Of a DNA stretch of 64,000 nt, positions 1 to 64,000 are shown piece after piece. The number at the start of each line of letters is the position of its first letter. Positions within the stretch are counted from its first letter, which is position 1. The stretch is from Desulfobacula toluolica Tol2. GTDB taxonomy: Bacteria > Desulfobacterota > Desulfobacteria > Desulfobacterales > Desulfobacteraceae. Location of the stretch: the NCBI RefSeq assembly GCF_000307105.1, contig NC_018645.1, positions 717,001 to 781,000 of the forward strand, given 5' to 3'. The translations under genes were made by a program, and so were the position numbers. The notes beneath the pieces were generated by a model. It made no database searches and was not told the DNA's origin. It was given only the letters and a program-made list of their open reading frames with translations.

Positions 1-1
1 A

Positions 2-727
2 ATGTTGACGGATAAAAAGTTTTATCTGATTTTTTTTGTTTTGATGGGTACAATCTCGACCCTTTATGTAACCTATGCTGTTAACCCTTACGATAAAGTA
101 AAGATGAAATCAGATGTTTACGCAGGCAAGTATTTGCAGACCCAGTCTTTACAGAATCGGGATTTAAAACAGGATTTTCAAAAAGAAAAACAAGAGAGTG
201 CAGCCTTTTTTTTTACTGGGAAATATACGTTTGATGAGTATCTGTATGCAGGCATTTGCGGGGCGGTTGCGGTTTCAGCAATGGTTCTTCCCGGCATAAG
301 CGGGTCTCTGGTGCTTATTTTGATGGGTGAGTATTTTGAAGTTGTTTCCGCCATCTCAGGGCTAAAGACATTTAACTTGGATAATGTTGCTTTTTTAGGG
401 TGTTTTACAATGGGCATTATTCTGGGCGGGCTTTTATTTGTAAGGCTTGTCACTGCGGTTTTAAAAAGATATTATAATGCAGCAATGGCTTTTCTTATCG
501 GGTTGATGGCAGGGTCTTTATTCGCGTTGTGGCCTTTTAAAAAAAGCATTGTCATGGCGCAGTACTATATCAAAGAGGATGGTGTGATCCGTATGGTTCA
601 AGATGTAAAAGTCTATACAAATATAAATGAGCTTCCCTTCATTGGAATAGAATTTTATCTTTCAATAGCATCCTTTATTATCGGATGCAGTATTATGTTT
701 TTGTTTGTTAAAAAAGAAGTGAATTAA
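2..727 (+). CDS. DUF368 family membrane protein, 5' end outside window
   Basis: The reading frame is open from the window edge, so the 241 residues visible are probably the C-terminal part of a ~300-residue protein. At least five hydrophobic segments are visible. Around residue 97 the stretch MVLPGISGSLVLILMGEY matches the conserved DUF368 motif (PGxSGGT...LGxYE). DUF368 proteins are polytopic inner-membrane proteins, proposed in some bacteria to act as undecaprenyl-phosphate flippases; that role is inferred here from family only. The gene ends 160 bp before the convergent epmA, with a hairpin plus T-run (752-796) just downstream. Confidence 0.75.
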   Translation: MLTDKKFYLIFFVLMGTISTLYVTYAVNPYDKVKMKSDVYAGKYLQTQSLQNRDLKQDFQKEKQESAAFFFTGKYTFDEYLYAGICGAVAVSAMVLPGISGSLVLILMGEYFEVVSAISGLKTFNLDNVAFLGCFTMGIILGGLLFVRLVTAVLKRYYNAAMAFLIGLMAGSLFALWPFKKSIVMAQYYIKEDGVIRMVQDVKVYTNINELPFIGIEFYLSIASFIIGCSIMFLFVKKEVN

Positions 728-751
728 TGAGTGTTTGGGTTTTGCAGGTTT

Positions 752-830
752 TATATGAAAGTCTTCAAAAATCCAAACAGTGACTTTCATTTTTGTTGTG
801 TAACCCCAATCTGCCATGGCCATTAGTAAT
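752..830. repeat. dispersed intergenic element, copy B (hairpin plus conserved tail)
   Basis: A perfect 9-bp stem (atgaaagtc / gactttcat) is followed by a T-run and the tail TTTGTTGTG...CAATCTGCCATGGCCATTA. It may act as the terminator of the DUF368 gene. The same hairpin and tail recur at 41325-41412, and a shorter relative of the tail at 4998-5059, so this is a repeated element rather than a plain terminator. No protein is encoded. It could be a small RNA, a MITE-like sequence or a shared processing site. Confidence 0.5.
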
Positions 831-886
831 TCAAAATGGATTGCAATGTCTGTTTTTTTCTACCTGTTTGTTGCCAATCCCTTGAA

Positions 887-1798
887 TTAAAGCGATTCCG
901 GTGTGAAGGTCACGATATGGTCAATGGATGGTGCATTGCAAAAAATCATGACAAGTCTGTCAACACCCATGGCAATACCTGCGGCATCGGGCATGGTTTC
1001 AAGATCTTTGAGAAACTTTTCCGGGACAGGAATCTTGGCTTTATTTTGAGATATCCGGATCTGATTTTCTTTTTCAAATCTCAGCTGTTGTTCCACAGGG
1101 TCGGTCAGTTCCGTAAATCCGTTGGCAAGCTCAATACCGGCCATATAAAATTCAAATCTCTGGGCACAGGCCGGATTGTCCGGTTTGAGTTTTGCCAATG
1201 ATGCCAGGCGTGCCGGATAATCATACAAAAAGACAGGTGTTGCATTCCCAAGGCAGGGCTCTATTTGAAAGCTCATTATTTCATCAAAGCTGTTGTCTTC
1301 CAATGCTGTGTTGAGGCTTTTATCCGCATACATATCAAAGGCCTGCTCAACAGTCAGCTTTTCCCATGGGGCGGCTAATTGGATACGTTTATCCTGATAC
1401 CTGATTTTGTTTCCAAGGGACAGTCTTGACGCAATAAATTGAATTAACCCCTTGCATTGATTCATTAAATCAAGGTAGGTGTTATCTTTTGCATACCACT
1501 CCAGCATGGTTAATTCCGGCAGGTGATGTGATCCTCGTTCGTTTTTTCTGAAGCATTTGCAGATCTGAAATATTTTATCAAATCCTTTTGATAACAGCCG
1601 TTTCATGCAAAGTTCTGGTGACGCCTGGAGAAAATGGCCTTCAGTGGTTACAGGATCAATCTGGGCTTCGGGAATAACAGACGGACACCGGATGGGCGTA
1701 TCGACTTCAAGATAGTGATTGCCGGTAAAAAAATCCCTTATGGCTTGAATCACAAGGGATCTTATTATCAGGTTTTGGTAATGTTTTTTTTGATCCAA
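887..1798 (-). CDS. epmA: EF-P--(R)-beta-lysine ligase (GenX/PoxA type)
   Basis: A 303-residue stand-alone class II lysyl-tRNA synthetase catalytic core without the N-terminal anticodon-binding domain, the hallmark of EpmA (E. coli protein 325 aa). Visible family motifs are ELTMLEWY near residue 97, GIELANGFTEL near 225 and GVDRLVMIF near 279 (class II motif 3 with its Arg). EpmA attaches beta-lysine to a lysine of elongation factor P in the cytoplasm, relieving stalling at polyproline. The efp and epmB partners are not in the window. It lies 2 bp after the deacetylase-like gene and is the last gene of a three-gene minus-strand operon. Confidence 0.88.
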   Translation of the reverse strand: MDQKKHYQNLIIRSLVIQAIRDFFTGNHYLEVDTPIRCPSVIPEAQIDPVTTEGHFLQASPELCMKRLLSKGFDKIFQICKCFRKNERGSHHLPELTMLEWYAKDNTYLDLMNQCKGLIQFIASRLSLGNKIRYQDKRIQLAAPWEKLTVEQAFDMYADKSLNTALEDNSFDEIMSFQIEPCLGNATPVFLYDYPARLASLAKLKPDNPACAQRFEFYMAGIELANGFTELTDPVEQQLRFEKENQIRISQNKAKIPVPEKFLKDLETMPDAAGIAMGVDRLVMIFCNAPSIDHIVTFTPESL

Positions 1799-1800
1799 TG

Positions 1801-3111
1801 TTACTTTGTTTGATATGTATCTTTTGGTCGATCCTGTAAAAATATTTTATCAAATTTGCTTTTATCAGCTTGGTCAAAAAACTTATAGCCTGCTTCAATA
1901 CAGGCTTTACAGGCGTTGATAGGGATATGTACGGCAAGAATATGGCGTCCTGGCGTGGCATTGGAATCTATCTCAAAACAACCACCACAGTCCGGACAGA
2001 TTCGGACTTTTTCTTTTTGCCGTTCAAAAATATTATCTGTATCATAAAATATTTCCCGGTGTCTGATCTGGAGTTCTCCGGGCTTTCCGGCTTTTTGTCT
2101 TAATTCGTCTTTCTGATTCCAATAGGAATTGACAAGATCCGTGGTCTTTTTGATTTTGTCCGTGATACTGACCGATTGTTTAAGACGTTCAGGATTGAAA
2201 TCCGGTTCAACAACGCCGGAATAATCAAGACCTGCCATGGCAAGGATAATGCCCAGGTTCACATAGGGAAGCGCGCCTTCAATAGAATATCCGCCTTCAA
2301 GAACGGCAATGTCCGGTTTTAGAAGGGTGGTAAGTTTTGCATATCCCTGGGCTGAAAAATTCATATTGGTCAATGGATCTGTATAATGATTGTCTTGGCC
2401 TGCAGAGTTAACAATAAGATCAGGTTTGAATTCTTCTAAAACAGGTAACACACAATTTCTAATAACATAGAGATACCCTTCCGTAGATGTGCCGGGCGGT
2501 AAAGGGATGTTCAGATTTGAACCTTTGGCATTGGGGCCACCCAATTCGCCGGGAAAGCCTGTGCCGGGATACATGGTTCTGCCATCCTGATGAAGGGAGA
2601 TGAACAATACATCAGGATCATGCCAGAAAATATCATTGGTCCCATCCCCGTGATGGCAATCAGTATCAACAATTGCTATTTTTTTAATACCGAATTGAGA
2701 TCTGATATACTCGACCATGATGGCTTCGATATTGATGTGGCAAAACCCTCTGCCGCCATGGGAAACCCTCATGGCATGATGACCCGGAGGACGAACAAGG
2801 GCGAATCCGTTTTTCACTTCTTTGTTTAAAACAGCATCTGCAATGGCCTTGGCCCCACCGGCACTGATGAGATGGGATTCGGTGGTAACGGCTTTTTCGC
2901 TGGGTACACAGAAATGCGCTCGCCTGATATCCTGATTGGTGACAATCTCCGGCTTGTATTCAATAATACCGCTGATATCAAAGATGCCTTCCTCTATTAC
3001 CTGGTCCTGGGTATATAGAAGCCTTTCTTCTCTTTCAGGATGGGTTGGATCAATAGCCCAGTCAAAAGCGGGGAAGAATACAAGACCTGTTTTGTGGTGT
3101 GCCTTTAACAT
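1801..3111 (-). CDS. histone deacetylase-like / acetoin-utilisation-type deacetylase with C-terminal zinc ribbon
   Basis: 436 residues. The arginase-fold deacetylase domain is clear: RPPGHHA (His111-His112), DTDCHHGDG with the Zn ligands Asp151 and His153, and a later NSAGQDNHYTDPL segment supplying the third Asp ligand. Bacterial members (AcuC, acetylpolyamine amidohydrolases) remove acetyl groups from lysine side chains or polyamines; the substrate cannot be told here. After about residue 340 comes an extra domain with CPDCGGC and CKAC pairs, probably a small zinc ribbon, which is not part of the standard family. It sits 18 bp after the hydantoinase-like gene and 2 bp before epmA, so the three are probably cotranscribed. 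Confidence 0.85.
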   Translation of the reverse strand: MLKAHHKTGLVFFPAFDWAIDPTHPEREERLLYTQDQVIEEGIFDISGIIEYKPEIVTNQDIRRAHFCVPSEKAVTTESHLISAGGAKAIADAVLNKEVKNGFALVRPPGHHAMRVSHGGRGFCHINIEAIMVEYIRSQFGIKKIAIVDTDCHHGDGTNDIFWHDPDVLFISLHQDGRTMYPGTGFPGELGGPNAKGSNLNIPLPPGTSTEGYLYVIRNCVLPVLEEFKPDLIVNSAGQDNHYTDPLTNMNFSAQGYAKLTTLLKPDIAVLEGGYSIEGALPYVNLGIILAMAGLDYSGVVEPDFNPERLKQSVSITDKIKKTTDLVNSYWNQKDELRQKAGKPGELQIRHREIFYDTDNIFERQKEKVRICPDCGGCFEIDSNATPGRHILAVHIPINACKACIEAGYKFFDQADKSKFDKIFLQDRPKDTYQTK

Positions 3112-3129
3112 TATTACCTCTTTGAATTA

Positions 3130-4800
3130 TTACAAAACCTTTTCAAATCCTTTGATCAATCCGGGTTTGATCTGCATTTTTGTTCTGTATATTTTACCCC
3201 TGGGTGAAAAATTCCGTACAATATTGAATTTTTGAAATTCAACCACTTCCACTTCAGTCAGATTGTCGGGATTGGCACCAGAATTTATTGCTTTTTCTTT
3301 TAAAAGCGTTGTTGCCGTTTCAATAAGGTTCTCGTCAGAATATGTTTTGGAAATGGGTTCTGCAAAATCTTCTTCATGGGCTGTCACAATACCCTGTTCA
3401 GTATCTGCATTCAGTGAAACCTCACATGTGGTTCTGGCAAGGGCGGCACCAATGGCGTTTGCCACCGAAGATTCCGGTACGGCAATCGTTTTTATATGAT
3501 AAAGCTCTTCTATCTTTTTTGCAAAATAGGGTGCAGGCCCTCCTAAAATGAGTATTTTTCTTGGACTTATTTTATAGCCTTCAAGAAATTCATGAACAGT
3601 ATATACTGGTTTGGAATTGAGTCTATCAATCATTTCAAAGGTTTTTTTAAGAATGACGGAACAGCATTTCTTGAAAATTTTATCAGCTGTTTCTTTATCG
3701 GTCAGGCCCAGTTCCATTGCAATATTGTGTATTCCTTTTTGAGCATTTTCTTGATCACCATCCTTCATGAGTCCCAGCACAAAAAGTGCGTCTGTAAGCG
3801 TCGGTTCAGGTCCACCAAAGGCCATGGCCGGTCCCTGTCGATCGGGTCCAATGGTCAATTCTTTGTCTTTTACCCTGACTGTGCTGTCGCCGCCAATACC
3901 TTTTGAATCGGTTAGAAGGGATCGGATCAAACTTTTATATTGCCCTCTGCGGATTCCCACAGGTTCTAATAACGGGGCTTTGTCAACCAGAAACGCAATA
4001 TCCGTGGTTGTTCCACCGATATCAAGTACAATGGCATCCTGTTTTTTAGGGGCATAAGGTATCGCTCCCATAATACTGGCGGCAGGTCCGGACAGCACGG
4101 TTTGACCTGGGAAAGACATGGACGACTCAAGGGACATGGTTCCGCCGTCAGCTTTTAGGATCTGAATTGGAATGGTAAGCCCTTTTTCCGCCAGGGATTT
4201 TTTGACAGCCTCAAAAAAAGATTTATAAAGGGAAAACACAGCCGCATTTAAATGGGTTGTGACAATCCTGCGGGGAAAATTAAGGTTTCCTGAGACATGG
4301 TGGCCCAAAAATATTTTTTTAAAATATTTATTTAAAATTCTTTTGATAAGAATTTCATGGCTGGGATTTCGAACGCAGAACTTGCTGATCACACCAACAT
4401 ATTCAATGCCTGATTTTTTCAGCTTTTTGGCAATATCTTCGATCTCCATTTTGTTTACCGGAGCTTTTTCTCTTCCCCTGTGGTTGATTGATCCTGATAC
4501 ACAATAATAGTGTTTTCCGATTCTAAAGGCTTGAGGATCAATCCCGGGGCCTGCCGAGACAATTATGCCAACCGGCTCCATATTTTTTTGGACAATGGCA
4601 TTGGTTGTCAGTGTTGTCGAGATCACGATCCGTTTAACATGTTTTGGATCAATATTATCCAAAAGCTTTGTAAAGCATGAGAGAATGGTATTGAAAAGAT
4701 CAGCAGAGTCTGTGGATACTTTGACTTTTTTTTCAATACCGTTGCTGCTTAAAAGAACAGCATCCGTATGTGTACCGCCAACATCTAATCCTATAATCAT
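3130..4800 (-). CDS. hydantoinase/oxoprolinase family protein (HyuA-like)
   Basis: 556 residues. The N-terminus MIIGLDVGGTHTDAVLL is the phosphate-binding motif of the hydantoinase/oxoprolinase actin-like ATPase fold. A second nucleotide-binding motif, VLDIGGTTTDIAFL, lies near residue 263, and LSGPAASIMGA near 238 is also typical of HyuA. Family members perform ATP-dependent opening of hydantoins or 5-oxoproline, usually with a HyuB partner. No hyuB is seen here, and the protein is shorter than the ~680-residue catalytic HyuA, so the substrate is unknown. It is the first gene of the operon with the deacetylase-like gene and epmA. Its start is 470 bp from the divergent crotonase gene. Confidence 0.8.
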   Translation of the reverse strand: MIIGLDVGGTHTDAVLLSSNGIEKKVKVSTDSADLFNTILSCFTKLLDNIDPKHVKRIVISTTLTTNAIVQKNMEPVGIIVSAGPGIDPQAFRIGKHYYCVSGSINHRGREKAPVNKMEIEDIAKKLKKSGIEYVGVISKFCVRNPSHEILIKRILNKYFKKIFLGHHVSGNLNFPRRIVTTHLNAAVFSLYKSFFEAVKKSLAEKGLTIPIQILKADGGTMSLESSMSFPGQTVLSGPAASIMGAIPYAPKKQDAIVLDIGGTTTDIAFLVDKAPLLEPVGIRRGQYKSLIRSLLTDSKGIGGDSTVRVKDKELTIGPDRQGPAMAFGGPEPTLTDALFVLGLMKDGDQENAQKGIHNIAMELGLTDKETADKIFKKCCSVILKKTFEMIDRLNSKPVYTVHEFLEGYKISPRKILILGGPAPYFAKKIEELYHIKTIAVPESSVANAIGAALARTTCEVSLNADTEQGIVTAHEEDFAEPISKTYSDENLIETATTLLKEKAINSGANPDNLTEVEVVEFQKFNIVRNFSPRGKIYRTKMQIKPGLIKGFEKVL

Positions 4801-4997
4801 GGCGCATTCCTGATTCTTTATGTATTACAGCCCAAAACTTACTTTTAATACCATGCGGAGCTTGTCAGAAAAACCAGGGCTTGTCAATCAGATTTTCTTT
4901 AGAAGTCTATCAGGCATGCGGCTTGAAAGATCGGTTTTAAACTTGAATTATTAAGATATTACATTTATCTATAAATAACTGCTAAGGGCATACCTTG

Positions 4998-5059
4998 TCT
5001 TTCAATCTTTGTTGTGGGCAAACCAAGGTGAAAGCCCAAGTCTGACCGTGGCAGTTATA
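4998..5059. repeat. dispersed intergenic element, copy C (partial)
   Basis: This lies in the 470-bp spacer between the divergent hydantoinase-like and crotonase genes. CTTTCAATCTTTGTTGTG, then CAAGTCTGACCGTGGCAGTTA, parallels the tails at 785-828 and 41370-41410 (CTTTCATTTTTGTTGTG ... CAATCTGCCATGGCC). This copy lacks the long upstream hairpin and is more diverged. The rest of the spacer is AT-rich and shows no gene. Confidence 0.35.
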
Positions 5060-5270
5060 TGACAATGGTTTGGTGTTTTTTGGGGATCTGCAGAGTATGA
5101 AAATATAATCATCTGAATTTATTGTAATTTAGGTTTTAGTGTGTCTTTCATAACCTGCCGAAATTATTGAAAGCCAAATTTTTTGCCGAACCACATTATA
5201 TAAAAAATATTTGATATAAAAAAACATTGTTTATTTTGAAAAATAAATATTTGTTTAAAAGGAGTGATTT

Positions 5271-6002
5271 GTGGCCTGCATTGAATGGAAGAAACATGAA
5301 TCTTTGGCAATCATCAATATGTGCAACGGCGCAAATAAGCAGAATTTGGAGTTTGTAGCTCAGATGAATCGCTGTTTTGATCAAATACTTGCAGACAAAG
5401 CCATTTTTTCCATTGTTTTAACATCCACTGACGAAAAAAATTTTTCTCAGGGGATTGATATCCAATGGTTGGAACAAAAGATGAAAGATAAGGATTTTTA
5501 CAGTGTAAAGTCATTTTTATATGGTATGAACAAAATTTTTAAACGGATTTTATTAATGCCTGTTCCAGTGATTGCCGCCATTAACGGTCACGCATTTGGA
5601 AATGGTGCAATGCTGGCATGTGCCTGTGATTTTAGATTTATGAAAAAAGACAAGGGATTTTTTTGTTTTCCGGAAGTGGATATCAACATACCGTTTTTTT
5701 CTGGTATGATTAAAATTATTCGCAAGAGCATCCCTGAATATAAATTAAATGAGATGATTCTTTCGGGTAAACGTCTTACAGCTATGGAACTGGAAGATAA
5801 CCATGTTATCGTTAAAGCAAGTGCTAATCAGGAAGAGCTGTTAAAAGATACGGTTGCATTTGCAAAGCAATTCATGAAAAAAAGAGGAATTTTGGGCGAA
5901 TTAAAAAAAAGAATGCACAAAGATATTATCCGGGTTATGGATACCGAAGACATAGAACAAATTGATTCCCTGTCAACGTCAGGCTGTTTCGTCTGTATGT
6001 AG
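5271..6002 (+). CDS. enoyl-CoA hydratase/isomerase (crotonase) family protein
   Basis: 243 residues, started at GTG 5271 because an AAAGGAG ribosome-binding site lies 6-11 bases upstream and no better ATG exists. The crotonase fold is recognisable: the oxyanion-hole motif PVIAAINGHAFGNGAMLA near residue 100 and the downstream segment CDFRFM. The acidic catalytic residues of enoyl-CoA hydratase are not evident, so isomerase or another crotonase chemistry is equally possible. The acyl-CoA substrate is unknown. It converges on the LysR gene, and the two reading frames overlap by 24 bp at their 3' ends. Confidence 0.75.
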   Translation: MACIEWKKHESLAIINMCNGANKQNLEFVAQMNRCFDQILADKAIFSIVLTSTDEKNFSQGIDIQWLEQKMKDKDFYSVKSFLYGMNKIFKRILLMPVPVIAAINGHAFGNGAMLACACDFRFMKKDKGFFCFPEVDINIPFFSGMIKIIRKSIPEYKLNEMILSGKRLTAMELEDNHVIVKASANQEELLKDTVAFAKQFMKKRGILGELKKRMHKDIIRVMDTEDIEQIDSLSTSGCFVCM

Positions 6003-6887
6003 GGGTTGTCGTGCAAATTCGATGAATTTGTTACAAATGGGAGACAAGGTCCTTTTTTTTGACAGGGTCAGGTAAAAAAAACGGTCAAGATCAAGACCTT
6101 TCACGGATAAAGCTTTTAGACGCCCTTTATTGATATCATCCTGGACGGCAATGGTTGACAGGATGGATATCCCGACGTGGTTTAATATGCCCTGAATGAC
6201 GGAAACAGTGTTTCCCATTGTAATACTTGTGTTGAGTTTTTTTGAATTTAATCCTGCTTCATCCATACTTTTAAGTATGGATTGCCATGTTCCCGATCCT
6301 TTCTCTCTTGCAATAAATCTTTCTTCAAAGAGATTTGAACAGTCAACAAAGGTTTGATCCGCCCATTTATGATTATATGGAACAATCAGTTTCATCTCAT
6401 CGGCAACCAGCTTTTCCTGTTTGATTTGAGGATCATCTATTTTCGCACCCACAATACCAATTTCTATTGACCCTTTTTTTATTTTTTGGACAATCTCCAT
6501 GGTGTCACCGGCAGTCAATTCAATGGAAATATCAGGGAATTGTTTTGAAAACGGTCCGATAAGCCTTGGGATGATATAGCAGGAAGGAATAGTGCTTCCG
6601 CCAATAAAAAGATTTCCTTTTGTTCTGCCCAGAAAATCATTCATGGCTGCTTCTGACTGGTCTCTAAGGGTTAAGAGTTTTTTTGAATATTGATAAAGAA
6701 TTTCTCCGGCTTTTGTGGGTTCCGTGATTTTTCCAAGCCGGTCTAAAAGGCGGCATTTGAAATGGTCTTCAAGTTCTTTTATGTGACTGCTCACCGTGGG
6801 TTGAGAAAGATTAATAGCACAAGATGCCTTTGAAAAACTTTTGTTCTCAACAACGGACACAAAGATATGAAGCTGCCACAGATCCAT
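5979..6887 (-). CDS. LysR family transcriptional regulator (selenium-metabolism-associated subtype)
   Basis: 302 residues with an N-terminal winged helix-turn-helix (residues 1-60, SFSKASCAINLSQPTVSSHI) and a periplasmic-binding-like effector domain (about 90-295). The start MDLWQLHIFVSVVE, the GGSTIPSCYIIPRLIG stretch and the C-terminal GLDLDRFFYLT closely resemble the LysR subgroup named for association with selenium metabolism genes in Desulfobacterota. No selenium gene lies nearby, so the target is unknown. It is the last gene of the lpxC-to-LysR operon, starting 2 bp after the coaD stop. Confidence 0.82.
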   Translation of the reverse strand: MDLWQLHIFVSVVENKSFSKASCAINLSQPTVSSHIKELEDHFKCRLLDRLGKITEPTKAGEILYQYSKKLLTLRDQSEAAMNDFLGRTKGNLFIGGSTIPSCYIIPRLIGPFSKQFPDISIELTAGDTMEIVQKIKKGSIEIGIVGAKIDDPQIKQEKLVADEMKLIVPYNHKWADQTFVDCSNLFEERFIAREKGSGTWQSILKSMDEAGLNSKKLNTSITMGNTVSVIQGILNHVGISILSTIAVQDDINKGRLKALSVKGLDLDRFFYLTLSKKRTLSPICNKFIEFARQPLHTDETA

Positions 6888-6889
6888 TC

Positions 6890-7390
6890 TTATTCCTTTA
6901 TTTTGGGAAATTTTTCCATCATTTTTTGATGGACAGCTTCCGGAACCATGTCAGTGATATCTCCGCCAAACTGCGCTGCTTCCTTGATAATGGATGAACT
7001 GGTAAAAATCCATCTTAACCCGGTCATCAAAAAAACAGATTGTATTTCCTTGTTTAGTTTTCTGTTCATCAATGCCATCTGAAATTCGCTTTCAAAATCA
7101 GAGATGGCACGCATTCCCCTGATAACGGCTACGGCATTTTTCATTTTTGCATAATCCACAAGAAGTCCGCCAAAAGAATCTACCTGAACACATTTGTTGT
7201 TTTTAAAGCTTTGGTTGATCATATCCACTCTTTCTTTCATGGTAAAAAGAGCTTTTTTAGCAGGATTGTGCAATATTGCCACAATCACCTGGTCAAAAAT
7301 ATCCAGGGCCCGTTCAATAATATCAATATGTCCGTTGGTTAAAGGATCAAAGGAACCGGGGTAGATTGCTATTCTTTTTTTGTCCGTCAT
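6890..7390 (-). CDS. coaD: phosphopantetheine adenylyltransferase
   Basis: 166 residues, the normal length. The nucleotidyltransferase signature is at the N-terminus: IYPGSFDPLTNGHIDII holds the TxGH motif that binds ATP. GMRAISDFESEFQMALMNR near residue 90 and SSSIIKEAA near 130 are CoaD-typical. It makes dephospho-CoA from 4'-phosphopantetheine and ATP, the penultimate step of CoA synthesis, in the cytoplasm. The gene lies 24 bp after rsmD, the common rsmD-coaD pairing. Confidence 0.95.
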   Translation of the reverse strand: MTDKKRIAIYPGSFDPLTNGHIDIIERALDIFDQVIVAILHNPAKKALFTMKERVDMINQSFKNNKCVQVDSFGGLLVDYAKMKNAVAVIRGMRAISDFESEFQMALMNRKLNKEIQSVFLMTGLRWIFTSSSIIKEAAQFGGDITDMVPEAVHQKMMEKFPKIKE

Positions 7391-7414
7391 CGATGCACTA
7401 TCCTTTTTCTATTT

Positions 7415-7957
7415 TCATTTTTTGTTTATAAAGGAAATCATTGTTTTTGAGTATTTTTTTTGTCTGTAAATGTCAATGCCGGGAAGTTCAATTTGAAGGC
7501 TTTCCTTGCAAGAGTGTTCGGCAATGATGATACCATTCTCATTTAACAGATCTGTAAAAAATTCTTTTTCAAGGGTCTGTTCAATATACCCCTTCCCATA
7601 AGGCGGATCAATGAACACAATATTAAATTGCTGCCCATTGAGGCTTTTAAAAGGGTTTGCCTTTAAAATATCACAACAGATGACCGTGGAGTTTTTTTCA
7701 AACCGGCAAATATTAAGGTTTTGACGGATGATATCACAGTCCCTGTCAATAAACGTGGTATGTTCAGCACCTCGGCTTAAGGCTTCTATGCCCAACGCAC
7801 CGGTTCCGGCAAAAAGATCAAGCACTTTTGCCTTTTTGATGTTTTGTCCCAGGATATTAAAAACAGCCTCTCTTGTGCGGTCGGATGTTGGGCGGATCTG
7901 TCGCCCCTGAAGCTTAAAAAGTTTTCTTCCTTTGCAACTGCCGCTGATGATTCTCAT
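7415..7957 (-). CDS. rsmD: 16S rRNA (guanine(966)-N(2))-methyltransferase
   Basis: 180 residues. The N-terminus MRIISGSCKGRKLF and RPTSDRTREAVFNIL are RsmD signatures. The SAM-binding loop is LDLFAGTGALGIEALSRGA (about 46-64) and the catalytic N-methyltransferase motif is FIDPPYGKGY (DPPY). It methylates G966 of 16S rRNA in the 30S subunit. It starts 5 bp after the ntrX stop and precedes coaD in the operon. Confidence 0.94.
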   Translation of the reverse strand: MRIISGSCKGRKLFKLQGRQIRPTSDRTREAVFNILGQNIKKAKVLDLFAGTGALGIEALSRGAEHTTFIDRDCDIIRQNLNICRFEKNSTVICCDILKANPFKSLNGQQFNIVFIDPPYGKGYIEQTLEKEFFTDLLNENGIIIAEHSCKESLQIELPGIDIYRQKKYSKTMISFINKK

Positions 7958-7962
7958 ATCAA

Positions 7963-9330
7963 TTATAAAATGCTTTTTTGAATATATTTTATACTTGTTC
8001 CAAGTTTTTGGGCAACAGATGCCAGATCTCCGCCTTCCTGGGAAAGTTTCTGTTTTATGAATTCTTTTTCAAACCGTTTTCTGGCAAGTGCCAGATCATC
8101 TTCATAAAGGGAAAAGGTTTTTTGGATCAATTCCTTTGGTTTGCATTTGGGATTATAGGGTTCAGGAATATCCGCCACGTCAATATGGTTGCTTTCAACC
8201 ATTATGTAGAGCCGTTCCACAAGGTTTTTCAACTCCCTGACATTGCCCGGCCATTCATAGTCCAAAAGGAGGTTAAGGGCGTTTTCAGAGATGCTTTTTT
8301 TTCTTCCTGAAGACTGTTTGGATAATTTTTCAAGAAAATTGTCCACCAGCAGTGGAATGTCTTGTTTTCTGTCTCTTAACACAGGTACATGAATGGGGAT
8401 GACATTTAACCTGAAATAAAGATCCTTTCTGAAATTACCGGCTTCAATTTCTTTTTCAAGATTTTTGTTGGATGAAGCAATAAGGCGGACATCCATGTGA
8501 AGGGTTCTTCCCCCTCCAATTCTCTGGAATGTTTTTGATTCAAGGGCTCTTAATATTTTTGCCTGGGTATTGATATTCATATCCCCGATTTCATCCAGAA
8601 AGAGCGTGCCTCCCGAAGCTAATTCAAATTTTCCTTTGTTTTTTGATGTAGCCTCTTCAAAGGCTCCTTTTTCATGACCAAACAGTTCACTGTCCAGATT
8701 TTCTTCGGGAATGGCGGCACAGTTGATAATGATAAAAGGTTGTTCCGGTCTTGCACTGAATTGATGAATGGTTCTGGCAACCATCTCTTTTCCCGTGCCG
8801 TTTTCGCCGGTAATAAGGATGGCAGCATCTGAGGGCGCGGCACTCATGATTTGTCCGTATAGTTTTTGAACAGCAGGGCTGGTTCCGGTTATGGAATTTT
8901 TTTCAATGCTCTTTTTGCGCAGGTATCTGTTTTCTTCTTCAAGCTTTCTAAAGTTCAGTGCATTGTTGATGGTGACCATAACCTTGTCAATGGATAATGG
9001 TTTTTCAAGGAAGTCATAGGCCCCTGATTTTGTCGCATCAACCGCAGATTCAATTGTCCCGTGGCCCGTAATCATGACCACCGGAAGATTGGGGGTTATT
9101 TTTTTGATTTCTTTTAAGGTTTCAATTCCGTCCATTCCAGGCATCCAGATATCCAGCAGAACAATGTCAGGGGATTCGGTCTCAATTTTTTTTAATGCTT
9201 CATACCCGTTAAAGGCATGTATGACTTCAAATCCATCATCTGACAGAATACCTTCTAAGGATTCTATGATGGCTGTTTCATCATCAACAATTAATACGGC
9301 AGGATACATTCTTTTCTCTCCTGTTGTCAT
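7963..9330 (-). CDS. ntrX: NtrX-like sigma-54 family response regulator with altered GAFTGA loop
   Basis: 455 residues; the better start may be Met8 (MYPAVLIVDDE). A receiver domain (about 10-125) carries phospho-acceptor Asp60 in LLDIWMPGMDG. An AAA+ domain (about 150-385) has Walker A GENGTGKE and Walker B LFLDEIGDM, and a short Fis-type HTH ends the protein. The sigma-54 contact loop, normally GAFTGA, reads GAFEEA here, so the ability to open sigma-54 holoenzyme is doubtful. It starts 9 bp after ntrY, whose kinase presumably phosphorylates it. NtrYX systems respond to nitrogen, redox or envelope state in other bacteria; the signal here is unknown. Confidence 0.88.
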   Translation of the reverse strand: MTTGEKRMYPAVLIVDDETAIIESLEGILSDDGFEVIHAFNGYEALKKIETESPDIVLLDIWMPGMDGIETLKEIKKITPNLPVVMITGHGTIESAVDATKSGAYDFLEKPLSIDKVMVTINNALNFRKLEEENRYLRKKSIEKNSITGTSPAVQKLYGQIMSAAPSDAAILITGENGTGKEMVARTIHQFSARPEQPFIIINCAAIPEENLDSELFGHEKGAFEEATSKNKGKFELASGGTLFLDEIGDMNINTQAKILRALESKTFQRIGGGRTLHMDVRLIASSNKNLEKEIEAGNFRKDLYFRLNVIPIHVPVLRDRKQDIPLLVDNFLEKLSKQSSGRKKSISENALNLLLDYEWPGNVRELKNLVERLYIMVESNHIDVADIPEPYNPKCKPKELIQKTFSLYEDDLALARKRFEKEFIKQKLSQEGGDLASVAQKLGTSIKYIQKSIL

Positions 9331-9339
9331 TATTTAACA

Positions 9340-11568
9340 TTAAGCAGGCAGCTCAATAATAAATTTTGCACCTTTGGGTTTGTTATCCTGAACCCTTATT
9401 ACACCATTATGATCGGAAATGATAGAGTTGACAATGGCAAGACCCAGTCCCATTCCAGATTTTTTTGTGGAAAAATAAGGTTCAAATAATTTGGTTTTTT
9501 CTTTATCGGATATGCCTTTGCCATTGTCGGCAAATTCAATCCTTACAATTTTTAGAATCTCATCATGGGAAACATCAATCAAAATCATGCCGTCTTTTTT
9601 TACAGCATATACGGCATTTTCAAACAGGTTGATAAATGCCTGTTTCATATGCTGATGATCCAGTTCCAACATGGGAATATTATGGGCAAAACTGTATTGG
9701 ATATCTACATTTTCAAGGCCTTCCCTGTAAAGCGCAATGGTTTCAAGAATAATGTTTTCAATCCTGCATTGGTTAACATTGGCATCTGGAAATTTTGCAA
9801 ATGCGGCAAACTGGTTGACAAGATTTCTAATCAGGTCCACATGTTCCACAATGGTGTCGGCACAATTGTTAAAAATTTCATCCTGGATTTGTTTTCCATA
9901 TTTGCGTTTCAGCCTTTGAGCAGATAATTTTATCGGTGTTAAGGGGTTTTTTACCTCATGGGCAATCCTCCTGGCAACTTCTCTCCAGGCAGCCATTCTC
10001 TGGGCTTTTTCAAGTTCAGTGACATCATCAAACACCAGAACGGCACCGACATTTTTGTTCATATCATCTTTTAATATATTGAGGTTCAGGTAAAAGTGTT
10101 TGGGAGTGCCTGAAATAGCTGCGGAAAGTGGTAGCTCAAGGGTCTCATGGCCCTGAGAGACTTGTTCGTAAATTTTATTGGCAATTTGTAAATAGTCATT
10201 TTTTAAAACATCTTTGAAATTTTGATTTAAAATATTTTGGCTGTTAATATCCAGCATAGATTCGGCAGCTTTGTTGATGGTTGTAATGGTTCCTTTATTG
10301 TCAATGGAGATCACACCCGCAGAAATGTTTTTTAATACAATTTCAATGTATTGCCGGCTTTTTTTAAGTTCAATGTTTTGTTGCTTGAGCATCTCTCCGG
10401 AAAACGCAATCTGCTGCCTTCCTGCGGCAAGTTGTTTGGTCATGGAATTAAAGGACTTGATAAGGGTTCCGATTTCATCATCTGTCTGAAAATCAATCTG
10501 ATAATTCAAGTCCCCATCTGTAACTCTTTGCGTTCCTTCGGCAAATTTCATGATTGGAATTGTAATGGATTTTGCCAGTTGAAACCCAAACCAGACAGCA
10601 CAGAAAACAACCAGCAAAGCAACAATTGAAAGTGCAATATAGTAAGATATCTGTGCCGGTCTTTTTGCCATTTTAAGCTGATGATATTCTTCAATTCCCT
10701 TTAAAATAGCTTGCAGGTTTTGGGACAGTTCAGGTGATATCAGAGTGGTTATAACAATGAATGCACGTGCTTTTTGGGGGTTTGAACCAAAAGGAATGGT
10801 CGCAATGGTTCTTAAAAATTCACCTTGTTTAATGTTCTGGGAAATGGTGTGGCTATTTTGTCCTTCAGTGATATTTGTTAAATCGTTATTGGTCAGAAGG
10901 CCTAAATAAAGATTATCCAGTTCATTTGCCAGGGACAGGCTTATGCGCTTGGCATCCGGCATATAAATTTCAACAGCATGCCGGTTGAATGCCCTTTGAA
11001 TGACCTGGGAATACCTGGACAGCTTTTTCTCATTTTCTTTGTCCAGAAGTTTTCGGGAGTCAATTTGAAATGCAGCTCTTTTGGCAAAAAATTCGTTTTG
11101 TTCTTCAATATATTCATATAGTTTTTGACCGACTGCCAATGAGCTGTCCAAGGTCTGCTCAACCGGCGTGTTAAACCAGAAGGCAATGCTTGTAGAAATA
11201 AATTGAATGGAAAAAAAAAACAGAACCGTTGTCGGCAGCAGTGCCAGTACAATAAATGCAGCAACCAGACGGGTTTTGAGTTTAGACCCCAGAATGTTGT
11301 TCTTTTTTTCATAGTAAAGCTTTGCAAGGTTTCTAAAGACCAGTAACAGCAATGCCAGCAACAGCAATAAATTGGTGTTGATCAGGATAAACATCAATAC
11401 CGTGCTGGACAAGGGAAAATCACTTCCAAGGTCGGTAACACGGGTCTCAATAAAAGTCAGGATACCAACGGTAATCAGTATAACAAGAATTAAAGCACCC
11501 TCATTTTTTTTAGAGGACGGTTTGTTTTTTAAGTGGTTTGATTGGGGCATATGTTTGGTTTCAGTCAA
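9340..11568 (-). CDS. ntrY: NtrY-like membrane sensor histidine kinase
   Basis: 742 residues. Three N-terminal membrane segments, a periplasmic loop and another membrane segment (about 305-330) lead into a HAMP domain (PIMKFAEGTQRVTDGDL). A PAS domain follows, then HisKA with RRIAHEVKNPLTPIKLSAQR (His acceptor) and a HATPase_c domain with the N box NLFENAVYAV, G1 box DNGKGISD and G2 box GMGLGLAIV. All catalytic boxes are present. The order is typical of NtrY. It starts 20 bp after the DUF4390 gene and is followed after 9 bp by its cognate regulator. Confidence 0.9.
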   Translation of the reverse strand: MTETKHMPQSNHLKNKPSSKKNEGALILVILITVGILTFIETRVTDLGSDFPLSSTVLMFILINTNLLLLLALLLLVFRNLAKLYYEKKNNILGSKLKTRLVAAFIVLALLPTTVLFFFSIQFISTSIAFWFNTPVEQTLDSSLAVGQKLYEYIEEQNEFFAKRAAFQIDSRKLLDKENEKKLSRYSQVIQRAFNRHAVEIYMPDAKRISLSLANELDNLYLGLLTNNDLTNITEGQNSHTISQNIKQGEFLRTIATIPFGSNPQKARAFIVITTLISPELSQNLQAILKGIEEYHQLKMAKRPAQISYYIALSIVALLVVFCAVWFGFQLAKSITIPIMKFAEGTQRVTDGDLNYQIDFQTDDEIGTLIKSFNSMTKQLAAGRQQIAFSGEMLKQQNIELKKSRQYIEIVLKNISAGVISIDNKGTITTINKAAESMLDINSQNILNQNFKDVLKNDYLQIANKIYEQVSQGHETLELPLSAAISGTPKHFYLNLNILKDDMNKNVGAVLVFDDVTELEKAQRMAAWREVARRIAHEVKNPLTPIKLSAQRLKRKYGKQIQDEIFNNCADTIVEHVDLIRNLVNQFAAFAKFPDANVNQCRIENIILETIALYREGLENVDIQYSFAHNIPMLELDHQHMKQAFINLFENAVYAVKKDGMILIDVSHDEILKIVRIEFADNGKGISDKEKTKLFEPYFSTKKSGMGLGLAIVNSIISDHNGVIRVQDNKPKGAKFIIELPA

Positions 11569-11587
11569 AAGTCAAGATTGTGCAAAA

Positions 11588-12175
11588 CTAATAGGTAAAA
11601 TTGATTAAATACCAGTTTGTTTCAAAATCCCAGAATGAGACAAAAAAGAGAACAGTGTGAAGTGATAAGGGAAGGGTTACTTTATCCAGTTTGGCCTTGA
11701 TTCTGAGCTGGTATTTATCCCCTTTAACAAGTTGATTCAGGGGGATTATTTTTAAGTTGTCAATTTCAGTCATCAAGGATTTTGCTTTTTGAAATGACTG
11801 TGTAATGACTGGCGTTTCATTTTTCCATGGCCGTAAAACAGTGAACTCTTTTTTAAGTGGATTATACTTTAGCGTAGAGTTGATTTGAATCTTGGCGATT
11901 TTTTTATCAAACCATAACCCGCCTGTCTTATATAGTGCAATATAAAACGAAAATGTGGTTGGAATACCATTCAGGGCGGCCTGGTTTAGTCTCTCTGTGA
12001 ATGCTTGTTTTACATCAAAATAGGTTAGAAGATCATCTCTTGTGTTGGCAAGTTTGATGTTTTTAATTACAGCCGTTTGCTTTGCAAATGCACTACAAGG
12101 CAATAAAAAACAGAGAATTACAAATACTATGATATATTGTTGAAAGCTTGTGTTATGGAGAGAGGATCTTTTCAT
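11588..12175 (-). CDS. DUF4390 domain-containing secreted protein
   Basis: 195 residues. A hydrophobic N-terminal segment ending FLLPCSAFA-K is a likely signal peptide, so the protein is probably periplasmic. The mature part (IKNIKLANTRDDLLTYFDVKQAFTERLNQAALNGIPTTF...) matches DUF4390, a family of unknown function nearly always encoded directly upstream of ntrY in Desulfobacterota and Geobacter-like genomes. That linkage suggests a role with the NtrYX envelope signal, as inference only. It lies 14 bp after lpxC. Confidence 0.78.
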   Translation of the reverse strand: MKRSSLHNTSFQQYIIVFVILCFLLPCSAFAKQTAVIKNIKLANTRDDLLTYFDVKQAFTERLNQAALNGIPTTFSFYIALYKTGGLWFDKKIAKIQINSTLKYNPLKKEFTVLRPWKNETPVITQSFQKAKSLMTEIDNLKIIPLNQLVKGDKYQLRIKAKLDKVTLPLSLHTVLFFVSFWDFETNWYLINFTY

Positions 12176-12189
12176 TATATATAATGATA

Positions 12190-13062
12190 TTATTTGAATT
12201 TTTCCGGTCCTGTTTCCCAGGCATCTTTGTTTTCTAAAAACTTTTCAATGAATAAATGATTCAGGGTATGTCCTGATTTGTTGGTAACGATATGTCCCCG
12301 TATGGGCATGCCAAGCAGGGAAAAATCTCCAAGACTGTCCAAAAGTTTATGTCTTACAAATTCATCAGGGTATCTTAGCCCTTCTTTATTTAAAATTTTA
12401 TTTTTATCAAGAATGATGGCATTGTCAAGACTTCCGCCCTTGCCAAGGCTGAATTTTTTTAACAGTTCAATATCCTGAACAAATCCGAATGTCCTGGCGT
12501 AGCTTATTTCTTTTTCAAAATTGTTTTTTGCCCGGTCAAATATGATTTTTTGTTCCCCGATCAGAGGGTGGTCAAAATGAATGCGGCAGGTTATTTTAAA
12601 ACAGGACTCAGGATAGACAATCACTGATTTGTCATTATCTGTTACTTTAATTGGTTTTTTAACGATCAAAAAATGTTTTGGAGCTGATTGTTCCACAATA
12701 CCTGCATCCTGGATCATCTGCGTGAAAACTTTTGCGCTTCCATCCATAATGGGGATTTCATAATCATCGACTTCCACCAGGGCATTGTCAATTTCAAGGC
12801 CTGCAAAACAGGCCATTAGGTGTTCAATCGTCGATACAATGGCACCATTGGTTCCTAACACCGTTGCAAGGCTGGTGTCGACAACCCGTTTGAAAAGCGC
12901 CTGAATATCCTGAGTGCCGGGCAGGTCGATCCGCCTGAATTTTATGCCGTGATTTTCCGGTGCCGGGTTCAGGGTCAGGTGTGTTTGTTTGCCTGAATGA
13001 ACCCCTGTTCCTGAAACACAGATGCGTTTTGAAAGTGTCCGTTGTAAAAAATATCTGCTCAT
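12190..13062 (-). CDS. lpxC: UDP-3-O-acyl-N-acetylglucosamine deacetylase
   Basis: The start is set at ATG 13062 (MSRYFLQRTLSKRICVSGTG) because it aligns with the usual LpxC N-terminus and has ACAGGA upstream; the frame is also open from 13128, 22 codons further. The protein is 290 residues, close to the family's ~305. Motifs include GVHSGK, the zinc ligand in STIEHLMACFAGL, the RHKLLDSLGDFSLLG segment with further His/Asp ligands, and GHTLNHLF with the catalytic His. It performs the committed step of lipid A synthesis at the cytoplasmic face of the inner membrane, and it shows the cell has a lipopolysaccharide outer membrane. It is the first gene of the seven-gene operon. Confidence 0.93.
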   Translation of the reverse strand: MSRYFLQRTLSKRICVSGTGVHSGKQTHLTLNPAPENHGIKFRRIDLPGTQDIQALFKRVVDTSLATVLGTNGAIVSTIEHLMACFAGLEIDNALVEVDDYEIPIMDGSAKVFTQMIQDAGIVEQSAPKHFLIVKKPIKVTDNDKSVIVYPESCFKITCRIHFDHPLIGEQKIIFDRAKNNFEKEISYARTFGFVQDIELLKKFSLGKGGSLDNAIILDKNKILNKEGLRYPDEFVRHKLLDSLGDFSLLGMPIRGHIVTNKSGHTLNHLFIEKFLENKDAWETGPEKFK

Positions 13063-13246
13063 ATCCTGTAGTTTTTTATCAATTGAAAAATTTAGTTTGC
13101 CGAATATATATCCGGTTTTTATACACAAAGCAAAGTAAATGAGAAATTTCTTTGGTTAATTGCTCTTTTTTGATAGAGAATAGTAAGTCAAACAATGAGA
13201 AAAATCAGGATAAATATACTTAAAGACTATTTAAAAAGGGGGCAAG

Positions 13247-14788
13247 TTGCTTGCAAAAGTAGATTCGTGTTCAGTTGTGGGAATTGACGGATTTATTGTT
13301 GAGGTTGAAGTTGATATATCTTATGGTCTTCCTGTCTTTAACATTGTCGGATTACCCGAAGTTTCCGTCAGGGAGAGCAAGGACCGGGTGAAGACGGCCA
13401 TCAAAAATTCCGGATATGCTTTTCCTATGGACCGGGTGGTGGTCAACCTGGCGCCTGCCGATGTGAAAAAGGACGGAACAGGGTTTGATCTGCCCATTGC
13501 CATGGGCATCCTGGCTGCATCCGGAGCTCTTTCGCCGGACAAGATCAATGACTATCTTATTTCAGGTGAACTTTCACTTGACGGGAAGGTAAAGCCTGTA
13601 AAAGCGGTCCTGCCCTATGCTCTGGCGGCAAAAGAAAATGGATATCAGGGTATCATCATCCCTTTTGAAAATGCCAGGGAAGCTGCCATGGTCTCGGGTA
13701 TTGATGTTTTGCCGGTAACAAGCCTGTCACAGACTGTTGATTTTTTTTCAGGGTTTGCCGGTATTGAGAAGGTTCATATGGATTTGAAACAGCTCTCAGG
13801 TTTCAAAGATAGTGCCTGTGAAATGGATTTTTCCGAGGTAAGCGGTCAATTTCATGCCAAAAGGGCCTTGGAAATAGCCGCTGCCGGTTCTCACAGTGTT
13901 TTGATGACGGGGCCGCCGGGATCCGGCAAAAGCATGCTGGCAAAACGGCTTCCCACTATTTTGCCTGAACTGACATTTGAAGAAGCCATTGAGGTTACAC
14001 AGATCTATTCTGTTCAGGGATTTATTGCAGATAAAAACTCATCTGTTTTTTCAAGACCTTTTCGTTCCCCCCATCACACGATTTCAGAAGCAGGACTTGT
14101 GGGAGGCGGATCAAAGCCTGCCCCCGGAGAAATCAGCCTGGCTCATAATGGTGTGCTGTTTTTAGATGAGCTGCCCGAGTTTAAAAAAAACGTGCTGGAA
14201 GTGTTAAGACAACCCTTTGAAGATGGAAAGGTTTCCATTGTAAGAGCCGGCAGGAGAGCCGCCTATCCGTCACAATTCATGCTGGTGGCAGCTATGAATC
14301 CTTGTCCTTGCGGGTATTTGTCCGATCCCATGGGCAAGTGCACCTGTACGCAGCCCCAGATTCAAAAATACAGATCAAAAATTTCAGGACCGCTTCTGGA
14401 CAGAATAGATATCCAGATTGAAGTACCCAGAGTCGAGTATAAAGATCTTGCCGGCGGAACTGAAGGTGAAGGATCTTCTCTAATCAGAAAAAGGGTAAAT
14501 AAAGCCCGGAAGATTCAGGAAGAAAGATTGAAAAAATCAGATTTATTCAGTAATGCCAAAATGAGCAGCCGCCACTTGAAAGTGTTTTGTCCTCTGGATG
14601 GCGAATGTGAGAAACTTCTTGAACAGGCGGTTGATGTTCTTGGATTTTCCGTCAGGGCCTGCCATTCCGTGATACGGGTGGCCAGGACCATTGCAGATCT
14701 TGAAGCGGAACCTGAAATTAAGCGGGATCATCTGGCCGAAGCCGTCCAGTTCAGGAGTTTTGACAGGGGATTTGGACAATCATGCTGA
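13247..14788 (+). CDS. YifB/ComM family Mg-chelatase-like AAA+ ATPase
   Basis: 513 residues, start TTG 13247 preceded by AAAGGGGG at optimal distance. The N-terminal Lon-protease-like domain (VVGIDGFIVEVEVDISYGLPVFNIVGLPE) and the ATPase with Walker A GPPGSGKSMLAKRLP near residue 223 and Walker B LFLDELPEF are complete. NPCPCGYLSDPMGKC is the family's cysteine motif. ComM-type members are helicases that aid branch migration during natural transformation; here the role is inferred. The last 490 bp of this gene are repeated at 31402-31894, where they form a pseudogene. Confidence 0.92.
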   Translation: MLAKVDSCSVVGIDGFIVEVEVDISYGLPVFNIVGLPEVSVRESKDRVKTAIKNSGYAFPMDRVVVNLAPADVKKDGTGFDLPIAMGILAASGALSPDKINDYLISGELSLDGKVKPVKAVLPYALAAKENGYQGIIIPFENAREAAMVSGIDVLPVTSLSQTVDFFSGFAGIEKVHMDLKQLSGFKDSACEMDFSEVSGQFHAKRALEIAAAGSHSVLMTGPPGSGKSMLAKRLPTILPELTFEEAIEVTQIYSVQGFIADKNSSVFSRPFRSPHHTISEAGLVGGGSKPAPGEISLAHNGVLFLDELPEFKKNVLEVLRQPFEDGKVSIVRAGRRAAYPSQFMLVAAMNPCPCGYLSDPMGKCTCTQPQIQKYRSKISGPLLDRIDIQIEVPRVEYKDLAGGTEGEGSSLIRKRVNKARKIQEERLKKSDLFSNAKMSSRHLKVFCPLDGECEKLLEQAVDVLGFSVRACHSVIRVARTIADLEAEPEIKRDHLAEAVQFRSFDRGFGQSC

Positions 14789-14821
14789 AAACAGTATTAA
14801 CTGCTACGGGCAGAACTGATA

Positions 14822-15283
14822 TTGATATCAATCCATGAGCTGTTCAAGTGTGATCCCCATGGCATCGGCCAGCTTTTTTATCAGGTATTCGTATTCATTC
14901 CAGGGGATGAGCTCAACTGGTTTAATATGTCGGTTCACAGCAATTCAGAATATGCCAGGGGAACCTGGTTCAAGGAACGCTCAATTGCGGGTCCAATAAT
15001 TTTTACCGTGGCTGACGGCTTGATTCATAATGCAGATAATATTGCCGGATTTCTGGCCGGGGACGGATATGAAATTTATGCTTATATTGGTGTGAACAAT
15101 ATGAAGATCACGTCTCCTGTGATTTTTGGGGACACCCTGAGGGCTGAAGCAGAGGTCGTTGAGCTTCGTCCGACCAAAAATCCGGAAAGGTTCTTGTTTG
15201 TTTACAAAAACAGGGCTTACAACCAGCGTGATCAGCAGGTGATAGAATATCAAACAACAATGATGGTCACTAAAAAAGAGTAA
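14822..15283 (+). pseudogene. chimeric MaoC-like hydratase, copy 1 (N-terminus replaced)
   Basis: From about base 14909 the sequence encodes the C-terminal ~125 residues of a MaoC/hotdog-fold protein (LNWFNMSVHSNSEYAR..., FGDTLRAEAEVVELRP). The full-length relative at 33916-34371 has a normal N-terminus (MCKIAAGTKILCRVNRTLDKGDF). Here that part is replaced by about 30 codons read antisense through another gene's remnant (14828-14908). Translation would need a TTG start. Probably non-functional, although the hotdog core is untouched. Confidence 0.7.
14828..14908 (-). pseudogene. 3' remnant of a helix-turn-helix-like gene, antisense to chimeric maoC
   Basis: Read on the minus strand, these bases encode NEYEYLIKKLADAMGITLEQL followed by Met-Asp and a TGA stop, typical of the C-terminal part of a small XRE-type or similar regulator (LADAMGITLEQL). 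Only about 26 codons remain, cut at the maoC junction. An identical arrangement occurs in the second repeat copy at 31934-32014, so the fusion predates the duplication. Confidence 0.45.
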
Positions 15284-15326
15284 GTTCGGATGTTTTATGG
15301 GTTAGGCTTTGCGGGGAAAAAAAGAG

Positions 15327-15704
15327 ATGAAAAAACTATCAATAATATTGGCTTTATTCCTGATGGGGTGTGTTGGAATACCTGAAAATATTAAACCCGT
15401 TGATAATTTCGAGTTGGAAAAATATCTGGGCAAGTGGTACGAAATTGCGCGGCTGGATCATTCATTCGAACGGGGGTTGACACGAATAACAGCAGATTAC
15501 AGTTTGCGCAATGATGGTGGTGTCAGGGTATTGAATCGCGGTTACTCGGTTAAAGAAAACGCCTGGAAAGAGGTCGAAGGGAAGGCTTATTTTGTAAAAG
15601 GATCTGATCAGGGTTACCTGAAAGTTTCTTTCTTGGGTCCCTTTTATGGTTCTTATATCATTTTTGGCCTTGATCATGATAATTACCCCCCTGTGTCAGG
15701 ATAG
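15327..15704 (+). pseudogene. lipocalin (Blc-like) lipoprotein gene, truncated by insertion sequence
   Basis: ATG 15327 with the purine-rich GGGGAAAAAAAGAG upstream. A lipoprotein signal peptide ends LALFLMGC, followed by the lipocalin GxW motif in YLGKWYEIARLDHSFERGL. After Asn-Tyr at base 15687 the frame enters foreign sequence and stops at 15704. The longer copy at 32433-32969 continues with residues typical of the family's C-terminal half. This copy lacks the last beta strands and the C-terminal helix and is unlikely to fold. Confidence 0.85.
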
Positions 15705-15751
15705 ATGTCGCCTCAATTAAAAATTAAATTTGGGGCATTGAGGTGATAAAT

Positions 15752-16240
15752 ATGGGATATTCTATTCAATTAAAAGAAGCTGTGTTAAAAAAGGTGTTAC
15801 AGGGAAACAAACCCCACCATGAAATTGCAAAAGAATTAGGTGTTGGCCGGTCTACAATCGGTAAATGGTTAAGAGAATACAAACAAAACGGAAGCATAAA
15901 ATTGAAATCAAAAGAAAAACGCCCCAAAGACTGGACAGCCGAAGAACGTATTTCAGCAATAATTAAAACAGGTTCCATGACTGCTGACGAACGCACTGCC
16001 TGGTGCCGCAAAAATGGTATTTTTATCCATAATTTGGACCAGTGGAAAAAAGATGCCATATCAGCAATAATCCCGAAGGCGAATAAAGAACAAATTGAAG
16101 AGTACAAAAATCTTAAAAAAGAAATCGCTGCTCTAAAAAAAGACCTGTCCCGTAAAGACAAAGCTCTGGCAGAAACAGCAGCCTTGCTGGTTCTTAAAAA
16201 AAAAGCCCAGGAAATCTGGGGGGAGTCAGAGGACGATTGA
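15752..16240 (+). CDS. IS3-like transposase OrfA (helix-turn-helix protein)
   Basis: Start ATG 15752 (MGYSIQLKEAVLKKVL) with GAGGTGA upstream. The N-terminal HTH is HHEIAKELGVGRSTIGKWLREY, and the C-terminal half (about 110-160) is a charged coiled coil. This is the DNA-binding partner of an IS3-family transposase. It overlaps the start of OrfB by 4 bp, usual for such pairs. The element has invaded the lipocalin gene; its left end lies near 15690. Confidence 0.75.
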   Translation: MGYSIQLKEAVLKKVLQGNKPHHEIAKELGVGRSTIGKWLREYKQNGSIKLKSKEKRPKDWTAEERISAIIKTGSMTADERTAWCRKNGIFIHNLDQWKKDAISAIIPKANKEQIEEYKNLKKEIAALKKDLSRKDKALAETAALLVLKKKAQEIWGESEDD

Positions 16241-16578
16241 TCAGTCAAGAAGACAAAAAAACTGTGTTGAAATTGATTTCAGAGGCCTGTAAATCAGGGG
16301 CACGAAAAAGCAAGGCAGCCCAATTATTGGGACTGACCATTCGAACCCTTCAGCGGTGGAGCAAAAATGGCCTATTGGACAGCCGAAAAGGCTCCCGAGC
16401 CGACCCTGGTAACAAATTGTCTGATGATGAAAAGACCCGGATAGCCAATGTATTAGAGTCGCCTGAATTTGCTGAGTCCAATCCAAATCAGATCGTACCA
16501 AGACTTGCTGACCAGGGAATTTATCTGGGTTCTGAATCAACCATGTACAGAATTCTTAGTGCAAAGCGCTGTAATTAA
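16237..16578 (+). pseudogene. IS3-like transposase OrfB, N-terminal fragment
   Basis: The 113 residues contain the HTH typical of the N-terminus of this OrfB type (ARKSKAAQLLGLTIRTLQRW) and QIVPRLADQGIYLGSESTMYRIL, the segment before the rve integrase core. The DDE catalytic domain is missing: the reading frame ends where the reverse-oriented IS630 element begins at about 16579. No continuation is seen beyond that element, so the 3' half was lost. Confidence 0.75.
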
Positions 16579-17715
16579 GCCGCTAGTTTTTGTTGATTTT
16601 GAGAATCAAATTTTTCCAACATTTTAGCTTTTGTATAAGACCACTGAATCGGTTTTGGATTCTGGTTAAGATATTCAAAATAGTCCATAAGCTGTAATTC
16701 TAAATCCTCCTTATCTTGAAAATAGCATGGGGTCAGCACATCTCTCTGGAGTTTGCTGAAGATAATCTCTACCTGATCAAGCCAACTGGCATGGGTTGGC
16801 AGCCAATGGATTTTTACCATAAAGGATAAGTGAAGGGAATTAATCCACTTGTCCAACTGCTTTGGCGCATGAGTGGTTCCATTATCCAGGATCAGATGGA
16901 TAGATTTTAGCCCCTTGCACACTCGATCGTTGAACAGATTTGAAAGAAAGACCTGAAAATCGACAAAACATCTGTTGTCAAAGCAACGTGCGATAGTGGT
17001 GCCTGTGGCGACCATCAAAGCGCAAAATAACTGCAATGCGCCTTTTCTTTCATAACGATCGGATACTTTTACCGAATGTTCCGGGATTGCAGGACGTGTT
17101 TCACTCAGTGGTTTTCGAGCCTGAATCGAAGTTTTTTCATCGACACAGACAAAGGCATGGCCTTGTTGAGATAATTCCTGCGCTGTTTCATACAAATCCA
17201 GAACTGGCCCGGCTTTTTCGACAAAACAGGGATCAGTCGACTTTTGCCAGGAATGATATTGCCAAGGCTTAATCTTATCCTGATCCAACCACTGACGAAT
17301 GGTACCGGCAGATATGGAGTTAATAATTTTTTTTTTCAATGGCTGTCTGAGCAAGTTTCTCGCCGGACCATCGTTTCCAGGGCTTTCCATGGTCACTGGG
17401 GTTTGAACAGGCCAATGCCGTGATCTGTGAACGCTGGAGGGCGGAAAATTTTCTGGGAGCGCCCGCGCGCGGCAAGCTTTTAACAGAAGGTTCCTTTTGC
17501 CATCGTCGCCGCCATTTTTTGACCATATCTGCTCCGCAGCCGACTTTTTTGGCAATGCGATAGTTGCTGTAATCCGGGCATTCATGTGCCAGCAGAAGAA
17601 TGCGGGCGCGCTGAACTTCTACCCAGGGGGCCATATGGCTTTGACTCAAATGTTTCAATTCTTTGTATTGCTGTTCGGTCAGTTGAACCGCATATTTGGG
17701 TTTTGGTCCTGCCAT
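16575..17715 (-). pseudogene. IS630 family transposase, split by a homopolymer frameshift
   Basis: Two overlapping minus-strand frames form one IS630 transposase of about 380 residues. The N-terminal part from ATG 17715 has the HTH NYRIAKKVGCGADMVKKWRRRW. The C-terminal part carries the DDE core: VCVDEKTSI, LILDNGTTHAPK and HASWLDQVEIIFSKLQRD. The frames change at a run of ten A (minus strand, 17327-17336). With nine A the two halves would be continuous. The change is +1, not the -1 usual for programmed frameshifting, so a disabling indel or a sequencing error is more likely, though transcript slippage on A10 is possible. Confidence 0.8.
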
Positions 17716-17781
17716 AATTTTTCTCCAAATTGTTGTTGCTGAAAAACCGGTGTCTATAAGGAGAAAATATGCATTAAATAG

Positions 17782-18429
17782 TCTTTTAAAAGGCTTTCAA
17801 AAGACTGTTGTCGTATTTACAGCGTTCTGCACTTAGCTACAAAAACATTTGAATATGTCATCAATAAAATCAGGCGCAACGCAAAATTAAAAAGAGCAGG
17901 AGAGCCATTCGAAGAAATTAGAGCTAGGTTAATTGTAGTCAGCAAAGGTTTTGTCAAAACAACCATCCCAAACCTGAGAAGACAGTACTTAACTTGCCGT
18001 AATAAAGCAGGTGGTGACAACCCAAAAACTAAAAGGATTGATCAGCCAAGCATTACAGATGAAGGTAATAAGTATCAACAGGAACTGCCCGATGATGATA
18101 CTCGGATGCATAAATTGTCTGATGATGAACATCTTGTGATAGCTATGTACGGATTTATGGATTCGATTAATCGAAAGCATCGGATGGTATTATGTCTTCT
18201 TTATCGCGGTGATGCAAAAGCACCTTATGAAGAAAAATTGAACATATCTATGATAGCTGATTTATTTGGTTATAACTATAAACTCGTTTCTGCATACAAA
18301 AACGAAGCCTTGAAAAAGTTGACTGTGAAAGTCATAGAATCAGGGCTTTCAACTGAGGAGATAGTCTGGAATGGATTGCCAGCGTTTCAGAGATTTAACC
18401 CCACAGATGACGACACCGGAAAGTATTGA
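17782..18429 (+). pseudogene. sigma-70-like factor, 5' end lost
   Basis: The frame is open from 17782 but has no ATG, GTG or TTG before ATG 18106. The codons before 18106 are clearly coding (ATKTFEYVINKIRRNAKLKR, then FVKTTIPNLRRQYLT). The downstream part HRMVLCLLYRGDAKAPYEEKL and MIADLFGYNYKLVSAYKNEAL resembles a region 4 HTH. An in-frame TAG at 17779, next to the IS630 end, marks loss of the original N-terminus (region 2). The gene overlaps the following zinc-finger protein by 59 bp, as sigma/anti-sigma pairs often do. The shortened 107-residue product might still be made. Confidence 0.5.
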
Positions 18430-18892
18430 TCCGGATGTAACATCTGAAGAGATGGATGCGTTCAGCCAGCATATGGATGAATGTGATGAGTGTTATAAGT
18501 TCTTTAGGACTTTGATGGAAGTCCATATTACGCTTGAAGATCATTCGGATGAGATTTTCTGTAAGAAGATGCCTGATGCCTTGGTCGAAAAATCGCTTGG
18601 TTTTGAAATACTGGTTAATGGCAAATCAATTACACCTGAACGAGTAGGTGAATCTTTTGTATTGGACATCACTAAAGAATGTTTGGTCACTATTAAGACT
18701 GCTGCTGATGTATTATTGCAGAAAATATTTTCACTGAGGGATTTTCGTGGCGTTGCAGCTACTGCAAGCAAGTATGGGGAAGAAAAACCAAAGCTTGACC
18801 GGGTACTGCTTGCTGAGAAGGAAGGTTACAAGATAGAGATTGAGAAAGGCCCTACAACGGGTAAGGTTTTCATTACCAAATTGGATGATTAA
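18371..18892 (+). CDS. putative zinc-finger anti-sigma-like protein
   Basis: 173 residues. Near residue 34, the segment FSQHMDECDECYKFF has the HxxxCxxC arrangement of zinc-binding anti-sigma domains, and it follows directly on a sigma-like gene. No membrane segment is seen, so it would be cytoplasmic. The C-terminal 110 residues (LGFEILVNGKSITPERVGESFVL...) are not recognised. The partner sigma factor has lost its N-terminus. Function as an anti-sigma factor is inferred from the motif and the overlap. Confidence 0.5.
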   Translation: MDCQRFRDLTPQMTTPESIDPDVTSEEMDAFSQHMDECDECYKFFRTLMEVHITLEDHSDEIFCKKMPDALVEKSLGFEILVNGKSITPERVGESFVLDITKECLVTIKTAADVLLQKIFSLRDFRGVAATASKYGEEKPKLDRVLLAEKEGYKIEIEKGPTTGKVFITKLDD

Positions 18893-18893
18893 G

Positions 18894-19103
18894 ATGAGTG
18901 GTAGGGTTGGACAGATATATTTTCTGAACTATGATTACAATTCGCACAAAGGATTCTTTTCTAAATTAATTGTAAAAATTCTTCATGTAGATAATAATAA
19001 TGATAATGCTATCTGCTCTTATGAATTAATAGATAGTGAGCGGTTCGATGAACAAATTAAATCTTCTATAGATGATGCGTTTTATCCGACATTGAGCAGT
19101 TGA
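18894..19103 (+). CDS. small hypothetical protein, 3' end replaced by insertion sequence
   Basis: ATG 18894, 2 bases after the preceding stop. It encodes 69 residues (MSGRVGQIYFLNYDYNSHKG...) with no recognised domain. The last residues PTLSS come from the left inverted repeat of the IS1634-type element (19086-19099), so the original protein was longer. It probably belonged to the sigma/anti-sigma operon. Confidence 0.4.
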   Translation: MSGRVGQIYFLNYDYNSHKGFFSKLIVKILHVDNNNDNAICSYELIDSERFDEQIKSSIDDAFYPTLSS

Positions 19104-20800
19104 ATTTTTTGAAAAAAAGAATATGGTACTCTTTAACTTTAATCTAAAAAATAAAGGCGTTCAATGCTCGATATAAAAACGTTTGGATCATTTTGGCTTG
19201 GTGGCCGGTGTAATAAAAGATTTAAAAATAATTGAATTGATCGATAGTCATTTTGAAAAAAATGAACAAGAAAATATTTCCACAGGAGAAGCCATTGCCG
19301 GGATGATAATCAATGGCTTGGGCTTTACCCAGCTACCGATGACATTAACGCCGAAGTTTTTTGAAAATAAACCGTTGGATATCCTTTTTAGGGAAGGGAT
19401 GCAGGCCTCGTATTTTAACAGGTTCAAATTGGGAAGAGCTCTTGATGATGTGTATCTGTATGGTATCGAGGCGCTGTTTTCAAGAATAGCCCTTCATGTA
19501 TGCGAAAAAGAAGGTGTCAAGATGGATTACAGCCATTTGGATACTTCTTCTTTTTCGGTTACCGGTGAATATCTCCCTGATTCAGATGAAAATGAAATTC
19601 GGATTACCCACGGCTATTCCAAAGATCATCGCCCGGATCTGAAGCAGGCAGTACTTGAACTTATTGTAACCCAGGATGGCGCAATTCCCTTTATCTGTCA
19701 ATGTCATGATGGCAATGCATCTGATAATACGGTCTTCAAAGATCGGGTTGCCGGTTTTGTTGAGCAAATCAAAAAAGGAAGTCAGCCGACGTGTGTTGTT
19801 ATGGATTCAAAAGGCTACACAAAGAAAAATGCTCCATACTTGATGCAAATGTCTTTTATTACCCGTGTTCCGGCAAGCTTTGCCCTGGAAGGCACCATGA
19901 TTGACCAAGCGCTTCGCTTCAAAGATCAGTGGTATGATATAAATGATGACTATCGCTGTCAGTCCTTTGAGTTAGGCTATTTGAATTTTGATCAGCGATG
20001 GGTTGTGATCTGGTCTCAAGGCGCTTTTGAGCGTGCCGTTTCAAATCTGGCAAGGCAAACTGAAAAAGAGAAAAGTCGCATAGAGAAAAGTTTGAAAACT
20101 TTACAGAATCAAGAATTTGACAGCAAAGAGGAGGCTTTAAATGCTTTTGAAAAAATTGCAGAAACATGGAAATTTCATAAGGTCGAAGAAGTTACATACG
20201 AAGAAAAGATAAAATATGCAAAACCAGGCAGGCCAACACCTGATACACCAATCAAAAAAATTGAATTCTACATCAAAGTCAATGTTACGGAAAATAAAGA
20301 GTATATCTTTGAACAGCAACAAAGGAATGCGTGTTTTGTGTTGGCAACGAACATTGATCCAAAAAAAGTCAATGATGAAGGTATCCTATGCAATTATAAG
20401 AAACAGGCCGGTGTGGAAAAGGGCTTCCGGTTTCTAAAAGATCCCCTCTTTTTTACATCCTCATTCTTTGTTACAAAGCCATCCAGAATCGCAGGATTGT
20501 TAATGGTTATGACATTATTTTTAATGGTCTATAATATTGCCCAAAGGCGCATGCGCAAAGAGCTGGAAGAAAAGCAGGAAACCATTCCCAATCAGATTGG
20601 GAAAGCCATTAAAAACCCAACTCTGCGGTGGGTTTTTCAAATATTGGAGGGCATAAATTTTGTTAAAATGAAAGTTGATAATGAGGTTAAATGTATCATC
20701 AACGGTATCAATTCGTTACATAAAAAAATTATCCGACTTTTTGGAGAAACAACATGTCTTATATATCAAATTTCTCCAACATAGGGCTGCTCAATGTCGG
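19086..20800 (+). mobile_element. IS1634-type insertion sequence
   Basis: Bounded by a perfect 14-bp inverted repeat, ccgacattgagcag (19086-19099) and ctgctcaatgtcgg (20787-20800), around one transposase gene. No matching target duplication is visible (left flank ...gttttat, right flank cactaaa...), so one flank has probably been deleted or rearranged since insertion. Confidence 0.8.
19183..20784 (+). CDS. IS1634 family transposase (probable 1-base frameshift at start)
   Basis: 533 residues: DHFGLVAGVIKDLKIIELID (DUF4277-type N-terminus), then the DDE domain with MDYSHLDTSSFSV, VVMDSKGY and the late GVEKGFRFLKDP segment. The frame starts with TTG 19183. An ATG at 19164 with MLDIKT lies one frame off. 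Removing one T from TTT at 19182-19184 would give MLDIKTLDHFGLVAG, the normal family start, so an extra base in a short homopolymer probably broke the start. Confidence 0.8.
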   Translation: MDHFGLVAGVIKDLKIIELIDSHFEKNEQENISTGEAIAGMIINGLGFTQLPMTLTPKFFENKPLDILFREGMQASYFNRFKLGRALDDVYLYGIEALFSRIALHVCEKEGVKMDYSHLDTSSFSVTGEYLPDSDENEIRITHGYSKDHRPDLKQAVLELIVTQDGAIPFICQCHDGNASDNTVFKDRVAGFVEQIKKGSQPTCVVMDSKGYTKKNAPYLMQMSFITRVPASFALEGTMIDQALRFKDQWYDINDDYRCQSFELGYLNFDQRWVVIWSQGAFERAVSNLARQTEKEKSRIEKSLKTLQNQEFDSKEEALNAFEKIAETWKFHKVEEVTYEEKIKYAKPGRPTPDTPIKKIEFYIKVNVTENKEYIFEQQQRNACFVLATNIDPKKVNDEGILCNYKKQAGVEKGFRFLKDPLFFTSSFFVTKPSRIAGLLMVMTLFLMVYNIAQRRMRKELEEKQETIPNQIGKAIKNPTLRWVFQILEGINFVKMKVDNEVKCIINGINSLHKKIIRLFGETTCLIYQISPT

Positions 20801-20912
20801 CACTAAATCTGTTTCTCTGCATTACTTTGACCTATGATAATGAACTGAACCGCGGAAGTGCCCCTTTTAAAGTATCCAGGTTACACAAACCTCAAGAACC
20901 ATAGCAATATCC

Positions 20913-21015
20913 GGCATCCTTCATATATATCCAAAAGTAGTTGACACTTTTTTGGAGAAGCCCCCGGAAATCGGAGTGCAGCTTCAGAAAGTGTAAAGGA
21001 CTTTTGAAGGATGCC
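20913..21015. repeat. 103-bp hairpin-ended intergenic sequence
   Basis: ggcatccttca (20913-20923) and its exact complement tgaaggatgcc (21005-21015) bracket a sequence without coding frame; flanking bases aaaagt/actttt extend the pairing imperfectly. The right end directly abuts the 50-bp repeat beside the IS66. It may be a MITE-like remnant. The bases 20801-20912 to its left show no gene. Confidence 0.4.
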
Positions 21016-21065
21016 CAATATCCTAACCTAAAACCTAATACTTTCTGCAAAATTTACCTGAGAAC
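21016..21065 (+). repeat. 50-bp direct repeat flanking IS66, left copy
   Basis: caatatcctaacctaaaacc through acctgagaac, identical over all 50 bases to 23421-23470. The IS66 ends lie exactly between the copies. Confidence 0.9.
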
Positions 21066-21141
21066 GTAAGCGGTAATTAAACCCCATCTACTAAGGCCTC
21101 CAGATTTCGCTTAATATTTCTTCTCAAAAAGGAGGTGTGTA

Positions 21142-21462
21142 TTGAGCAAATCGTGGAAGAAAATAAACGAAGAAAAGGCAATATTCTGGAAAACACATAT
21201 CGATCAATGGACTGAATCCCGCCTGTCCCAAATAGAGTACTGCCGCCAGAATGGCCTGAGGCCGAACAGGTTCACCTATTGGAAGATTAAATTCGGTAAA
21301 CCAAATCAGCCCACAGGACTGGTTCAGGTTCCTGTGCCGACTCACTTTTGTCAAGCAGGGCTAAAACTGAATATAGGCCGGGAACTGCAAGTGGAAATCC
21401 CCGACGGTTTTAAGAAAGAAACCCTTGAGCAGGTGCTTTCTGTATTGAAGGCTGTCCAATGA
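21142..21462 (+). CDS. tnpA: IS66 accessory protein TnpA
   Basis: 106 residues starting at TTG 21142 after a strong AAAAAGGAGG. The sequence SRLSQIEYCRQNGLRPNRFTYWK is the IS66 Orf1 HTH. IS66 needs this small protein together with TnpB and TnpC for transposition. Its stop overlaps the tnpB start by 4 bp. Confidence 0.9.
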   Translation: MSKSWKKINEEKAIFWKTHIDQWTESRLSQIEYCRQNGLRPNRFTYWKIKFGKPNQPTGLVQVPVPTHFCQAGLKLNIGRELQVEIPDGFKKETLEQVLSVLKAVQ

Positions 21463-21806
21463 TGAATTTTCCGTCAGACACCAAGGTCTATCTATTCTTA
21501 GGCGCAACGGATATGCGCAAAGCTATTAACGGATTGTCCGTCATTGTCAGTGAACAGATGCAACTTGACATATTTTCCTCCAACTTGTTTGTATTCTGCA
21601 ACCGGACGCAGACCATTTTAAAAATTTTATACTGGGATAAAAATGGCTTCTGTATGTGGCAGAAACGTCTTGAAAAAGACCGTTTCAAGTGGCCGAAAAC
21701 ATCTGACGATGTCATGAATATTACCAGTCGAGAGTTGTCCTGGTTAGTTGACGGCCTGAATATAAATCAGGCACATAAACCCTTGAAATATTCCATGATT
21801 TATTGA
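21459..21806 (+). CDS. tnpB: IS66 accessory protein TnpB
   Basis: 115 residues, the usual Orf2 length. VYLFLGATDMRKAINGLSVIV and LFVFCNRTQTILKILYWDKNGF are the conserved Orf2 motifs. Its role is not biochemically settled but it is required in IS66 transposition. It overlaps tnpA by 4 bp. Confidence 0.93.
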   Translation: MMNFPSDTKVYLFLGATDMRKAINGLSVIVSEQMQLDIFSSNLFVFCNRTQTILKILYWDKNGFCMWQKRLEKDRFKWPKTSDDVMNITSRELSWLVDGLNINQAHKPLKYSMIY

Positions 21807-21850
21807 TGTTAAAACTATGAAAAAGCCCGTGGTTATGGTATATACAGTCC

Positions 21851-23383
21851 ATGACTAAAGGCAAGGTAAAAGGTAATCGGAATCTGGATGAAGTGAAGAA
21901 AATTGCTTGTGATTTGATTGATGAGAATCAAATCCTTAAAGAGCAGGTTAAATCACTTCAGAATATGATCTTTGGTCGCAAATCAGAGAAAACGCCTAAA
22001 GATGACGGGCAAATGTCTCTGTTCGATATGCCTGAACCCGAACTTCCTATCCTGGAAAAAGAGGAGGAAGACGTAACGATTGGTGAACATACCCGTAAAA
22101 AACGTGGCCGCAAGCCTTTACCCGCCGATCTTCCCCGTATAGATGTTATACATGAACTCAGCGAGGATGAAAGACAGTGCAACTGCGGTTGCCTTAAGGA
22201 ACGCATCGGCCAGGAAGAGTCAGAACAACTGGACTATATCCCTGCCAAAGTAAGGGTACTTCGAAACATCCGGTATAAATACGCCTGCAAAAATTGTGAA
22301 GGTGTGGAAGACGACGGCCCCACCGTGTCAATTGCCAGGATGCCTGAACAGATTATCCCCAAAAGCATTGCTACCCCGGGCCTTCTGGCACATATTCTGA
22401 CCGCAAAATTTGCAGATGCCCTGCCGTTTTACCGTCAGGAAAAGCAATTTACCAGGATCGGTATTGAACTTGGCCGGTCGACCATGTGTACATGGGCCAT
22501 GAAAGTCGCTGACGCCTGTGATATTCTAATCGACATGATGCAAAAGGACATACTGGCAAGCCCGATGATTGGTGCTGATGAAACACCTCTTCTGGTCTTA
22601 AAGGGCCCCCGGAAATCAAAATCATATATGTGGATTTTTAGAGGTGGTCCGCCTGATATGCCAATTATTCAATTCCAATATCATCCGACACGATCCGGAG
22701 ATGTTGCCGCATCATTTTTGAATGGATACAAAGGCATTGTTCAGACGGATGGCTATAAAGGATATGATTTTCTGGACAAAATAACAGATATCATTCATGT
22801 GGCATGCTGGACTCACGCCCGCAGGGGATTTAAAAATGTAACAAAAGCTGCAGGGAATAAAAAGAGTTCATCGGGCAATGCCGGCACCGCTTTAAAGTAT
22901 ATCAGTCTGCTTTATAAAATTGAAAAAGAAGCCCGGGTGCAGGAATTAACGCCTGACCAATTATATGCTCGGAGGCAAAAAGAAGCGGTTCCAATTTTAG
23001 AAGAGTTCAAGAAATGGCTTGATGCAAGAGTGGAAAAAGTTCCTCCCAAAAGTCTGCTTGGCAAGGCGATCCATTATACTCTCAACCAATGGCACAGGCT
23101 CATCCAATACACGACCGACGGAATCATCAGGCCTGATAACAATCTGGTTGAAAATGCCATCCGACCTTTTGTGGTCGGACGAAAGAATTGGCTTTTCTCG
23201 GACACCGTTAAGGGTGCCCGGGCCAGTGCACTGATTTACAGCTTGATTGAAACAGCCAAATCAAATGGGCTGGAGCCATATTGGTATCTCAAATATCTGT
23301 TTGAACACTTGCCTGAGGCTATGACGGAAGATGATTTTAAGGCGTTGCTTCCATACAATGTCGATAAAAAACAGTTGGCTTGA
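21851..23383 (+). CDS. tnpC: IS66 transposase TnpC
   Basis: 510 residues. It has an N-terminal leucine-zipper-like segment (ENQILKEQVKSLQNMIFGR), a zinc-finger region with CNCGC and CKNC, and a DDE domain with GADETPLLVLKG, VQTDGYKGYDFL and DNNLVENAIRPFVVGRKNWLF. The IS66 C-terminal segment (SLIETAKSNGLEPYWYLKYL) closes it. All catalytic regions are intact, so the element is probably active or was until recently. Confidence 0.95.
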   Translation: MTKGKVKGNRNLDEVKKIACDLIDENQILKEQVKSLQNMIFGRKSEKTPKDDGQMSLFDMPEPELPILEKEEEDVTIGEHTRKKRGRKPLPADLPRIDVIHELSEDERQCNCGCLKERIGQEESEQLDYIPAKVRVLRNIRYKYACKNCEGVEDDGPTVSIARMPEQIIPKSIATPGLLAHILTAKFADALPFYRQEKQFTRIGIELGRSTMCTWAMKVADACDILIDMMQKDILASPMIGADETPLLVLKGPRKSKSYMWIFRGGPPDMPIIQFQYHPTRSGDVAASFLNGYKGIVQTDGYKGYDFLDKITDIIHVACWTHARRGFKNVTKAAGNKKSSSGNAGTALKYISLLYKIEKEARVQELTPDQLYARRQKEAVPILEEFKKWLDARVEKVPPKSLLGKAIHYTLNQWHRLIQYTTDGIIRPDNNLVENAIRPFVVGRKNWLFSDTVKGARASALIYSLIETAKSNGLEPYWYLKYLFEHLPEAMTEDDFKALLPYNVDKKQLA

Positions 23384-23420
23384 CCTTCCGCCCCCTGAGT
23401 GGGGTTAAAACATCGCTTAC

Positions 23421-23470
23421 CAATATCCTAACCTAAAACCTAATACTTTCTGCAAAATTTACCTGAGAAC
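23421..23470 (+). repeat. 50-bp direct repeat flanking IS66, right copy
   Basis: Identical to 21016-21065. If this is a target-site duplication it is far longer than the 8 bp normal for IS66. Confidence 0.9.
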
Positions 23471-23546
23471 GCAGGGTGAATTCTCCCCTCATTTTTTTAA
23501 AAAATAATTTTTTAACCTCTTAAAATTAAAGTCCTTTCATGTTTTG

Positions 23547-23762
23547 TTACAGATTTTTTTTACTCTCGGAGAGATGGATAGCAAACATTCCAAGAGAAGG
23601 TGCTACTCTGCCTCTCCAGCATACTGTACCATCCTTAATTTCCAACATAGTGAAAACTTCTCCCGGAGACAGATAAAAAAAACGCCCGGCATCATACATT
23701 TCTTTGCTGTCAATATGTCTGGTAAGGTCTTTGCTTGGTTTCGGACTAGGTCCTACTTTCAA
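23547..23762 (-). CDS. hypothetical protein or displaced 3' part of the CPCC gene
   Basis: 71 codons from TTG 23762, which overlaps the upstream gene's stop across a run of ten T (minus strand). KPSKDLTRHIDSKEMYDAGRFF and GEVFTMLEIKDGTVCWRG look like real protein but match no family I know. One T more, or two fewer, would fuse it to the CPCC protein; whether that fusion is ancestral is unclear. Confidence 0.35.
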   Translation of the reverse strand: MKVGPSPKPSKDLTRHIDSKEMYDAGRFFYLSPGEVFTMLEIKDGTVCWRGRVAPSLGMFAIHLSESKKNL

Positions 23763-24256
23763 AAAAAAAATCTCGATTCCATAAGGCTTGAATGATTTGG
23801 GTTGTTCATATCATCGATTCCATATGTGTTATCATATCCATTGTTTTCCCATTTGCAAACAATGCAAATATCGTAGTTACCGAGAGATGAGAGAGTTTTA
23901 TATCCACAACAAGGACATGATTGTAGTAATGGAGGATTTCCCTCTATACAATTTGTTTGTATATTTATATTTTTTAAATATTTCAATAGGTAATCATTAC
24001 TAACAGCCTTTAAACGATCATGCAGCCATACGGAAATAATCAAATTATATTGATTATAAGTAATTCCCCTTGCCATGTGCCCTAGTTTGAATTGTTTCTG
24101 GAGCCATAATGGAACAGATTTCCATTCATCAGTAATAAACCATTGTGGCGTTTTTATTGTTTCAAGCTGAGCCTTTAAGACAAGTTTTCGTTGAAATTGA
24201 TCAAGGTTATTAAGTTCATTTTTTACAACTATGCTTAGAGCCTTCTGACGTTTCAT
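23759..24256 (-). CDS. CPCC cysteine-rich domain protein
   Basis: 165 residues. The first ~110 residues are helical and unrecognised. Near residue 113, the stretch CPCCGYKTLSSLGNYDICIV followed by CKWE and NPNHSSL matches the CPCC domain (CPCCG...YDICPVCxWED...GPNHxSL). CPCC proteins are small, often linked to polymorphic toxin and immunity loci; a role in toxin immunity is inference. The frame ends in Phe-Phe-Phe-stop on a homopolymer, hinting at a shift into the next frame. Confidence 0.6.
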   Translation of the reverse strand: MKRQKALSIVVKNELNNLDQFQRKLVLKAQLETIKTPQWFITDEWKSVPLWLQKQFKLGHMARGITYNQYNLIISVWLHDRLKAVSNDYLLKYLKNINIQTNCIEGNPPLLQSCPCCGYKTLSSLGNYDICIVCKWENNGYDNTYGIDDMNNPNHSSLMESRFFF

Positions 24257-24389
24257 TATTTCTCACCTTATCTTTTTTTTTGCTGATACATAGTGGCTGA
24301 CCGGAAAGCAGAATTTTGGTCTCCACAGGTCGGTTACATTTTTACAATTCCCTCACTCTTGTTGATATAAATGGAAAGAAAAAAGTATT

Positions 24390-24476
24390 CAACAGGCGAA
24401 CTTAGATGCAGCACATGAGGCTCACCTGGTCAAGATGAAAAAGCAGATGGAGGCCGGTGGCAAGCTGTCAAATTTC
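24390..24476 (+). other. short coding remnant
   Basis: 29 codons in one plus-strand frame read QQANLDAAHEAHLVKMKKQM, then EAGGKLSNF. The composition is coding-like, with no start and no continuation upstream. It may be the tail of a lost large protein whose neighbours were the small genes downstream. The remainder of 24257-24467 shows nothing. Confidence 0.25.
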
Positions 24477-24806
24477 AACATGTATACTTTGAATGAATTC
24501 TGTTATCGTTGCTGTTAACCAGCCATCTGGGTCCAGATCATCATCACATTCATACTGCTCCATAAGCGTAGATAGGCCAGATAATATCTTTTTTTTAAAT
24601 TTTTCATGCTCCATTTCGAGAGATATTTCATTTATTTGATGCAATACGTTTCCATAACAAATTTTTATACATGTATAAGGGTCTCTTAAACCAGCGTCGG
24701 CAGTTAAAATATAGTCTGAGGAAGAATAATGTTTTCTGAGGCTGATATATTTATCCTCAATTATTGTCTTTAGAGCCTTATTTTTATCTGTGTCTGATAT
24801 TTTCAT
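24468..24806 (-). CDS. hypothetical protein, 112 aa
   Basis: MKISDTDKNKALKTIIEDKY start, acidic throughout, no signal peptide or membrane segment and no domain I recognise. Its size, acidity and position in a run of unrelated small minus-strand genes resemble orphan immunity genes; this is inference from context only. Confidence 0.5.
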   Translation of the reverse strand: MKISDTDKNKALKTIIEDKYISLRKHYSSSDYILTADAGLRDPYTCIKICYGNVLHQINEISLEMEHEKFKKKILSGLSTLMEQYECDDDLDPDGWLTATITEFIQSIHVEI

Positions 24807-24831
24807 AATTTGAATTCCTTATATTTATTTA

Positions 24832-25248
24832 TCACTTATTTCTTGGTCTGTGTGGGCTGTGAAATTCAAACGCTGGACCTAAAATTAGATAGAGATATAT
24901 TTTTAGTGGCTTACTCGAATAAACCTTATAGGTTAAAAATAATAGAGGTATACTCGGTATACCTAATACAATGACTGAAAAGTCATGCATAAGAATCGAA
25001 AAAAATACAACCGTAGCAATTACGACGACAGAATGGAGTCCAAAAATAATAATACTAATAATTCTCGACCAAGGATTTAGTTCTTTGAGCAAAAGCATTG
25101 TATAAGCTGATATAGCGATCATAATAATAAAAATCCCTGAAGAACTAAGAATCCTTTCAGGATTAAAATTATTAAAAATAACAAGAGCATAATTCACTAT
25201 TAAAAATAAATGACCCAAATGGATAAAAGTTATAATTTCTGGATACAA
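24832..25248 (-). CDS. small integral membrane protein, 138 aa
   Basis: Four hydrophobic segments (about 1-25, 33-52, 62-85 and 92-112) with few charged loops. An AGGAGG-like site precedes the start (cctcct at 25255-25260 on the plus strand). No family is recognised. The gene lies between two soluble orphan proteins of the island. Confidence 0.55.
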   Translation of the reverse strand: MYPEIITFIHLGHLFLIVNYALVIFNNFNPERILSSSGIFIIMIAISAYTMLLLKELNPWSRIISIIIFGLHSVVVIATVVFFSILMHDFSVIVLGIPSIPLLFLTYKVYSSKPLKIYLYLILGPAFEFHSPHRPRNK

Positions 25249-25349
25249 AATACACCTCCTTTTTACATAATTTGATACTTATTTTCACAATTTTCATTAG
25301 GCTCAAACCACTGTGGTTCGTTGATTATTGCCAACGGTTCATTCTATCC

Positions 25350-25904
25350 TCATATATCATCTTCAAAAGATTCAAAGGCTCTCGACCTACGCAAATTTAA
25401 TAGGTAGTCACAGCGAGCTATTTGATTTAACGATACAGGCCGGTCCTGGATATCGGCCAGAGCGCATTCTCGGTAGTAAAAAAAATCTTCTAATTTCAAT
25501 AGGATCGTTTTAAATTTGTAGTCTAATAGATCGCTGAGTTGGACAATGAGCCCCTCGCCACAATGACTGCAGGATGGATGGGACCTTAGATGCCCGTAAT
25601 ATGAAATGATGCTAACTCCCTTTTTTTCATTACTACAACCCTTGAAGGCGATAAAAATTTGTCCACAATCGTTCAGAGTAGTAATGATAGATTGACATTG
25701 ATCATCATCTAGTGCATCCCAAGTTAAATGTACAAGATCTGATCTCTTTTCAACAAAGACTACCTCATCCGGTGGCTGTAGTAAAATTTCATTTTTATTA
25801 TTAAAGAATTCGGCGACCCATTTTCTAGAGTGAATATAAAGTCTTCTGTTTTTTTTTGATGATTTCAACACACACTTGGAGCAATCTGTTGTAAGATGTC
25901 CCAT
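25350..25904 (-). CDS. hypothetical protein with two cysteine pairs, 184 aa
   Basis: An N-terminal CSKC and a central CSHC could form a zinc site. No known domain is recognised. The C-terminus is Arg/Glu-rich and soluble. AGGAG lies upstream of the start. It belongs to the same run of minus-strand orphan genes. Confidence 0.5.
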   Translation of the reverse strand: MGHLTTDCSKCVLKSSKKNRRLYIHSRKWVAEFFNNKNEILLQPPDEVVFVEKRSDLVHLTWDALDDDQCQSIITTLNDCGQIFIAFKGCSNEKKGVSIISYYGHLRSHPSCSHCGEGLIVQLSDLLDYKFKTILLKLEDFFYYRECALADIQDRPVSLNQIARCDYLLNLRRSRAFESFEDDI

Positions 25905-26080
25905 CTTAATAAATCTCCTAATTTATAGTCCCCATGGTAGCCCTTCCAAATCATTGACTTGGTTAAGCCCGCAACTTTGTCAACTCAATCCAGAAGATCT
26001 CCTTCCAGCGCTGTTCTAATTGTCCTCAAACCCTTGATAATCCCTGCTTGAGCTCCTTTATCCCGACTCGCAATTTTTTT

Positions 26081-26848
26081 TTATAAAATTTGTAATATTC
26101 CGCTTTTTTCCATTTCGTTTTTCGACATGTTTAGCCATTCTGCATTTTTTTTATAATGGTAACCAATTTTTGAATGTTCAGCTTTGATATACATGCTGAA
26201 CTCAGAAAGTTTAATTGCTATCACTCCTTTGGATCTGTAGAGATCAGCACCATCCAAATTTATCTCTTTTAAATTTGCAGTGCTAAGGTCAGTTCTCCTG
26301 AGATCAGCACCGGAAAAATCAGTGCTGATAAATTCTGAATTTTCATCAAATTTTGCATCAGCTATGTTGGCGCCTTTTAAATTGGTGTATCCAAAACGTG
26401 CCCCTCTGAAATCGCATTCTCTGAGATCCGCACCGTTAAAAGACGTATAGCCTAAGTTTGCATTACGGAAGTCAACATTGTCGAAAAATACCCCCATAAA
26501 ATTTGCATCTCTCAGATTGGCATTTTTAAAACTTAAAGGTTCATATCTATTGGTCGCACCACTGAAATCGGCTCTTTCAAGGTTTGCACCTTCAAAATTG
26601 ATATGTTCTAATTCCGCACCTCTAAAGTCCGCTTCATGCATTTCCCCTGAGTCAAAAATAGCATCTTCAAAATTGATATTCTTTAAAAGGTGACCATTAA
26701 AATTTGCATTGAAAATGAATTTCTTTCTAAAATCAGCCGTAATAAGATCAATATTTTCGGACACGGCTAATCTTATAAAATCATTTAAATTGGTAATGCC
26801 TGGTGCCTCAAAAATTACCTCTCCTGTAAATCTGTCGTTGATTTTCAT
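26081..26848 (-). CDS. pentapeptide-repeat protein
   Basis: 255 residues. Between about 40 and 215 the chain is built of A(D/N)LXX-type five-residue repeats (ADFRGAELEHINFEGANLER, FRNANLGYTSFNGADLRECD), which fold as a right-handed beta helix. Such proteins range from DNA mimics that protect gyrase to effectors and structural proteins; nothing here decides. GGAG precedes the start. The 175-bp gap downstream to 25905 shows only a degraded coding trace. Confidence 0.85.
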   Translation of the reverse strand: MKINDRFTGEVIFEAPGITNLNDFIRLAVSENIDLITADFRKKFIFNANFNGHLLKNINFEDAIFDSGEMHEADFRGAELEHINFEGANLERADFSGATNRYEPLSFKNANLRDANFMGVFFDNVDFRNANLGYTSFNGADLRECDFRGARFGYTNLKGANIADAKFDENSEFISTDFSGADLRRTDLSTANLKEINLDGADLYRSKGVIAIKLSEFSMYIKAEHSKIGYHYKKNAEWLNMSKNEMEKSGILQIL

Positions 26849-26973
26849 TTTTTCTCCTGTTTGATTACATTTGAGTTACCCAATGAATTATATGCATTGA
26901 TTGAATCTAACAACAGCGAGGTCTAAAAGCCTTGATGTTAAGCGAATAGTTGGAAATGGAGACCATACCAAAC

Positions 26974-27017
26974 CGGGGGCAAGCCCTAATCGTGGGGCTT
27001 TGCACCCCCCTTTTTTT
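26974..27017 (+). terminator. rho-independent terminator-like hairpin
   Basis: A GC-rich stem (ggggg-caagccc / ggggctttgc-accccc with one bulge) is followed by seven T on the plus strand. No plus-strand gene ends nearby, so it probably belonged to a gene now lost. Confidence 0.55.
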
Positions 27018-27019
27018 CG

Positions 27020-27145
27020 TTCAGCCAAATACTTAAACAAGGTCCTTTTTCCAATTCCAACCATTTTGCAAACTTCAGCTGCAGTTTTTTCTGAATTTTG
27101 GTAAAGTACACATGCCTGCTCAATTTTTTCAGGATCTATTTTTGG
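27020..27145 (-). pseudogene. remnant of a serine recombinase C-terminal HTH
   Basis: Minus-strand codons read PKIDPEKIEQACVLYQNSEK, then TAAEVCKMVGIGKRTLFKYL: the HTH_7 DNA-binding end of resolvase/invertase proteins. No catalytic domain is present. A relic of a mobile element in the island. Confidence 0.6.
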
Positions 27146-27173
27146 GCTTCATTAAATTCTCCTATTATAGTTT

Positions 27174-28289
27174 TTAACCTTTATTTAATAGGGCGGTAGC
27201 TGTGGCTTCGTTTGTTAGGACAAGATTCGCAGCTTTGTGTTTCATTATTGTTTTAAGAGGGGCTATCTTGTGTTCACCGATACCGATAATTACTATACCA
27301 AGTCCGACGTTATCCTGGTTTGCAGCGATGCTCTTAAAAAAATTTAAATTGACACCGATTGGTATGCGGTAATTGATTTCTGTTTCCTGAAAATCATGAT
27401 TAAAAATCACGCCGCCGAGATTTCCAACTATTGCGTCTATCTTTTGGTGATAGACTTTAATTTTCTCTTCATTAGTATCAATCTCGGAAAATTCTGGCAG
27501 TGTTGATCCAATTGATGTGATGAGGGTTACATTATTTATAAATATAGGTTTATTATTTTTTTTAAAAGAGTGATCATATATATTCCCATATAAAAATCTT
27601 AACGTGTTGTCCATCCTCAATAAAGGTTTACAAGACATCAGTATGTCTTTTGAAGAAAGTTTGTTGTTCAGGTCAACGATCATTGCTGGGCTAATGATTG
27701 ATGGTGCTGGCTTTGCTCCGGAGTTTTGAGCAAAGGCAAATGCGTTGCGATTTGCACTGTTTTCGATTATTTTGGAATACGGTAAGTGACTTTTATTCTT
27801 GCCAAATACTTGCTTCAAATAGTTCAGTGGATAATCTCCAGACAGTGGGTAAACAGTGTTCTTTTTATTATTTCCAATAGACCCCATCGAGTTCGCTACT
27901 TTTCTAAGTGTATACCCCCAACTGGTGATGATCGTCTGATTTGATTGTTTTCTTAGATTAGTTGTTAAGTATGATGCAATTTCACTGTATGGATCACATG
28001 CATCCTTGAATACAATGCATCTGCTTTTGAAAAGTTCAAATAGACTGTTTTCAAGTATAAAGTTTCTATTTGGAAGTAAGTCTTTGTATTCTTCAGGTAT
28101 TTTTACCTCCGTCTTGATAAAACCCAAATCTTCTGCCATCTCCAAATATCGTTTGATTGATGTTGGGCTTTTATCTAATAAATTAGCAATTTGTTTCTGA
28201 TTGTATAATTTCTTTCCGGTTTCTTGATCCTTCTGAAAAGACAGAAAAGCGGTTTGAATACATAGTTGATGTTCTTTTGATTTTGTCAT
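27174..28289 (-). CDS. SorC/DeoR-like sugar-binding transcriptional regulator
   Basis: 371 residues. The N-terminal HTH (QIANLLDKSPTSIKRYLEMA, about 32-51) is followed by a SorC-type effector-binding domain ending KHKAANLVLTNEATATALLN, the usual close of that family. An insertion around residues 180-260 makes it longer than the typical ~320. The gene lies alone, upstream of the resolvase remnant, with no sugar-use genes beside it, so its target is unknown. Confidence 0.6.
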   Translation of the reverse strand: MTKSKEHQLCIQTAFLSFQKDQETGKKLYNQKQIANLLDKSPTSIKRYLEMAEDLGFIKTEVKIPEEYKDLLPNRNFILENSLFELFKSRCIVFKDACDPYSEIASYLTTNLRKQSNQTIITSWGYTLRKVANSMGSIGNNKKNTVYPLSGDYPLNYLKQVFGKNKSHLPYSKIIENSANRNAFAFAQNSGAKPAPSIISPAMIVDLNNKLSSKDILMSCKPLLRMDNTLRFLYGNIYDHSFKKNNKPIFINNVTLITSIGSTLPEFSEIDTNEEKIKVYHQKIDAIVGNLGGVIFNHDFQETEINYRIPIGVNLNFFKSIAANQDNVGLGIVIIGIGEHKIAPLKTIMKHKAANLVLTNEATATALLNKG

Positions 28290-28520
28290 TTTTCTTTCAA
28301 TATTGTTATTATTGACATTAATAAAAAGAATACCCTAAATTATATTTTTTTGCAAATTATATTATTTTTAATATATTGTTATAATCTCTTTTTTTTGTTA
28401 ATATCCCCATAATTCACCTTTGCTTAGGGCATATGGGGTTCGATGAAATTTGAGGCATTAGGAACGAAAATGACCAAAGTATCTTAAATCAAAGTAGAAT
28501 TAAAGGGAGAGCATAAATTT

Positions 28521-29696
28521 ATGTCTAAATTTATTGGAGTTATTGGAGTTATTGGAGTTTACCTTATCTATGGTATGTTTAAATTTCTTTTTGTAATATT
28601 CGCTGTTACAATAGCTTTTGAAATTAATGAAATCGTTGGTTCTTACACTACTTCAGATAAAATAAATATGAGTAAAAATAATGAAGAATCCTTTATGGAA
28701 AAATATGATCGTGGATGGATATTAGGGATAGGGGATGATAATGGTCGTATCGATGCTTTCGAAATTGTTAAGGTAAATGGTTTTGCCAAGCTTGATATTC
28801 AAGATTTAGTACCTTCAGTTTTGAAATCGAAGGAAGAAAAAGTGGCAGGTGGGTTAAACGAAGAAGTTCTTATGGAATATTTGAAGGACGCAAAAAGGGT
28901 AAAACTATCCAAATATGAGGCAATTAATTTAATATATCCAGAAGCAACACGTATGTATGCAAGGCGTGTTGCTGGTGTTAACTTCCCAAAGAACATTGAG
29001 TATTTCAAAAATGGAGAAAAAAAATACAAAGGATTTTTGAACAATGGCAAAGCGCATGGGCAAGGAACTTTGTATTATGAAAATTCCAATCCACAATATG
29101 TAGGGCAGTGGAAAGATGGGTATTCTCATGGGGTTGGAACACTTTATTATGAGAATGGTCAAAGATTTTATGAAGGCAGTGTCAAAAATGCCGAAATGCA
29201 TGGACAAGGTACCATGTATTATGAAAATGGTTCAAAGTTGTTTGAAGGTTTTTTTAAAAACGGAGAAATGGATGGTCGCGGTGTTATGTATAATAAAAAG
29301 GGTCAAATACAACGCAAAGGACAATGGATAGAAAATAAATTCATAGAAAATAATTTAGTTGAGCTTTGGCTTGATAAGGCATTTGAAAAATTTCATGCTT
29401 ATGTTTTTGGGGGTGAAGAAACTGAGATACTTGGAAAATGGCGATATAAAAATGAATATTGGGATGTCAAATATATATTGATGAAAAAAAACGAAAAAAC
29501 TTTTTTAGTTAAAGAATTTAGAGATGGACGTAGCTCAGAGTATGAAATGACTCAAAGTATATATTTAGAACAGCAATTTTTTAAATATAAAAAGAAAATG
29601 GATTTCGGAGAATCTTACTTGCTCGATAGTGATACTAATTTAGTTGTTTATAATAACGGAAAAATCGTTGACGTAATAATGCAGGGTCTATTGTAA
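28521..29696 (+). CDS. membrane-anchored MORN-repeat protein
   Basis: 391 residues with RBS AAAGGGAG. One N-terminal membrane segment (about 4-35) precedes an unknown domain. MORN repeats run from residue ~157 to 275: YKGFLNNGKAHGQGTLYYEN, YVGQWKDGYSHGVGTLYYEN, YEGSVKNAEMHGQGTMYYEN and FEGFFKNGEMDGRGVMY. MORN repeats form elongated sheets used for protein or lipid contact, and in bacteria are sometimes toxin-linked. The C-terminal 110 residues are unrecognised. Confidence 0.75.
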   Translation: MSKFIGVIGVIGVYLIYGMFKFLFVIFAVTIAFEINEIVGSYTTSDKINMSKNNEESFMEKYDRGWILGIGDDNGRIDAFEIVKVNGFAKLDIQDLVPSVLKSKEEKVAGGLNEEVLMEYLKDAKRVKLSKYEAINLIYPEATRMYARRVAGVNFPKNIEYFKNGEKKYKGFLNNGKAHGQGTLYYENSNPQYVGQWKDGYSHGVGTLYYENGQRFYEGSVKNAEMHGQGTMYYENGSKLFEGFFKNGEMDGRGVMYNKKGQIQRKGQWIENKFIENNLVELWLDKAFEKFHAYVFGGEETEILGKWRYKNEYWDVKYILMKKNEKTFLVKEFRDGRSSEYEMTQSIYLEQQFFKYKKKMDFGESYLLDSDTNLVVYNNGKIVDVIMQGLL

Positions 29697-29850
29697 AAAA
29701 AAACAGGAACATCTGATATGAACATACGGGTCAAAAAAATGCGCTCGTTAAACATTATACAGGGTATAAATCACGGTTGTTGTAGCAAAAGTTAAAATTA
29801 AGGCTTATGTTTTACTCAATACATGATAAATATACAAGGAGATGAAGATA

Positions 29851-30831
29851 ATGAATATATTTCTATTCACCAGAATTCAAAATGAAAATGACGCCCTAAA
29901 GACCATCAAGGATAGCTCAATGGTATTTTTCTTTCTGATAGTCTTATCCGTTTATCAGGATGCCCAAAGCATTATTTTATTTTATGTTCGTATTCCAAGT
30001 TTAGCAATAGCTTTCGAAGAGTGTCATTTGAAGTTAGTAATACGTCATTTCATTATCTATACAATATCAACGATCATGCTTTTAAAGTGGAAATCAAGAG
30101 TTACAGCTATTTTGCTATTTTTATTATCATTATCAAGCTTGGTGAATACAGGCTGCTATAGCTATATTTATATAATTTGGATTATCATTCAAGTAATTGT
30201 GTTTTGGGCAGCGATTCGTGCAGTTGAAGCAACATTTAAGCTGCATGGAAAATTTACAGCAAAAATTCATAAAAAGCACTCCGACTATCATCATAAAAAT
30301 AAAAATATTGAAAAGCCTTATACGGATATTAAAATTCAAACGATAATTTTATCCATTACGGGGATTATTTCTTTCCTGATAATAATTTTTCCTCCAGTAA
30401 TTTATCCATCAAAAGGAGATAAGGGATATGCCTTTATTCTTAGAGAGTATGCAACTGTGAATACTAAGTTACTGCTTGTTCAGATTATTGTTTGTATCCT
30501 CTTGGGAAGTATTTGTTATTTAATTTTAATTTTCAAAGATTCCAAAAAAAAATTATGGAATGCAAACTTTTCATTTACTATTGGCAACTTAATTCAAAAT
30601 AAACTTCCAAATTTATTGAAAATATTTATCAAATTCTTCATAATTCTTTTTGTCTTTATTTTTGATTGTATACTTAGGGCATACATGAGAGAAGAGGACA
30701 TCACATTCATTATACCAGAGATAATATTAGCGTTCGGCCCACTCGTTATAATAATTGTTGTATGGAAATATTTTTTGCCTTTAGAGGAAAAAGGGTTCAT
30801 TCCAACAAAGGTACAAAAGAGGGATTTATAA
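29851..30831 (+). CDS. polytopic membrane protein
   Basis: The frame is open from ATG 29842, but AAGGAG at 29836-29841 abuts that codon, so ATG 29851 (MNIFLFTRIQNEND) with 9-base spacing is preferred. About seven hydrophobic segments alternate with basic loops. No family is recognised. It follows the MORN gene on the same strand after a 154-bp gap that shows nothing. Confidence 0.6.
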   Translation: MNIFLFTRIQNENDALKTIKDSSMVFFFLIVLSVYQDAQSIILFYVRIPSLAIAFEECHLKLVIRHFIIYTISTIMLLKWKSRVTAILLFLLSLSSLVNTGCYSYIYIIWIIIQVIVFWAAIRAVEATFKLHGKFTAKIHKKHSDYHHKNKNIEKPYTDIKIQTIILSITGIISFLIIIFPPVIYPSKGDKGYAFILREYATVNTKLLLVQIIVCILLGSICYLILIFKDSKKKLWNANFSFTIGNLIQNKLPNLLKIFIKFFIILFVFIFDCILRAYMREEDITFIIPEIILAFGPLVIIIVVWKYFLPLEEKGFIPTKVQKRDL

Positions 30832-31040
30832 AAATCAACGCTTACATCATGGTCAACCAAATAATCTTTCGGTGAGTTCTTGTATTTGAGATACCATAGA
30901 TATGCCAGGTATAGCCTTTCTTTTATGGCTTGATTTATTTCATTTTTTAGAGTGTCGAGGTCATCGGTGCTGGCCAATAGATCTACCACAAGATTCCCCC
31001 AATCAAGGTCTCCGATTGGTTCAGGTATTTTGTAATCCAT
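30594..31040 (-). CDS. hypothetical protein, probably truncated at its 3' end
   Basis: The first ~70 residues (MDYKIPEPIGDLDWGNLVVD..., KERLYLAYLWYLKYKNSPKD) look genuine and have AGGAGG upstream. Beyond about base 30832 the frame runs antisense to the membrane protein gene and looks like shadow. I read it as the 5' part of a small gene whose end was replaced. It follows the HTH gene on the same strand. Confidence 0.4.
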   Translation of the reverse strand: MDYKIPEPIGDLDWGNLVVDLLASTDDLDTLKNEINQAIKERLYLAYLWYLKYKNSPKDYLVDHDVSVDFYKSLFCTFVGMNPFSSKGKKYFHTTIIITSGPNANIISGIMNVMSSSLMYALSIQSKIKTKRIMKNLINIFNKFGSLF

Positions 31041-31097
31041 AGCCTCCTCCCAAAAAGTTTGTTTTTGGGAGAATTCTATATTGAAACCTCAAATCGG

Positions 31098-31367
31098 TTA
31101 AGAGGAGAGGAAGGTGCCGTTACGGATCAGACGCTCCGTGATCCTAATTAGCTTTTTGATCTGTTCCAATGTGAATATCCTTTTTACCCCTATTTTTTCA
31201 AATTCTGGATAATAACCTCGGTATATTCTTTGCCTGAAAGTATCAGGTGAGATTTTCAAAACTTTACATACATCACGGGTCATGTAATAATCTTTTGTTT
31301 TTAAACCAAGGTCGTTAATGTTGGATTCGGGTTCTTTGAAATAGGGTTCTGGAAGGTGGATATGCAT
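31098..31367 (-). CDS. MerR-like helix-turn-helix protein
   Basis: ATG 31367 gives 89 residues. YMTRDVCKVLKISPDTFRQR, then IYRGYYPEFEKIGVKRIFTL, is a MerR/excisionase-type winged HTH. The frame runs 39 codons further upstream into the duplicated yifB segment, but that part is not native. Function as a DNA-binding regulator or excisionase is inferred. It is the last gene before the right direct repeat. Confidence 0.55.
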   Translation of the reverse strand: MHIHLPEPYFKEPESNINDLGLKTKDYYMTRDVCKVLKISPDTFRQRIYRGYYPEFEKIGVKRIFTLEQIKKLIRITERLIRNGTFLSS

Positions 31368-31423
31368 TGAAAACAGTTGGTTAAGGGGGTTTGTGAACTT
31401 CGAATCCCTATCCTTGCGGGTAT

Positions 31424-31894
31424 TTGTCCGATCCCATGGGCAAGTGCACCTGTACGCAGCCCCAGATTCAAAAATACAGATCAAAAATTTCAGGACCGCT
31501 TCTGGACAGAATAGATATCCAGATTGAAGTACCCAGAGTCGAGTATAAAGATCTTGCCGGCGGAACTGAAGGTGAAGGATCTTCTCTAATCAGAAAAAGG
31601 GTAAATAAAGCCCGGAAGATTCAGGAAGAAAGATTGAAAAAATCAGATTTATTCAGTAATGCCAAAATGAGCAGCCGCCACTTGAAAGTGTTTTGTCCTC
31701 TGGATGGCGAATGTGAGAAACTTCTTGAACAGGCTGTTGATGTCCTTGGGTTTTCCGTCAGGGCCTGCCATTCCGTGATACGGGTGGCCAGGACCATTGC
31801 AGATCTTGAAGCGGAACCTGAGATTAAGCGGGATCATCTGGCCGAAGCCGTCCAGTTCAGGAGTTTTGACAGGGGATCTGGACAATCATGCTGA
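31424..31894 (+). pseudogene. yifB 3' fragment
   Basis: 156 codons from within the ATPase domain (MSDPMGKCTCTQPQIQKYRS) to the stop, without Walker A and B. It is the product of the segment duplication, joined upstream to island sequence near 31402. The only functional yifB is at 13247-14788. Confidence 0.9.
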
Positions 31895-31927
31895 AAACAG
31901 TATTAACTGCTACGGGCAGAACTGATA

Positions 31928-32389
31928 TTGATATCAATCCATGAGCTGTTCAAGTGTGATCCCCATGGTATCGGCCAGCTTTTTTATCAGGTATTCGTAT
32001 TCATTCCAGGGGATGAGCTCAACTGGTTTAATATGTCGGTTCACAGCAATTCAGAATATGCCAGGGGAACCTGGTTCAAGGAACGCTCAATTGCGGGTCC
32101 AATAATTTTTACCGTGGCTGACGGCTTGATTCATAATGCAGATAATATTGCCGGATTTCTGGCCGGGGACGGATATGAAATTTATGCTTATATTGGTGTG
32201 AACAATATGAAGATCACGTCTCCTGTGATGTTTGGGGACACCCTGAGGGCTGAAGCAGAGGTCGTTGAGCTTCGTCCGACCAAAAATCCGGAAAGGTTCT
32301 TGTTTGTTTACAAAAACAGGGCTTACAACCAGCGTGATCAGCAGGTGATAGAATATCAAACAACAATGATGGTCACTAAAAAAGAGTAA
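31928..32389 (+). pseudogene. chimeric MaoC-like hydratase, copy 2
   Basis: Same structure as copy 1: an artificial N-terminus read antisense through a regulator remnant (31934-32014), then the MaoC hotdog segment from about 32015. One residue differs in FGDTLRAE context (VMFG here, VIFG in copy 1). It needs a TTG start and is probably not functional. Confidence 0.7.
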
Positions 32390-32432
32390 GTTCGGATGTT
32401 TTATGGGTTAGGCTTTGCGGGGAAAAAAAGAG

Positions 32433-32969
32433 ATGAAAAAACTATCAATAATATTGGCTTTATTCCTGATGGGGTGTGTTGGAATACCTGAAAATATTAA
32501 ACCCGTTGATAATTTCGAGTTGGAAAAATATCTGGGCAAGTGGTACGAAATTGCGCGGCTGGATCATTCATTCGAACGGGGGTTGACACGAATAACAGCA
32601 GATTACAGTTTACGCAATGATGGTGGTGTCAGGGTATTGAATCGCGGTTACTCGGTTAAAGAAAACGCCTGGAAAGAGGTCGAAGGGAAGGCTTATTTTG
32701 TAAAAGGATCTGATCAGGGTTACCTGAAAGTTTCTTTCTTTGGTCCCTTTTATGGTTCTTATATCATTTTTGGCCTTGATCATGATAATTACCAATATTC
32801 AATCGTATGCGGCCCTGATAAATCTTATTTGTGGATTCTGGCCAGAGGCCCGGAAATAAATGCAGACTTAAAAAATAAGCTCATTGAAAAAGCAGCAGCA
32901 TCGGGATTTGAAACGAACAAATTGATATTTGTCGATCATGGATCCCTTTTATCTCTCTCCAGGGGATGA
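32433..32969 (+). CDS. lipocalin family outer-membrane lipoprotein (Blc-like), last residues altered
   Basis: 178 residues from ATG 32433. Lipobox FLMGC at the end of the signal peptide, GxW motif in YLGKWYEIARLD, and the C-terminal part YSIVCGPDKSYLWILARGPE typical of Blc. Blc-type lipocalins bind lysophospholipids at the outer membrane. After FVDHG near base 32940 the frame enters the antisense strand of a HEPN gene (LLSLSRG), so the natural last few residues are replaced. The fold should be unaffected. Confidence 0.85.
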   Translation: MKKLSIILALFLMGCVGIPENIKPVDNFELEKYLGKWYEIARLDHSFERGLTRITADYSLRNDGGVRVLNRGYSVKENAWKEVEGKAYFVKGSDQGYLKVSFFGPFYGSYIIFGLDHDNYQYSIVCGPDKSYLWILARGPEINADLKNKLIEKAAASGFETNKLIFVDHGSLLSLSRG

Positions 32970-33201
32970 CGGGATAATTTTTTAAAAGGGACTGATCTGT
33001 TATTTTATCTATTTTTTTGACAAGCTCCCCGATCACAATCAATGGCATGCATAACAGATCAAGCCTTTCAATGCCTTCTGGAGAATCAGTTAGATCGGAA
33101 ACAACACTTATGGATTGCGCCCTCAATTGGATTTTGTTTAAGCAATCCTGTGTTTTGTTTAATAAATCAGCAAGAATCTCAGTATCATACATAAATAACA
33201 T
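32881..33201 (-). pseudogene. HEPN (DUF86) toxin, 3' truncated
   Basis: The N-terminal 80 residues (YDTEILADLLNKTQDCLNKI, ..., YPVIPWREIKG) are a DUF86/HEPN protein. The family's catalytic RX4-6H motif normally follows PWREIKGMRD. Here the sequence is cut at about 32940 and continues antisense through the lipocalin gene, so the motif is missing. It overlaps the MNT gene by 17 bp, as in HepT-MntA pairs. An RNase toxin presumably inactivated by the junction. Confidence 0.75.
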
Positions 33202-33487
33202 CCTTTGAAATTCGCTCTTTCAAAAGAGGACTCAAGTCCTCCCGATAGGTAACAACGTCAACCGGCATTCCAAGGAAATTTTCTAAGCTCATTTTTAAAC
33301 CGATTCTATTTAAAAGATTACGTTTGCTTAGCTCTACAACAATATCAATATCGCTATCTTTATTGACGGTTCCTCTGGCAACGGATCCAAAAATGCCCAT
33401 TTTAGTAACCCCGAATTTTTTGGCTTGTTTCTTTTTATATTCTTTTAACAGGGTTATAATGTGTTTTTTATTAATCATCATCCTCAT
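33185..33487 (-). CDS. mntA: MNT-type nucleotidyltransferase antitoxin
   Basis: 100 residues. GIFGSVARGTVNKDSDIDIV contains the nucleotidyltransferase signature GSxARG...DxD. In HEPN/MNT pairs this enzyme AMPylates the HEPN toxin and neutralises it. It is the first gene of the pair. Its first ~103 bases are repeated, with the upstream sequence, at 61498-61629. Confidence 0.82.
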   Translation of the reverse strand: MRMMINKKHIITLLKEYKKKQAKKFGVTKMGIFGSVARGTVNKDSDIDIVVELSKRNLLNRIGLKMSLENFLGMPVDVVTYREDLSPLLKERISKDVIYV

Positions 33488-33641
33488 CCGTTTTTTATGT
33501 TAGATATTAAAAAATTACCGAACTAAAGTTCGAAAACTGCCAAACCATCCGTAAAAATTTGCATCCATAAAAAATTGATTGTTCACGAGTAATCTTTTAT
33601 AAAAGTAAGCACCACACGAACTTTATATTTAGGAGTTACCC

Positions 33642-33800
33642 GTGAACAATAATTCATTTATAAATCAGTTTTCAGAAAATATCAAATTCCATTACACCTG
33701 TTTTGATCGGGTCATTATCCGTGGATACATCCGGAATTTTTTCTCCATGGCCTGTGTGGTTCTTTTTCTCAAAGCCATGGGCTTATCAATAAGGGTTTAA
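33642..33800 (+). pseudogene. short remnant of an unrecognised mobile-type gene
   Basis: GTG 33642 with AGGAG upstream opens 52 residues (NSFINQFSENIKFHYTCFDR, VIIRGYIRNFFSM) ending early at 33800. This looks like the N-terminus of a larger protein that I associate with repeated, transposon-like genes in Desulfobacterota, but I cannot name it. The 150 bp upstream (33488-33641) show nothing else. Confidence 0.35.
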
Positions 33801-33915
33801 GCCTGATTACACAAGGCTTGGCGGTTAATATGTGAAATCCAAAAAACGTAAATTTTTCTCACGTTTTTTAAAAACAAAGCGTATCAGAAAACATATAAAA
33901 AAAGAGGGGTGGTTT

Positions 33916-34371
33916 ATGTGTAAGATAGCAGCAGGCACTAAAATTTTGTGTCGCGTAAACAGGACGCTTGATAAGGGGGATTTTTCCATCCTGCATCAGC
34001 TCAACTGGTTTAATATGTCGGTTCACAGCAATTCGGAATATGCCAGGAGAACCTGGTTCAAGGAACGCTCACTTGCGGGTCCAATCATTTTTACCGTGGC
34101 TGACGGCCTGATTCATAATGCAGATAATATTGCCGAATTTCTGGCCGGGGACGGATATGAAATTTATGCTTATATTGGTGTGAACAATATGAAGATCAAC
34201 TCTCCTGTGATGTTTGGGGACACCCTGAGAGCTGAAGCAGAGGTCGTTGAGCTTCGTCCGACCAAAAATCAGGAAAGGTTCTTGTTTGTTTACAAAAACA
34301 GGGCTTACAACCAGCGTGATCAGCAGGTGATAGAATATCAAACAACAATGATGGTCACTAAAAAAGAGTAA
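33916..34371 (+). CDS. MaoC-like (hotdog fold) hydratase, apparently intact copy
   Basis: 151 residues from ATG 33916 with GAGGGG upstream. MCKIAAGTKILCRVNRTLDK is a normal MaoC-family N-terminus and runs into LNWFNMSVHSNSEYAR and FGDTLRAEAEVVEL. Members hydrate enoyl-CoAs or act as related thioesterases; the substrate is unknown. Its 3' 392 bp (33998-34389) are ~97% the same as the two chimeric copies. The frame is open further upstream to 33832, but that part is Lys/Arg-rich and not family-like. Confidence 0.65.
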   Translation: MCKIAAGTKILCRVNRTLDKGDFSILHQLNWFNMSVHSNSEYARRTWFKERSLAGPIIFTVADGLIHNADNIAEFLAGDGYEIYAYIGVNNMKINSPVMFGDTLRAEAEVVELRPTKNQERFLFVYKNRAYNQRDQQVIEYQTTMMVTKKE

Positions 34372-34418
34372 GTTCGGATGTTTTATGGGAATTCGGATGA
34401 AGAGGATTGGTATAAGCA

Positions 34419-34658
34419 TTATCCGCCGGCCATGGCCTGAAAAATATGCAGGGTTGCCCCATGGATCAACCGGTCTGTTGATTTGGCAATTGTTTTGTTC
34501 ATGATGACAAGATAGTTGCTTGTATCCGGAATACCCAGATGAGCAAGTAGGTCGGTAACCCTTGCATCATCCGGAATATTCACATCCATACCGTTTAACG
34601 AATCATACCCCGGAAAATTTTGCCCCAGGGTGCCGAATAATTTAACCTTGATATTCAA
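34419..34658 (-). CDS. MoaD/ThiS-like ubiquitin-fold sulfur carrier
   Basis: 79 residues ending in Ala-Gly-Gly, the C-terminal GG that is adenylated and thiocarboxylated in MoaD/ThiS proteins. The N-terminus MNIKVKLFGTLGQNFPGYDS is the MoaD strand pair. It lies 14 bp after the aldehyde oxidoreductase gene, a common pairing; it probably supplies dithiolene sulfur for that enzyme's tungstopterin. It is the last gene of the amine dehydrogenase operon and converges on maoC. Confidence 0.85.
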   Translation of the reverse strand: MNIKVKLFGTLGQNFPGYDSLNGMDVNIPDDARVTDLLAHLGIPDTSNYLVIMNKTIAKSTDRLIHGATLHIFQAMAGG

Positions 34659-34672
34659 TTGACATCATCCAG

Positions 34673-36391
34673 TTAAAAATTTAAAGCCGTGTCCATCTCT
34701 TCAGGACGGATTAAAACGACTTTATTGTGCGGTAAAAGCGGTTCTTTATAAAAGAATTCAGGTAATCGGTCATCCTCACTGGTTAATCCGGCTTTGCGGT
34801 TAAATTCCAATTCTTGTTTTAACACCCTGACGCCAAGGGCCGGGATATCGTCCGGGTCGAGCTGGGCGCCGAATTTGGCATTCATGACATTTAAAAACGC
34901 TTCTGCTCCCTCCGGTGTGGTCAAGGCAAAGCTTGCCAGCAGGCACAGGCCTGTACAATCCACCGCTGCCATGGCAATCTGCGTATTCCGGGATGCTTCG
35001 ATCTGGCCTTCGGGTTTCAAGGGATCAAGGTTCCCGGCCATATATTCTCCCACGACATTCCCGGCCGTATGATCCGCTCCCATGGGGGAGGTGGCATAGG
35101 TAACCGCATTTCCCTGCATGCCCCGGGGGTCATAGGCGGCAATGCTTTGGCCCTTGACGGTGGGCACCCTGTGGTGATTGAAATGTTTGCCCACGGCATC
35201 CGGGCCGTTTCCCAGTATTTTTCCCAGTTCCGTACCCAGGCCGATCTGTTCGACCATGTCAATGGCGGCCTCGCCATCGCCAAACTTTATTTTTCCGGCA
35301 TCCATGGCAACGCCTATGCCCACGCCCGTGTTCATAGTATCAACCCCCATATCATCGCAAAGCCTGTCCAGCCTGGCAATGATATCCAGATCGTCAATGC
35401 CGGTCATTCCACCCATTGACCAGATGGTTTCATATTCAAGGGAAGAGGTGACAAACTCTCCCTTTTTATCTACAAATTCATTTGAACACCGGATAATGCA
35501 TTGCGAACACCCTAAATGAGTATTGTTGCCGCCTCTTTTTTTATTCAGTTCGGCAAGTGCTTCCCCACTGATTTTTTCCCAGCCTTCCATCACGCCTGTT
35601 GTGGCATTGAGACTGGGGAAAGCCCCCATGGAATTGACAGGGGCTACCAGACCGGCTGTTCCCAGGGCAGGCAGCATCTGCCCGGTCAAGGGGTGGGCTT
35701 TGACAGCCTGGGCAAAGGCTTTTGCCGCTTCTTTAAACGCCTGGGGGTCGGCAATGGCATCGGTTTTTTTTCCCTGGCTGTCAATGACAATCGCCTTTAA
35801 TCTTTTTGCCCCCATCACCGCTCCCATCCCGCCACGACCGGCTGCCCGGCAGGGACGGCCATCCACATCCGAGGCCTGGATGGAGGCGGATGTCAATTGG
35901 TATTCACCTGCCGGGCCAATGACCAGAATCGAGGATTTTTCCCCGTAGGTTTTAAGCAGGGTTTGTGTGAGGGGATAGGTTCTCATCCCTTTATATTCAT
36001 TTGCCGGGATGAGACTTGCCGTTCCCTGGTGGTCAATTCTTAAAATATACAATTCGTCATCATTTGCCTGGCCCTCAATGATAATGGCTGTAATGCCCAG
36101 ATGTCCCAGGGCAGCGCCGGTGGTGCCTCCGGCGTTGCTTTCCTTTATGCCGCCTGTCAAAGGGCTTTTCGCGCCAATGGACACCCGGCTGGTATTGACC
36201 AGACTGGTTCCGCTCAAGACACCGGGTGCAATGATCAGTTTGTTGTCGGGCCCAAGGGGATCACATGTTGGTGGAACCTCCGCATTTATCATTGTTGAGG
36301 TAAGTCCTCTGCCGCCAAGCCCCAGGTATTGCTGTGGAACGTCATTCAAATTGATGGATTTTTCGGTCATGTTGACATTAATAAATTTCAT
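34673..36391 (-). CDS. tungsten-type aldehyde:ferredoxin oxidoreductase
   Basis: 572 residues, family length ~600. GLGGRGLTSTMI near residue 25 and GAKSPLTGGIKESNAGG near 73 are the pterin-binding AOR N-domain motifs. The [4Fe-4S] cysteines appear as CSQCIIRC near residue 294 and DCTGLC near 479. AOR enzymes oxidise aldehydes to carboxylic acids with ferredoxin (or the reverse) in the cytoplasm and are oxygen-sensitive. The position downstream of an amine dehydrogenase suggests it removes the aldehyde product. It starts 31 bp after the protease gene. Confidence 0.92.
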   Translation of the reverse strand: MKFINVNMTEKSINLNDVPQQYLGLGGRGLTSTMINAEVPPTCDPLGPDNKLIIAPGVLSGTSLVNTSRVSIGAKSPLTGGIKESNAGGTTGAALGHLGITAIIIEGQANDDELYILRIDHQGTASLIPANEYKGMRTYPLTQTLLKTYGEKSSILVIGPAGEYQLTSASIQASDVDGRPCRAAGRGGMGAVMGAKRLKAIVIDSQGKKTDAIADPQAFKEAAKAFAQAVKAHPLTGQMLPALGTAGLVAPVNSMGAFPSLNATTGVMEGWEKISGEALAELNKKRGGNNTHLGCSQCIIRCSNEFVDKKGEFVTSSLEYETIWSMGGMTGIDDLDIIARLDRLCDDMGVDTMNTGVGIGVAMDAGKIKFGDGEAAIDMVEQIGLGTELGKILGNGPDAVGKHFNHHRVPTVKGQSIAAYDPRGMQGNAVTYATSPMGADHTAGNVVGEYMAGNLDPLKPEGQIEASRNTQIAMAAVDCTGLCLLASFALTTPEGAEAFLNVMNAKFGAQLDPDDIPALGVRVLKQELEFNRKAGLTSEDDRLPEFFYKEPLLPHNKVVLIRPEEMDTALNF

Positions 36392-36422
36392 ATTTGTTCC
36401 CCTTTATTTGAGAATAAGTTGA

Positions 36423-37106
36423 TTAAATGGTTTTGGCAGACGCTGCCAGTTGTTTTTTTATCTGGAAAATATTTTTATCGGGGTGATGTTTCATCAATTG
36501 CGCTGCTTTTGCCGTGACATGGGCTACGGCAAAGCTGTTGCCCCGAAAGTTTTGTTCCTGGGGCATCCCGGGTATTGCTCTTGGCAGGCCATGGGCACCG
36601 AATTCAATTTTTGATTCAGGATGAAATACCATCTGGTCTTTGTCGCAGTCATGGTTCCAGTACACACCAATAACGGTTTGAAAAAACGCGGGAAATATTC
36701 TGTCCTCAGGTCCCCTTGCCGAAGCCAGAATAAGTATATTCCTATCATGGGCTTTTTGGCACAAGGGCTTTAAATTCTGAGCAAGCGCTTCGTTTTCCAC
36801 ACCCAGACTCAGGTGGATGATCTTAAACGGTTTGTCTATGGCCCATTTCAGGGCCTCAATCAAACTTGAGGCTGATGCGGTAAGATCGCGGTGAAAAATT
36901 TTAATGGCATACAGGTCTGCAAAAGGGGCCTTTTGCCGGATAATGCCGCAAATTGCCGTGCCATGACCGATCTCATCCTTAAAATCACGGGTTTTTTCAA
37001 TTTGCCCCTTTGAATTGACCCCATACCCGTGTCCGCCGGAAACGGTCTGCACATGGAAATGGTGCGGGTTGACGCCGCTGTCAATAATCGCGATATCAGG
37101 ATTCAT
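36423..37106 (-). CDS. qhpE: subtilisin-like (S8) protease, QhpE-like leader peptidase
   Basis: 227 residues without signal peptide, hence cytoplasmic. The S8 catalytic triad is present: Asp9 (IAIIDSG), His48 (EIGHGTAICG) and Ser191 (FRGNSFAVAHVTA). It is short for a subtilase because only the core domain is present, as in QhpE, which removes the leader of the QHNDH gamma subunit after cross-linking. It overlaps the ABC transporter gene by 11 bp. Assignment as QhpE rests on fold, compartment and operon. Confidence 0.82.
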   Translation of the reverse strand: MNPDIAIIDSGVNPHHFHVQTVSGGHGYGVNSKGQIEKTRDFKDEIGHGTAICGIIRQKAPFADLYAIKIFHRDLTASASSLIEALKWAIDKPFKIIHLSLGVENEALAQNLKPLCQKAHDRNILILASARGPEDRIFPAFFQTVIGVYWNHDCDKDQMVFHPESKIEFGAHGLPRAIPGMPQEQNFRGNSFAVAHVTAKAAQLMKHHPDKNIFQIKKQLAASAKTI

Positions 37107-38868
37107 GGTTCAACTCCTTTGCAGGCCCCTGGTATGAAATGCCGTTTTCATCCAGGACAATGATTTTATGGGCGTTTTCAATGGAAGATGCCCGATGGCT
37201 CACAAGAAGGATGGTTTTGTCTTTCATCAATTGTCTGAGAGTCTGTTTTATTTGGTTTTCCACCTTTACATCCAGAAAGGCAGTGGCTTCATCCATGATT
37301 AACACCTTTGGGTTGAGCAGTATGGCCCTGGCAATACTGAGCCGCTGTTTCTGGCCGCCTGAAAGCCGGGTGCCCCTGTCCCCGATCAAGGTGTCATATC
37401 CCCGGGGCAGCGATTGAATAAAATCGTCTATCTGGGCTGCTTCTGCTGCTTTTTCAATCTCTTCTTGGGAGGCTTCTGGTTTGAAAAACCGGATGTTTTC
37501 AAGTATGGAGGCGTGAAACAGAAAGGTTTCCTGGGACACCATGGCAACTTGTTTTCTAAACCAGTTTTTATCAAAGGTTTTAAAATCCTGCCCGGCCCAG
37601 GTGATGGTTCCGGCGTCAGGATTGAACAGCCTTAATAAAAGGTGGCACAGAGTGGTTTTGCCGACCCCGCTTGGCCCCACCAGTGCTGTGGTTTTTCCTG
37701 AAGGAAGTGTAAAGGAGGTGTTGTTCAAAATCCGGGTGTTCTTGTCATAGGAAAAACCGACCCCATTCACACAGATATCCTGTTCCATCTGGGCTTTGGT
37801 CAGTATGGTGTCGCCGGTGTCATCAAAACAGGGGGGGATGTCCAAAATTTTTCTGACCCGTTTGATGGCGACCTTGGATTTCTGCAACGACAGAACACCG
37901 TCTAAAAGCCCCTGCAATGGACCAAAGACCCGTCCTTGGTAAACTGAAAACGCCACCAGGCTGCCAACGGTCAGCTGACCCTCCAGGACCTGCCATCCCC
38001 CGTACCCAAAAACAATCAGGGAGTTCACAATACCAAAGGCCGTGGACACGGAACCGGATACCGCACCAAGGACCTGGTATTTTAAAAGGAATGTCAGGAC
38101 AGCCGACTGCTTGTCCTTTAATTTGTTCGACTCTGTTTTTTCCGCACCGAACGCCCGTATGACAGCGGTGTTGGAAAGAGACTCAAACAAGAAATGAGCA
38201 ATATCGGCATTGCTTTTGGCAACATCATTGGAAAGGCTGAACAGTCTGGGTTTAAGCTTTTGCACAATGATCACAGCAAAGGGCAGAAACACCAGGCTCA
38301 TCAAGGCCATTTTCCAGTTCAGGCTGAACAGGATGACGCCTGAAATCAGGCAGGTTAAAAAGTCAAACACATACCTGGGAAAAATATCCGTGACCAGGGC
38401 CTGGATGTCTGCCATATCCGATGCAATCCTTGAATAGATATCCCCTAATTTTTTTTTGGAGAAAAACGTCAGGGATATTTTTTGAAGATGATCAAACAGG
38501 TCTTCTCTCATTAAAAAAAGAATTTTCGCAGAATATCTTGTATAGATATAGCCGTTACCCACCCTGATCCCGAAGCTGATGATGAGAAGGGCAATCAGGG
38601 CAGCCAGGATGGAAAATAAAAATTGCGGCTGGTTGCCAAGAAAGACCCGGTCAATGAGAATCTTGGCAAAATAGGGCTGTACCATCCCCAGCACGGTACT
38701 GATGGTGCTTAAAAAAAGGGAAAAAATCAACACCTGTTTGTGAGGGGCAAGATAGGCCCCCAGATATCTGATCTGGCTGAAAAATGGTTTTTCTTGCTCA
38801 GGCTTCTCTAAAGTAGCACATGTATCCACTGTCGCAGTATTCAGGGGTTTGGCGCAGATCTCTTGCAT
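37096..38868 (-). CDS. qhpF: ABC transporter, fused permease-ATPase, QhpF-like
   Basis: 590 residues: six membrane helices (about 30-330) then a nucleotide-binding domain with Walker A GPSGVGKTTLC near residue 400, signature LSGGQKQRLSIARAIL and Walker B VLIMDEATAF. The architecture is that of peptide or lipid exporters. In QHNDH operons this protein is proposed to take the processed gamma subunit across the inner membrane. The annotated start overlaps the U32 gene by 71 bp; a GTG at 38829 would shorten the overlap. It overlaps qhpE by 11 bp. Confidence 0.82.
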   Translation of the reverse strand: MQEICAKPLNTATVDTCATLEKPEQEKPFFSQIRYLGAYLAPHKQVLIFSLFLSTISTVLGMVQPYFAKILIDRVFLGNQPQFLFSILAALIALLIISFGIRVGNGYIYTRYSAKILFLMREDLFDHLQKISLTFFSKKKLGDIYSRIASDMADIQALVTDIFPRYVFDFLTCLISGVILFSLNWKMALMSLVFLPFAVIIVQKLKPRLFSLSNDVAKSNADIAHFLFESLSNTAVIRAFGAEKTESNKLKDKQSAVLTFLLKYQVLGAVSGSVSTAFGIVNSLIVFGYGGWQVLEGQLTVGSLVAFSVYQGRVFGPLQGLLDGVLSLQKSKVAIKRVRKILDIPPCFDDTGDTILTKAQMEQDICVNGVGFSYDKNTRILNNTSFTLPSGKTTALVGPSGVGKTTLCHLLLRLFNPDAGTITWAGQDFKTFDKNWFRKQVAMVSQETFLFHASILENIRFFKPEASQEEIEKAAEAAQIDDFIQSLPRGYDTLIGDRGTRLSGGQKQRLSIARAILLNPKVLIMDEATAFLDVKVENQIKQTLRQLMKDKTILLVSHRASSIENAHKIIVLDENGISYQGPAKELNHES

Positions 38869-39835
38869 AATCTTTTATCCTGTCGTTTTGGGTATGATTT
38901 CTGGTTTTATCCCGCACAGCCTTGACCAGCTGCAGGCTTCCCATTTTTCTGTGAAACGAGGCTTCTCTGCCCACGATTTTGACGGCTGTCACTCCCCAGT
39001 CCCTGAAATGACCGAACCCGCAAAGACTACAGGGGCCATTGGGAAGACCGTCTTTTTGAAAGCTTGATCCGCAGTTGTTCTGAAACCAGAGAAATTCTTT
39101 GTAATGCGTCATGCAGTAGTCCAGGTTTTTGGAAAAAGACCGGTTTTTTTTAAAGGAGCCGGTTTTTAAGGAGCCAACTTTTAAGGGACCGGTTTTTAAA
39201 GAGCTGGAGGCTTCGATTTCCCAGTCCGTAAGGCAGAACGCACCCAATGTATGACTGGTCTGGCAGAACCCTTCTTCAAAATAGCACCCGTCATTTAAGG
39301 CAAACACTTCAAATTCCATTTTATCCGCATTTGCTTGAACAATGGATTTGATTTCCGGCAGTGTTAACTGGCGCGGCAGGATGATCCTGTCGACGCCAAG
39401 AGAACGGTAAAAGTCGATTGAATGAGAATTAAAGCAACTTCCCAGGCTGGACAGATGAATCCGGACCGGCAGTTTTTCTTTTGAAAGCGCTATCAAAAGA
39501 TTTAAATCCGATACAATCAGGGCATCCACACAAGCCTGGTTCACAATTCGATCACACAGTTTTAAAATACAGGCAATGCCTTTTTCAGGGTAAAAGGATG
39601 CATTCAAGGTGATGCTCACCTTGACGGAGTTGTTGTGAGCCGCGGTTGTGATTTTTTCCAGGTCTTCCCATGACGATAGATTTGCCTGTTGGGGACTCCT
39701 GCGGTTCATCCATAACCCCTGACCGAAGATCTCATCCCACTCAGGAGTTCGAAGGCCGCAATACAGCTCGTCCGCGCCGTTGTGCAGGAGCATGTCAAGT
39801 TCTGAAACATTGCTGATGGGCGTGATGATTTTCAT
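38798..39835 (-). CDS. U32 family protein resembling UbiU (predicted O2-independent hydroxylase component)
   Basis: 345 residues, close to E. coli UbiU (331). The U32 barrel start is MKIITPISNVSELDMLLHNG ADELYCGL. FEVFALNDGCYFEEGFC (Cys184, Cys191) matches UbiU FEVFAFGSLCIMSEGRC in residue type and the seven-residue spacing. Cys201 and the later CSLC (269/272) can complete a [4Fe-4S] site, and VTAVKIVGR parallels the UbiU ASVKIEGR. An unusual Lys/Ser/Gly-rich repeat (about 212-231) interrupts it. It starts with a 4-bp ATGA overlap with the UbiV-like gene. I infer a UbiUV-type hydroxylase acting on the gamma-subunit Trp; a peptidase role is the older U32 label. Confidence 0.75.
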   Translation of the reverse strand: MKIITPISNVSELDMLLHNGADELYCGLRTPEWDEIFGQGLWMNRRSPQQANLSSWEDLEKITTAAHNNSVKVSITLNASFYPEKGIACILKLCDRIVNQACVDALIVSDLNLLIALSKEKLPVRIHLSSLGSCFNSHSIDFYRSLGVDRIILPRQLTLPEIKSIVQANADKMEFEVFALNDGCYFEEGFCQTSHTLGAFCLTDWEIEASSSLKTGPLKVGSLKTGSFKKNRSFSKNLDYCMTHYKEFLWFQNNCGSSFQKDGLPNGPCSLCGFGHFRDWGVTAVKIVGREASFHRKMGSLQLVKAVRDKTRNHTQNDRIKDYARDLRQTPEYCDSGYMCYFREA

Positions 39836-40716
39836 AGAAGTCCTCCCTGATAAACCAGACGCAATCCCTGGTGCCGGGCATTTTCAAACAAAGACCTGAG
39901 CATGGCAGGGGTATATTGATAAAAGATGGTATTGCCGTTCTGAAACAGTTTAAAGGCAAGATTTGAATGTTTCAGCAAAAGACTTTGCGTGGCGCATGGA
40001 GACGAACATTTGCCTGCGAGTCTGAACCGATTGCCGGGGGTCTGGTTCAACCCGGCGGTAAAACAGACCCTGCCCGTGGTGACATATCCAAAAGGAAAAT
40101 ATACAGCTGTCTTGAGTCTGGACGGGGTTACAAATCCAGGGTTTGCATAGGGCAGAAGATCCTGTTCAAGCCGGTGAACGCCAAGATTTTCCGCCAGAAC
40201 CTGAAGGTTTTCGTGGCGAAATGAGCAGTCGTTTAAAAGTCCTCCCATTTCTTCTGAAGCTGCAAGATCTTTATCTTTGAGCCGGGGATCTTTAAATCCC
40301 CTGTTGAAAAGTCTGCCCATGGAGAGTTGAAAATTTGGATATTGTTTTTTCAGGAAAAACAACACCCCTAAATCATTGACCACCACCTCGGCTTCTGGAT
40401 TCCATTGGTTTAATCTGTCAAACAACGGCGTGCAGTGTTCAATCCCCTGGTCTGTCAGAACCGGTGTTAAAAGGGTGAGGGATAGATTTTTTTGTTCTGC
40501 AAACCCGCACAAACAAGACAGTTCCTGCGGGTTTGGCAACCGGGTCGGGCAAAATTCATCTCCCACATAAATACGGTCCAAAGAGGACAGGGCCTCATCC
40601 GGATAAAGGTCTTCCGAACTTGTTTCTGTGTAAATGGTGTTAAGTTCCTGCATAAATCCATCAGGAAAATCCTTTACACTGTTCCTTGTCATGTGCCATG
40701 CCACTTTCATGTTCAC
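39832..40716 (-). CDS. U32 family protein resembling UbiV (predicted O2-independent hydroxylase component)
   Basis: 294 residues, the length of E. coli UbiV (292). LDRIYVGDEFCPTR (Cys56) parallels UbiV VIYLGEAVCSKR, VVVNDLGVL parallels ASDLGVV, and GRVCFTA (Cys218) with KCSSPC (Cys237, Cys241) gives the four-cysteine [4Fe-4S] pattern of UbiV. UbiU and UbiV act as a heterodimer that hydroxylates ubiquinone precursors without O2. A sulfate reducer makes menaquinone, so ubiquinone is not the expected substrate. The gene is inside the QHNDH operon, 18 bp after the cytochrome and coupled by ATGA to the UbiU-like gene. Confidence 0.72.
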   Translation of the reverse strand: MNMKVAWHMTRNSVKDFPDGFMQELNTIYTETSSEDLYPDEALSSLDRIYVGDEFCPTRLPNPQELSCLCGFAEQKNLSLTLLTPVLTDQGIEHCTPLFDRLNQWNPEAEVVVNDLGVLFFLKKQYPNFQLSMGRLFNRGFKDPRLKDKDLAASEEMGGLLNDCSFRHENLQVLAENLGVHRLEQDLLPYANPGFVTPSRLKTAVYFPFGYVTTGRVCFTAGLNQTPGNRFRLAGKCSSPCATQSLLLKHSNLAFKLFQNGNTIFYQYTPAMLRSLFENARHQGLRLVYQGGLL

Positions 40717-40734
40717 CCCCTTTTTTCTCTTGAA

Positions 40735-41289
40735 TCAACCGGCCTGGTTTTCCTGGGCGCTTACTTTTTCAAAAAACTTCTGCCCTTTTCTCATCTCATG
40801 GTTATGGCAGTCCTTGCAGGGTTGGGAGGCAACGTTTTTGATCAGTTTGTTGTGTATTCTGACCTGATCGCTTTCTTTATGGTTTTCCACATTCTTGCAG
40901 CTGAAACATCGGCTGTTGGGCACATGGCTCCAATATCCTGGTTCCTTTCCTTCGTCCAGGAACAACGGCTCTTCCTTGGGTTTAATGGGTTCATTGGGAT
41001 CTCTTTTGAAATGTTCCACAGACAGCCTGAGTGCGGATTTATTCATGTCCATCCATCCCTTGAATCCTTTGTCAAAATGGCATCCTGCACAATTTCCATG
41101 ATTTTTAGCCGTACCGGATGCTTTCCAGTTTTCAATGGGCGCTTTCATTTCATGACAGACCACACAGGTTTTATCCTGAAAATACACAACGGACAATTCG
41201 TGGGCACCGAACCCGACAACAGGAATCGTCGCCAGCAGTATGATCAGGATTATTTTTTTGCTTTGTTTTAAGTGTTTGATAATATTCAT
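40735..41289 (-). CDS. membrane-anchored multiheme c-type cytochrome, NapC/NirT-like, with one CXXCK site
   Basis: 184 residues. One N-terminal membrane anchor (about 12-30) leads to a periplasmic domain with CVVCH, CAGCH and CKDCH heme-binding motifs and, third in order, CFSCK, where Lys replaces the axial-ligand His. NapC/NirT/NrfH proteins pass electrons between periplasmic enzymes and the quinone pool. Here it could take electrons from the QHNDH alpha-subunit hemes into the membrane. Lys-ligated hemes are known from the NrfA active site. A hairpin and a repeat element occupy the 253-bp gap upstream to qhpB. Confidence 0.82.
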   Translation of the reverse strand: MNIIKHLKQSKKIILIILLATIPVVGFGAHELSVVYFQDKTCVVCHEMKAPIENWKASGTAKNHGNCAGCHFDKGFKGWMDMNKSALRLSVEHFKRDPNEPIKPKEEPLFLDEGKEPGYWSHVPNSRCFSCKNVENHKESDQVRIHNKLIKNVASQPCKDCHNHEMRKGQKFFEKVSAQENQAG

Positions 41290-41324
41290 AGTCTTATTCC
41301 AATCTTTTTAGAGTGCCTTGTCAC

Positions 41325-41412
41325 GGTTTATATGAAAGAACTTATAACCAGTTGTAATCAAAACTCTTTCATTTTTTGTTGTGGCAGCTCAATCTGCCAT
41401 GGCCGTTAATGC
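41325..41412. repeat. dispersed intergenic element, copy A
   Basis: GGTTTATATGAAAG, a loop, CTTTCATTTTTTGTTGTGGCA and CAATCTGCCATGGCCGTTA. It shares both hairpin arms and tail with 752-830. It lies in the 253-bp gap between qhpB and the cytochrome gene, about 36 bp upstream of the latter's start, so transcribed from the minus strand it would be in the cytochrome leader. Confidence 0.5.
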
Positions 41413-41447
41413 GTCGGTATTTTAATGCTCTTTTGCAGGCCGGGACA

Positions 41448-41497
41448 TTCCAGGAAACCGTTTATCTATTATCCATGAACGGTTCCCGGAATGTTCT
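41448..41497. other. intercistronic hairpin between qhpB and cytochrome gene
   Basis: cattccaggaaaccgtt pairs with aacggttcccggaatg across a ~13-base loop, about 17 bp of stem with two mismatches. There is no T-run on the minus strand, so it may stabilise the upstream mRNA or attenuate rather than terminate. Confidence 0.5.
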
Positions 41498-41542
41498 TTA
41501 AACTGATTTTGCATCACAGGGCTTGGTGCCGTGTGAAAAACG

Positions 41543-42583
41543 CTATCTTTTGGTAAAGCGGGTCATATACTCTCCGTCTGCCATGAGCGGAATGACGCTT
41601 AACAGTTCAAGTGTTTTTGTATCATACACACTGATATCCGGACCGGCAGGACCGACATAAATCTTTTTGCCGTCCGATGTCAGGGCAACCGTGTAATTGG
41701 TGCCTGTTTTCAAAGGTACGGCCTTGACGGTCTCGCCGGTTGCCATATCCACTTTTATCAGCTCATCCATAACCGCATAGATGAATTTTTTATCCGGCGA
41801 CAATATGCTGGAGTAGGCAAACCAGACATCTTTTCCCCGAAGAACACTCAATTTGCCGGTATTTTTATCAATGATAAAGTACCCCAGTCCCTGTGCGTCA
41901 TAATAGGGGTTTACAAAAATGCCATGATCTCCGGGGCTGCCGGGCTGCCAGACCACCAGGGAATTTCTCATGTCCTCGGGTTTTTTAGTGTTTAAAAGCC
42001 CCATCATCTGTTCTGTTTTGCCGGTTTTAAGGTTTAGTTTGAGGATATCCAGACCTACCAGAACCAGATGGTCCGGGTCATTGATAAGGGTGATGGGTGA
42101 AGAGAAACTGGCAGGGATAGGATAATTTTTTACCATTTTTCTGCCGGCAATATCATATTCTACAAGTTGGGGCGGCAGAACATTGAGCTTGGGAATATTC
42201 TGTTTTTTCTTTGTAATGGAACAGCACATGTAGAGCTTTTTTCCGTCATTGGAAACCGTTATCCCGAATACGGACACCTTGCTCAATTCCGAGGAAAAAG
42301 AAAGGGTGTCTATCAATTTGTCAGTGGCCGTGTCAATGACATATACAGACTGTACGGCATTCAAATAGTATCGTTTGCCGTCCGGAGAAAACGCTGCTGA
42401 AAGAATCGTGTCATTGTACGGTATGGTTTTGATGATGGTGTCGGTGTCACAATCAATAATCTGCAGGCCATTTGAAACCGGCGCATAAATAAAATCCTTT
42501 GCCCAGGCCCCCTGGGAAACCAAGGTCATCAGGATAAAGGTGATGATGGATATCAGTGCAATCTTGCTTTTATTCGGCCTCAT
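41543..42583 (-). CDS. qhpB: quinohemoprotein amine dehydrogenase beta subunit (beta-propeller)
   Basis: 346 residues with a signal peptide ending SQGAWA-K, so periplasmic. The mature chain is a seven-blade YVTN-type propeller (repeats such as AFSPDGKRYYLNAVQSVYVI, LSPDKKFIYAVMDELIKVDM). The length matches the QHNDH beta subunit (~340). In the enzyme it contacts the gamma subunit and closes the active site. A stand-alone YncE-like protein would look similar; the position directly after the gamma gene (16 bp) and in the full set of qhp genes supports the QHNDH assignment. Confidence 0.85.
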   Translation of the reverse strand: MRPNKSKIALISIITFILMTLVSQGAWAKDFIYAPVSNGLQIIDCDTDTIIKTIPYNDTILSAAFSPDGKRYYLNAVQSVYVIDTATDKLIDTLSFSSELSKVSVFGITVSNDGKKLYMCCSITKKKQNIPKLNVLPPQLVEYDIAGRKMVKNYPIPASFSSPITLINDPDHLVLVGLDILKLNLKTGKTEQMMGLLNTKKPEDMRNSLVVWQPGSPGDHGIFVNPYYDAQGLGYFIIDKNTGKLSVLRGKDVWFAYSSILSPDKKFIYAVMDELIKVDMATGETVKAVPLKTGTNYTVALTSDGKKIYVGPAGPDISVYDTKTLELLSVIPLMADGEYMTRFTKR

Positions 42584-42599
42584 TGGTGGTATCTCCTTT

Positions 42600-42923
42600 T
42601 TATCGTTTGATCACAAAATTCAAATTTCTCCAATCCTTCTCAATGGCCTGGCATTGATTCTGGAAATCAGGAAAATTGGTGACGCTGTCAGGTGTCTGGG
42701 CCGGCCACCAGCAGGACCCGGAGCAGGCAGTAAAGTCTCTTGCGCTTGACAGGCAGTTGCTCATGGGGGTTTCAGCACGCGGGTTTGTTTCCCAGCCCGT
42801 ATCAAAAATCGTGGTGCATCCGATGGGCATACCTGTCATGATATTGTCATCGGCCATGCCTTTGACCTCATGTTCAATCTTTTTTGCTTTTTTATTAATG
42901 GGTTTGAGATCTTTTTTTTTCAT
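42600..42923 (-). CDS. qhpC: quinohemoprotein amine dehydrogenase gamma subunit precursor (CTQ peptide)
   Basis: 107 residues with a ~29-residue basic leader and no Sec signal. The core starts MPIGCTTIFDTGWE. The residues that cross-link in Paracoccus QHNDH are all present at the same spacings: Cys36-Glu45 (+9), Cys57-Asp63 (+6), Cys71-Asp79 (+8) for the three thioethers, and Cys67-Trp73 (+6) for the cysteine tryptophylquinone itself, within ACSGSCWWPAQTPD. This is the catalytic subunit: CTQ oxidises primary amines to aldehydes and ammonia. One extra Cys (91) is not in the known pattern. Flanked by an outer-membrane protein gene and qhpB. Confidence 0.93.
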   Translation of the reverse strand: MKKKDLKPINKKAKKIEHEVKGMADDNIMTGMPIGCTTIFDTGWETNPRAETPMSNCLSSARDFTACSGSCWWPAQTPDSVTNFPDFQNQCQAIEKDWRNLNFVIKR

Positions 42924-42981
42924 TTATTTCTCCTTATTAAATCCTGGATTTTGTTAAAAAGTTTTCTGCGAAGAGACAGGA

Positions 42982-43809
42982 TTAAAAAATGTAAACAAGC
43001 CGCAGATATGTCCAGGAGCCTTTTGTGAAAGCTTCAGACTCTACGTCATGCATGTAGCGCAAATTGACCATTAGATTTTCCTGCAGTGCGTAGCCCAGGT
43101 TAAAGCCCAGTTTTAAATTTTCTCCCTGGGTGCCGTCAAGGGAGACGCCCTTGGATTCAATATCGTCAAAGTCTTTCCACCAGGCACCTTGAATTCCGAC
43201 ACGAAACTTTTCCGTAACCGCATAGGCAACCGCCGCCTCAAGCTCAATCGCATCCGAGACATCGGCACCAGTGGCATCCTCGTCTTTTTGCCAGTAATTT
43301 AAGCAGACATCCAGGGAATAGGGGCCGGGATACCAGCCAAAGGCGACCTGGTGTTGAAACCACCAGGAATCATTGCTGACGTCATCGGAACCGGTAGGGG
43401 TATAGGCAAATTCCCAGAAAGAGAGAAACAGCTGGTCTTCAAAATTCTCATACAGGAAGATAAAAGGGCCGACTACTAAATCCCCCACACCCGTTGCCGT
43501 GTCTGCACCATCGGTGGCAATGTCTAAAAGCGGGACAACGGCATTGACCCCCCAGGTTTTTCCCCATACTTTTCCCGCAAAATAAACAGGTCTGAATGCG
43601 GCATAGGCAACATCGACGCCGATATCCACTGTGGTGCCGTCTTCGGTTTCATATTCCGGCAAATGCTGATAGCCAAAATAGTTGATAAGGACTTTGGTTC
43701 CCACAGGCGCGGAACTATTGTCCAGAGGGTCTAATACATCTGCCTGACAGATGGTACTGATTGCCATAAAAAATAAAATGCTGCATAAACACGTTAATCG
43801 TTTTTTCAT
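42982..43809 (-). CDS. outer-membrane beta-barrel protein (phenol-degradation MetA/transporter-like)
   Basis: The frame is open from 43887, but ATG 43809 gives a clean signal peptide (MKKRLTCLCSILFFMAISTI, cleaved after CQA), so that start is chosen; 275 residues. The mature protein has alternating beta strands (GKVWGKTWGVNAVVPLLDIA, LKLGFNLGYALQENLMVNLR) and ends in a Phe (RLVYIF), the outer-membrane assembly signal. It resembles the MetA-pathway phenol-degradation/SphA-like barrel family, probably a channel for hydrophobic or amine substrate. It is not part of the classical qhp set but lies between qhpD and qhpC on the same strand. Confidence 0.78.
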   Translation of the reverse strand: MKKRLTCLCSILFFMAISTICQADVLDPLDNSSAPVGTKVLINYFGYQHLPEYETEDGTTVDIGVDVAYAAFRPVYFAGKVWGKTWGVNAVVPLLDIATDGADTATGVGDLVVGPFIFLYENFEDQLFLSFWEFAYTPTGSDDVSNDSWWFQHQVAFGWYPGPYSLDVCLNYWQKDEDATGADVSDAIELEAAVAYAVTEKFRVGIQGAWWKDFDDIESKGVSLDGTQGENLKLGFNLGYALQENLMVNLRYMHDVESEAFTKGSWTYLRLVYIF

Positions 43810-43858
43810 GAAATTGCTCCTGCAAACCGTTAAGAGTTTATCCGTTCTTTTTACCCGA

Positions 43859-45316
43859 TCAAACCAGCGGGTTAAACAAGGGTTCATGCCCTCTGAGCAT
43901 GGAAAGTTTATCCAGAAAAGAGGGGGCTTGTTTCATTAATCTGCCATACACATTCAGCCCTGTGGCAATCCAGGTTTTAATCCATTGGCAATAATGCAGA
44001 TTGGGCAACAATAGATCACCTTCCCTGATTTTTGCCTCGTGGTAACACCCCCCTGCACAGATGGAGGCGGCCCAGCATCCTTTGCAGTCGCTTTTTTTGT
44101 CCAGTCCCGCGTCCAGCCTGAATGTTCCAAGCTTTTCCCGGTCAAGGCCGTCAAAGATATCCCCCATCCGGGCGGAATCATCATGGGTCAGTCTCTGGCA
44201 CAGGAAAAGACCGCCTTTGGGATCAACTGAAAACATGCCGATCCCTGCGCCGCAAGGGTATTGTTTTACTTCCCCCTCATGCAGCGTTACCAGCAGGTCC
44301 ACCAGATTGGTGAATCCCAGGAATTCATCTTTCAGGGCAAGGTTGATGAATGTCTCGGACAGGTGTACAAATTGTTCAAGTAAGGACGTCATCTGGTGGG
44401 CATCCAGTTGAAAATCCGTATCCATGGTCGTGACCGGTGCAAACCCGACTTCTGAAAATCCAAGACCCAGAAGATGGTAAAGGGTTCTTGAAATATCCTT
44501 TGCGTCTTTTGCCAGCGTTACCCTGGCCACCACAGGTTTCGGGTTTTCTTTGCCGAGAAATTTTTTTATTTTCGGCAGGATGACTTTATAGGAGGGAGAA
44601 CCGTCAGGAAACTGCCTGAAACGATCATGCACCGCTTCAAGCCCATCCAGGCTGACCGTGGTGCCGATTTTGTTTTCATTCAGGAAGTGTATGGCTTTAT
44701 CCGTTAAAAGCGTGCCATTGGTTGTCATGGCATATTCGATGGTTTTAGCGTTTTCCCGTGCTTTTTCATTTGCATAGGTGACGGTTTTGGAAATGAGGTT
44801 TAAATTGAGCAGGGGTTCTCCCCCGAAAAAGACCAGAACAAGCTCCTCAAGTCCCCTTGAATGCTCAAATAAAAAATCAACTGCTTTTTTTGCCACCTTA
44901 AACTCCATTGACAAATCCGGTGTTTTGTTCAAACCCAATGATTTGTTTGTGTTTTCGGGATTGTGATAGCAATAATGGCATCCCAGGTTGCAGGCTTCCG
45001 TCACATGAAGCACCAGTGTTTTTAAGGGAATCTCAGGAAAATGTTGCAAGGGTTTGTTTTCAGGCAGTTCTTGTGGCGCCAGAACCCGGTTCTTTGCAAG
45101 ATCGTTCCATAAGCTGTCTTTATCGCTCCGGGTTCCTTTTAAAATGGAATAAACGTCTTGTTTTGTGAACGTGCGCTGACTGATGTCATGATTAAGAATG
45201 GCCTGTGTTTCAGATCCGGTTTCAATTTCAAATATGGAACCTGTCTGTGTCATAAAAACAAACTCATTCCCATTGGCCTGAAATCTTTTATGGTCGGCAA
45301 TTTTCATCATTTCCAT
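43859..45316 (-). CDS. qhpD: radical SAM/SPASM enzyme, QhpD-like thioether-forming maturase
   Basis: 485 residues. The radical SAM cluster motif is CNLGCHYC (Cys109, 113, 116), followed by the GGEPLL motif. The C-terminal SPASM region has CKGCWAASICAGGCYHEA and HYC for auxiliary clusters. QhpD forms the three Cys-to-Asp/Glu thioethers in the gamma subunit in the cytoplasm. It begins 8 bp after the alpha-subunit gene, the arrangement seen in qhp operons. Its 3' end overlaps only the unlikely upstream part of the barrel protein frame. Confidence 0.92.
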   Translation of the reverse strand: MEMMKIADHKRFQANGNEFVFMTQTGSIFEIETGSETQAILNHDISQRTFTKQDVYSILKGTRSDKDSLWNDLAKNRVLAPQELPENKPLQHFPEIPLKTLVLHVTEACNLGCHYCYHNPENTNKSLGLNKTPDLSMEFKVAKKAVDFLFEHSRGLEELVLVFFGGEPLLNLNLISKTVTYANEKARENAKTIEYAMTTNGTLLTDKAIHFLNENKIGTTVSLDGLEAVHDRFRQFPDGSPSYKVILPKIKKFLGKENPKPVVARVTLAKDAKDISRTLYHLLGLGFSEVGFAPVTTMDTDFQLDAHQMTSLLEQFVHLSETFINLALKDEFLGFTNLVDLLVTLHEGEVKQYPCGAGIGMFSVDPKGGLFLCQRLTHDDSARMGDIFDGLDREKLGTFRLDAGLDKKSDCKGCWAASICAGGCYHEAKIREGDLLLPNLHYCQWIKTWIATGLNVYGRLMKQAPSFLDKLSMLRGHEPLFNPLV

Positions 45317-45324
45317 GACGTATC

Positions 45325-46962
45325 CTATTTCAAGTGAGTTATATAATCCGGGACCGTCACGGCAAGGCGGACCCTGTCCGTAAGTTGTCTGCCCTGGTCT
45401 TCAAACATTGCATTTACGGCAATGAGGCCAACACCTTCTCTGTTCTGTTTTCTTGTCTTTATGGGACCATAGGTTGATGTCGGGGTGTAAAGTCCGTTGA
45501 TTAACGGTACATTCAGATATGCCATATCATCATCGTCTTCACGGGTTTTTTCTTCTTCCAGTTCCCATTGGGCGGTTACAGGGTCCAGAACCAGGTCATC
45601 CGAGGTTCCTTGTTTTCCATCCGCTCCAAAATTGATTCCCCTGGCAACAAACTGAACGCCCTGGGGAGGATATGCGGCACCGCTGCTGACCCGTGCCCGT
45701 CCGATCCTGGGCGATACGCTGATGGCATCTATCTTGTCAAAAATTTTGAGACCTTTAAAATTCAATTTTTTAACGCTTACATCTGCCAGGCCGGTGGCGG
45801 CACCGGCTGCCACAATGACATTGCAGACCAGTTCCGAAGAATTTGTTTTTACGAGGCTTGTCACGGTGATATTGGGATCTGAAAATCGAACGTCGGTTTT
45901 TGAAATGTTTTCAGAAAGCCCAACCCCCACCAGTGTCAATGTCTGTTCCGTGCCGGGAAGCACCCTTAATGACTGTGGGAACGAGGCTATAATTTTTGGC
46001 GCACTGGTGGTTTTATAAAAAGCTTCATTGCCATAGGCATTTGAATCCTGAACAACCGTCCACCATTTTCCCTTAAATCCCATTGTGTCGGCATTAAGAT
46101 CAAACACGCCTTCGACTCTTCCGGTAAGAGGCGTAGGTGCCAGTGCATATCTTAAATGATACTCACTGAAAAGTGTGCCTTCACCCTTTGTGGAAATATT
46201 GAGGCCGCTTTTGTATTGAATCTTTTTTTCAATGAAATATTCGTCTTCACCCTTGGCCAGGTTGGGCTCAATGGTATAAACTCCTTGATAATATCCCATG
46301 CCGGGCTGATATCCCGCCACATTCCACTGCCCTGTCAGATCCTGGTCTTTTCTGTTTTTAAGCCATTTTTTATACTCCGGGGTGTCAAAGGCAAATAATT
46401 TGGACAGGGGTTCATTCAGCGCTTCGGATTCCTTGTACCAGTCCATTTCACGCATCTGGGGAATGACGGTAGGATAGTATCCAAGATGAAGGTTCCTGTT
46501 TTCATTCCATTGATCTTTTGTCATTTTGTGGGATGCGATCTTGCCAAAGGTATGGCATCTGACACAGGCCGTATAGATCCTTGTTTCCAGGTCATTTTTC
46601 GGAATTTCCCGGTATTGGCTGTTTTCATCACTGTTTAAATAAGCAACTTTGTCGGATTCTTCAGGGGTAAGGCAAAGGGTTTTACTCAACTCCTTTATGA
46701 CGGGGTAGAACTCTTCGTCTTCCAGGGGCGCACTGTTCAGGCGGATCATCCGGTCGACCACGACTTTCCATTCTTCCGTCGATTTTCTTGTCTCTTCAAT
46801 CACTTCAAGGCGGCCTTTGGTATCCGGCTTATGGCAGGCGGCACATTTTTGCCTGACCATGGAAGTGTCCCCAAATAAGACATCTCCATAGACGGTAGAT
46901 CCTGCAAGTGGATAAATACCCAGCAGGACGAACATCGTACTTAATCGAATTAATTTTCTCAT
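45325..46962 (-). CDS. qhpA: quinohemoprotein amine dehydrogenase alpha subunit (diheme)
   Basis: 545 residues. A signal peptide ends near STVYG-D. The N-terminal diheme domain has CAACH (40-44) and CVRCH (133-137). Three Ig-like/beta domains follow (about 200-545, LTGQWNVAGYQPGMGYYQGV..., LPGTEQTLTLVGVGL), as in the family. The hemes accept electrons from CTQ and pass them on, here probably to the membrane multiheme cytochrome. It is the first gene of the operon. The 970 bp upstream to the divergent reverse transcriptase gene hold a possible sigma-54 site and inverted repeats but no gene. Confidence 0.93.
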   Translation of the reverse strand: MRKLIRLSTMFVLLGIYPLAGSTVYGDVLFGDTSMVRQKCAACHKPDTKGRLEVIEETRKSTEEWKVVVDRMIRLNSAPLEDEEFYPVIKELSKTLCLTPEESDKVAYLNSDENSQYREIPKNDLETRIYTACVRCHTFGKIASHKMTKDQWNENRNLHLGYYPTVIPQMREMDWYKESEALNEPLSKLFAFDTPEYKKWLKNRKDQDLTGQWNVAGYQPGMGYYQGVYTIEPNLAKGEDEYFIEKKIQYKSGLNISTKGEGTLFSEYHLRYALAPTPLTGRVEGVFDLNADTMGFKGKWWTVVQDSNAYGNEAFYKTTSAPKIIASFPQSLRVLPGTEQTLTLVGVGLSENISKTDVRFSDPNITVTSLVKTNSSELVCNVIVAAGAATGLADVSVKKLNFKGLKIFDKIDAISVSPRIGRARVSSGAAYPPQGVQFVARGINFGADGKQGTSDDLVLDPVTAQWELEEEKTREDDDDMAYLNVPLINGLYTPTSTYGPIKTRKQNREGVGLIAVNAMFEDQGRQLTDRVRLAVTVPDYITHLK

Positions 46963-47051
46963 GAATCCTTTCTCCTTAAGATTAAAACGTATTAAAGTTT
47001 ATCAAAGACCCGATCCAGATCTTTATTGAGCATGCCTGAAAAAGGGTAATT

Positions 47052-47066
47052 ACAAGTTGTATGCCA
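47052..47066 (-). promoter_or_regulatory. possible sigma-54 promoter upstream of qhpA
   Basis: Minus strand TGGCAT-ACAAC-TTGT resembles TGGCAC-N5-TTGC with the right spacing, except the -12 GC reads GT. It would start transcription about 75 bp upstream of the qhpA ATG. Only one mismatch is in an important position, but chance occurrence is possible. Further upstream, 47372-47412 carries the inverted pair cgggtcttt / aaagacccg. Confidence 0.3.
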
Positions 47067-47933
47067 TCTTGGTGATACGGATGATGCAGGAGGTAGAAGA
47101 CTTTTGGGCAAGTTGCTGAAAATATGGAACATAGATCATATGATTTCGTTTGTACAAAAGACTTTTAAAACGTGTTTCTATAAAATCCAAAGGGGTTTAA
47201 TTGTGTTTCTTGAACAGGATGCGGGAAAAGTCCATATTTTTGGATTTTTGAATCCCTTTTAAAAAAATAGACAGAAAAATGTGTTGCCGGATATTCCCGG
47301 CAATACAGCGAAACACAGGCAATTCAAGCTGAATAAAAGGAGTGTCCAAAAATTTGGACAGGAGTAACCGGGTCTTTGGATGTTTGATTATGGCCCGTGA
47401 AAAAAACAAAGACCCGTTTTCAACAAAACCCGGGCTTCGTGGACAAAAGTCCTTGCTGCTGTCGATCCTAAGAAATTCGTTAAACTGTGTTCTGAATTGC
47501 CAGAATTACTTCTTGAATAAAATTTTTATCTATGTAAAGTGTTCCTAACAGAGTGATTGATTTTTCTTTTTTTAAAAAGGATTTCGGGATTTTCAACATG
47601 ATATTGGATTCGGATAATATGAAAATGGTAAGGGTATACAGTTAGGATTTTACAGGCTTGATCTGGATACCACCACCAAATTATTGATAGCATGAATGAT
47701 ATCCAGATCTTCACATTTGCTTGTTAGTGTTAATACTAAATTTTGGAAAGCTTGCATGCGTTAATATTGTGGCATGATGACATTTTAGCAAGCCACAGCA
47801 TCGGAAGAAGGGCATAATCATGTTTTTAATTGACATGTCCTTTAATGGGTAACCCGGTATCATTCTTCAAAGAGGATTTCGTGGAGAATTATAAATGATT
47901 GGATTGATAAAATTTATGTAACTGGAATATATT

Positions 47934-50864
47934 ATGCGGATTAGTATAAATACCGATTTTGAAAATAGAGACTTAGTTTTAGATGCTTATCGTAAATTAA
48001 AGCAAAACACATATCATGACACAGTAAATCTGTTTCTTAGAAAAAGAATTGCTGAATTTGAAACATCTAAAAATTTTGAACAGCAAATAGATAAATTAAC
48101 AGAATATGTATCCGATTTAAAAAATGATTCAGATAAAATTCCTTCTGATGGTATTTTAAATACACTTTTAAAAAAAGTAGATGTTTTATCTCTTCCCAAA
48201 AAGATTAAAAATGATAACAATAGCAACTCAAAAGGCATTTTTATTTCAAATGATAGAAGCCAGGTTGACTACGATCTTGAAAGTGTAAATTACTTTATAG
48301 ATGCGCCTATTGCTTTGTTTATTTTGGATGTCATCTGGAGTTTGAAAGCAGGTGTTATTCTTGATAGAACATTACATGAAAATTGCCTTGGTAATCGATT
48401 AAAACATTTTGAAGATGATAAATATAACAAATCCTCACCGTTGTTCAAAATATTCCATACTCAATATAAAGATTGGCGGGATAATGCTCTTAAATGTGCA
48501 TTGAATGAACTTGATAATAAGAAAGATATATTATTTATCGGGTTGGATATTAAAGAGTGTTACTATCATTTAGGAACGGATTGGAAGGGGATTAAAGATT
48601 ATCTTAAAAAATCTGTTGTTGATCAAAGTGAGCTTGTTTTTCTTCAAAGTTTAACAAATGTGCTTCGTGAAATTTATACGAAATATCATCAAATAAGCTC
48701 TCCTTTGCTAGAGAAAACACATAAATCCGCTTCAGAAATTCAGGGTTTGCCTATAGGATTAACATCTTCTCAAATTATTGCAAACTGGATGCTTAAAAAT
48801 TTTGATGATAAAGTAATAAAAAAACTACAGCCATCTTATTACGGGCGGTATGTTGATGATATACTGATTGTTATGCAATCTCCTGACAAAGAAATTATTC
48901 AAGGGAAAAACGATACACTAATTAAAGAACTATTTGTAAAAACAGGGTTGTTGGAGCAAAAAAAGAACAAGACCGATTCAGATAAACCCACTGAGTTTAT
49001 TTTAAGTGTTTTAAAAAATCTTGAAATCCAACAAGAGAAATTTGTGATCCAGCATTTTGATCATAAACATAGTCGTGCAGGATTAAGCGAATTTAAACGT
49101 GAAATTGATGAACAAGCCAGTGAATTTCGTTTTTTACCAAGAGGGGATGACCACCGCGGATTGGATGAGTGCGCTTTTGATATTCAATATAAAGGCTCCA
49201 TTAATAAATTACGTAGTGTGATTGGGCTTGAGGAAAACAGTACAGAATTGTCAAAATATCTATCCCGCAAAATTACACAACATCGTTTATGTTCTGATGA
49301 ATCAGTGTCTGAACATATTGATCAGTTATTTCGGTTTTACAAAGGGAGAAATATTTTTGATTTTTGCAGGTTATGGGAAAAAGTATTTATATTGTTCCTG
49401 ACAAATAACAGGGAAGCCGATTGCGCAAAATTTTATAATACCTGCAAGGTAACAATAGAGAAATTAAAGTATAACGATGATGAAATTTTAAAGAAAGTTA
49501 CCAATGATGCAAATTTGTATCTGAACGCTTCTCTTTCATTGACATTAGCTTTACGAGAGAAAGATGTTTTAAAAAATTTAAAATCAAAAAACCTGAAAAA
49601 AATCATCAACCCTGGAAAGAATAAAATAAAGATGATTCAGGATTTAATGATATCATTTCGTGAATCAAACATGCTCAGGCATCATTTTGTATCATCTCCG
49701 TTACTTAATTACACCGATTATTCAGGTAATTATTTAGAGTTTTCTCCGGCAGAATATAAAGGTCTTGAACTATCTGATAAAAAAGAAAAGTTCTCACCAA
49801 GGTATATTCATAATGATGAACGGAAATTGTTTGATATCTTCGATAAAATAACTCAAATTGAAAAAGGCAAGCCCTTAGAGTTTTTATTGGATGAAAGTAA
49901 TGAAAATGTTCCATTTGTTAAACACAATTCTGATACATCAATTCCTGATACATCAATTCCTTTTATTGATGTATGTTTTAAAACTCCAGCAAAAGAAAAC
50001 ATAAGGATTGGGATCGTAAATCTTAGGGTTCCTGAAGAGGATATTGGAAAAAGTTATCATCCTCGTAAAAAACCAAATGTCAGTATGGATAGGCAGAGTG
50101 TCCTTTATGATTTAATAAATGAAGCCATAAAAAAACCAAAATGCGACCTGGTTGTATTTCCGGAGTTAAGTATACCGTTAAAATGGCTATCCCTAATGAT
50201 TAATCAGGCAAGGAAAAATCAAATCGGTTTGGTTTTTGGCTTAGAATATTGGGTGGTTGATGATGTTGCCCTGAATTTAATTGTAACTGTTTTACCCTAT
50301 AAAAAAGATGGTCAATATTTATCAACCTTTGTTTCGCTTCGAATAAAAAATCATTATGCTCCTTTAGAGGAATTCAATCTGAAGAGCGTTGGGTATTCAC
50401 TCCCTGAAGTTAAAAAGTATTATGAAAAGTATTGCTGGAACGGTTGCGCTTTTTCTGCATACTATTGTTTTGAACTGGCAAATATTCACCATCGGGGACT
50501 TTTTCGTTCTGAACTTGATTTTTTAATTGCATCTGTCTGGAATAAGGATATTAAATATTATTCCAATATTATAGAATCTGTATCCAGAGATTTACATTGT
50601 TATGTTATTCAGTCTAATACTTCACATTATGGTGATTCGCGAATAACAGCTCCTCAAAAAAATGAGGTTATGGATTATGTTCGTGTCAAAGGCGGTACGA
50701 ATCCAACCCTGTTAAAATCTAACTTAAATCTTGAAAAATTAAGAAATTTTCAGAGCAGTTTATATAGGCCTGATGATAAATCCTTTAAACCAACGCCTGC
50801 GGGATATAATCATGATAAAGCACGAAATAGAGCTCGGTGTGAAGTTTGTAAGTATCAATTATAG
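47934..50864 (+). CDS. reverse transcriptase-nitrilase fusion (DRT class 1, UG1/UG5-like)
   Basis: 976 residues. The RT domain (about 115-360) has LFIGLDIKECYYHL (motif A Asp), QGLPIGLTSSQIIANW (motif B) and YYGRYVDDILIV (motif C, Asp308-Asp309). The C-terminal domain (about 695-976) is a carbon-nitrogen hydrolase with a plausible Glu744 (VVFPELS), Lys805 (RIKNHYAP) and Cys845 (AYYCFEL) triad. RT-nitrilase fusions are the class 1 defence-associated reverse transcriptases that give phage resistance. The stop codon lies in the IS3 end; removing the IS (3-bp target aat) changes only the last residue or two, so the gene is effectively intact. Confidence 0.85.
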   Translation: MRISINTDFENRDLVLDAYRKLKQNTYHDTVNLFLRKRIAEFETSKNFEQQIDKLTEYVSDLKNDSDKIPSDGILNTLLKKVDVLSLPKKIKNDNNSNSKGIFISNDRSQVDYDLESVNYFIDAPIALFILDVIWSLKAGVILDRTLHENCLGNRLKHFEDDKYNKSSPLFKIFHTQYKDWRDNALKCALNELDNKKDILFIGLDIKECYYHLGTDWKGIKDYLKKSVVDQSELVFLQSLTNVLREIYTKYHQISSPLLEKTHKSASEIQGLPIGLTSSQIIANWMLKNFDDKVIKKLQPSYYGRYVDDILIVMQSPDKEIIQGKNDTLIKELFVKTGLLEQKKNKTDSDKPTEFILSVLKNLEIQQEKFVIQHFDHKHSRAGLSEFKREIDEQASEFRFLPRGDDHRGLDECAFDIQYKGSINKLRSVIGLEENSTELSKYLSRKITQHRLCSDESVSEHIDQLFRFYKGRNIFDFCRLWEKVFILFLTNNREADCAKFYNTCKVTIEKLKYNDDEILKKVTNDANLYLNASLSLTLALREKDVLKNLKSKNLKKIINPGKNKIKMIQDLMISFRESNMLRHHFVSSPLLNYTDYSGNYLEFSPAEYKGLELSDKKEKFSPRYIHNDERKLFDIFDKITQIEKGKPLEFLLDESNENVPFVKHNSDTSIPDTSIPFIDVCFKTPAKENIRIGIVNLRVPEEDIGKSYHPRKKPNVSMDRQSVLYDLINEAIKKPKCDLVVFPELSIPLKWLSLMINQARKNQIGLVFGLEYWVVDDVALNLIVTVLPYKKDGQYLSTFVSLRIKNHYAPLEEFNLKSVGYSLPEVKKYYEKYCWNGCAFSAYYCFELANIHHRGLFRSELDFLIASVWNKDIKYYSNIIESVSRDLHCYVIQSNTSHYGDSRITAPQKNEVMDYVRVKGGTNPTLLKSNLNLEKLRNFQSSLYRPDDKSFKPTPAGYNHDKARNRARCEVCKYQL

Positions 50865-51075
50865 TGGACCCCAATGTCAAGACAGTTTTTCATTCAATTT
50901 AAGCGTCATTTTCCATTTTGAAAATGTTCGTAATTCTGTGTCACGGTTCGGCGTTCAGATTTGCTTCGGCGACTAGCGGAAGTGGAAACCAGGCCCTGAG
51001 AATGGGCACCCCAAAATCTGCCCGTCGGAAGGTGTTGGTTTCCGCTGGAGCGGGTTTTTCGGTACATCGTTTTCA

Positions 51076-51966
51076 TCATCCCACCAACCTCAACTGATTT
51101 TTACCATAATATATTTCGGCTGGCGTTTGCCCGTTAAAACTCTGGTGAGGTCGTTCATGGTTGTAAAAATTGAAATATTTTTTCAAGGACTTGCGCAGCT
51201 GCTCAACGGATTGAAATTCGTTTACATAAATTTCTTCATATTTCACGCTGCGCCATAGCCGTTCTATGAAAATATTGTCCATACACCGGCCTTTCCCATC
51301 CATACTGATTTTAATGTCCTTATCTTTCAATACTTTTGTAAACTCGTGACTTGTGTATTGAGATCCTTGATCCGTGTTGAATATATAGGGGGTCCCATGA
51401 CATCGCAGTGCCCTTTCCAGAGAGGATATACAAAATTCCTTGTCCATGGTTATAGAAAGTTCCCAAGAGAGGACATAACGACTATGCCAGTCCATGACCG
51501 CCGTCAAATAAACGAAACCACCAGAAAGTGGGATATAGGTTATATCCGTAGACCACACCTGATTTGATCTGGTTACATCAAAAGTTCTCAAAAGATATGG
51601 ATACACTTTATTTTGGGGATGAGCCTTACTGGTATTCGGCTTCGGTGCAATGGATTGAATTCCCATTTTCCGCATCAATCGCTGAACCCGTTTTCGGTTA
51701 ATCTTATATCCTTTGCGTCTCATAATATTGCGCATTTGGCGGGTACCATAGAACGGATGATCAGTATATTCAATGTCAATGAGTTTCATTAGCTCAAGAT
51801 TTTCAGGCGTTTCCTGTTCCCCCCGGCTTTCACGGTAATAGCTGGAACGAGGCAGTCCTATCAACTCACATTGCCTTTGAATACTGATTTTAGAGTGCTT
51901 GGATTGAATTCGCTGTTTTTTTTCTTCAATACTCATTAAAGGTGTCCGGTGTTTTTTTTTAACCAA
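51076..51966 (-). CDS. IS3 family transposase OrfB
   Basis: 296 residues. HTH_21 and rve integrase domains: QRQCELIGLPRSSYYRE, WSTDITYIPLSGGFVYLTAV (first Asp), FNTDQGSQYTSHEF (second Asp) and DNIFIERLWRSVKYEE (Glu). Complete DDE set. It overlaps orfA by 31 bp at an A-rich stretch where -1 frameshifting normally makes the OrfAB fusion. Confidence 0.93.
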   Translation of the reverse strand: MVKKKHRTPLMSIEEKKQRIQSKHSKISIQRQCELIGLPRSSYYRESRGEQETPENLELMKLIDIEYTDHPFYGTRQMRNIMRRKGYKINRKRVQRLMRKMGIQSIAPKPNTSKAHPQNKVYPYLLRTFDVTRSNQVWSTDITYIPLSGGFVYLTAVMDWHSRYVLSWELSITMDKEFCISSLERALRCHGTPYIFNTDQGSQYTSHEFTKVLKDKDIKISMDGKGRCMDNIFIERLWRSVKYEEIYVNEFQSVEQLRKSLKKYFNFYNHERPHQSFNGQTPAEIYYGKNQLRLVG

Positions 51967-52217
51967 TCCAGTTCAACCTGGAGTTTACCAACCGTTTGAT
52001 AAAGACAGTCTCGCTCAATTTCGGCTTCTTTGGTTTGTTTTGCCTTGCTATTGCCAAAAACCAATGGCAGGGCTTCTATGGCTTCCTTTTTCCACCGATT
52101 TACAAGACTAGCATGAATGCCGAACTCAGAGGCTATCTCATTGACAGTTTGATTTCCTTTTATGGCTGCCAATGCGACCTTGCTTTTTAATTCTTTACTG
52201 TAGTTTTTTCGTTTCAA
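51936..52217 (-). CDS. IS3 family transposase OrfA
   Basis: 93 residues: HTH (KSKVALAAIKGNQTVNEIAS, EFGIHASLVNRWKKEA) followed by a leucine-zipper-like helix (ECLYQTVGKLQVELDWL region). DNA-binding part of the transposase. Confidence 0.92.
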   Translation of the reverse strand: MKRKNYSKELKSKVALAAIKGNQTVNEIASEFGIHASLVNRWKKEAIEALPLVFGNSKAKQTKEAEIERDCLYQTVGKLQVELDWLKKNTGHL

Positions 52218-52278
52218 AATATCCCCTTTCTGGACTGTTATATTTTATCTTAACACATTGTCCAGTTTTCGGGGTCCA

Positions 52279-52290
52279 CTATAAATCTAC
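52279..52290 (+). repeat. 12-bp direct repeat flanking IS66 copy 2, left
   Basis: ctataaatctac, identical to 54646-54657. Its first five bases are the end of the IS3, so IS66 arrived after the IS3. Confidence 0.85.
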
Positions 52291-52327
52291 GTAAGCGATG
52301 TTTTAACCCCACTCAGGGGGCGGAAGG

Positions 52328-53860
52328 TCAAGCCAACTGTTTTTTATCGACATTGTATGGAAGCAACGCCTTAAAATCATCTTCCGTCATAGCCTCAGGC
52401 AAGTGTTCAAACAGATATTTGAGATACCAATATGGCTCCAGCCCATTTGATTTGGCTGTTTCAATCAAGCTGTAAATCAGTGCACTGGCCCGGGCACCCT
52501 TAACGGTGTCCGAGAAAAGCCAATTCTTTCGTCCGACCACAAAAGGTCGGATGGCATTTTCAACCAGATTGTTATCAGGCCTGATGATTCCGTCGGTCGT
52601 GTATTGGATGAGCCTGTGCCATTGGTTGAGAGTATAATGGATCGCCTTGCCAAGCAGACTTTTGGGAGGAACTTTTTCCACTCTTGCATCAAGCCATTTC
52701 TTGAACTCTTCTAAAATTGGAACCGCTTCTTTTTGCCTCCGAGCATATAATTGGTCAGGCGTTAATTCCTGCACCCGGGCTTCTTTTTCAATTTTATAAA
52801 GCAGACTGATATACTTTAAAGCGGTGCCGGCATTGCCCGATGAACTCTTTTTATTCCCTGCAGCTTTTGTTACATTTTTAAATCCCCTGCGGGCGTGAGT
52901 CCAGCATGCCACATGAATGATATCTGTTATTTTGTCCAGAAAATCATATCCTTTATAGCCATCCGTCTGAACAATGCCTTTGTATCCATTCAAAAATGAT
53001 GCGGCAACATCTCCGGATCGTGTCGGATGATATTGGAATTGAATAATTGGCATATCAGGCGGACCACCTCTAAAAATCCACATATATGATTTTGATTTCC
53101 GGGGGCCCTTTAAGACCAGAAGAGGTGTTTCATCAGCACCAATCATCGGGCTTGCCAGTATGTCCTTTTGCATCATGTCGATTAGAATATCACAGGCGTC
53201 AGCGACTTTCATGGCCCATGTACACATGGTCGACCGGCCAAGTTCAATACCGATCCTGGTAAATTGCTTTTCCTGACGGTAAAACGGCAGGGCATCTGCA
53301 AATTTTGCGGTCAGAATATGTGCCAGAAGGCCCGGGGTAGCAATGCTTTTGGGGATAATCTGTTCAGGCATCCTGGCAATTGACACGGTGGGGCCGTCGT
53401 CTTCCACACCTTCACAATTTTTGCAGGCGTATTTATACCGGATGTTTCGAAGTACCCTTACTTTGGCAGGGATATAGTCCAGTTGTTCTGACTCTTCCTG
53501 GCCGATGCGTTCCTTAAGGCAACCGCAGTTGCACTGTCTTTCATCCTCGCTGAGTTCATGTATAACATCTATACGGGGAAGATCGGCGGGTAAAGGCTTG
53601 CGGCCACGTTTTTTACGGGTATGTTCACCAATCGTTACGTCTTCCTCCTCTTTTTCCAGGATAGGAAGTTCGGGTTCAGGCATATCGAACAGAGACATTT
53701 GCCCGTCATCTTTAGGCGTTTTCTCTGATTTGCGACCAAAGATCATATTCTGAAGTGATTTAACCTGCTCTTTAAGGATTTGATTCTCATCAATCAAATC
53801 ACAAGCAATTTTCTTCACTTCATCCAGATTCCGATTACCTTTTACCTTGCCTTTAGTCAT
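52328..53860 (-). CDS. tnpC: IS66 transposase TnpC
   Basis: 510 residues, the same protein as at 21851-23383, with DDE motifs GADETPLLVLKG and VENAIRPFVVGRKNWLF intact. No difference seen between the two translations. Confidence 0.95.
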   Translation of the reverse strand: MTKGKVKGNRNLDEVKKIACDLIDENQILKEQVKSLQNMIFGRKSEKTPKDDGQMSLFDMPEPELPILEKEEEDVTIGEHTRKKRGRKPLPADLPRIDVIHELSEDERQCNCGCLKERIGQEESEQLDYIPAKVRVLRNIRYKYACKNCEGVEDDGPTVSIARMPEQIIPKSIATPGLLAHILTAKFADALPFYRQEKQFTRIGIELGRSTMCTWAMKVADACDILIDMMQKDILASPMIGADETPLLVLKGPRKSKSYMWIFRGGPPDMPIIQFQYHPTRSGDVAASFLNGYKGIVQTDGYKGYDFLDKITDIIHVACWTHARRGFKNVTKAAGNKKSSSGNAGTALKYISLLYKIEKEARVQELTPDQLYARRQKEAVPILEEFKKWLDARVEKVPPKSLLGKAIHYTLNQWHRLIQYTTDGIIRPDNNLVENAIRPFVVGRKNWLFSDTVKGARASALIYSLIETAKSNGLEPYWYLKYLFEHLPEAMTEDDFKALLPYNVDKKQLA

Positions 53861-53904
53861 GGACTGTATATACCATAACCACGGGCTTTTTCATAGTTTT
53901 AACA

Positions 53905-54252
53905 TCAATAAATCATGGAATATTTCAAGGGTTTATGTGCCTGATTTATATTCAGGCCGTCAACTAACCAGGACAACTCTCGACTGGTAATATTCATGAC
54001 ATCGTCAGATGTTTTCGGCCACTTGAAACGGTCTTTTTCAAGACGTTTCTGCCACATACAGAAGCCATTTTTATCCCAGTATAAAATTTTTAAAATGGTC
54101 TGCGTCCGGTTGCAGAATACAAACAAGTTGGAGGAAAATATGTCAAGTTGCATCTGTTCACTGACAATGACGGACAATCCGTTAATAGCTTTGCGCATAT
54201 CCGTTGCGCCTAAGAATAGATAGACCTTGGTGTCTGACGGAAAATTCATCAT
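53905..54252 (-). CDS. tnpB: IS66 accessory protein TnpB
   Basis: 115 residues, the same as at 21459-21806; conserved VYLFLGATDMRKAINGL motif. Overlaps tnpA by 4 bp. Confidence 0.93.
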   Translation of the reverse strand: MMNFPSDTKVYLFLGATDMRKAINGLSVIVSEQMQLDIFSSNLFVFCNRTQTILKILYWDKNGFCMWQKRLEKDRFKWPKTSDDVMNITSRELSWLVDGLNINQAHKPLKYSMIY

Positions 54253-54569
54253 TGGACAGCCTTCAATACAGAAAGCACCTGCTCAAGGGTTTCTTTCTTA
54301 AAACCGTCGGGGATTTCCACTTGCAGTTCCCGGCCTATATTCAGTTTTAGCCCTGCTTGACAAAAGTGAGTCGGCACAGGAACCTGAACCAGTCCTGTGG
54401 GCTGATTTGGTTTACCGAATTTAATCTTCCAATAGGTGAACCTGTTCGGCCTCAGGCCATTCTGGCGGCAGTACTCTATTTGGGACAGGCGGGATTCAGT
54501 CCATTGATCGATATGTGTTTTCCAGAATATTGCCTTTTCTTCGTTTATTTTCTTCCACGATTTGCTCAA
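54249..54569 (-). CDS. tnpA: IS66 accessory protein TnpA
   Basis: 106 residues from a TTG start after AAAAAGGAGG, the same as at 21142-21462. Confidence 0.9.
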   Translation of the reverse strand: MSKSWKKINEEKAIFWKTHIDQWTESRLSQIEYCRQNGLRPNRFTYWKIKFGKPNQPTGLVQVPVPTHFCQAGLKLNIGRELQVEIPDGFKKETLEQVLSVLKAVQ

Positions 54570-54645
54570 TACACACCTCCTTTTTGAGAAGAAATATTAA
54601 GCGAAATCTGGAGGCCTTAGTAGATGGGGTTTAATTACCGCTTAC

Positions 54646-54657
54646 CTATAAATCTAC
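54646..54657 (+). repeat. 12-bp direct repeat flanking IS66 copy 2, right
   Basis: ctataaatctac, identical to 52279-52290. The 118 bp from here to the Argonaute gene hold no other feature apart from its leader. Confidence 0.85.
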
Positions 54658-54775
54658 GTGAGATGTTAAAAAAAAACAAAGGGGCTCTTTATTTGACTCT
54701 TGCTCGCTAAAATAACGAAAATGTTGACGGATAAATCGCAGATTTTCATGTTCTGTTCCAGGAAGAGTATAATAT

Positions 54776-57700
54776 ATGAATGATCAATTACAATTTGATG
54801 AATTTTTAAGGTCTGTAGTTATCAGTAAGAATGATACATATTCTTTACTATTAGGTGCTGGTTGTTCAATTAGCTCTGGGATTCCTTCGGCTTATGACTG
54901 TATATGGGATTGGAAAAAAATAATTTATAAAAGTAACAATTCAATCACGCAGGATTGGATAGAGAATTATAAAAACCCAAAAGTTCAGGGAAAAATTCAA
55001 AACTGGCTTGATAATCAAGGTGGTTATATTGAATATGACTCCCCAAAAGAATATTCCTTTTATGCTAAGAAATGCTTTCCTATTGAAAAAAACAGAAATC
55101 AATATTTTCAGAAAATTTGTTCAAATGTCAAGCCATCCGTTGGGTACAAAACAATTCCAATACTTGTGAAACAAGGCATATTAGATTCAGTCTGGACTAC
55201 TAATTTCGATGATTTAATCCTGAACTCATGCGTGTTAGGTGGAGTGCAAGGGATAGAGGTAGCTTTAGATACTGTCGAACGTATAAATCAAAGAACTCAA
55301 AATAAAAATGAATTACCTATTATCAAACTTCATGGTGATTTTAAGTTTGGAGACCTAAAAAATACAAGTGAAGAATTACAAAATCAAGATGAAACTTTTA
55401 GGCAAAAATTAATTGATTACATAAGTGATAAGAACCTTATAGTGCTTGGCTATAGCGGGCGAGATTCATCATTGATGAGCACACTTAAGAGTGCATATTC
55501 AAAAAAAGGTGCTGGAATTTTATTTTGGTGCGGATATGGAGGGAAATCTAATTCTGAGGTGTCTGAATTATTGCATTTTGTAAAGAGTAAAGGAAGAACC
55601 GCATTTTATATTCCTATTGATGGATTTGATTCCACAATGCTTCATCTCACAAAATTAATTATTGATGATAATAATTTTTTAAAACAAGAACTTAAACAAA
55701 TACTAAAAGGTGAAAATAATAGTGATCAATTTGTTCCTTTTAATTTAAAGCTGGAAAGAATTAATAAGGTTCTTAAGAGCAATTGTTTTCCAATAAAATT
55801 TCCCGATGAAGTCTTCGTTTTTGAAGCAAATATTAAAGATAATCCTTGGGATTATGTAAATGAAAAAACTTTAAAACGAAAAGACATTTCTGCAATCCCT
55901 TTTCAGAAAATGATATGGGCTTTTGGGGCATTGGAATCAATTAAAGAAGTGTTCGAAGAAGTAATACAGGGAAATATTGTAAGAAAACCGCTTACGAATA
56001 TTAAAATTTATAATTCAGGTATACGTTCTTTATTATTGTCTTCCATTTGTAAAATATTTTCATCATCAAACAATTTGGAGACTAACTTCAGAAATAAAGT
56101 CTGGTCGAAGCACAGCCAAACTATTGCATATCAAAAAGTTTATGATGCAATTAAATTCACTCTTGAAAGGATTGATGGAGAATATTATCTTTCTCTGAAT
56201 CCAAGTTTTTCATTGGATAAAGAAGATATAAATAAAGAGGTTATACAGCAAGTAGGAATAAATTTTTTTCACAGAATATGGAATAAACAATTTAACGAAT
56301 ATATCGAAAAGTGGAGAAATAAATTATTTGTTAAAACAAAATTTGACTTTCCTATAAATTCAGCAAGTGGATTCAATTTTGTAATAGGTAAGGCACCAAT
56401 TTTTACAAATATTTGTGATCTTAATAATAAATATAGCAATTCACATAATGTCCCGCAGAAATACATTGAGCTAAAGGGTGTGCAATTCAAAGAAGCTGAA
56501 CTTTTATTTTCTACAATAAATGGTGAAAGAAATGCACACGACACTCATCCCATGAGAGGTTTAGTAAATTATAAACCTTTTGAAACTAGCCTAAATACAT
56601 TTCTTGAAAATTCCATTAATTTAGCTGTGATTTCGCCTCTTCAGGATTCTGATGAATTGTTTAATTTCTTATTAAAACAGAATCAAGAAATAAAAAAATA
56701 TAGTCAAAAAGAGGATTATCTAATTGATTTTTTGGGCTTTTATAACATTTATGGAGTAAGTCTAAATATTCCTTCCCAAAATTCTCTGAATTGGGAAAAT
56801 ATTGATGAACTGAAAAATCAAAAATACAAAGAAAATGTACATGAAATTAAGAGAAATATTTGTGAAAAAATTACCAAACTAACATCTATGGGTGGTCAAA
56901 AAGTAATTATCATATACATTCCAAGTAGGTGGGAACACTTTACCGGGTACTATGATAATGGAGAATCTTTTGATTTACATGATTATGTAAAGGCATTCTG
57001 TGTTGAAAAAGGCGTTACATCGCAATTTATTAGAGAAAAAACAATCAAAGATAACAAACAAAGCTGTCAAATAAATTGGTGGTTGTCGTTATCATATTTT
57101 GTAAAATCGTTTAGAACCCCTTGGATATTAAATAACACAGACAAAACAACTGCATTTGCAGGAATTGGATATAGCGTTGATTCAAAAACTGAAAACGATA
57201 GTCATATCATTTTAGGCTGTAGCCATATATATAGTTCAACTGGTGAAGGCCTGAAATATAAACTATCTAAAATAAGTAATGACAGAATCCAATGGAGACA
57301 CAAAAAACCGCATTTAAGTTATGATGACGCATATGATTTTGGAAGAAGTGTTATAAACCTCTTTTATGAATCAATGAATGTTGTTCCTAAAAGAGTAGTA
57401 ATTCATAAAAGAACATTCTTCACAGAAGATGAAAAGCAAGGAATTTTGGACAGTCTTTATGATAATACAAATATTGAAGCGGTAGATTTAATTGAAATAA
57501 ATTTTGAGAACGATATTAAGTATGTTTCAAGCAAGATTTTGAAGGGAAAAACTCAAATTGATGGCTATTCTGTTTCAAGAGGTACGTGCATTCAATTGAA
57601 TAAAAAGGAAGCATTATTATGGGCACATGGTGTCGTGCTGTCAGTCAACAACCCAAAATTCAATTTTTTTCCTGGAGGTAGGTATGTTCCTAAGCCATTA

Positions 57701-57901
57701 AGAATTATAAAACATCATGGAGCAGGAAGCTTGGAACAAATTGCAAATGAAATTTTAGGACTAACAAAAATGAATTGGAATTCTCTAAATATGTATTCAC
57801 AATTACCAGCAACAATATCATCATCAAATGATATCGCAAGAATTGGTAAATTGATAGAGAACAAAGAAAAGATAGAATATGATTATAGATATTTTATATA
57901 A
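54776..57901 (+). CDS. single-chain short prokaryotic Argonaute, SIR2-APAZ-MID-PIWI
   Basis: 1041 residues. An N-terminal SIR2 domain (about 20-260) has LLLGAGCSISSG (27-31 GAGCS), VWTTNFDDL (Asn143, Asp145) and the catalytic His186 in IIKLHGD, so NADase activity is expected. The middle (about 320-560) is unrecognised in sequence and fits the APAZ position. The C-terminal ~450 residues look like MID-PIWI: KVIIIYIPSRWEHF, KRVVIHKRTFFTEDE and the late PKPLRIIKHHGAGSLEQIAN, TKMNWNSLNMYSQLPATIS typical of Ago ends. No PIWI DEDX catalytic set is evident. Known SIR2-linked short Agos deplete NAD when they sense plasmid or phage DNA by guide RNA. Confidence 0.82.
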   Translation: MNDQLQFDEFLRSVVISKNDTYSLLLGAGCSISSGIPSAYDCIWDWKKIIYKSNNSITQDWIENYKNPKVQGKIQNWLDNQGGYIEYDSPKEYSFYAKKCFPIEKNRNQYFQKICSNVKPSVGYKTIPILVKQGILDSVWTTNFDDLILNSCVLGGVQGIEVALDTVERINQRTQNKNELPIIKLHGDFKFGDLKNTSEELQNQDETFRQKLIDYISDKNLIVLGYSGRDSSLMSTLKSAYSKKGAGILFWCGYGGKSNSEVSELLHFVKSKGRTAFYIPIDGFDSTMLHLTKLIIDDNNFLKQELKQILKGENNSDQFVPFNLKLERINKVLKSNCFPIKFPDEVFVFEANIKDNPWDYVNEKTLKRKDISAIPFQKMIWAFGALESIKEVFEEVIQGNIVRKPLTNIKIYNSGIRSLLLSSICKIFSSSNNLETNFRNKVWSKHSQTIAYQKVYDAIKFTLERIDGEYYLSLNPSFSLDKEDINKEVIQQVGINFFHRIWNKQFNEYIEKWRNKLFVKTKFDFPINSASGFNFVIGKAPIFTNICDLNNKYSNSHNVPQKYIELKGVQFKEAELLFSTINGERNAHDTHPMRGLVNYKPFETSLNTFLENSINLAVISPLQDSDELFNFLLKQNQEIKKYSQKEDYLIDFLGFYNIYGVSLNIPSQNSLNWENIDELKNQKYKENVHEIKRNICEKITKLTSMGGQKVIIIYIPSRWEHFTGYYDNGESFDLHDYVKAFCVEKGVTSQFIREKTIKDNKQSCQINWWLSLSYFVKSFRTPWILNNTDKTTAFAGIGYSVDSKTENDSHIILGCSHIYSSTGEGLKYKLSKISNDRIQWRHKKPHLSYDDAYDFGRSVINLFYESMNVVPKRVVIHKRTFFTEDEKQGILDSLYDNTNIEAVDLIEINFENDIKYVSSKILKGKTQIDGYSVSRGTCIQLNKKEALLWAHGVVLSVNNPKFNFFPGGRYVPKPLRIIKHHGAGSLEQIANEILGLTKMNWNSLNMYSQLPATISSSNDIARIGKLIENKEKIEYDYRYFI

Positions 57902-57980
57902 GCGCATGAATAAATAAAGTAGGAAAACAGAACAAAAGCATCAAGAGCGACGGCAAAAAGCCGCCTCGCCTTATGCTTGA

Positions 57981-58009
57981 CGTTCCAGGCGGCTGCGCCG
58001 CCTGGAACG
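57981..58009. repeat. perfect 13-bp palindrome hairpin
   Basis: cgttccaggcggc-tgc-gccgcctggaacg, a GC-rich perfect stem with a 3-base loop in AT-rich surroundings, 80 bp after the Argonaute stop. A weaker hairpin (ggc-aaaaa-gcc) precedes it at about 57956. No T-run follows, so it is not a standard terminator; it resembles the ends of REP or integron-type mobile sequences. Confidence 0.5.
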
Positions 58010-58277
58010 CGGTGCTGACTAAATACAATACAGGGAACTATATGGACACTTATAAAAAAAAATTTTTACGATGCCAGATGAAACACAAAGAATTCTTAGC
58101 GTAGCAAAGCATCCTGTAATTACAACCAGCACGGGCGATCCAGGCATATGGAATTTGACACTACAGGTGTAGCAATAAAAAACGGCAAAAATCGCCGAAC
58201 CAGCACATTCACCAGACCAGAAGGGGCGCTGTTCGTTCCCACAATAGTACGGTGGAATTCCGGGGACACTATACATA
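58010..58277. other. non-coding remnant sequence
   Basis: No convincing reading frame. The stretch ggtggaattccggggacact at 58250 resembles sequence I associate with the flanks of REP-linked tyrosine transposases, suggesting a decayed element. It was interrupted by the IS4-type insertion at 58278. Confidence 0.3.
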
Positions 58278-59957
58278 ACTCGTGAGTCCTAAGTTCTTCT
58301 GGAAGACATGAACGCACCTCTCCCCCAATTTCTAATTTTATGGCCAGAAAATTCGATTCATAACACCTTCGTCACGTCTCAATGACGGTACTTTTCAATT
58401 TTGGTTTCGACTCTGACCATTGACCTTCTGGTTCAACTATTTTTTTCGTAAAAATATAGCCTTGAATTACTCGTATTACCGCGCCAGGAGCGATGCTGAA
58501 TAAATCTCGGACAAGCAAATCGGCAATAACGAATTTTACCGTCCGTTCAGATGGTAATTTTCGAGATTTTGTTCTCAGAAACCCTTTGAACTCCTTCCAT
58601 ACAGATTTCTCATATTTGATCGATATTAATTGCAACAACCCCAGAGCGATAGATCCGATCATCACAAAACGTTCATATGCAGCAAAGCAAAGCCTAATTT
58701 TTCCCATTTGCTCACCGCTCGTCGGTTTTTTTAAATCTTTGTTCTTTCTGGGTTTCCGGGAATGACGCTCCAGGCTTTTAGTCCAAAATCGATAATGGAA
58801 AACACCCATGAGATTTTTTAGCATGTCAAACATGGTTTCAATACGAACTCTGGTACAATAAAGCTCAAGCGCGGCAACAGGATCCTGATTCAAGTCACTG
58901 CACATCAATATAATAGGCCCACGCTTGGTCACCGCCAACACAAAGCGAATTAAACCTGCTGTCGGCTTCCACAATAAATTCAGAGAAGCAATTGAAACCG
59001 TTTCAACTTTTCCATAAATAGCGCATTCCACATCTGAAAAGCGTTCTCGCTGATCAAACAGGTCGAACACCTTGATTTTTTTACCATATTTGCGTGGACG
59101 CCCTGGCCCCTTCTTTCGTGGCTGCTCCGCTTCAAAATAAGCCACACAATTTTTTTTGGCTCTTATAACCAAGGTCAACAGCGGACATTGATGCCTGATC
59201 GACCACACAGCTTGGGCCAATATAAATACAGCCCGGCCAGGGGAAAAAAGCATCCAGTACGAGGATGCTCGGTATATCGTGTCTTATGGCAAAATCAAGA
59301 GCCATTTGAATGATACGTGTTCCCAACGTATCATTGCTTTCTTTACTTTGACCTTTCTCTTTTACATGAACAAGACCTTGATGAATTCCAACAGACAATG
59401 GTATGCAAAAAGGAGAGGCCATGGAACCAATCAGCATACCGATAGCACCCCAATAGTGTCCCCGAAAATAGGATGGCTTGCTCTGGGTTTCTGAATGCTG
59501 GTGCATGGTAACCACACATGGCATTTGACGTCCGTCCTTTGGAACACAGGTATGGTCACCCAATAAAACTGCTCGCTCATGGGAAATCACTGTTTCATTT
59601 TGAGAAAGAACAAATTTCCACCAGAATTCTACAACTTTGTCTAAGGACCAGGTGGAGGCTCTAAAAAAATGAAGAAGTGCCTTGTAACCTGTTGTATTCA
59701 AACCCCAAATTTGACAAAAAGAAGTGACTGCTCTCATCTCATGGGTACCTATAAATCCCAGTATTACCATACAAAACATAAGCCAAGTAATATTCCTTGA
59801 AAAAGCCTTGCGGAAAAACGTCAGGGTCTGATAAACATACTGTAGCATTTTGAGCCTTCCTTTGTTGAGTTTGGTCGCTTAAATATTGGAAGGTTCAGAA
59901 TGCCCTCATCCTTTTCAGATGTCACGCAAATTTTCAAAGAACTTAGGACTCACGAGT
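58278..59957 (-). mobile_element. IS4-type insertion sequence with 21-bp inverted repeats and 5-bp target duplication
   Basis: actcgtgagtcctaagttct(t) at 58278-58298 is exactly complementary to 59937-59957. The flanks 58273-58277 and 59958-59962 are both acata. A clean insertion carrying one transposase gene in two frames. Confidence 0.92.
58372..59848 (-). pseudogene. IS4-family transposase split by a homopolymer frameshift
   Basis: N-terminal frame 59848-59132 (238 aa, ERAVLLGDHTCVPKDGRQMP and SILVLDAFFPW with DDE Asp residues). C-terminal frame 59253-58372 (293 aa, ELYCTRVRIETMFDMLKNLM, the YxxR-xxE region of IS4 transposases). They exchange frames at a run of eight A (minus strand, near 59152-59159). 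Seven A would join them into one ~490-residue protein. As with the IS630, the shift is +1, so an indel is more likely than programmed -1 frameshifting. Confidence 0.8.
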
Positions 59958-60083
59958 ACATAATTCCAACAAAAAATATTCTGACGGACAAGCCGCAGAT
60001 GTTAAAGCGAAAAATTTGAGAATACTGATATTCCGATTCCTGAACTGATTAACCGAACGATGGCAATTTAAAAAGAGATATTT

Positions 60084-60422
60084 ATGGAAAAATTTAATAA
60101 TAAACTGGAAAATTTAAAACAGTTTTTAAGCTTGAAAAGCAGGCAAAATAGGCTTTTCTGCCCAGGTATAAGTTACGGATCGAAAATACCTTTAGTGTAT
60201 CTCCTGACAGATCGTGTTGAAAAGATTGTCGAAGATATCTCAGGTGACGAGGAAAATTTAATATTGGCATCATTAAAAGCAGACCTCGGCAATCAAAAAG
60301 AACAGGTAATAACAGAACTCCATAACCGTTTGAATGATCCGGATAGTGAAATAGTCAAACGAATGAACCGCTTTTCCGAAAAATTCCCTGAAATATTAAA
60401 GCCGATTTTGGAGGGGGAATAA
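60084..60422 (+). CDS. hypothetical protein, 112 aa, paired with RhuM
   Basis: MEKFNNKLENLKQFLSLKSR start with AAAAGAG upstream. Helical, charged, no known domain. It ends 1 bp before the RhuM gene and is probably cotranscribed with it. The 120 bp upstream (59963-60083) contain a degraded coding end (TDIPIPELINRTMAI) of an unrecognised gene, cut on its left by the IS4-type element. Confidence 0.55.
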   Translation: MEKFNNKLENLKQFLSLKSRQNRLFCPGISYGSKIPLVYLLTDRVEKIVEDISGDEENLILASLKADLGNQKEQVITELHNRLNDPDSEIVKRMNRFSEKFPEILKPILEGE

Positions 60423-60423
60423 A

Positions 60424-61407
60424 ATGGAACAGAACTCAGAAATAATCATTTATACCGATTCGGACGGCACAACAAAACTTCAGGTGCAATTGGAAGATGA
60501 AACCGTCTGGCTGACACAAGATCAGATGGCAATGCTTTTTGGAAAAGCAAAATCCACTATTAACGAACATATTAAAAATGTTTATGCAGAAGAAGAGCTT
60601 GAAAAAAGCCGGACACTAAAGAAATTCGGAATTTCCGAATTTCAGCAAAAAGCCCCTAATTATTACAATCTCGATGTTATAATTTCAGTTGGTTACAGGG
60701 TTAAATCAAAACAGGGAACAAAATTTCGACAGTGGGCGACTAAACGGATTCATGAATACATTGTAAAAGGCTTTACAATGGATGATGACCGCTTGAAACA
60801 GGAAGGAGCAAGATCAAGATATTTTGAAGAACTTCTTCAAAGAATCCGGGACATCAGGAGCAGTGAAAGAAATTTTTACCAGAAAGTAACCGATATTTAT
60901 GCAACCAGCATTGATTATAAAAAGGATGACTCTCTAACCAAAGAATTCTTTACAACCGTCCAAAATAAAATGCACTATGCCATTCACGGCCAAACAGCCG
61001 CAGAGATGATAAGCCAAAGAGTAGATGCAGACAAACCATTTTTAGGACTTACCAATTTTCAAGGCAACTATATAACCACAAGAGATATTACAATCGCGAA
61101 AAATTATCTTTCAGAAGATGAACTGAAGCAGCTCAATCTCATCGTTTCCATGTACCTTGATTTTGCTGAACTCCAGGCAACAAGCGGCAGATTAATGAAA
61201 ATGCACGACTGGATTCAAAAACTGGATGCTTTTCTGCGAATCAGTGAGAAAGAGCTTCTAACCAATGCCGGAAAAGTCAGCCATGAAAAGGCTGTTGAAA
61301 AAGCAAAAGTTGAATATGAGAAATACAGAAAAGCAAAGGATAAAAAATATATCTCTGATTTTGACCGTGAAATGAAAAAACTATTGAAAGATGATAAAAG
61401 CAAATAA
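60424..61407 (+). CDS. RhuM family protein
   Basis: 327 residues. MEQNSEIIIYTDSDGTTKLQ, then VQLEDETVWLTQDQMAMLFG, KSTINEHIKNVY and YYNLDVIISVGYRVKSKQGT are the RhuM signature (virulence RhuM, Fic/DOC-related N-terminal HTH). Full family length (~330). Function is unknown; members are common in defence islands and beside type I restriction systems. No restriction genes remain here. A GGAGGGGG RBS lies at the end of the upstream gene. Confidence 0.88.
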   Translation: MEQNSEIIIYTDSDGTTKLQVQLEDETVWLTQDQMAMLFGKAKSTINEHIKNVYAEEELEKSRTLKKFGISEFQQKAPNYYNLDVIISVGYRVKSKQGTKFRQWATKRIHEYIVKGFTMDDDRLKQEGARSRYFEELLQRIRDIRSSERNFYQKVTDIYATSIDYKKDDSLTKEFFTTVQNKMHYAIHGQTAAEMISQRVDADKPFLGLTNFQGNYITTRDITIAKNYLSEDELKQLNLIVSMYLDFAELQATSGRLMKMHDWIQKLDAFLRISEKELLTNAGKVSHEKAVEKAKVEYEKYRKAKDKKYISDFDREMKKLLKDDKSK

Positions 61408-61497
61408 TAAAAAAATGGGGGGCAAACAGTCGTATTGCAATACTAATAAATATCATATATTTTGGTTTTCAAATACTAAAACAGGATTCAAAGTATG

Positions 61498-61629
61498 ATC
61501 CAAAAATGCCCATTTTAGTAACCCCGAATTTTTTGGCTTGTTTCTTTTTATATTCTTTTAACAGGGTTATAATGTGTTTTTTATTAATCATCATCCTCAT
61601 CCGTGTTTTATGTTAGATATTAAAAAATT
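61498..61629 (-). pseudogene. second copy of the 5' end of the MNT antitoxin gene and its leader
   Basis: Bases from gatccaaaaatgcccatttt to gttagatattaaaaaatta repeat 33385-33518 with one visible base difference. The frame from ATG 61600 encodes MRMMINKKHIITLLKEYKKK through MGIFG, then breaks. It shows that a fragment of the HEPN/MNT locus was copied 28 kb away, or that a larger rearrangement used it. Confidence 0.85.
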
Positions 61630-61704
61630 ATAGGTTTTTATATCCATCGCGTCAAATTAGATTTTGAAATGTGACAGATATCTTGAAACAATAAAAAATT
61701 CGAT

Positions 61705-61872
61705 TTAAACAAACAACGGTGCATTTGCCAAATGGTTAACCCATCTGTAGCCCATGAAGATCTCCATAGGGCGTCCAAAGGAATTGATGACATCCCTTAC
61801 GCCAATTTTCTTTGCATATGCTGTAATGATCGGTAAATGCTGAACCGTGAATCCGTGAATCTGCTGTTTCAT
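61705..61872 (-). pseudogene. transposase N-terminal remnant (DUF4277/IS1634-like)
   Basis: From Met at 61872: MKQQIHGFTVQHLPIITAYA KKIGVRDVIN matches the N-terminus of IS1634-like transposases, then changes to an unrelated 27 codons and stops. The rest of 61630-62333 contains no recognisable gene apart from the promoter of the TRAP operon; frames around 61929-62117 are not supported by any motif. Confidence 0.5.
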
Positions 61873-62178
61873 GCTCACCTCGAATGAATTTTCATTGAGG
61901 TGAGCATAACGCAATAAACTAGAAAAATCTAGGTCAAATTGCATTCAGAAAATAAATCACCAATCAAACGATTGCCTTGAAAAATAATTTGGCCTATTTT
62001 GCCTGTTATGGGTGTGGAATGTGGGTCATGAACAATATCCAAATTGGGAATATGAGGAAGAATAGATGACTCGTGCAAAGGTTTCGAATGAGCGATCCCA
62101 TATAATGCCCCAATCAAATAAATGTTGATTTGTCAACGAAACCGTTAGAAAATTTTGCGAAAAAAATCAGAATTTTTC

Positions 62179-62208
62179 TTGACAAACGGCAGGTTCATTC
62201 GTTATAAA
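62179..62208 (+). promoter_or_regulatory. sigma-70-type promoter candidate for the TRAP operon
   Basis: TTGACA (62179-62184), an 18-base spacer and TATAAA (62203-62208), about 125 bp upstream of dctP. Perfect -35 and a good -10 in an otherwise gene-free stretch. Confidence 0.5.
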
Positions 62209-62333
62209 TCCCCAATCAATGCTACAATATAGTTGCATTGTGATACTAAAATGACGGCATGTAAACAGCAGGAGTCGGCCATATGAAAATGACCCTGGTT
62301 CAGACGGCCGCCTGACTTGAGGAGGTTTTTTGA

Positions 62334-63338
62334 ATGCGCTTACGATCGGTTCCATTGTTTCTGGTTTTCTGTGCCACTTTTTTTCTGATCCAACCGGCCG
62401 GGGCTCAGATGCGGCTGACCTATTCCAACTTTTTTCCGCCCACCCATGTTCACAGTAAGCTGGCGGAACGCTGGTGCAAAGAAATTGAAGAACAGACCCA
62501 CGGCGAGATTGTATTCAACTATTTTCCGGCCTCTACCCTGACCCGGCCCCAGCAGACTTATATTGCCGTGGCAAAAGGTGTGGCGGACATCGGCATGACG
62601 GCCATCGCCTATTCCCGGGGCCGGTTTCCGGTGCTGGAAGCCATTGACCTGCCCATGGGATACACCTCCGGGGTCCAGGCTACGGCCGTGGCCAACCAGG
62701 TGCTGGAACGGTTCGATCCGGAAGAGCTGCACAATACCGAAGTAATGTATCTGCATGCCCACGGACCCGGTGTCATTCATACCCGGAACAAACCCATCCA
62801 TAGCCTTGCGGATCTCAAAGGCCTGAAAATCCGGGGAACCGGCACCAGCGGGGAAGTCATCGCCGCCCTGGGCGGGACGCCTGTGGGCCAGTCCATGGCG
62901 GAAACCTATCAGATGCTCCAACGAGGCGTGGTGGACGGGTCAGCCCATCCCGTCGAAGCCAACAACGGCTGGAAACTGGGAGAAGTGGCCAAATATATGG
63001 TCCAGAACTTTTCCAGCGGATATACCACCACCTTTGCCGTGTTCATGAACCAGAAAAGATGGCATCAATTGACCCCGAAACAGCAGGAAATTTTCACACG
63101 CATCAACAAAAAATACGCACTGAAACACGGACAGGTCTGGGATGAGGCGGACAAGAAAGGCATGGCGTTTTTTCTGTCCAAAGGCGGCACCGTGATTTCC
63201 CAGACCAATGAGGAATCAAAACGCTGGGCTGAAAAATCATCGGTCCTGTTAGAAAACTATATTCAATCCGTGGCAAAAAGAGGCATTGACGGCAAAGTGG
63301 TTGTGGATTTCATCCAAGCCCGTCTGCAGCAGCCATAA
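62334..63338 (+). CDS. dctP: TRAP transporter solute-binding protein (DctP family)
   Basis: 334 residues, RBS GAGGAGG. A signal peptide ends LIQPAGAQ. The mature protein shows the DctP fold landmarks: LTYSNFFPPTHVHSKLAERW at the N-terminus, LKGLKIRGTGTSGEVIAALG near residue 155 with the substrate-binding Arg, and QMLQRGVVDGSAHP near 190. It binds an organic acid or similar ligand in the periplasm; the ligand cannot be told. It is the first gene of dctPQM and clearly GC-richer than sequence to its left. Confidence 0.93.
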   Translation: MRLRSVPLFLVFCATFFLIQPAGAQMRLTYSNFFPPTHVHSKLAERWCKEIEEQTHGEIVFNYFPASTLTRPQQTYIAVAKGVADIGMTAIAYSRGRFPVLEAIDLPMGYTSGVQATAVANQVLERFDPEELHNTEVMYLHAHGPGVIHTRNKPIHSLADLKGLKIRGTGTSGEVIAALGGTPVGQSMAETYQMLQRGVVDGSAHPVEANNGWKLGEVAKYMVQNFSSGYTTTFAVFMNQKRWHQLTPKQQEIFTRINKKYALKHGQVWDEADKKGMAFFLSKGGTVISQTNEESKRWAEKSSVLLENYIQSVAKRGIDGKVVVDFIQARLQQP

Positions 63339-63367
63339 CCCGTATCTTACAATATACAGGAGTTTTA

Positions 63368-63862
63368 ATGAGACAGATTGCTCTGGCACTGAACAAACTA
63401 TCCAACGCCATGAAACTTATCGGCGGCATCGCCTTGGTCGGCATGATGCTGTTGACTGTGGTGGATGTCATCGGACGGTTTTTCAAACACCCGATATTCG
63501 GATCGGTTGAAATCGTCGGGTTTCTGGCAACCATCATCGTGGCAGGGGTCCTGCCCTATACATACAAAATAGGCGGCCATGTGGGCGTTGAAATTCTGAT
63601 GCAGACCTTTTCCCGAAAAACCCAAATCTGGGTCAGGCTGATCACACGGACTTTAACACTGTTTCTGTTCGGACTGATCACATGGCAGATGTTTCTGCAT
63701 GCGGCGGAACTCAGACAGATGGGGGAAGTATCCATGAGCTTGAAATTCCCCACCTATTATATCGCTTATATCCTGGGTTTCGGGTTACTGCTTTTTTCCA
63801 TCACCATTCTGGAAACAATTTGTCTTGATATTGTGGAACTGCGAAAAGGAGATTCAAAATGA
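63368..63862 (+). CDS. dctQ: TRAP transporter small permease (DctQ family)
   Basis: 164 residues with four membrane segments (about 14-34, 46-66, 88-106 and 130-150). The DctQ motif MLLTVVDVIGRFF is near residue 27 and the conserved basic/aromatic loop follows. A CAGGAG site precedes the ATG. It starts 29 bp after dctP, and its stop overlaps the dctM start (ATGA). Confidence 0.92.
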   Translation: MRQIALALNKLSNAMKLIGGIALVGMMLLTVVDVIGRFFKHPIFGSVEIVGFLATIIVAGVLPYTYKIGGHVGVEILMQTFSRKTQIWVRLITRTLTLFLFGLITWQMFLHAAELRQMGEVSMSLKFPTYYIAYILGFGLLLFSITILETICLDIVELRKGDSK

Positions 63863-64000
63863 GCCCGACACTCATCGGTATTATCGGCATTGTTTTCATG
63901 CTGGCACTGTTTCTGACACAAATGCCCGTGGCATTTGTCATGGCCCTGGTGGGATATGTGGGATTCTCCTATGTCATCAATATCGAAGCTGGCCTGGCCC
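63859..64000 (+). CDS. dctM: TRAP transporter large permease (DctM family), 3' end outside window
   Basis: ATG 63859 overlaps the dctQ stop by 4 bp. The 47 codons visible encode MSPTLIGIIGIVFMLALFLT QMPVAFVMALVGYVGF, the first membrane segment and the conserved MPVAF(A/V) motif of DctM. The reading frame runs off the window. Confidence 0.88.
   Translation, partial: MSPTLIGIIGIVFMLALFLTQMPVAFVMALVGYVGFSYVINIEAGLA

Follow-up and report, generated by a model that had tools for sequence, protein, structure and literature searches.

The qhp operon and its neighbouring genes

The window, by which we mean the whole 64,000-nucleotide stretch analysed (contig NC_018645.1 of Desulfobacula toluolica Tol2, positions 717,001 to 781,000), contains a complete qhp operon, in which gene coordinates and profile matches place the alpha, beta and gamma subunits of a quinohemoprotein amine dehydrogenase together with QhpD, QhpE and QhpF. 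All genes described here lie on the minus strand. The alpha subunit QhpA (45325..46962) has two CxxCH haem sites and matched TIGR03908 (QH_alpha) with 307.6 bits against a cut-off of 274, and the gamma subunit precursor QhpC (42600..42923) matched NF037958 (QH_gamma) with 134.3 bits against a cut-off of 50. The radical SAM/SPASM thioether-forming maturase QhpD (43859..45316; TIGR03906, E=3.9e-127, 424.7 bits, cut-off 453), the beta-propeller beta subunit QhpB (41543..42583; TIGR03907, E=1.6e-35, 122.9 bits, cut-off 223) and the subtilisin-like leader protease QhpE (36423..37106; NF049966, 162.5 bits, cut-off 165) are each the best match to their own model, yet they score below its cut-off. The ABC exporter QhpF (37096..38868; PF00664 and PF00005) is kept in the operon across the loci compared. 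An earlier note on this DNA had described a full qhp set on one strand, and every gene was found where it had been placed, with beta, QhpD and QhpE falling below their cut-offs. The core gene order A-D-C-B-V-U-F-E, in which V and U are the two U32-type genes described below, was found again in other genomes, indicating that the operon arrangement is not due to chance. A promoter and terminator scan was no richer than that of shuffled sequences, and searches of viral contigs and, by sequence, of the PDB gave no lead.

Three genes of the operon region go beyond the earlier note. A Phenol_MetA_deg-type outer-membrane protein is encoded at 42982..43887 (PF13557, E=1.4e-29), and its homologues adjoin qhpA in L017, L018, L019, L020 and L021. 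The second gene encodes a NapC/NrfH-type multihaem cytochrome (40735..41289; PF03264, E=2.5e-7), which is likely the electron exit, and the third an aldehyde:ferredoxin oxidoreductase (AOR) family protein (34673..36391; PF01314 and PF02730), which probably oxidises the aldehyde product. In the survey described below, the cytochrome gene was present in 14 of 54 U32-type stretches versus 0 of 28 QhpG-type stretches, and the counts for the AOR gene were the same (14/54 versus 0/28). Among the plasmid operons viewed, three (L027, L029 and L030) have an aldehyde dehydrogenase gene where Tol2 has the AOR gene.

Alignment of QhpC showed that the cysteine tryptophylquinone (CTQ) residues C67 and W73 are present and that the thioether pairs correspond to C36-E45, C57-D63 and C71-D79, so that all eight cofactor and thioether residues are kept in the gamma subunit of the window.

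QhpG and the two U32-type proteins

QhpG is the O2-dependent, FAD-using Trp dihydroxylase of qhp operons. The operon of the window contains no QhpG, as the earlier note had stated, and a QhpG elsewhere in the Tol2 genome (5.2 Mb, a single contig), which that note had named as evidence against its reading, was ruled out by profile searches. A 25-row QhpG profile gave zero matches at 1e-10 and NF049967 gave zero matches at 1e-20, while a lax search (5-row profile, E up to 10) returned 45 matches, nearly all of them short FAD-binding stretches, with a best score of 28.8 bits.

The operon encodes instead two U32-type proteins, U32V (39832..40716, 294 aa), a UbiV-like partner, and U32U (38798..39835, 345 aa), a UbiU-like partner. 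Their coordinates and their ATGA overlap, which was read directly from the DNA, were verified, and the cysteine positions previously given for them (Cys56/218/237/241 and Cys184/191/201/269-272) were right. U32U exceeds the Pfam cut-off for PF01136 (Peptidase_U32; E=3.2e-29) and scores 58 bits against the TrhP model, and it is far below the UbiU equivalog cut-off (84.8 bits versus 440). Profile comparison using family alignments gave probabilities of 99.9% for UbiU and 99.6% for TrhP. In the U32 family tree, a check that had been proposed for this protein, U32U branches separately from UbiU, TrhP and RlhA, in a clade of its own (SH-aLRT 100), and so is orthologous neither to a ubiquinone hydroxylase nor to an RNA hydroxylase. 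The other U32 genes of the Tol2 genome have TrhP or RlhA, not UbiU, as their best match. U32U has seven invariant cysteines (C184, C191, C201, C269, C272, C334 and C340), the first five of which are conserved in 41 of 41 members. In the window they are spaced CX6CX9C with a CX2C far downstream, and the UbiU motif CX6CX16CX38C is not present.

The likeness of U32V to UbiV is much weaker. Comparisons with single E. coli sequences were weak for U32V and were redone with family alignments, which gave probabilities of 23% for UbiV (E 9e-4) and 25% for UbiU, so that the match is weak and UbiV is no better than UbiU. A Pfam or NCBIfam U32 match was found in none of 48 members. On the other hand, C56, C218 and C237 are conserved in 48/48 members and C241 in 47, with one X, and their order is that of the cluster-ligand cysteines of UbiV as given in an excerpt of PMC6747719; the middle spacing differs (CXnCX18CX3C in the window versus CXnCX12CX3C in UbiV). 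The AF2 model of U32V is a TIM barrel (pLDDT 90) with the U32 protein 5D88 as its best Foldseek match. VIA-align adds little, with TIM barrels of other families scoring within 1-2 of the U32 protein. The likeness to UbiV is thus suggested by the four conserved cysteines, the TIM-barrel model and the pairing with U32U.

The proposal that the pair matches UbiV and UbiU therefore stands in that U32U is a relative of UbiU, and falls short in that the match to UbiV is very weak (23%) and the proteins form a separate group. The Tol2 pair resembles UbiU-UbiV in consisting of two neighbouring U32-type genes with conserved cysteines; it differs in its separate clade, its cysteine spacing, the lack of a UbiT-like gene and its predicted substrate, a peptidyl Trp. 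TrhP and RlhA share the U32 family with the pair, but they are single proteins acting on RNA and belong to separate clades. Judged by these sequence comparisons, the pair is a separate subfamily distinct from UbiU/UbiV.

Distribution of the pair and QhpG

We surveyed 104 gamma-bearing stretches with profile thresholds of 60 bits. Both U32 genes were found in 49 and one of them in 5, QhpG in 28, neither system in 22 and both systems in 0. When only the 71 stretches that show all of C, D, E and F were counted, 39 had the pair, 27 had QhpG, 5 had neither and again none had both. Two apparent 'neither' cases, L028 and L130, were rejected as such, since a divergent QhpG-like protein is encoded in each (60.2 and 68.5 bits), and L103 was rejected as an exception, its pair sitting on the same contig (L128). 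At the genome level, the QhpG cut-off was reached in 0 of 47 U32-type genomes (46 with both U32 genes seen, and that of L047 with U32V only). The curated QhpG cut-off was reached by 7 of the 62 entries searched, all of them QhpG-type operons or genomes, although this cut-off (240) does not divide cleanly: G1275 and G1350 have QhpGs in their operons that reach 235.1 and 199.1. An apparent QhpG of G405 (216 bits) proved nearer to a CmlS-type halogenase (377.6 versus 180.8 bits).

The QhpD tree requires at least three changes between the U32 type and the QhpG type, and a single QhpG clade on this tree was rejected (p-AU 0.0007); the three contrasts on the tree could not attain significance (p 0.25). 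These results show that the U32V-U32U pair takes the place of QhpG in several lineages. The position of the pair varies, being after beta or NapC in some lineages, after QhpE in others and before alpha in L042 and L075, which indicates that its linkage to qhp is not frozen gene order alone. Of the pairs with sufficient length for measurement, all 44 have V upstream of U on one strand, and in 33 the two overlap. Two Gammaproteobacteria have the pair at a distance from gamma, of about 14 kb in one and 32 kb in the other, and in L037 and L041 the sequence runs on far enough past U32V for a U32U, but none was found there.

The mutual exclusion expected by the earlier note was observed by stretch (0/104 with both) and in the 47 U32-type genomes, but it did not extend to three Acidobacteriota (G1200, G1275 and G1350), whose operons hold QhpG while a U32 pair lies elsewhere in the genome. 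As to the further expectation of anaerobes on the U32 side, that side includes, by record titles, Burkholderiales, Gammaproteobacteria, Acidobacteriota and some Alphaproteobacteria, and is not confined to demonstrated anaerobes. Six gamma-bearing genomes (G395, G397, G398, G400, G408 and G720) showed neither U32V nor a full QhpG. Within the phylum, 28 genomes without a gamma hit also gave U32V-like genes (11 at 188-226 bits and 17 at 73-163), and the neighbours viewed at L219, L220 and L225 gave no clear substrate. A plasmid search with qhp-type U32U returned 96 records; among the 15 matches listed, identity was 26-30%, and several adjoin an SCP2 gene and thus look like UbiU.

Proposed route to the cofactor and alternative roles of the pair

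The operon shares alpha, beta, gamma, QhpD, QhpE, QhpF and the cofactor residues with the QhpG-type operons of Paracoccus denitrificans and Pseudomonas putida, and has the U32V-U32U pair where those have QhpG with its FAD and O2. We consider it likely that the periplasmic amine dehydrogenase of this operon has its CTQ built without O2, by means of the pair in QhpG's stead; the hydroxylation chemistry and the oxygen donor are what we infer. QhpD, for which thioether formation has been reported in Paracoccus and Pseudomonas, would act in the cytoplasm and crosslink the gamma peptide, still bearing its leader, by three Cys-Asp/Glu thioethers. A U32V-U32U heterodimer carrying 4Fe-4S clusters would hydroxylate Trp73 of the crosslinked peptide twice, at indole C7 and C6, where QhpG, with FAD and O2, is proposed to act. 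Prephenate is the probable oxygen donor, by analogy with RlhA, TrhP and UbiUV, for which it has been suggested; water is the alternative. QhpE would then remove the leader and QhpF would export the gamma peptide, with final oxidation and Cys67-Trp73 closure predicted in the periplasm. Electrons may leave via the haems of alpha, here perhaps to the NrfH-like cytochrome, and the aldehyde product may pass to the neighbouring AOR. Aromatoleum aromaticum EbN1 likewise has quinohemoprotein amine dehydrogenases, which by the title of a paper (Schmitt et al. 2019) take part in the anaerobic breakdown of amines, and CTQ formation without O2 is reported for this organism.

The pair might modify gamma in some other manner, as a thioether aid, a chaperone or a protease, with some other enzyme or trace O2 supplying the Trp oxygens. 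In favour of this, the first classification of U32 proteins was as peptidases, the sequence of U32V does not demonstrate a U32 hydroxylase, and QhpG itself also assists QhpD according to an excerpt of PMC7876137. However, the protease role is served by QhpE, which is kept in both operon types, the conservation of cysteines suggests Fe-S clusters, and no stretch combines the pair with QhpG, indicating that the pair fills the hydroxylase slot; we regard such another modification as improbable.

It is less probable still that the pair serves another pathway, such as quinone or RNA hydroxylation, and owes its place among the qhp genes to chance or to regulation in common. Among characterised proteins, UbiU and TrhP are indeed closest to U32U, and U32V-like genes also occur without gamma, but the linkage to qhp recurs across phyla, the U32U clade is separate from both relatives, G399 has its own UbiU-UbiV pair besides U32V-U32U, and no SCP2 (UbiT-like) match was found among ten operon proteins scanned. 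We give equally little credence to the idea that the operon builds another cofactor or none, with no need of hydroxylation: the CTQ cysteine is missing from the gamma of one distant member (L024, genome G344), but the window's gamma retains all eight residues and the CTQ motif CxxxC[WF]W is present in 49/49 gammas of the U32-type loci compared.

For the family, we consider it probable that the pair represents a U32-fold Fe-S heterodimer subfamily that puts two oxygens into a ribosomal peptide Trp without O2, from prephenate or water, and that has swapped with QhpG at least three times; a sister clade in which qhp genes are absent would point to additional substrates. Hydroxylation of Trp for an enzyme cofactor is, to our knowledge, not a known job of the U32 family. 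A literature search that covered few subscription papers found none linking U32 to cysteine tryptophylquinone or QhpD to UbiU. U32 hydroxylases have so far been described for ubiquinone precursors and RNA, according to an excerpt of PMC11574389. The pair provides named candidate enzymes for making tryptophylquinone without O2 and, if the proposal is true, gamma would be the first protein substrate for U32 hydroxylases, and the pair may offer an anaerobic tool for Trp hydroxylation in peptides. It would also show how sulphate reducers and their kin can run an enzyme whose maturation is thought to depend on O2.

Operon and gamma subunit

The genome of D. toluolica Tol2 is a single 5.2 Mb contig (100% complete), and the quinohemoprotein amine dehydrogenase (qhp) operon in the window is transcribed from the minus strand in the order alpha, QhpD, an outer-membrane protein, gamma, beta, a NapC/NrfH-type cytochrome, U32V (39832-40716), U32U (38798-39835), the exporter QhpF, the protease QhpE and, last, a member of the aldehyde oxidoreductase family. 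The U32V and U32U genes are joined by an ATGA overlap. The nearest three gamma subunits (91-93% identity) belong to MAGs, two of which are named Desulfobacteraceae and the third Proteobacteria. Gamma residue roles were assigned via the spacing of Cys37 and the thioether pairs in the Pseudomonas protein, together with its Trp42-Trp43, which is named in PMC7876137. In an alignment of 15 gammas, the window protein keeps C67 and W73 of the cysteine tryptophylquinone (CTQ) and all expected thioether pairs (C36-E45, C57-D63 and C71-D79), and therefore its precursor requires two oxygens on a Trp.

The gamma at L024 5689-6012 (G344), whose operon has the U32 pair, contains the Trp pair along with three thioether cysteines but lacks the CTQ cysteine; its quinone might form without a Cys crosslink. 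Loci L085, L086, L087, L088, L089 and L094 (mostly Binatia) carry both gamma and the alpha/beta set in duplicate, side by side. The Acidobacteriota stretches L083 and L095 contain QhpD, gamma, U32V, U32U, QhpF and QhpE but show neither alpha nor beta; in each record series a different contig (L100, L104) carries a second cluster of alpha, QhpD, gamma and beta.

A fusion of a reverse transcriptase with a nitrilase-like domain lies at 47934-50864 (+; PADLOC RT_UG5-nitrilase, DRT, 819.5 bits), and a 1041-aa protein at 54776-57901 (+) matches a SIR2-fused prokaryotic Argonaute (PADLOC pAgo, 1461.5 bits), which suggests a defence island adjoining the qhp operon. A small nucleotidyltransferase-like protein at 33185-33487 (-) matched PADLOC candidate PDC-S09 (98.6 bits), and its presumably HepT-like partner at 32881-33201 gave no PADLOC match. 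Near-identical copies of one gene, which we take to be of the acyl-CoA dehydratase/thioesterase type, are located at 14822-15283, 31928-32389 and 33832-34371, and those of a presumably IS66-like transposase gene at 21851-23383 and 52328-53860, indicating that the region was rearranged by mobile elements.

The U32V and U32U proteins

U32U is a PF01136 match and also hits the UbiU and TrhP models, there below cut-off; the same holds for 41/41 relatives, and seven cysteines are invariant in all 41. In the tree U32U falls outside UbiU, TrhP and RlhA. For U32V, none of 48 members matched a Pfam or NCBIfam U32 model, and one matched an unrelated model at 0.008. Its four cysteines are conserved in 48, 48, 48 and 47 of 48 members, in the same order as the cluster ligands described for UbiV in PMC6747719, with a middle spacing of 18 residues versus 12 in UbiV. 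The U32V model (pLDDT 90) has the U32 protein 5D88 as its top Foldseek match (E 6.4e-5) and as second, tied, by VIA-align, while 5D88 ranks first by both methods for the U32U model (pLDDT 84). In 44/44 pairs of measurable length, V comes before U on the same strand; the genes overlap in 33 and are separated by up to 806 bp in the others.

U32V relatives extend beyond qhp operons, with matches at 0.001 in 60/395 genomes of the window's phylum. Eight genomes score at least 280 bits; seven of them have gamma, and the eighth, G001, has its pair on a 3.1 kb contig. Gamma is also present in G344 (179.8 bits) and G200 (131.9 bits, cut by the contig), while gamma-less genomes account for 11 at 188-226 bits and 17 at 73-163 bits, and the other 22 genomes gave weak matches (<34 bits). 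Three of the gamma-less genomes contribute four U32U-like genes, which group together in the tree as a sister clade. The U32V-like genes of gamma-less genomes (at L219, L221, L224 and others) often occur twice per genome, in places adjoining a U32U-like gene.

Distribution of the U32 pair and QhpG

Gamma (NF037958) was found in 9/395 genomes of the window's phylum, 7/385 Alphaproteobacteria, 2/369 Gammaproteobacteria and 11/199 Acidobacteriota, the latter three draws being centred on the known gamma genomes G403, G399 and G404, respectively; G402 was also known beforehand, leaving 5, 1 and 10 newly found. In the window's phylum all nine gamma genomes have the U32 pair, seven inside the operon (the window, L016, L017, L019, L020, L021 and L024); in G077 it sits in a second cluster that also holds QhpD, E and F (L140), and in G200 at a contig end (L141). 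QhpG, the O2-dependent Trp dihydroxylase, lies near gamma in 5/7 Alphaproteobacteria (L091, L122-L125) and elsewhere in G402, and U32V was found in none of the seven. Both Gammaproteobacteria carry the pair on gamma's contig, at a distance of ~14 kb in G399 and ~32 kb in G1123, with no QhpG over the cut-off. Among the Acidobacteriota, G404 has the pair, eight have QhpG in the region (L132-L139), G1346 has a divergent QhpG (L130) and G1347 has QhpG elsewhere.

We then pooled these stretches with 77 loci from a one-genome-per-species gamma scan (the 80 most window-like of 569, so that the window's type is over-represented) and with six of the 26 plasmid records, dropping seven repeats (L016, L018, L019, L020, L022, L023, L129). 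L140 and L141 lack gamma and were uncounted; L103 and L128, both included, are the same gamma. The earlier note called for a comparison of QhpG and U32 co-occurrence, and none of the 104 gamma stretches holds both systems at 60-bit thresholds: the complete U32 pair is present in 49, a single U32 gene in 5, QhpG in 28 and neither system in 22. Where gamma, QhpD, E and F are all in view (n=71), the counts are 39, 0, 27 and 5, again with no stretch holding both (exclusion across stretches, Fisher p 7e-15, uncorrected for kinship). Three one-gene stretches (L031, L047, L052) stop at a contig edge, whereas L037 and L041 have space, yet no U32U was found there. Twelve of the 22 are explained by a divergent QhpG (L028, L130), a pair elsewhere (L045, L046, L057, L103, L104, L127, and L100, a contig from the record series of L083) or QhpG elsewhere (L085, L102, L131). 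Ten are left: L038, L048, L076, L079, L080, L084, L087, L090, L092 and L126. Seven of these, all but L087, L090 and L092, fall in G395, G397, G398, G400, G408 and G720 (the remaining Alphaproteobacteria gamma genome), where searches gave neither U32V nor full QhpG; L084 shares the record series of L076. QhpD was not seen in L079 and L080, and L038 is a broken operon.

The earlier note had recorded no QhpG in the operon and had allowed that one elsewhere would speak against its proposal; the window's genome yielded none. A five-QhpG profile at E up to 10 returned 45 matches, the best at 28.8 bits and almost all of them short FAD-binding segments, and neither a 25-QhpG profile at 1e-10, a setting that still detected the divergent QhpG of G1346 (4.2e-14), nor NF049967 at 1e-20 gave a match. 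The 240-bit QhpG cut-off was reached in 0/47 U32-type genomes (both U32 genes were seen in 46), a set leaving out the three dual Acidobacteriota; the top scores were 180.8 (G405) and 104.9 (G077). The G405 candidate is a CmlS-like halogenase. Seven of 62 entries, among which G396 duplicates G077, reach the cut-off (G435, G487, G403, G609, G755, G402, G1200), although it does not separate the types cleanly, since G1275 and G1350 have operon QhpGs at 235.1 and 199.1 bits. Searching 34 QhpG-type or unresolved genomes for U32V gave four matches (G1123, G1200, G1275, G1350). The last three have a QhpG operon plus a U32V-U32U pair elsewhere, their U32Us group with qhp-linked ones (branch support 80), and they count against strict exclusion. 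They would fit O2-dependent and O2-independent routes in one genome, by analogy with E. coli, where two such ubiquinone routes exist side by side.

Replacement and a probable anaerobic route

On the QhpD tree, which was built by a quick method and includes some long branches, the system labels of 94 rows need four changes, or three once five rows are set aside whose U32 label came from another part of the genome (82 labelled rows, in which L085 and L131 keep a QhpG label from elsewhere). One single QhpG clade was rejected (p-AU 0.0007), and independent contrasts were 3/3 in the expected direction, too few for significance. Judged from these sequences, the U32/QhpG distribution reads as replacement, not ancestry.

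The oxygen source would likely be prephenate, by analogy with RlhA and TrhP (PMC6599085) and UbiUV (PMC11574389). A literature search, mostly of papers outside subscription, found no link between U32 proteins and CTQ, and the words Aromatoleum, Schmitt and oxygen-independent are absent from the text of the paper on the known QhpG route. Schmitt et al. (2019, J Bacteriol) reportedly described two quinohemoprotein amine dehydrogenases in anaerobic amine degradation by A. aromaticum EbN1, with CTQ said to be formed without O2. An AOR gene and an NrfH-like cytochrome gene are each present in 14/54 U32-type versus 0/28 QhpG-type stretches, and this distribution fits an anaerobic form of the amine pathway.
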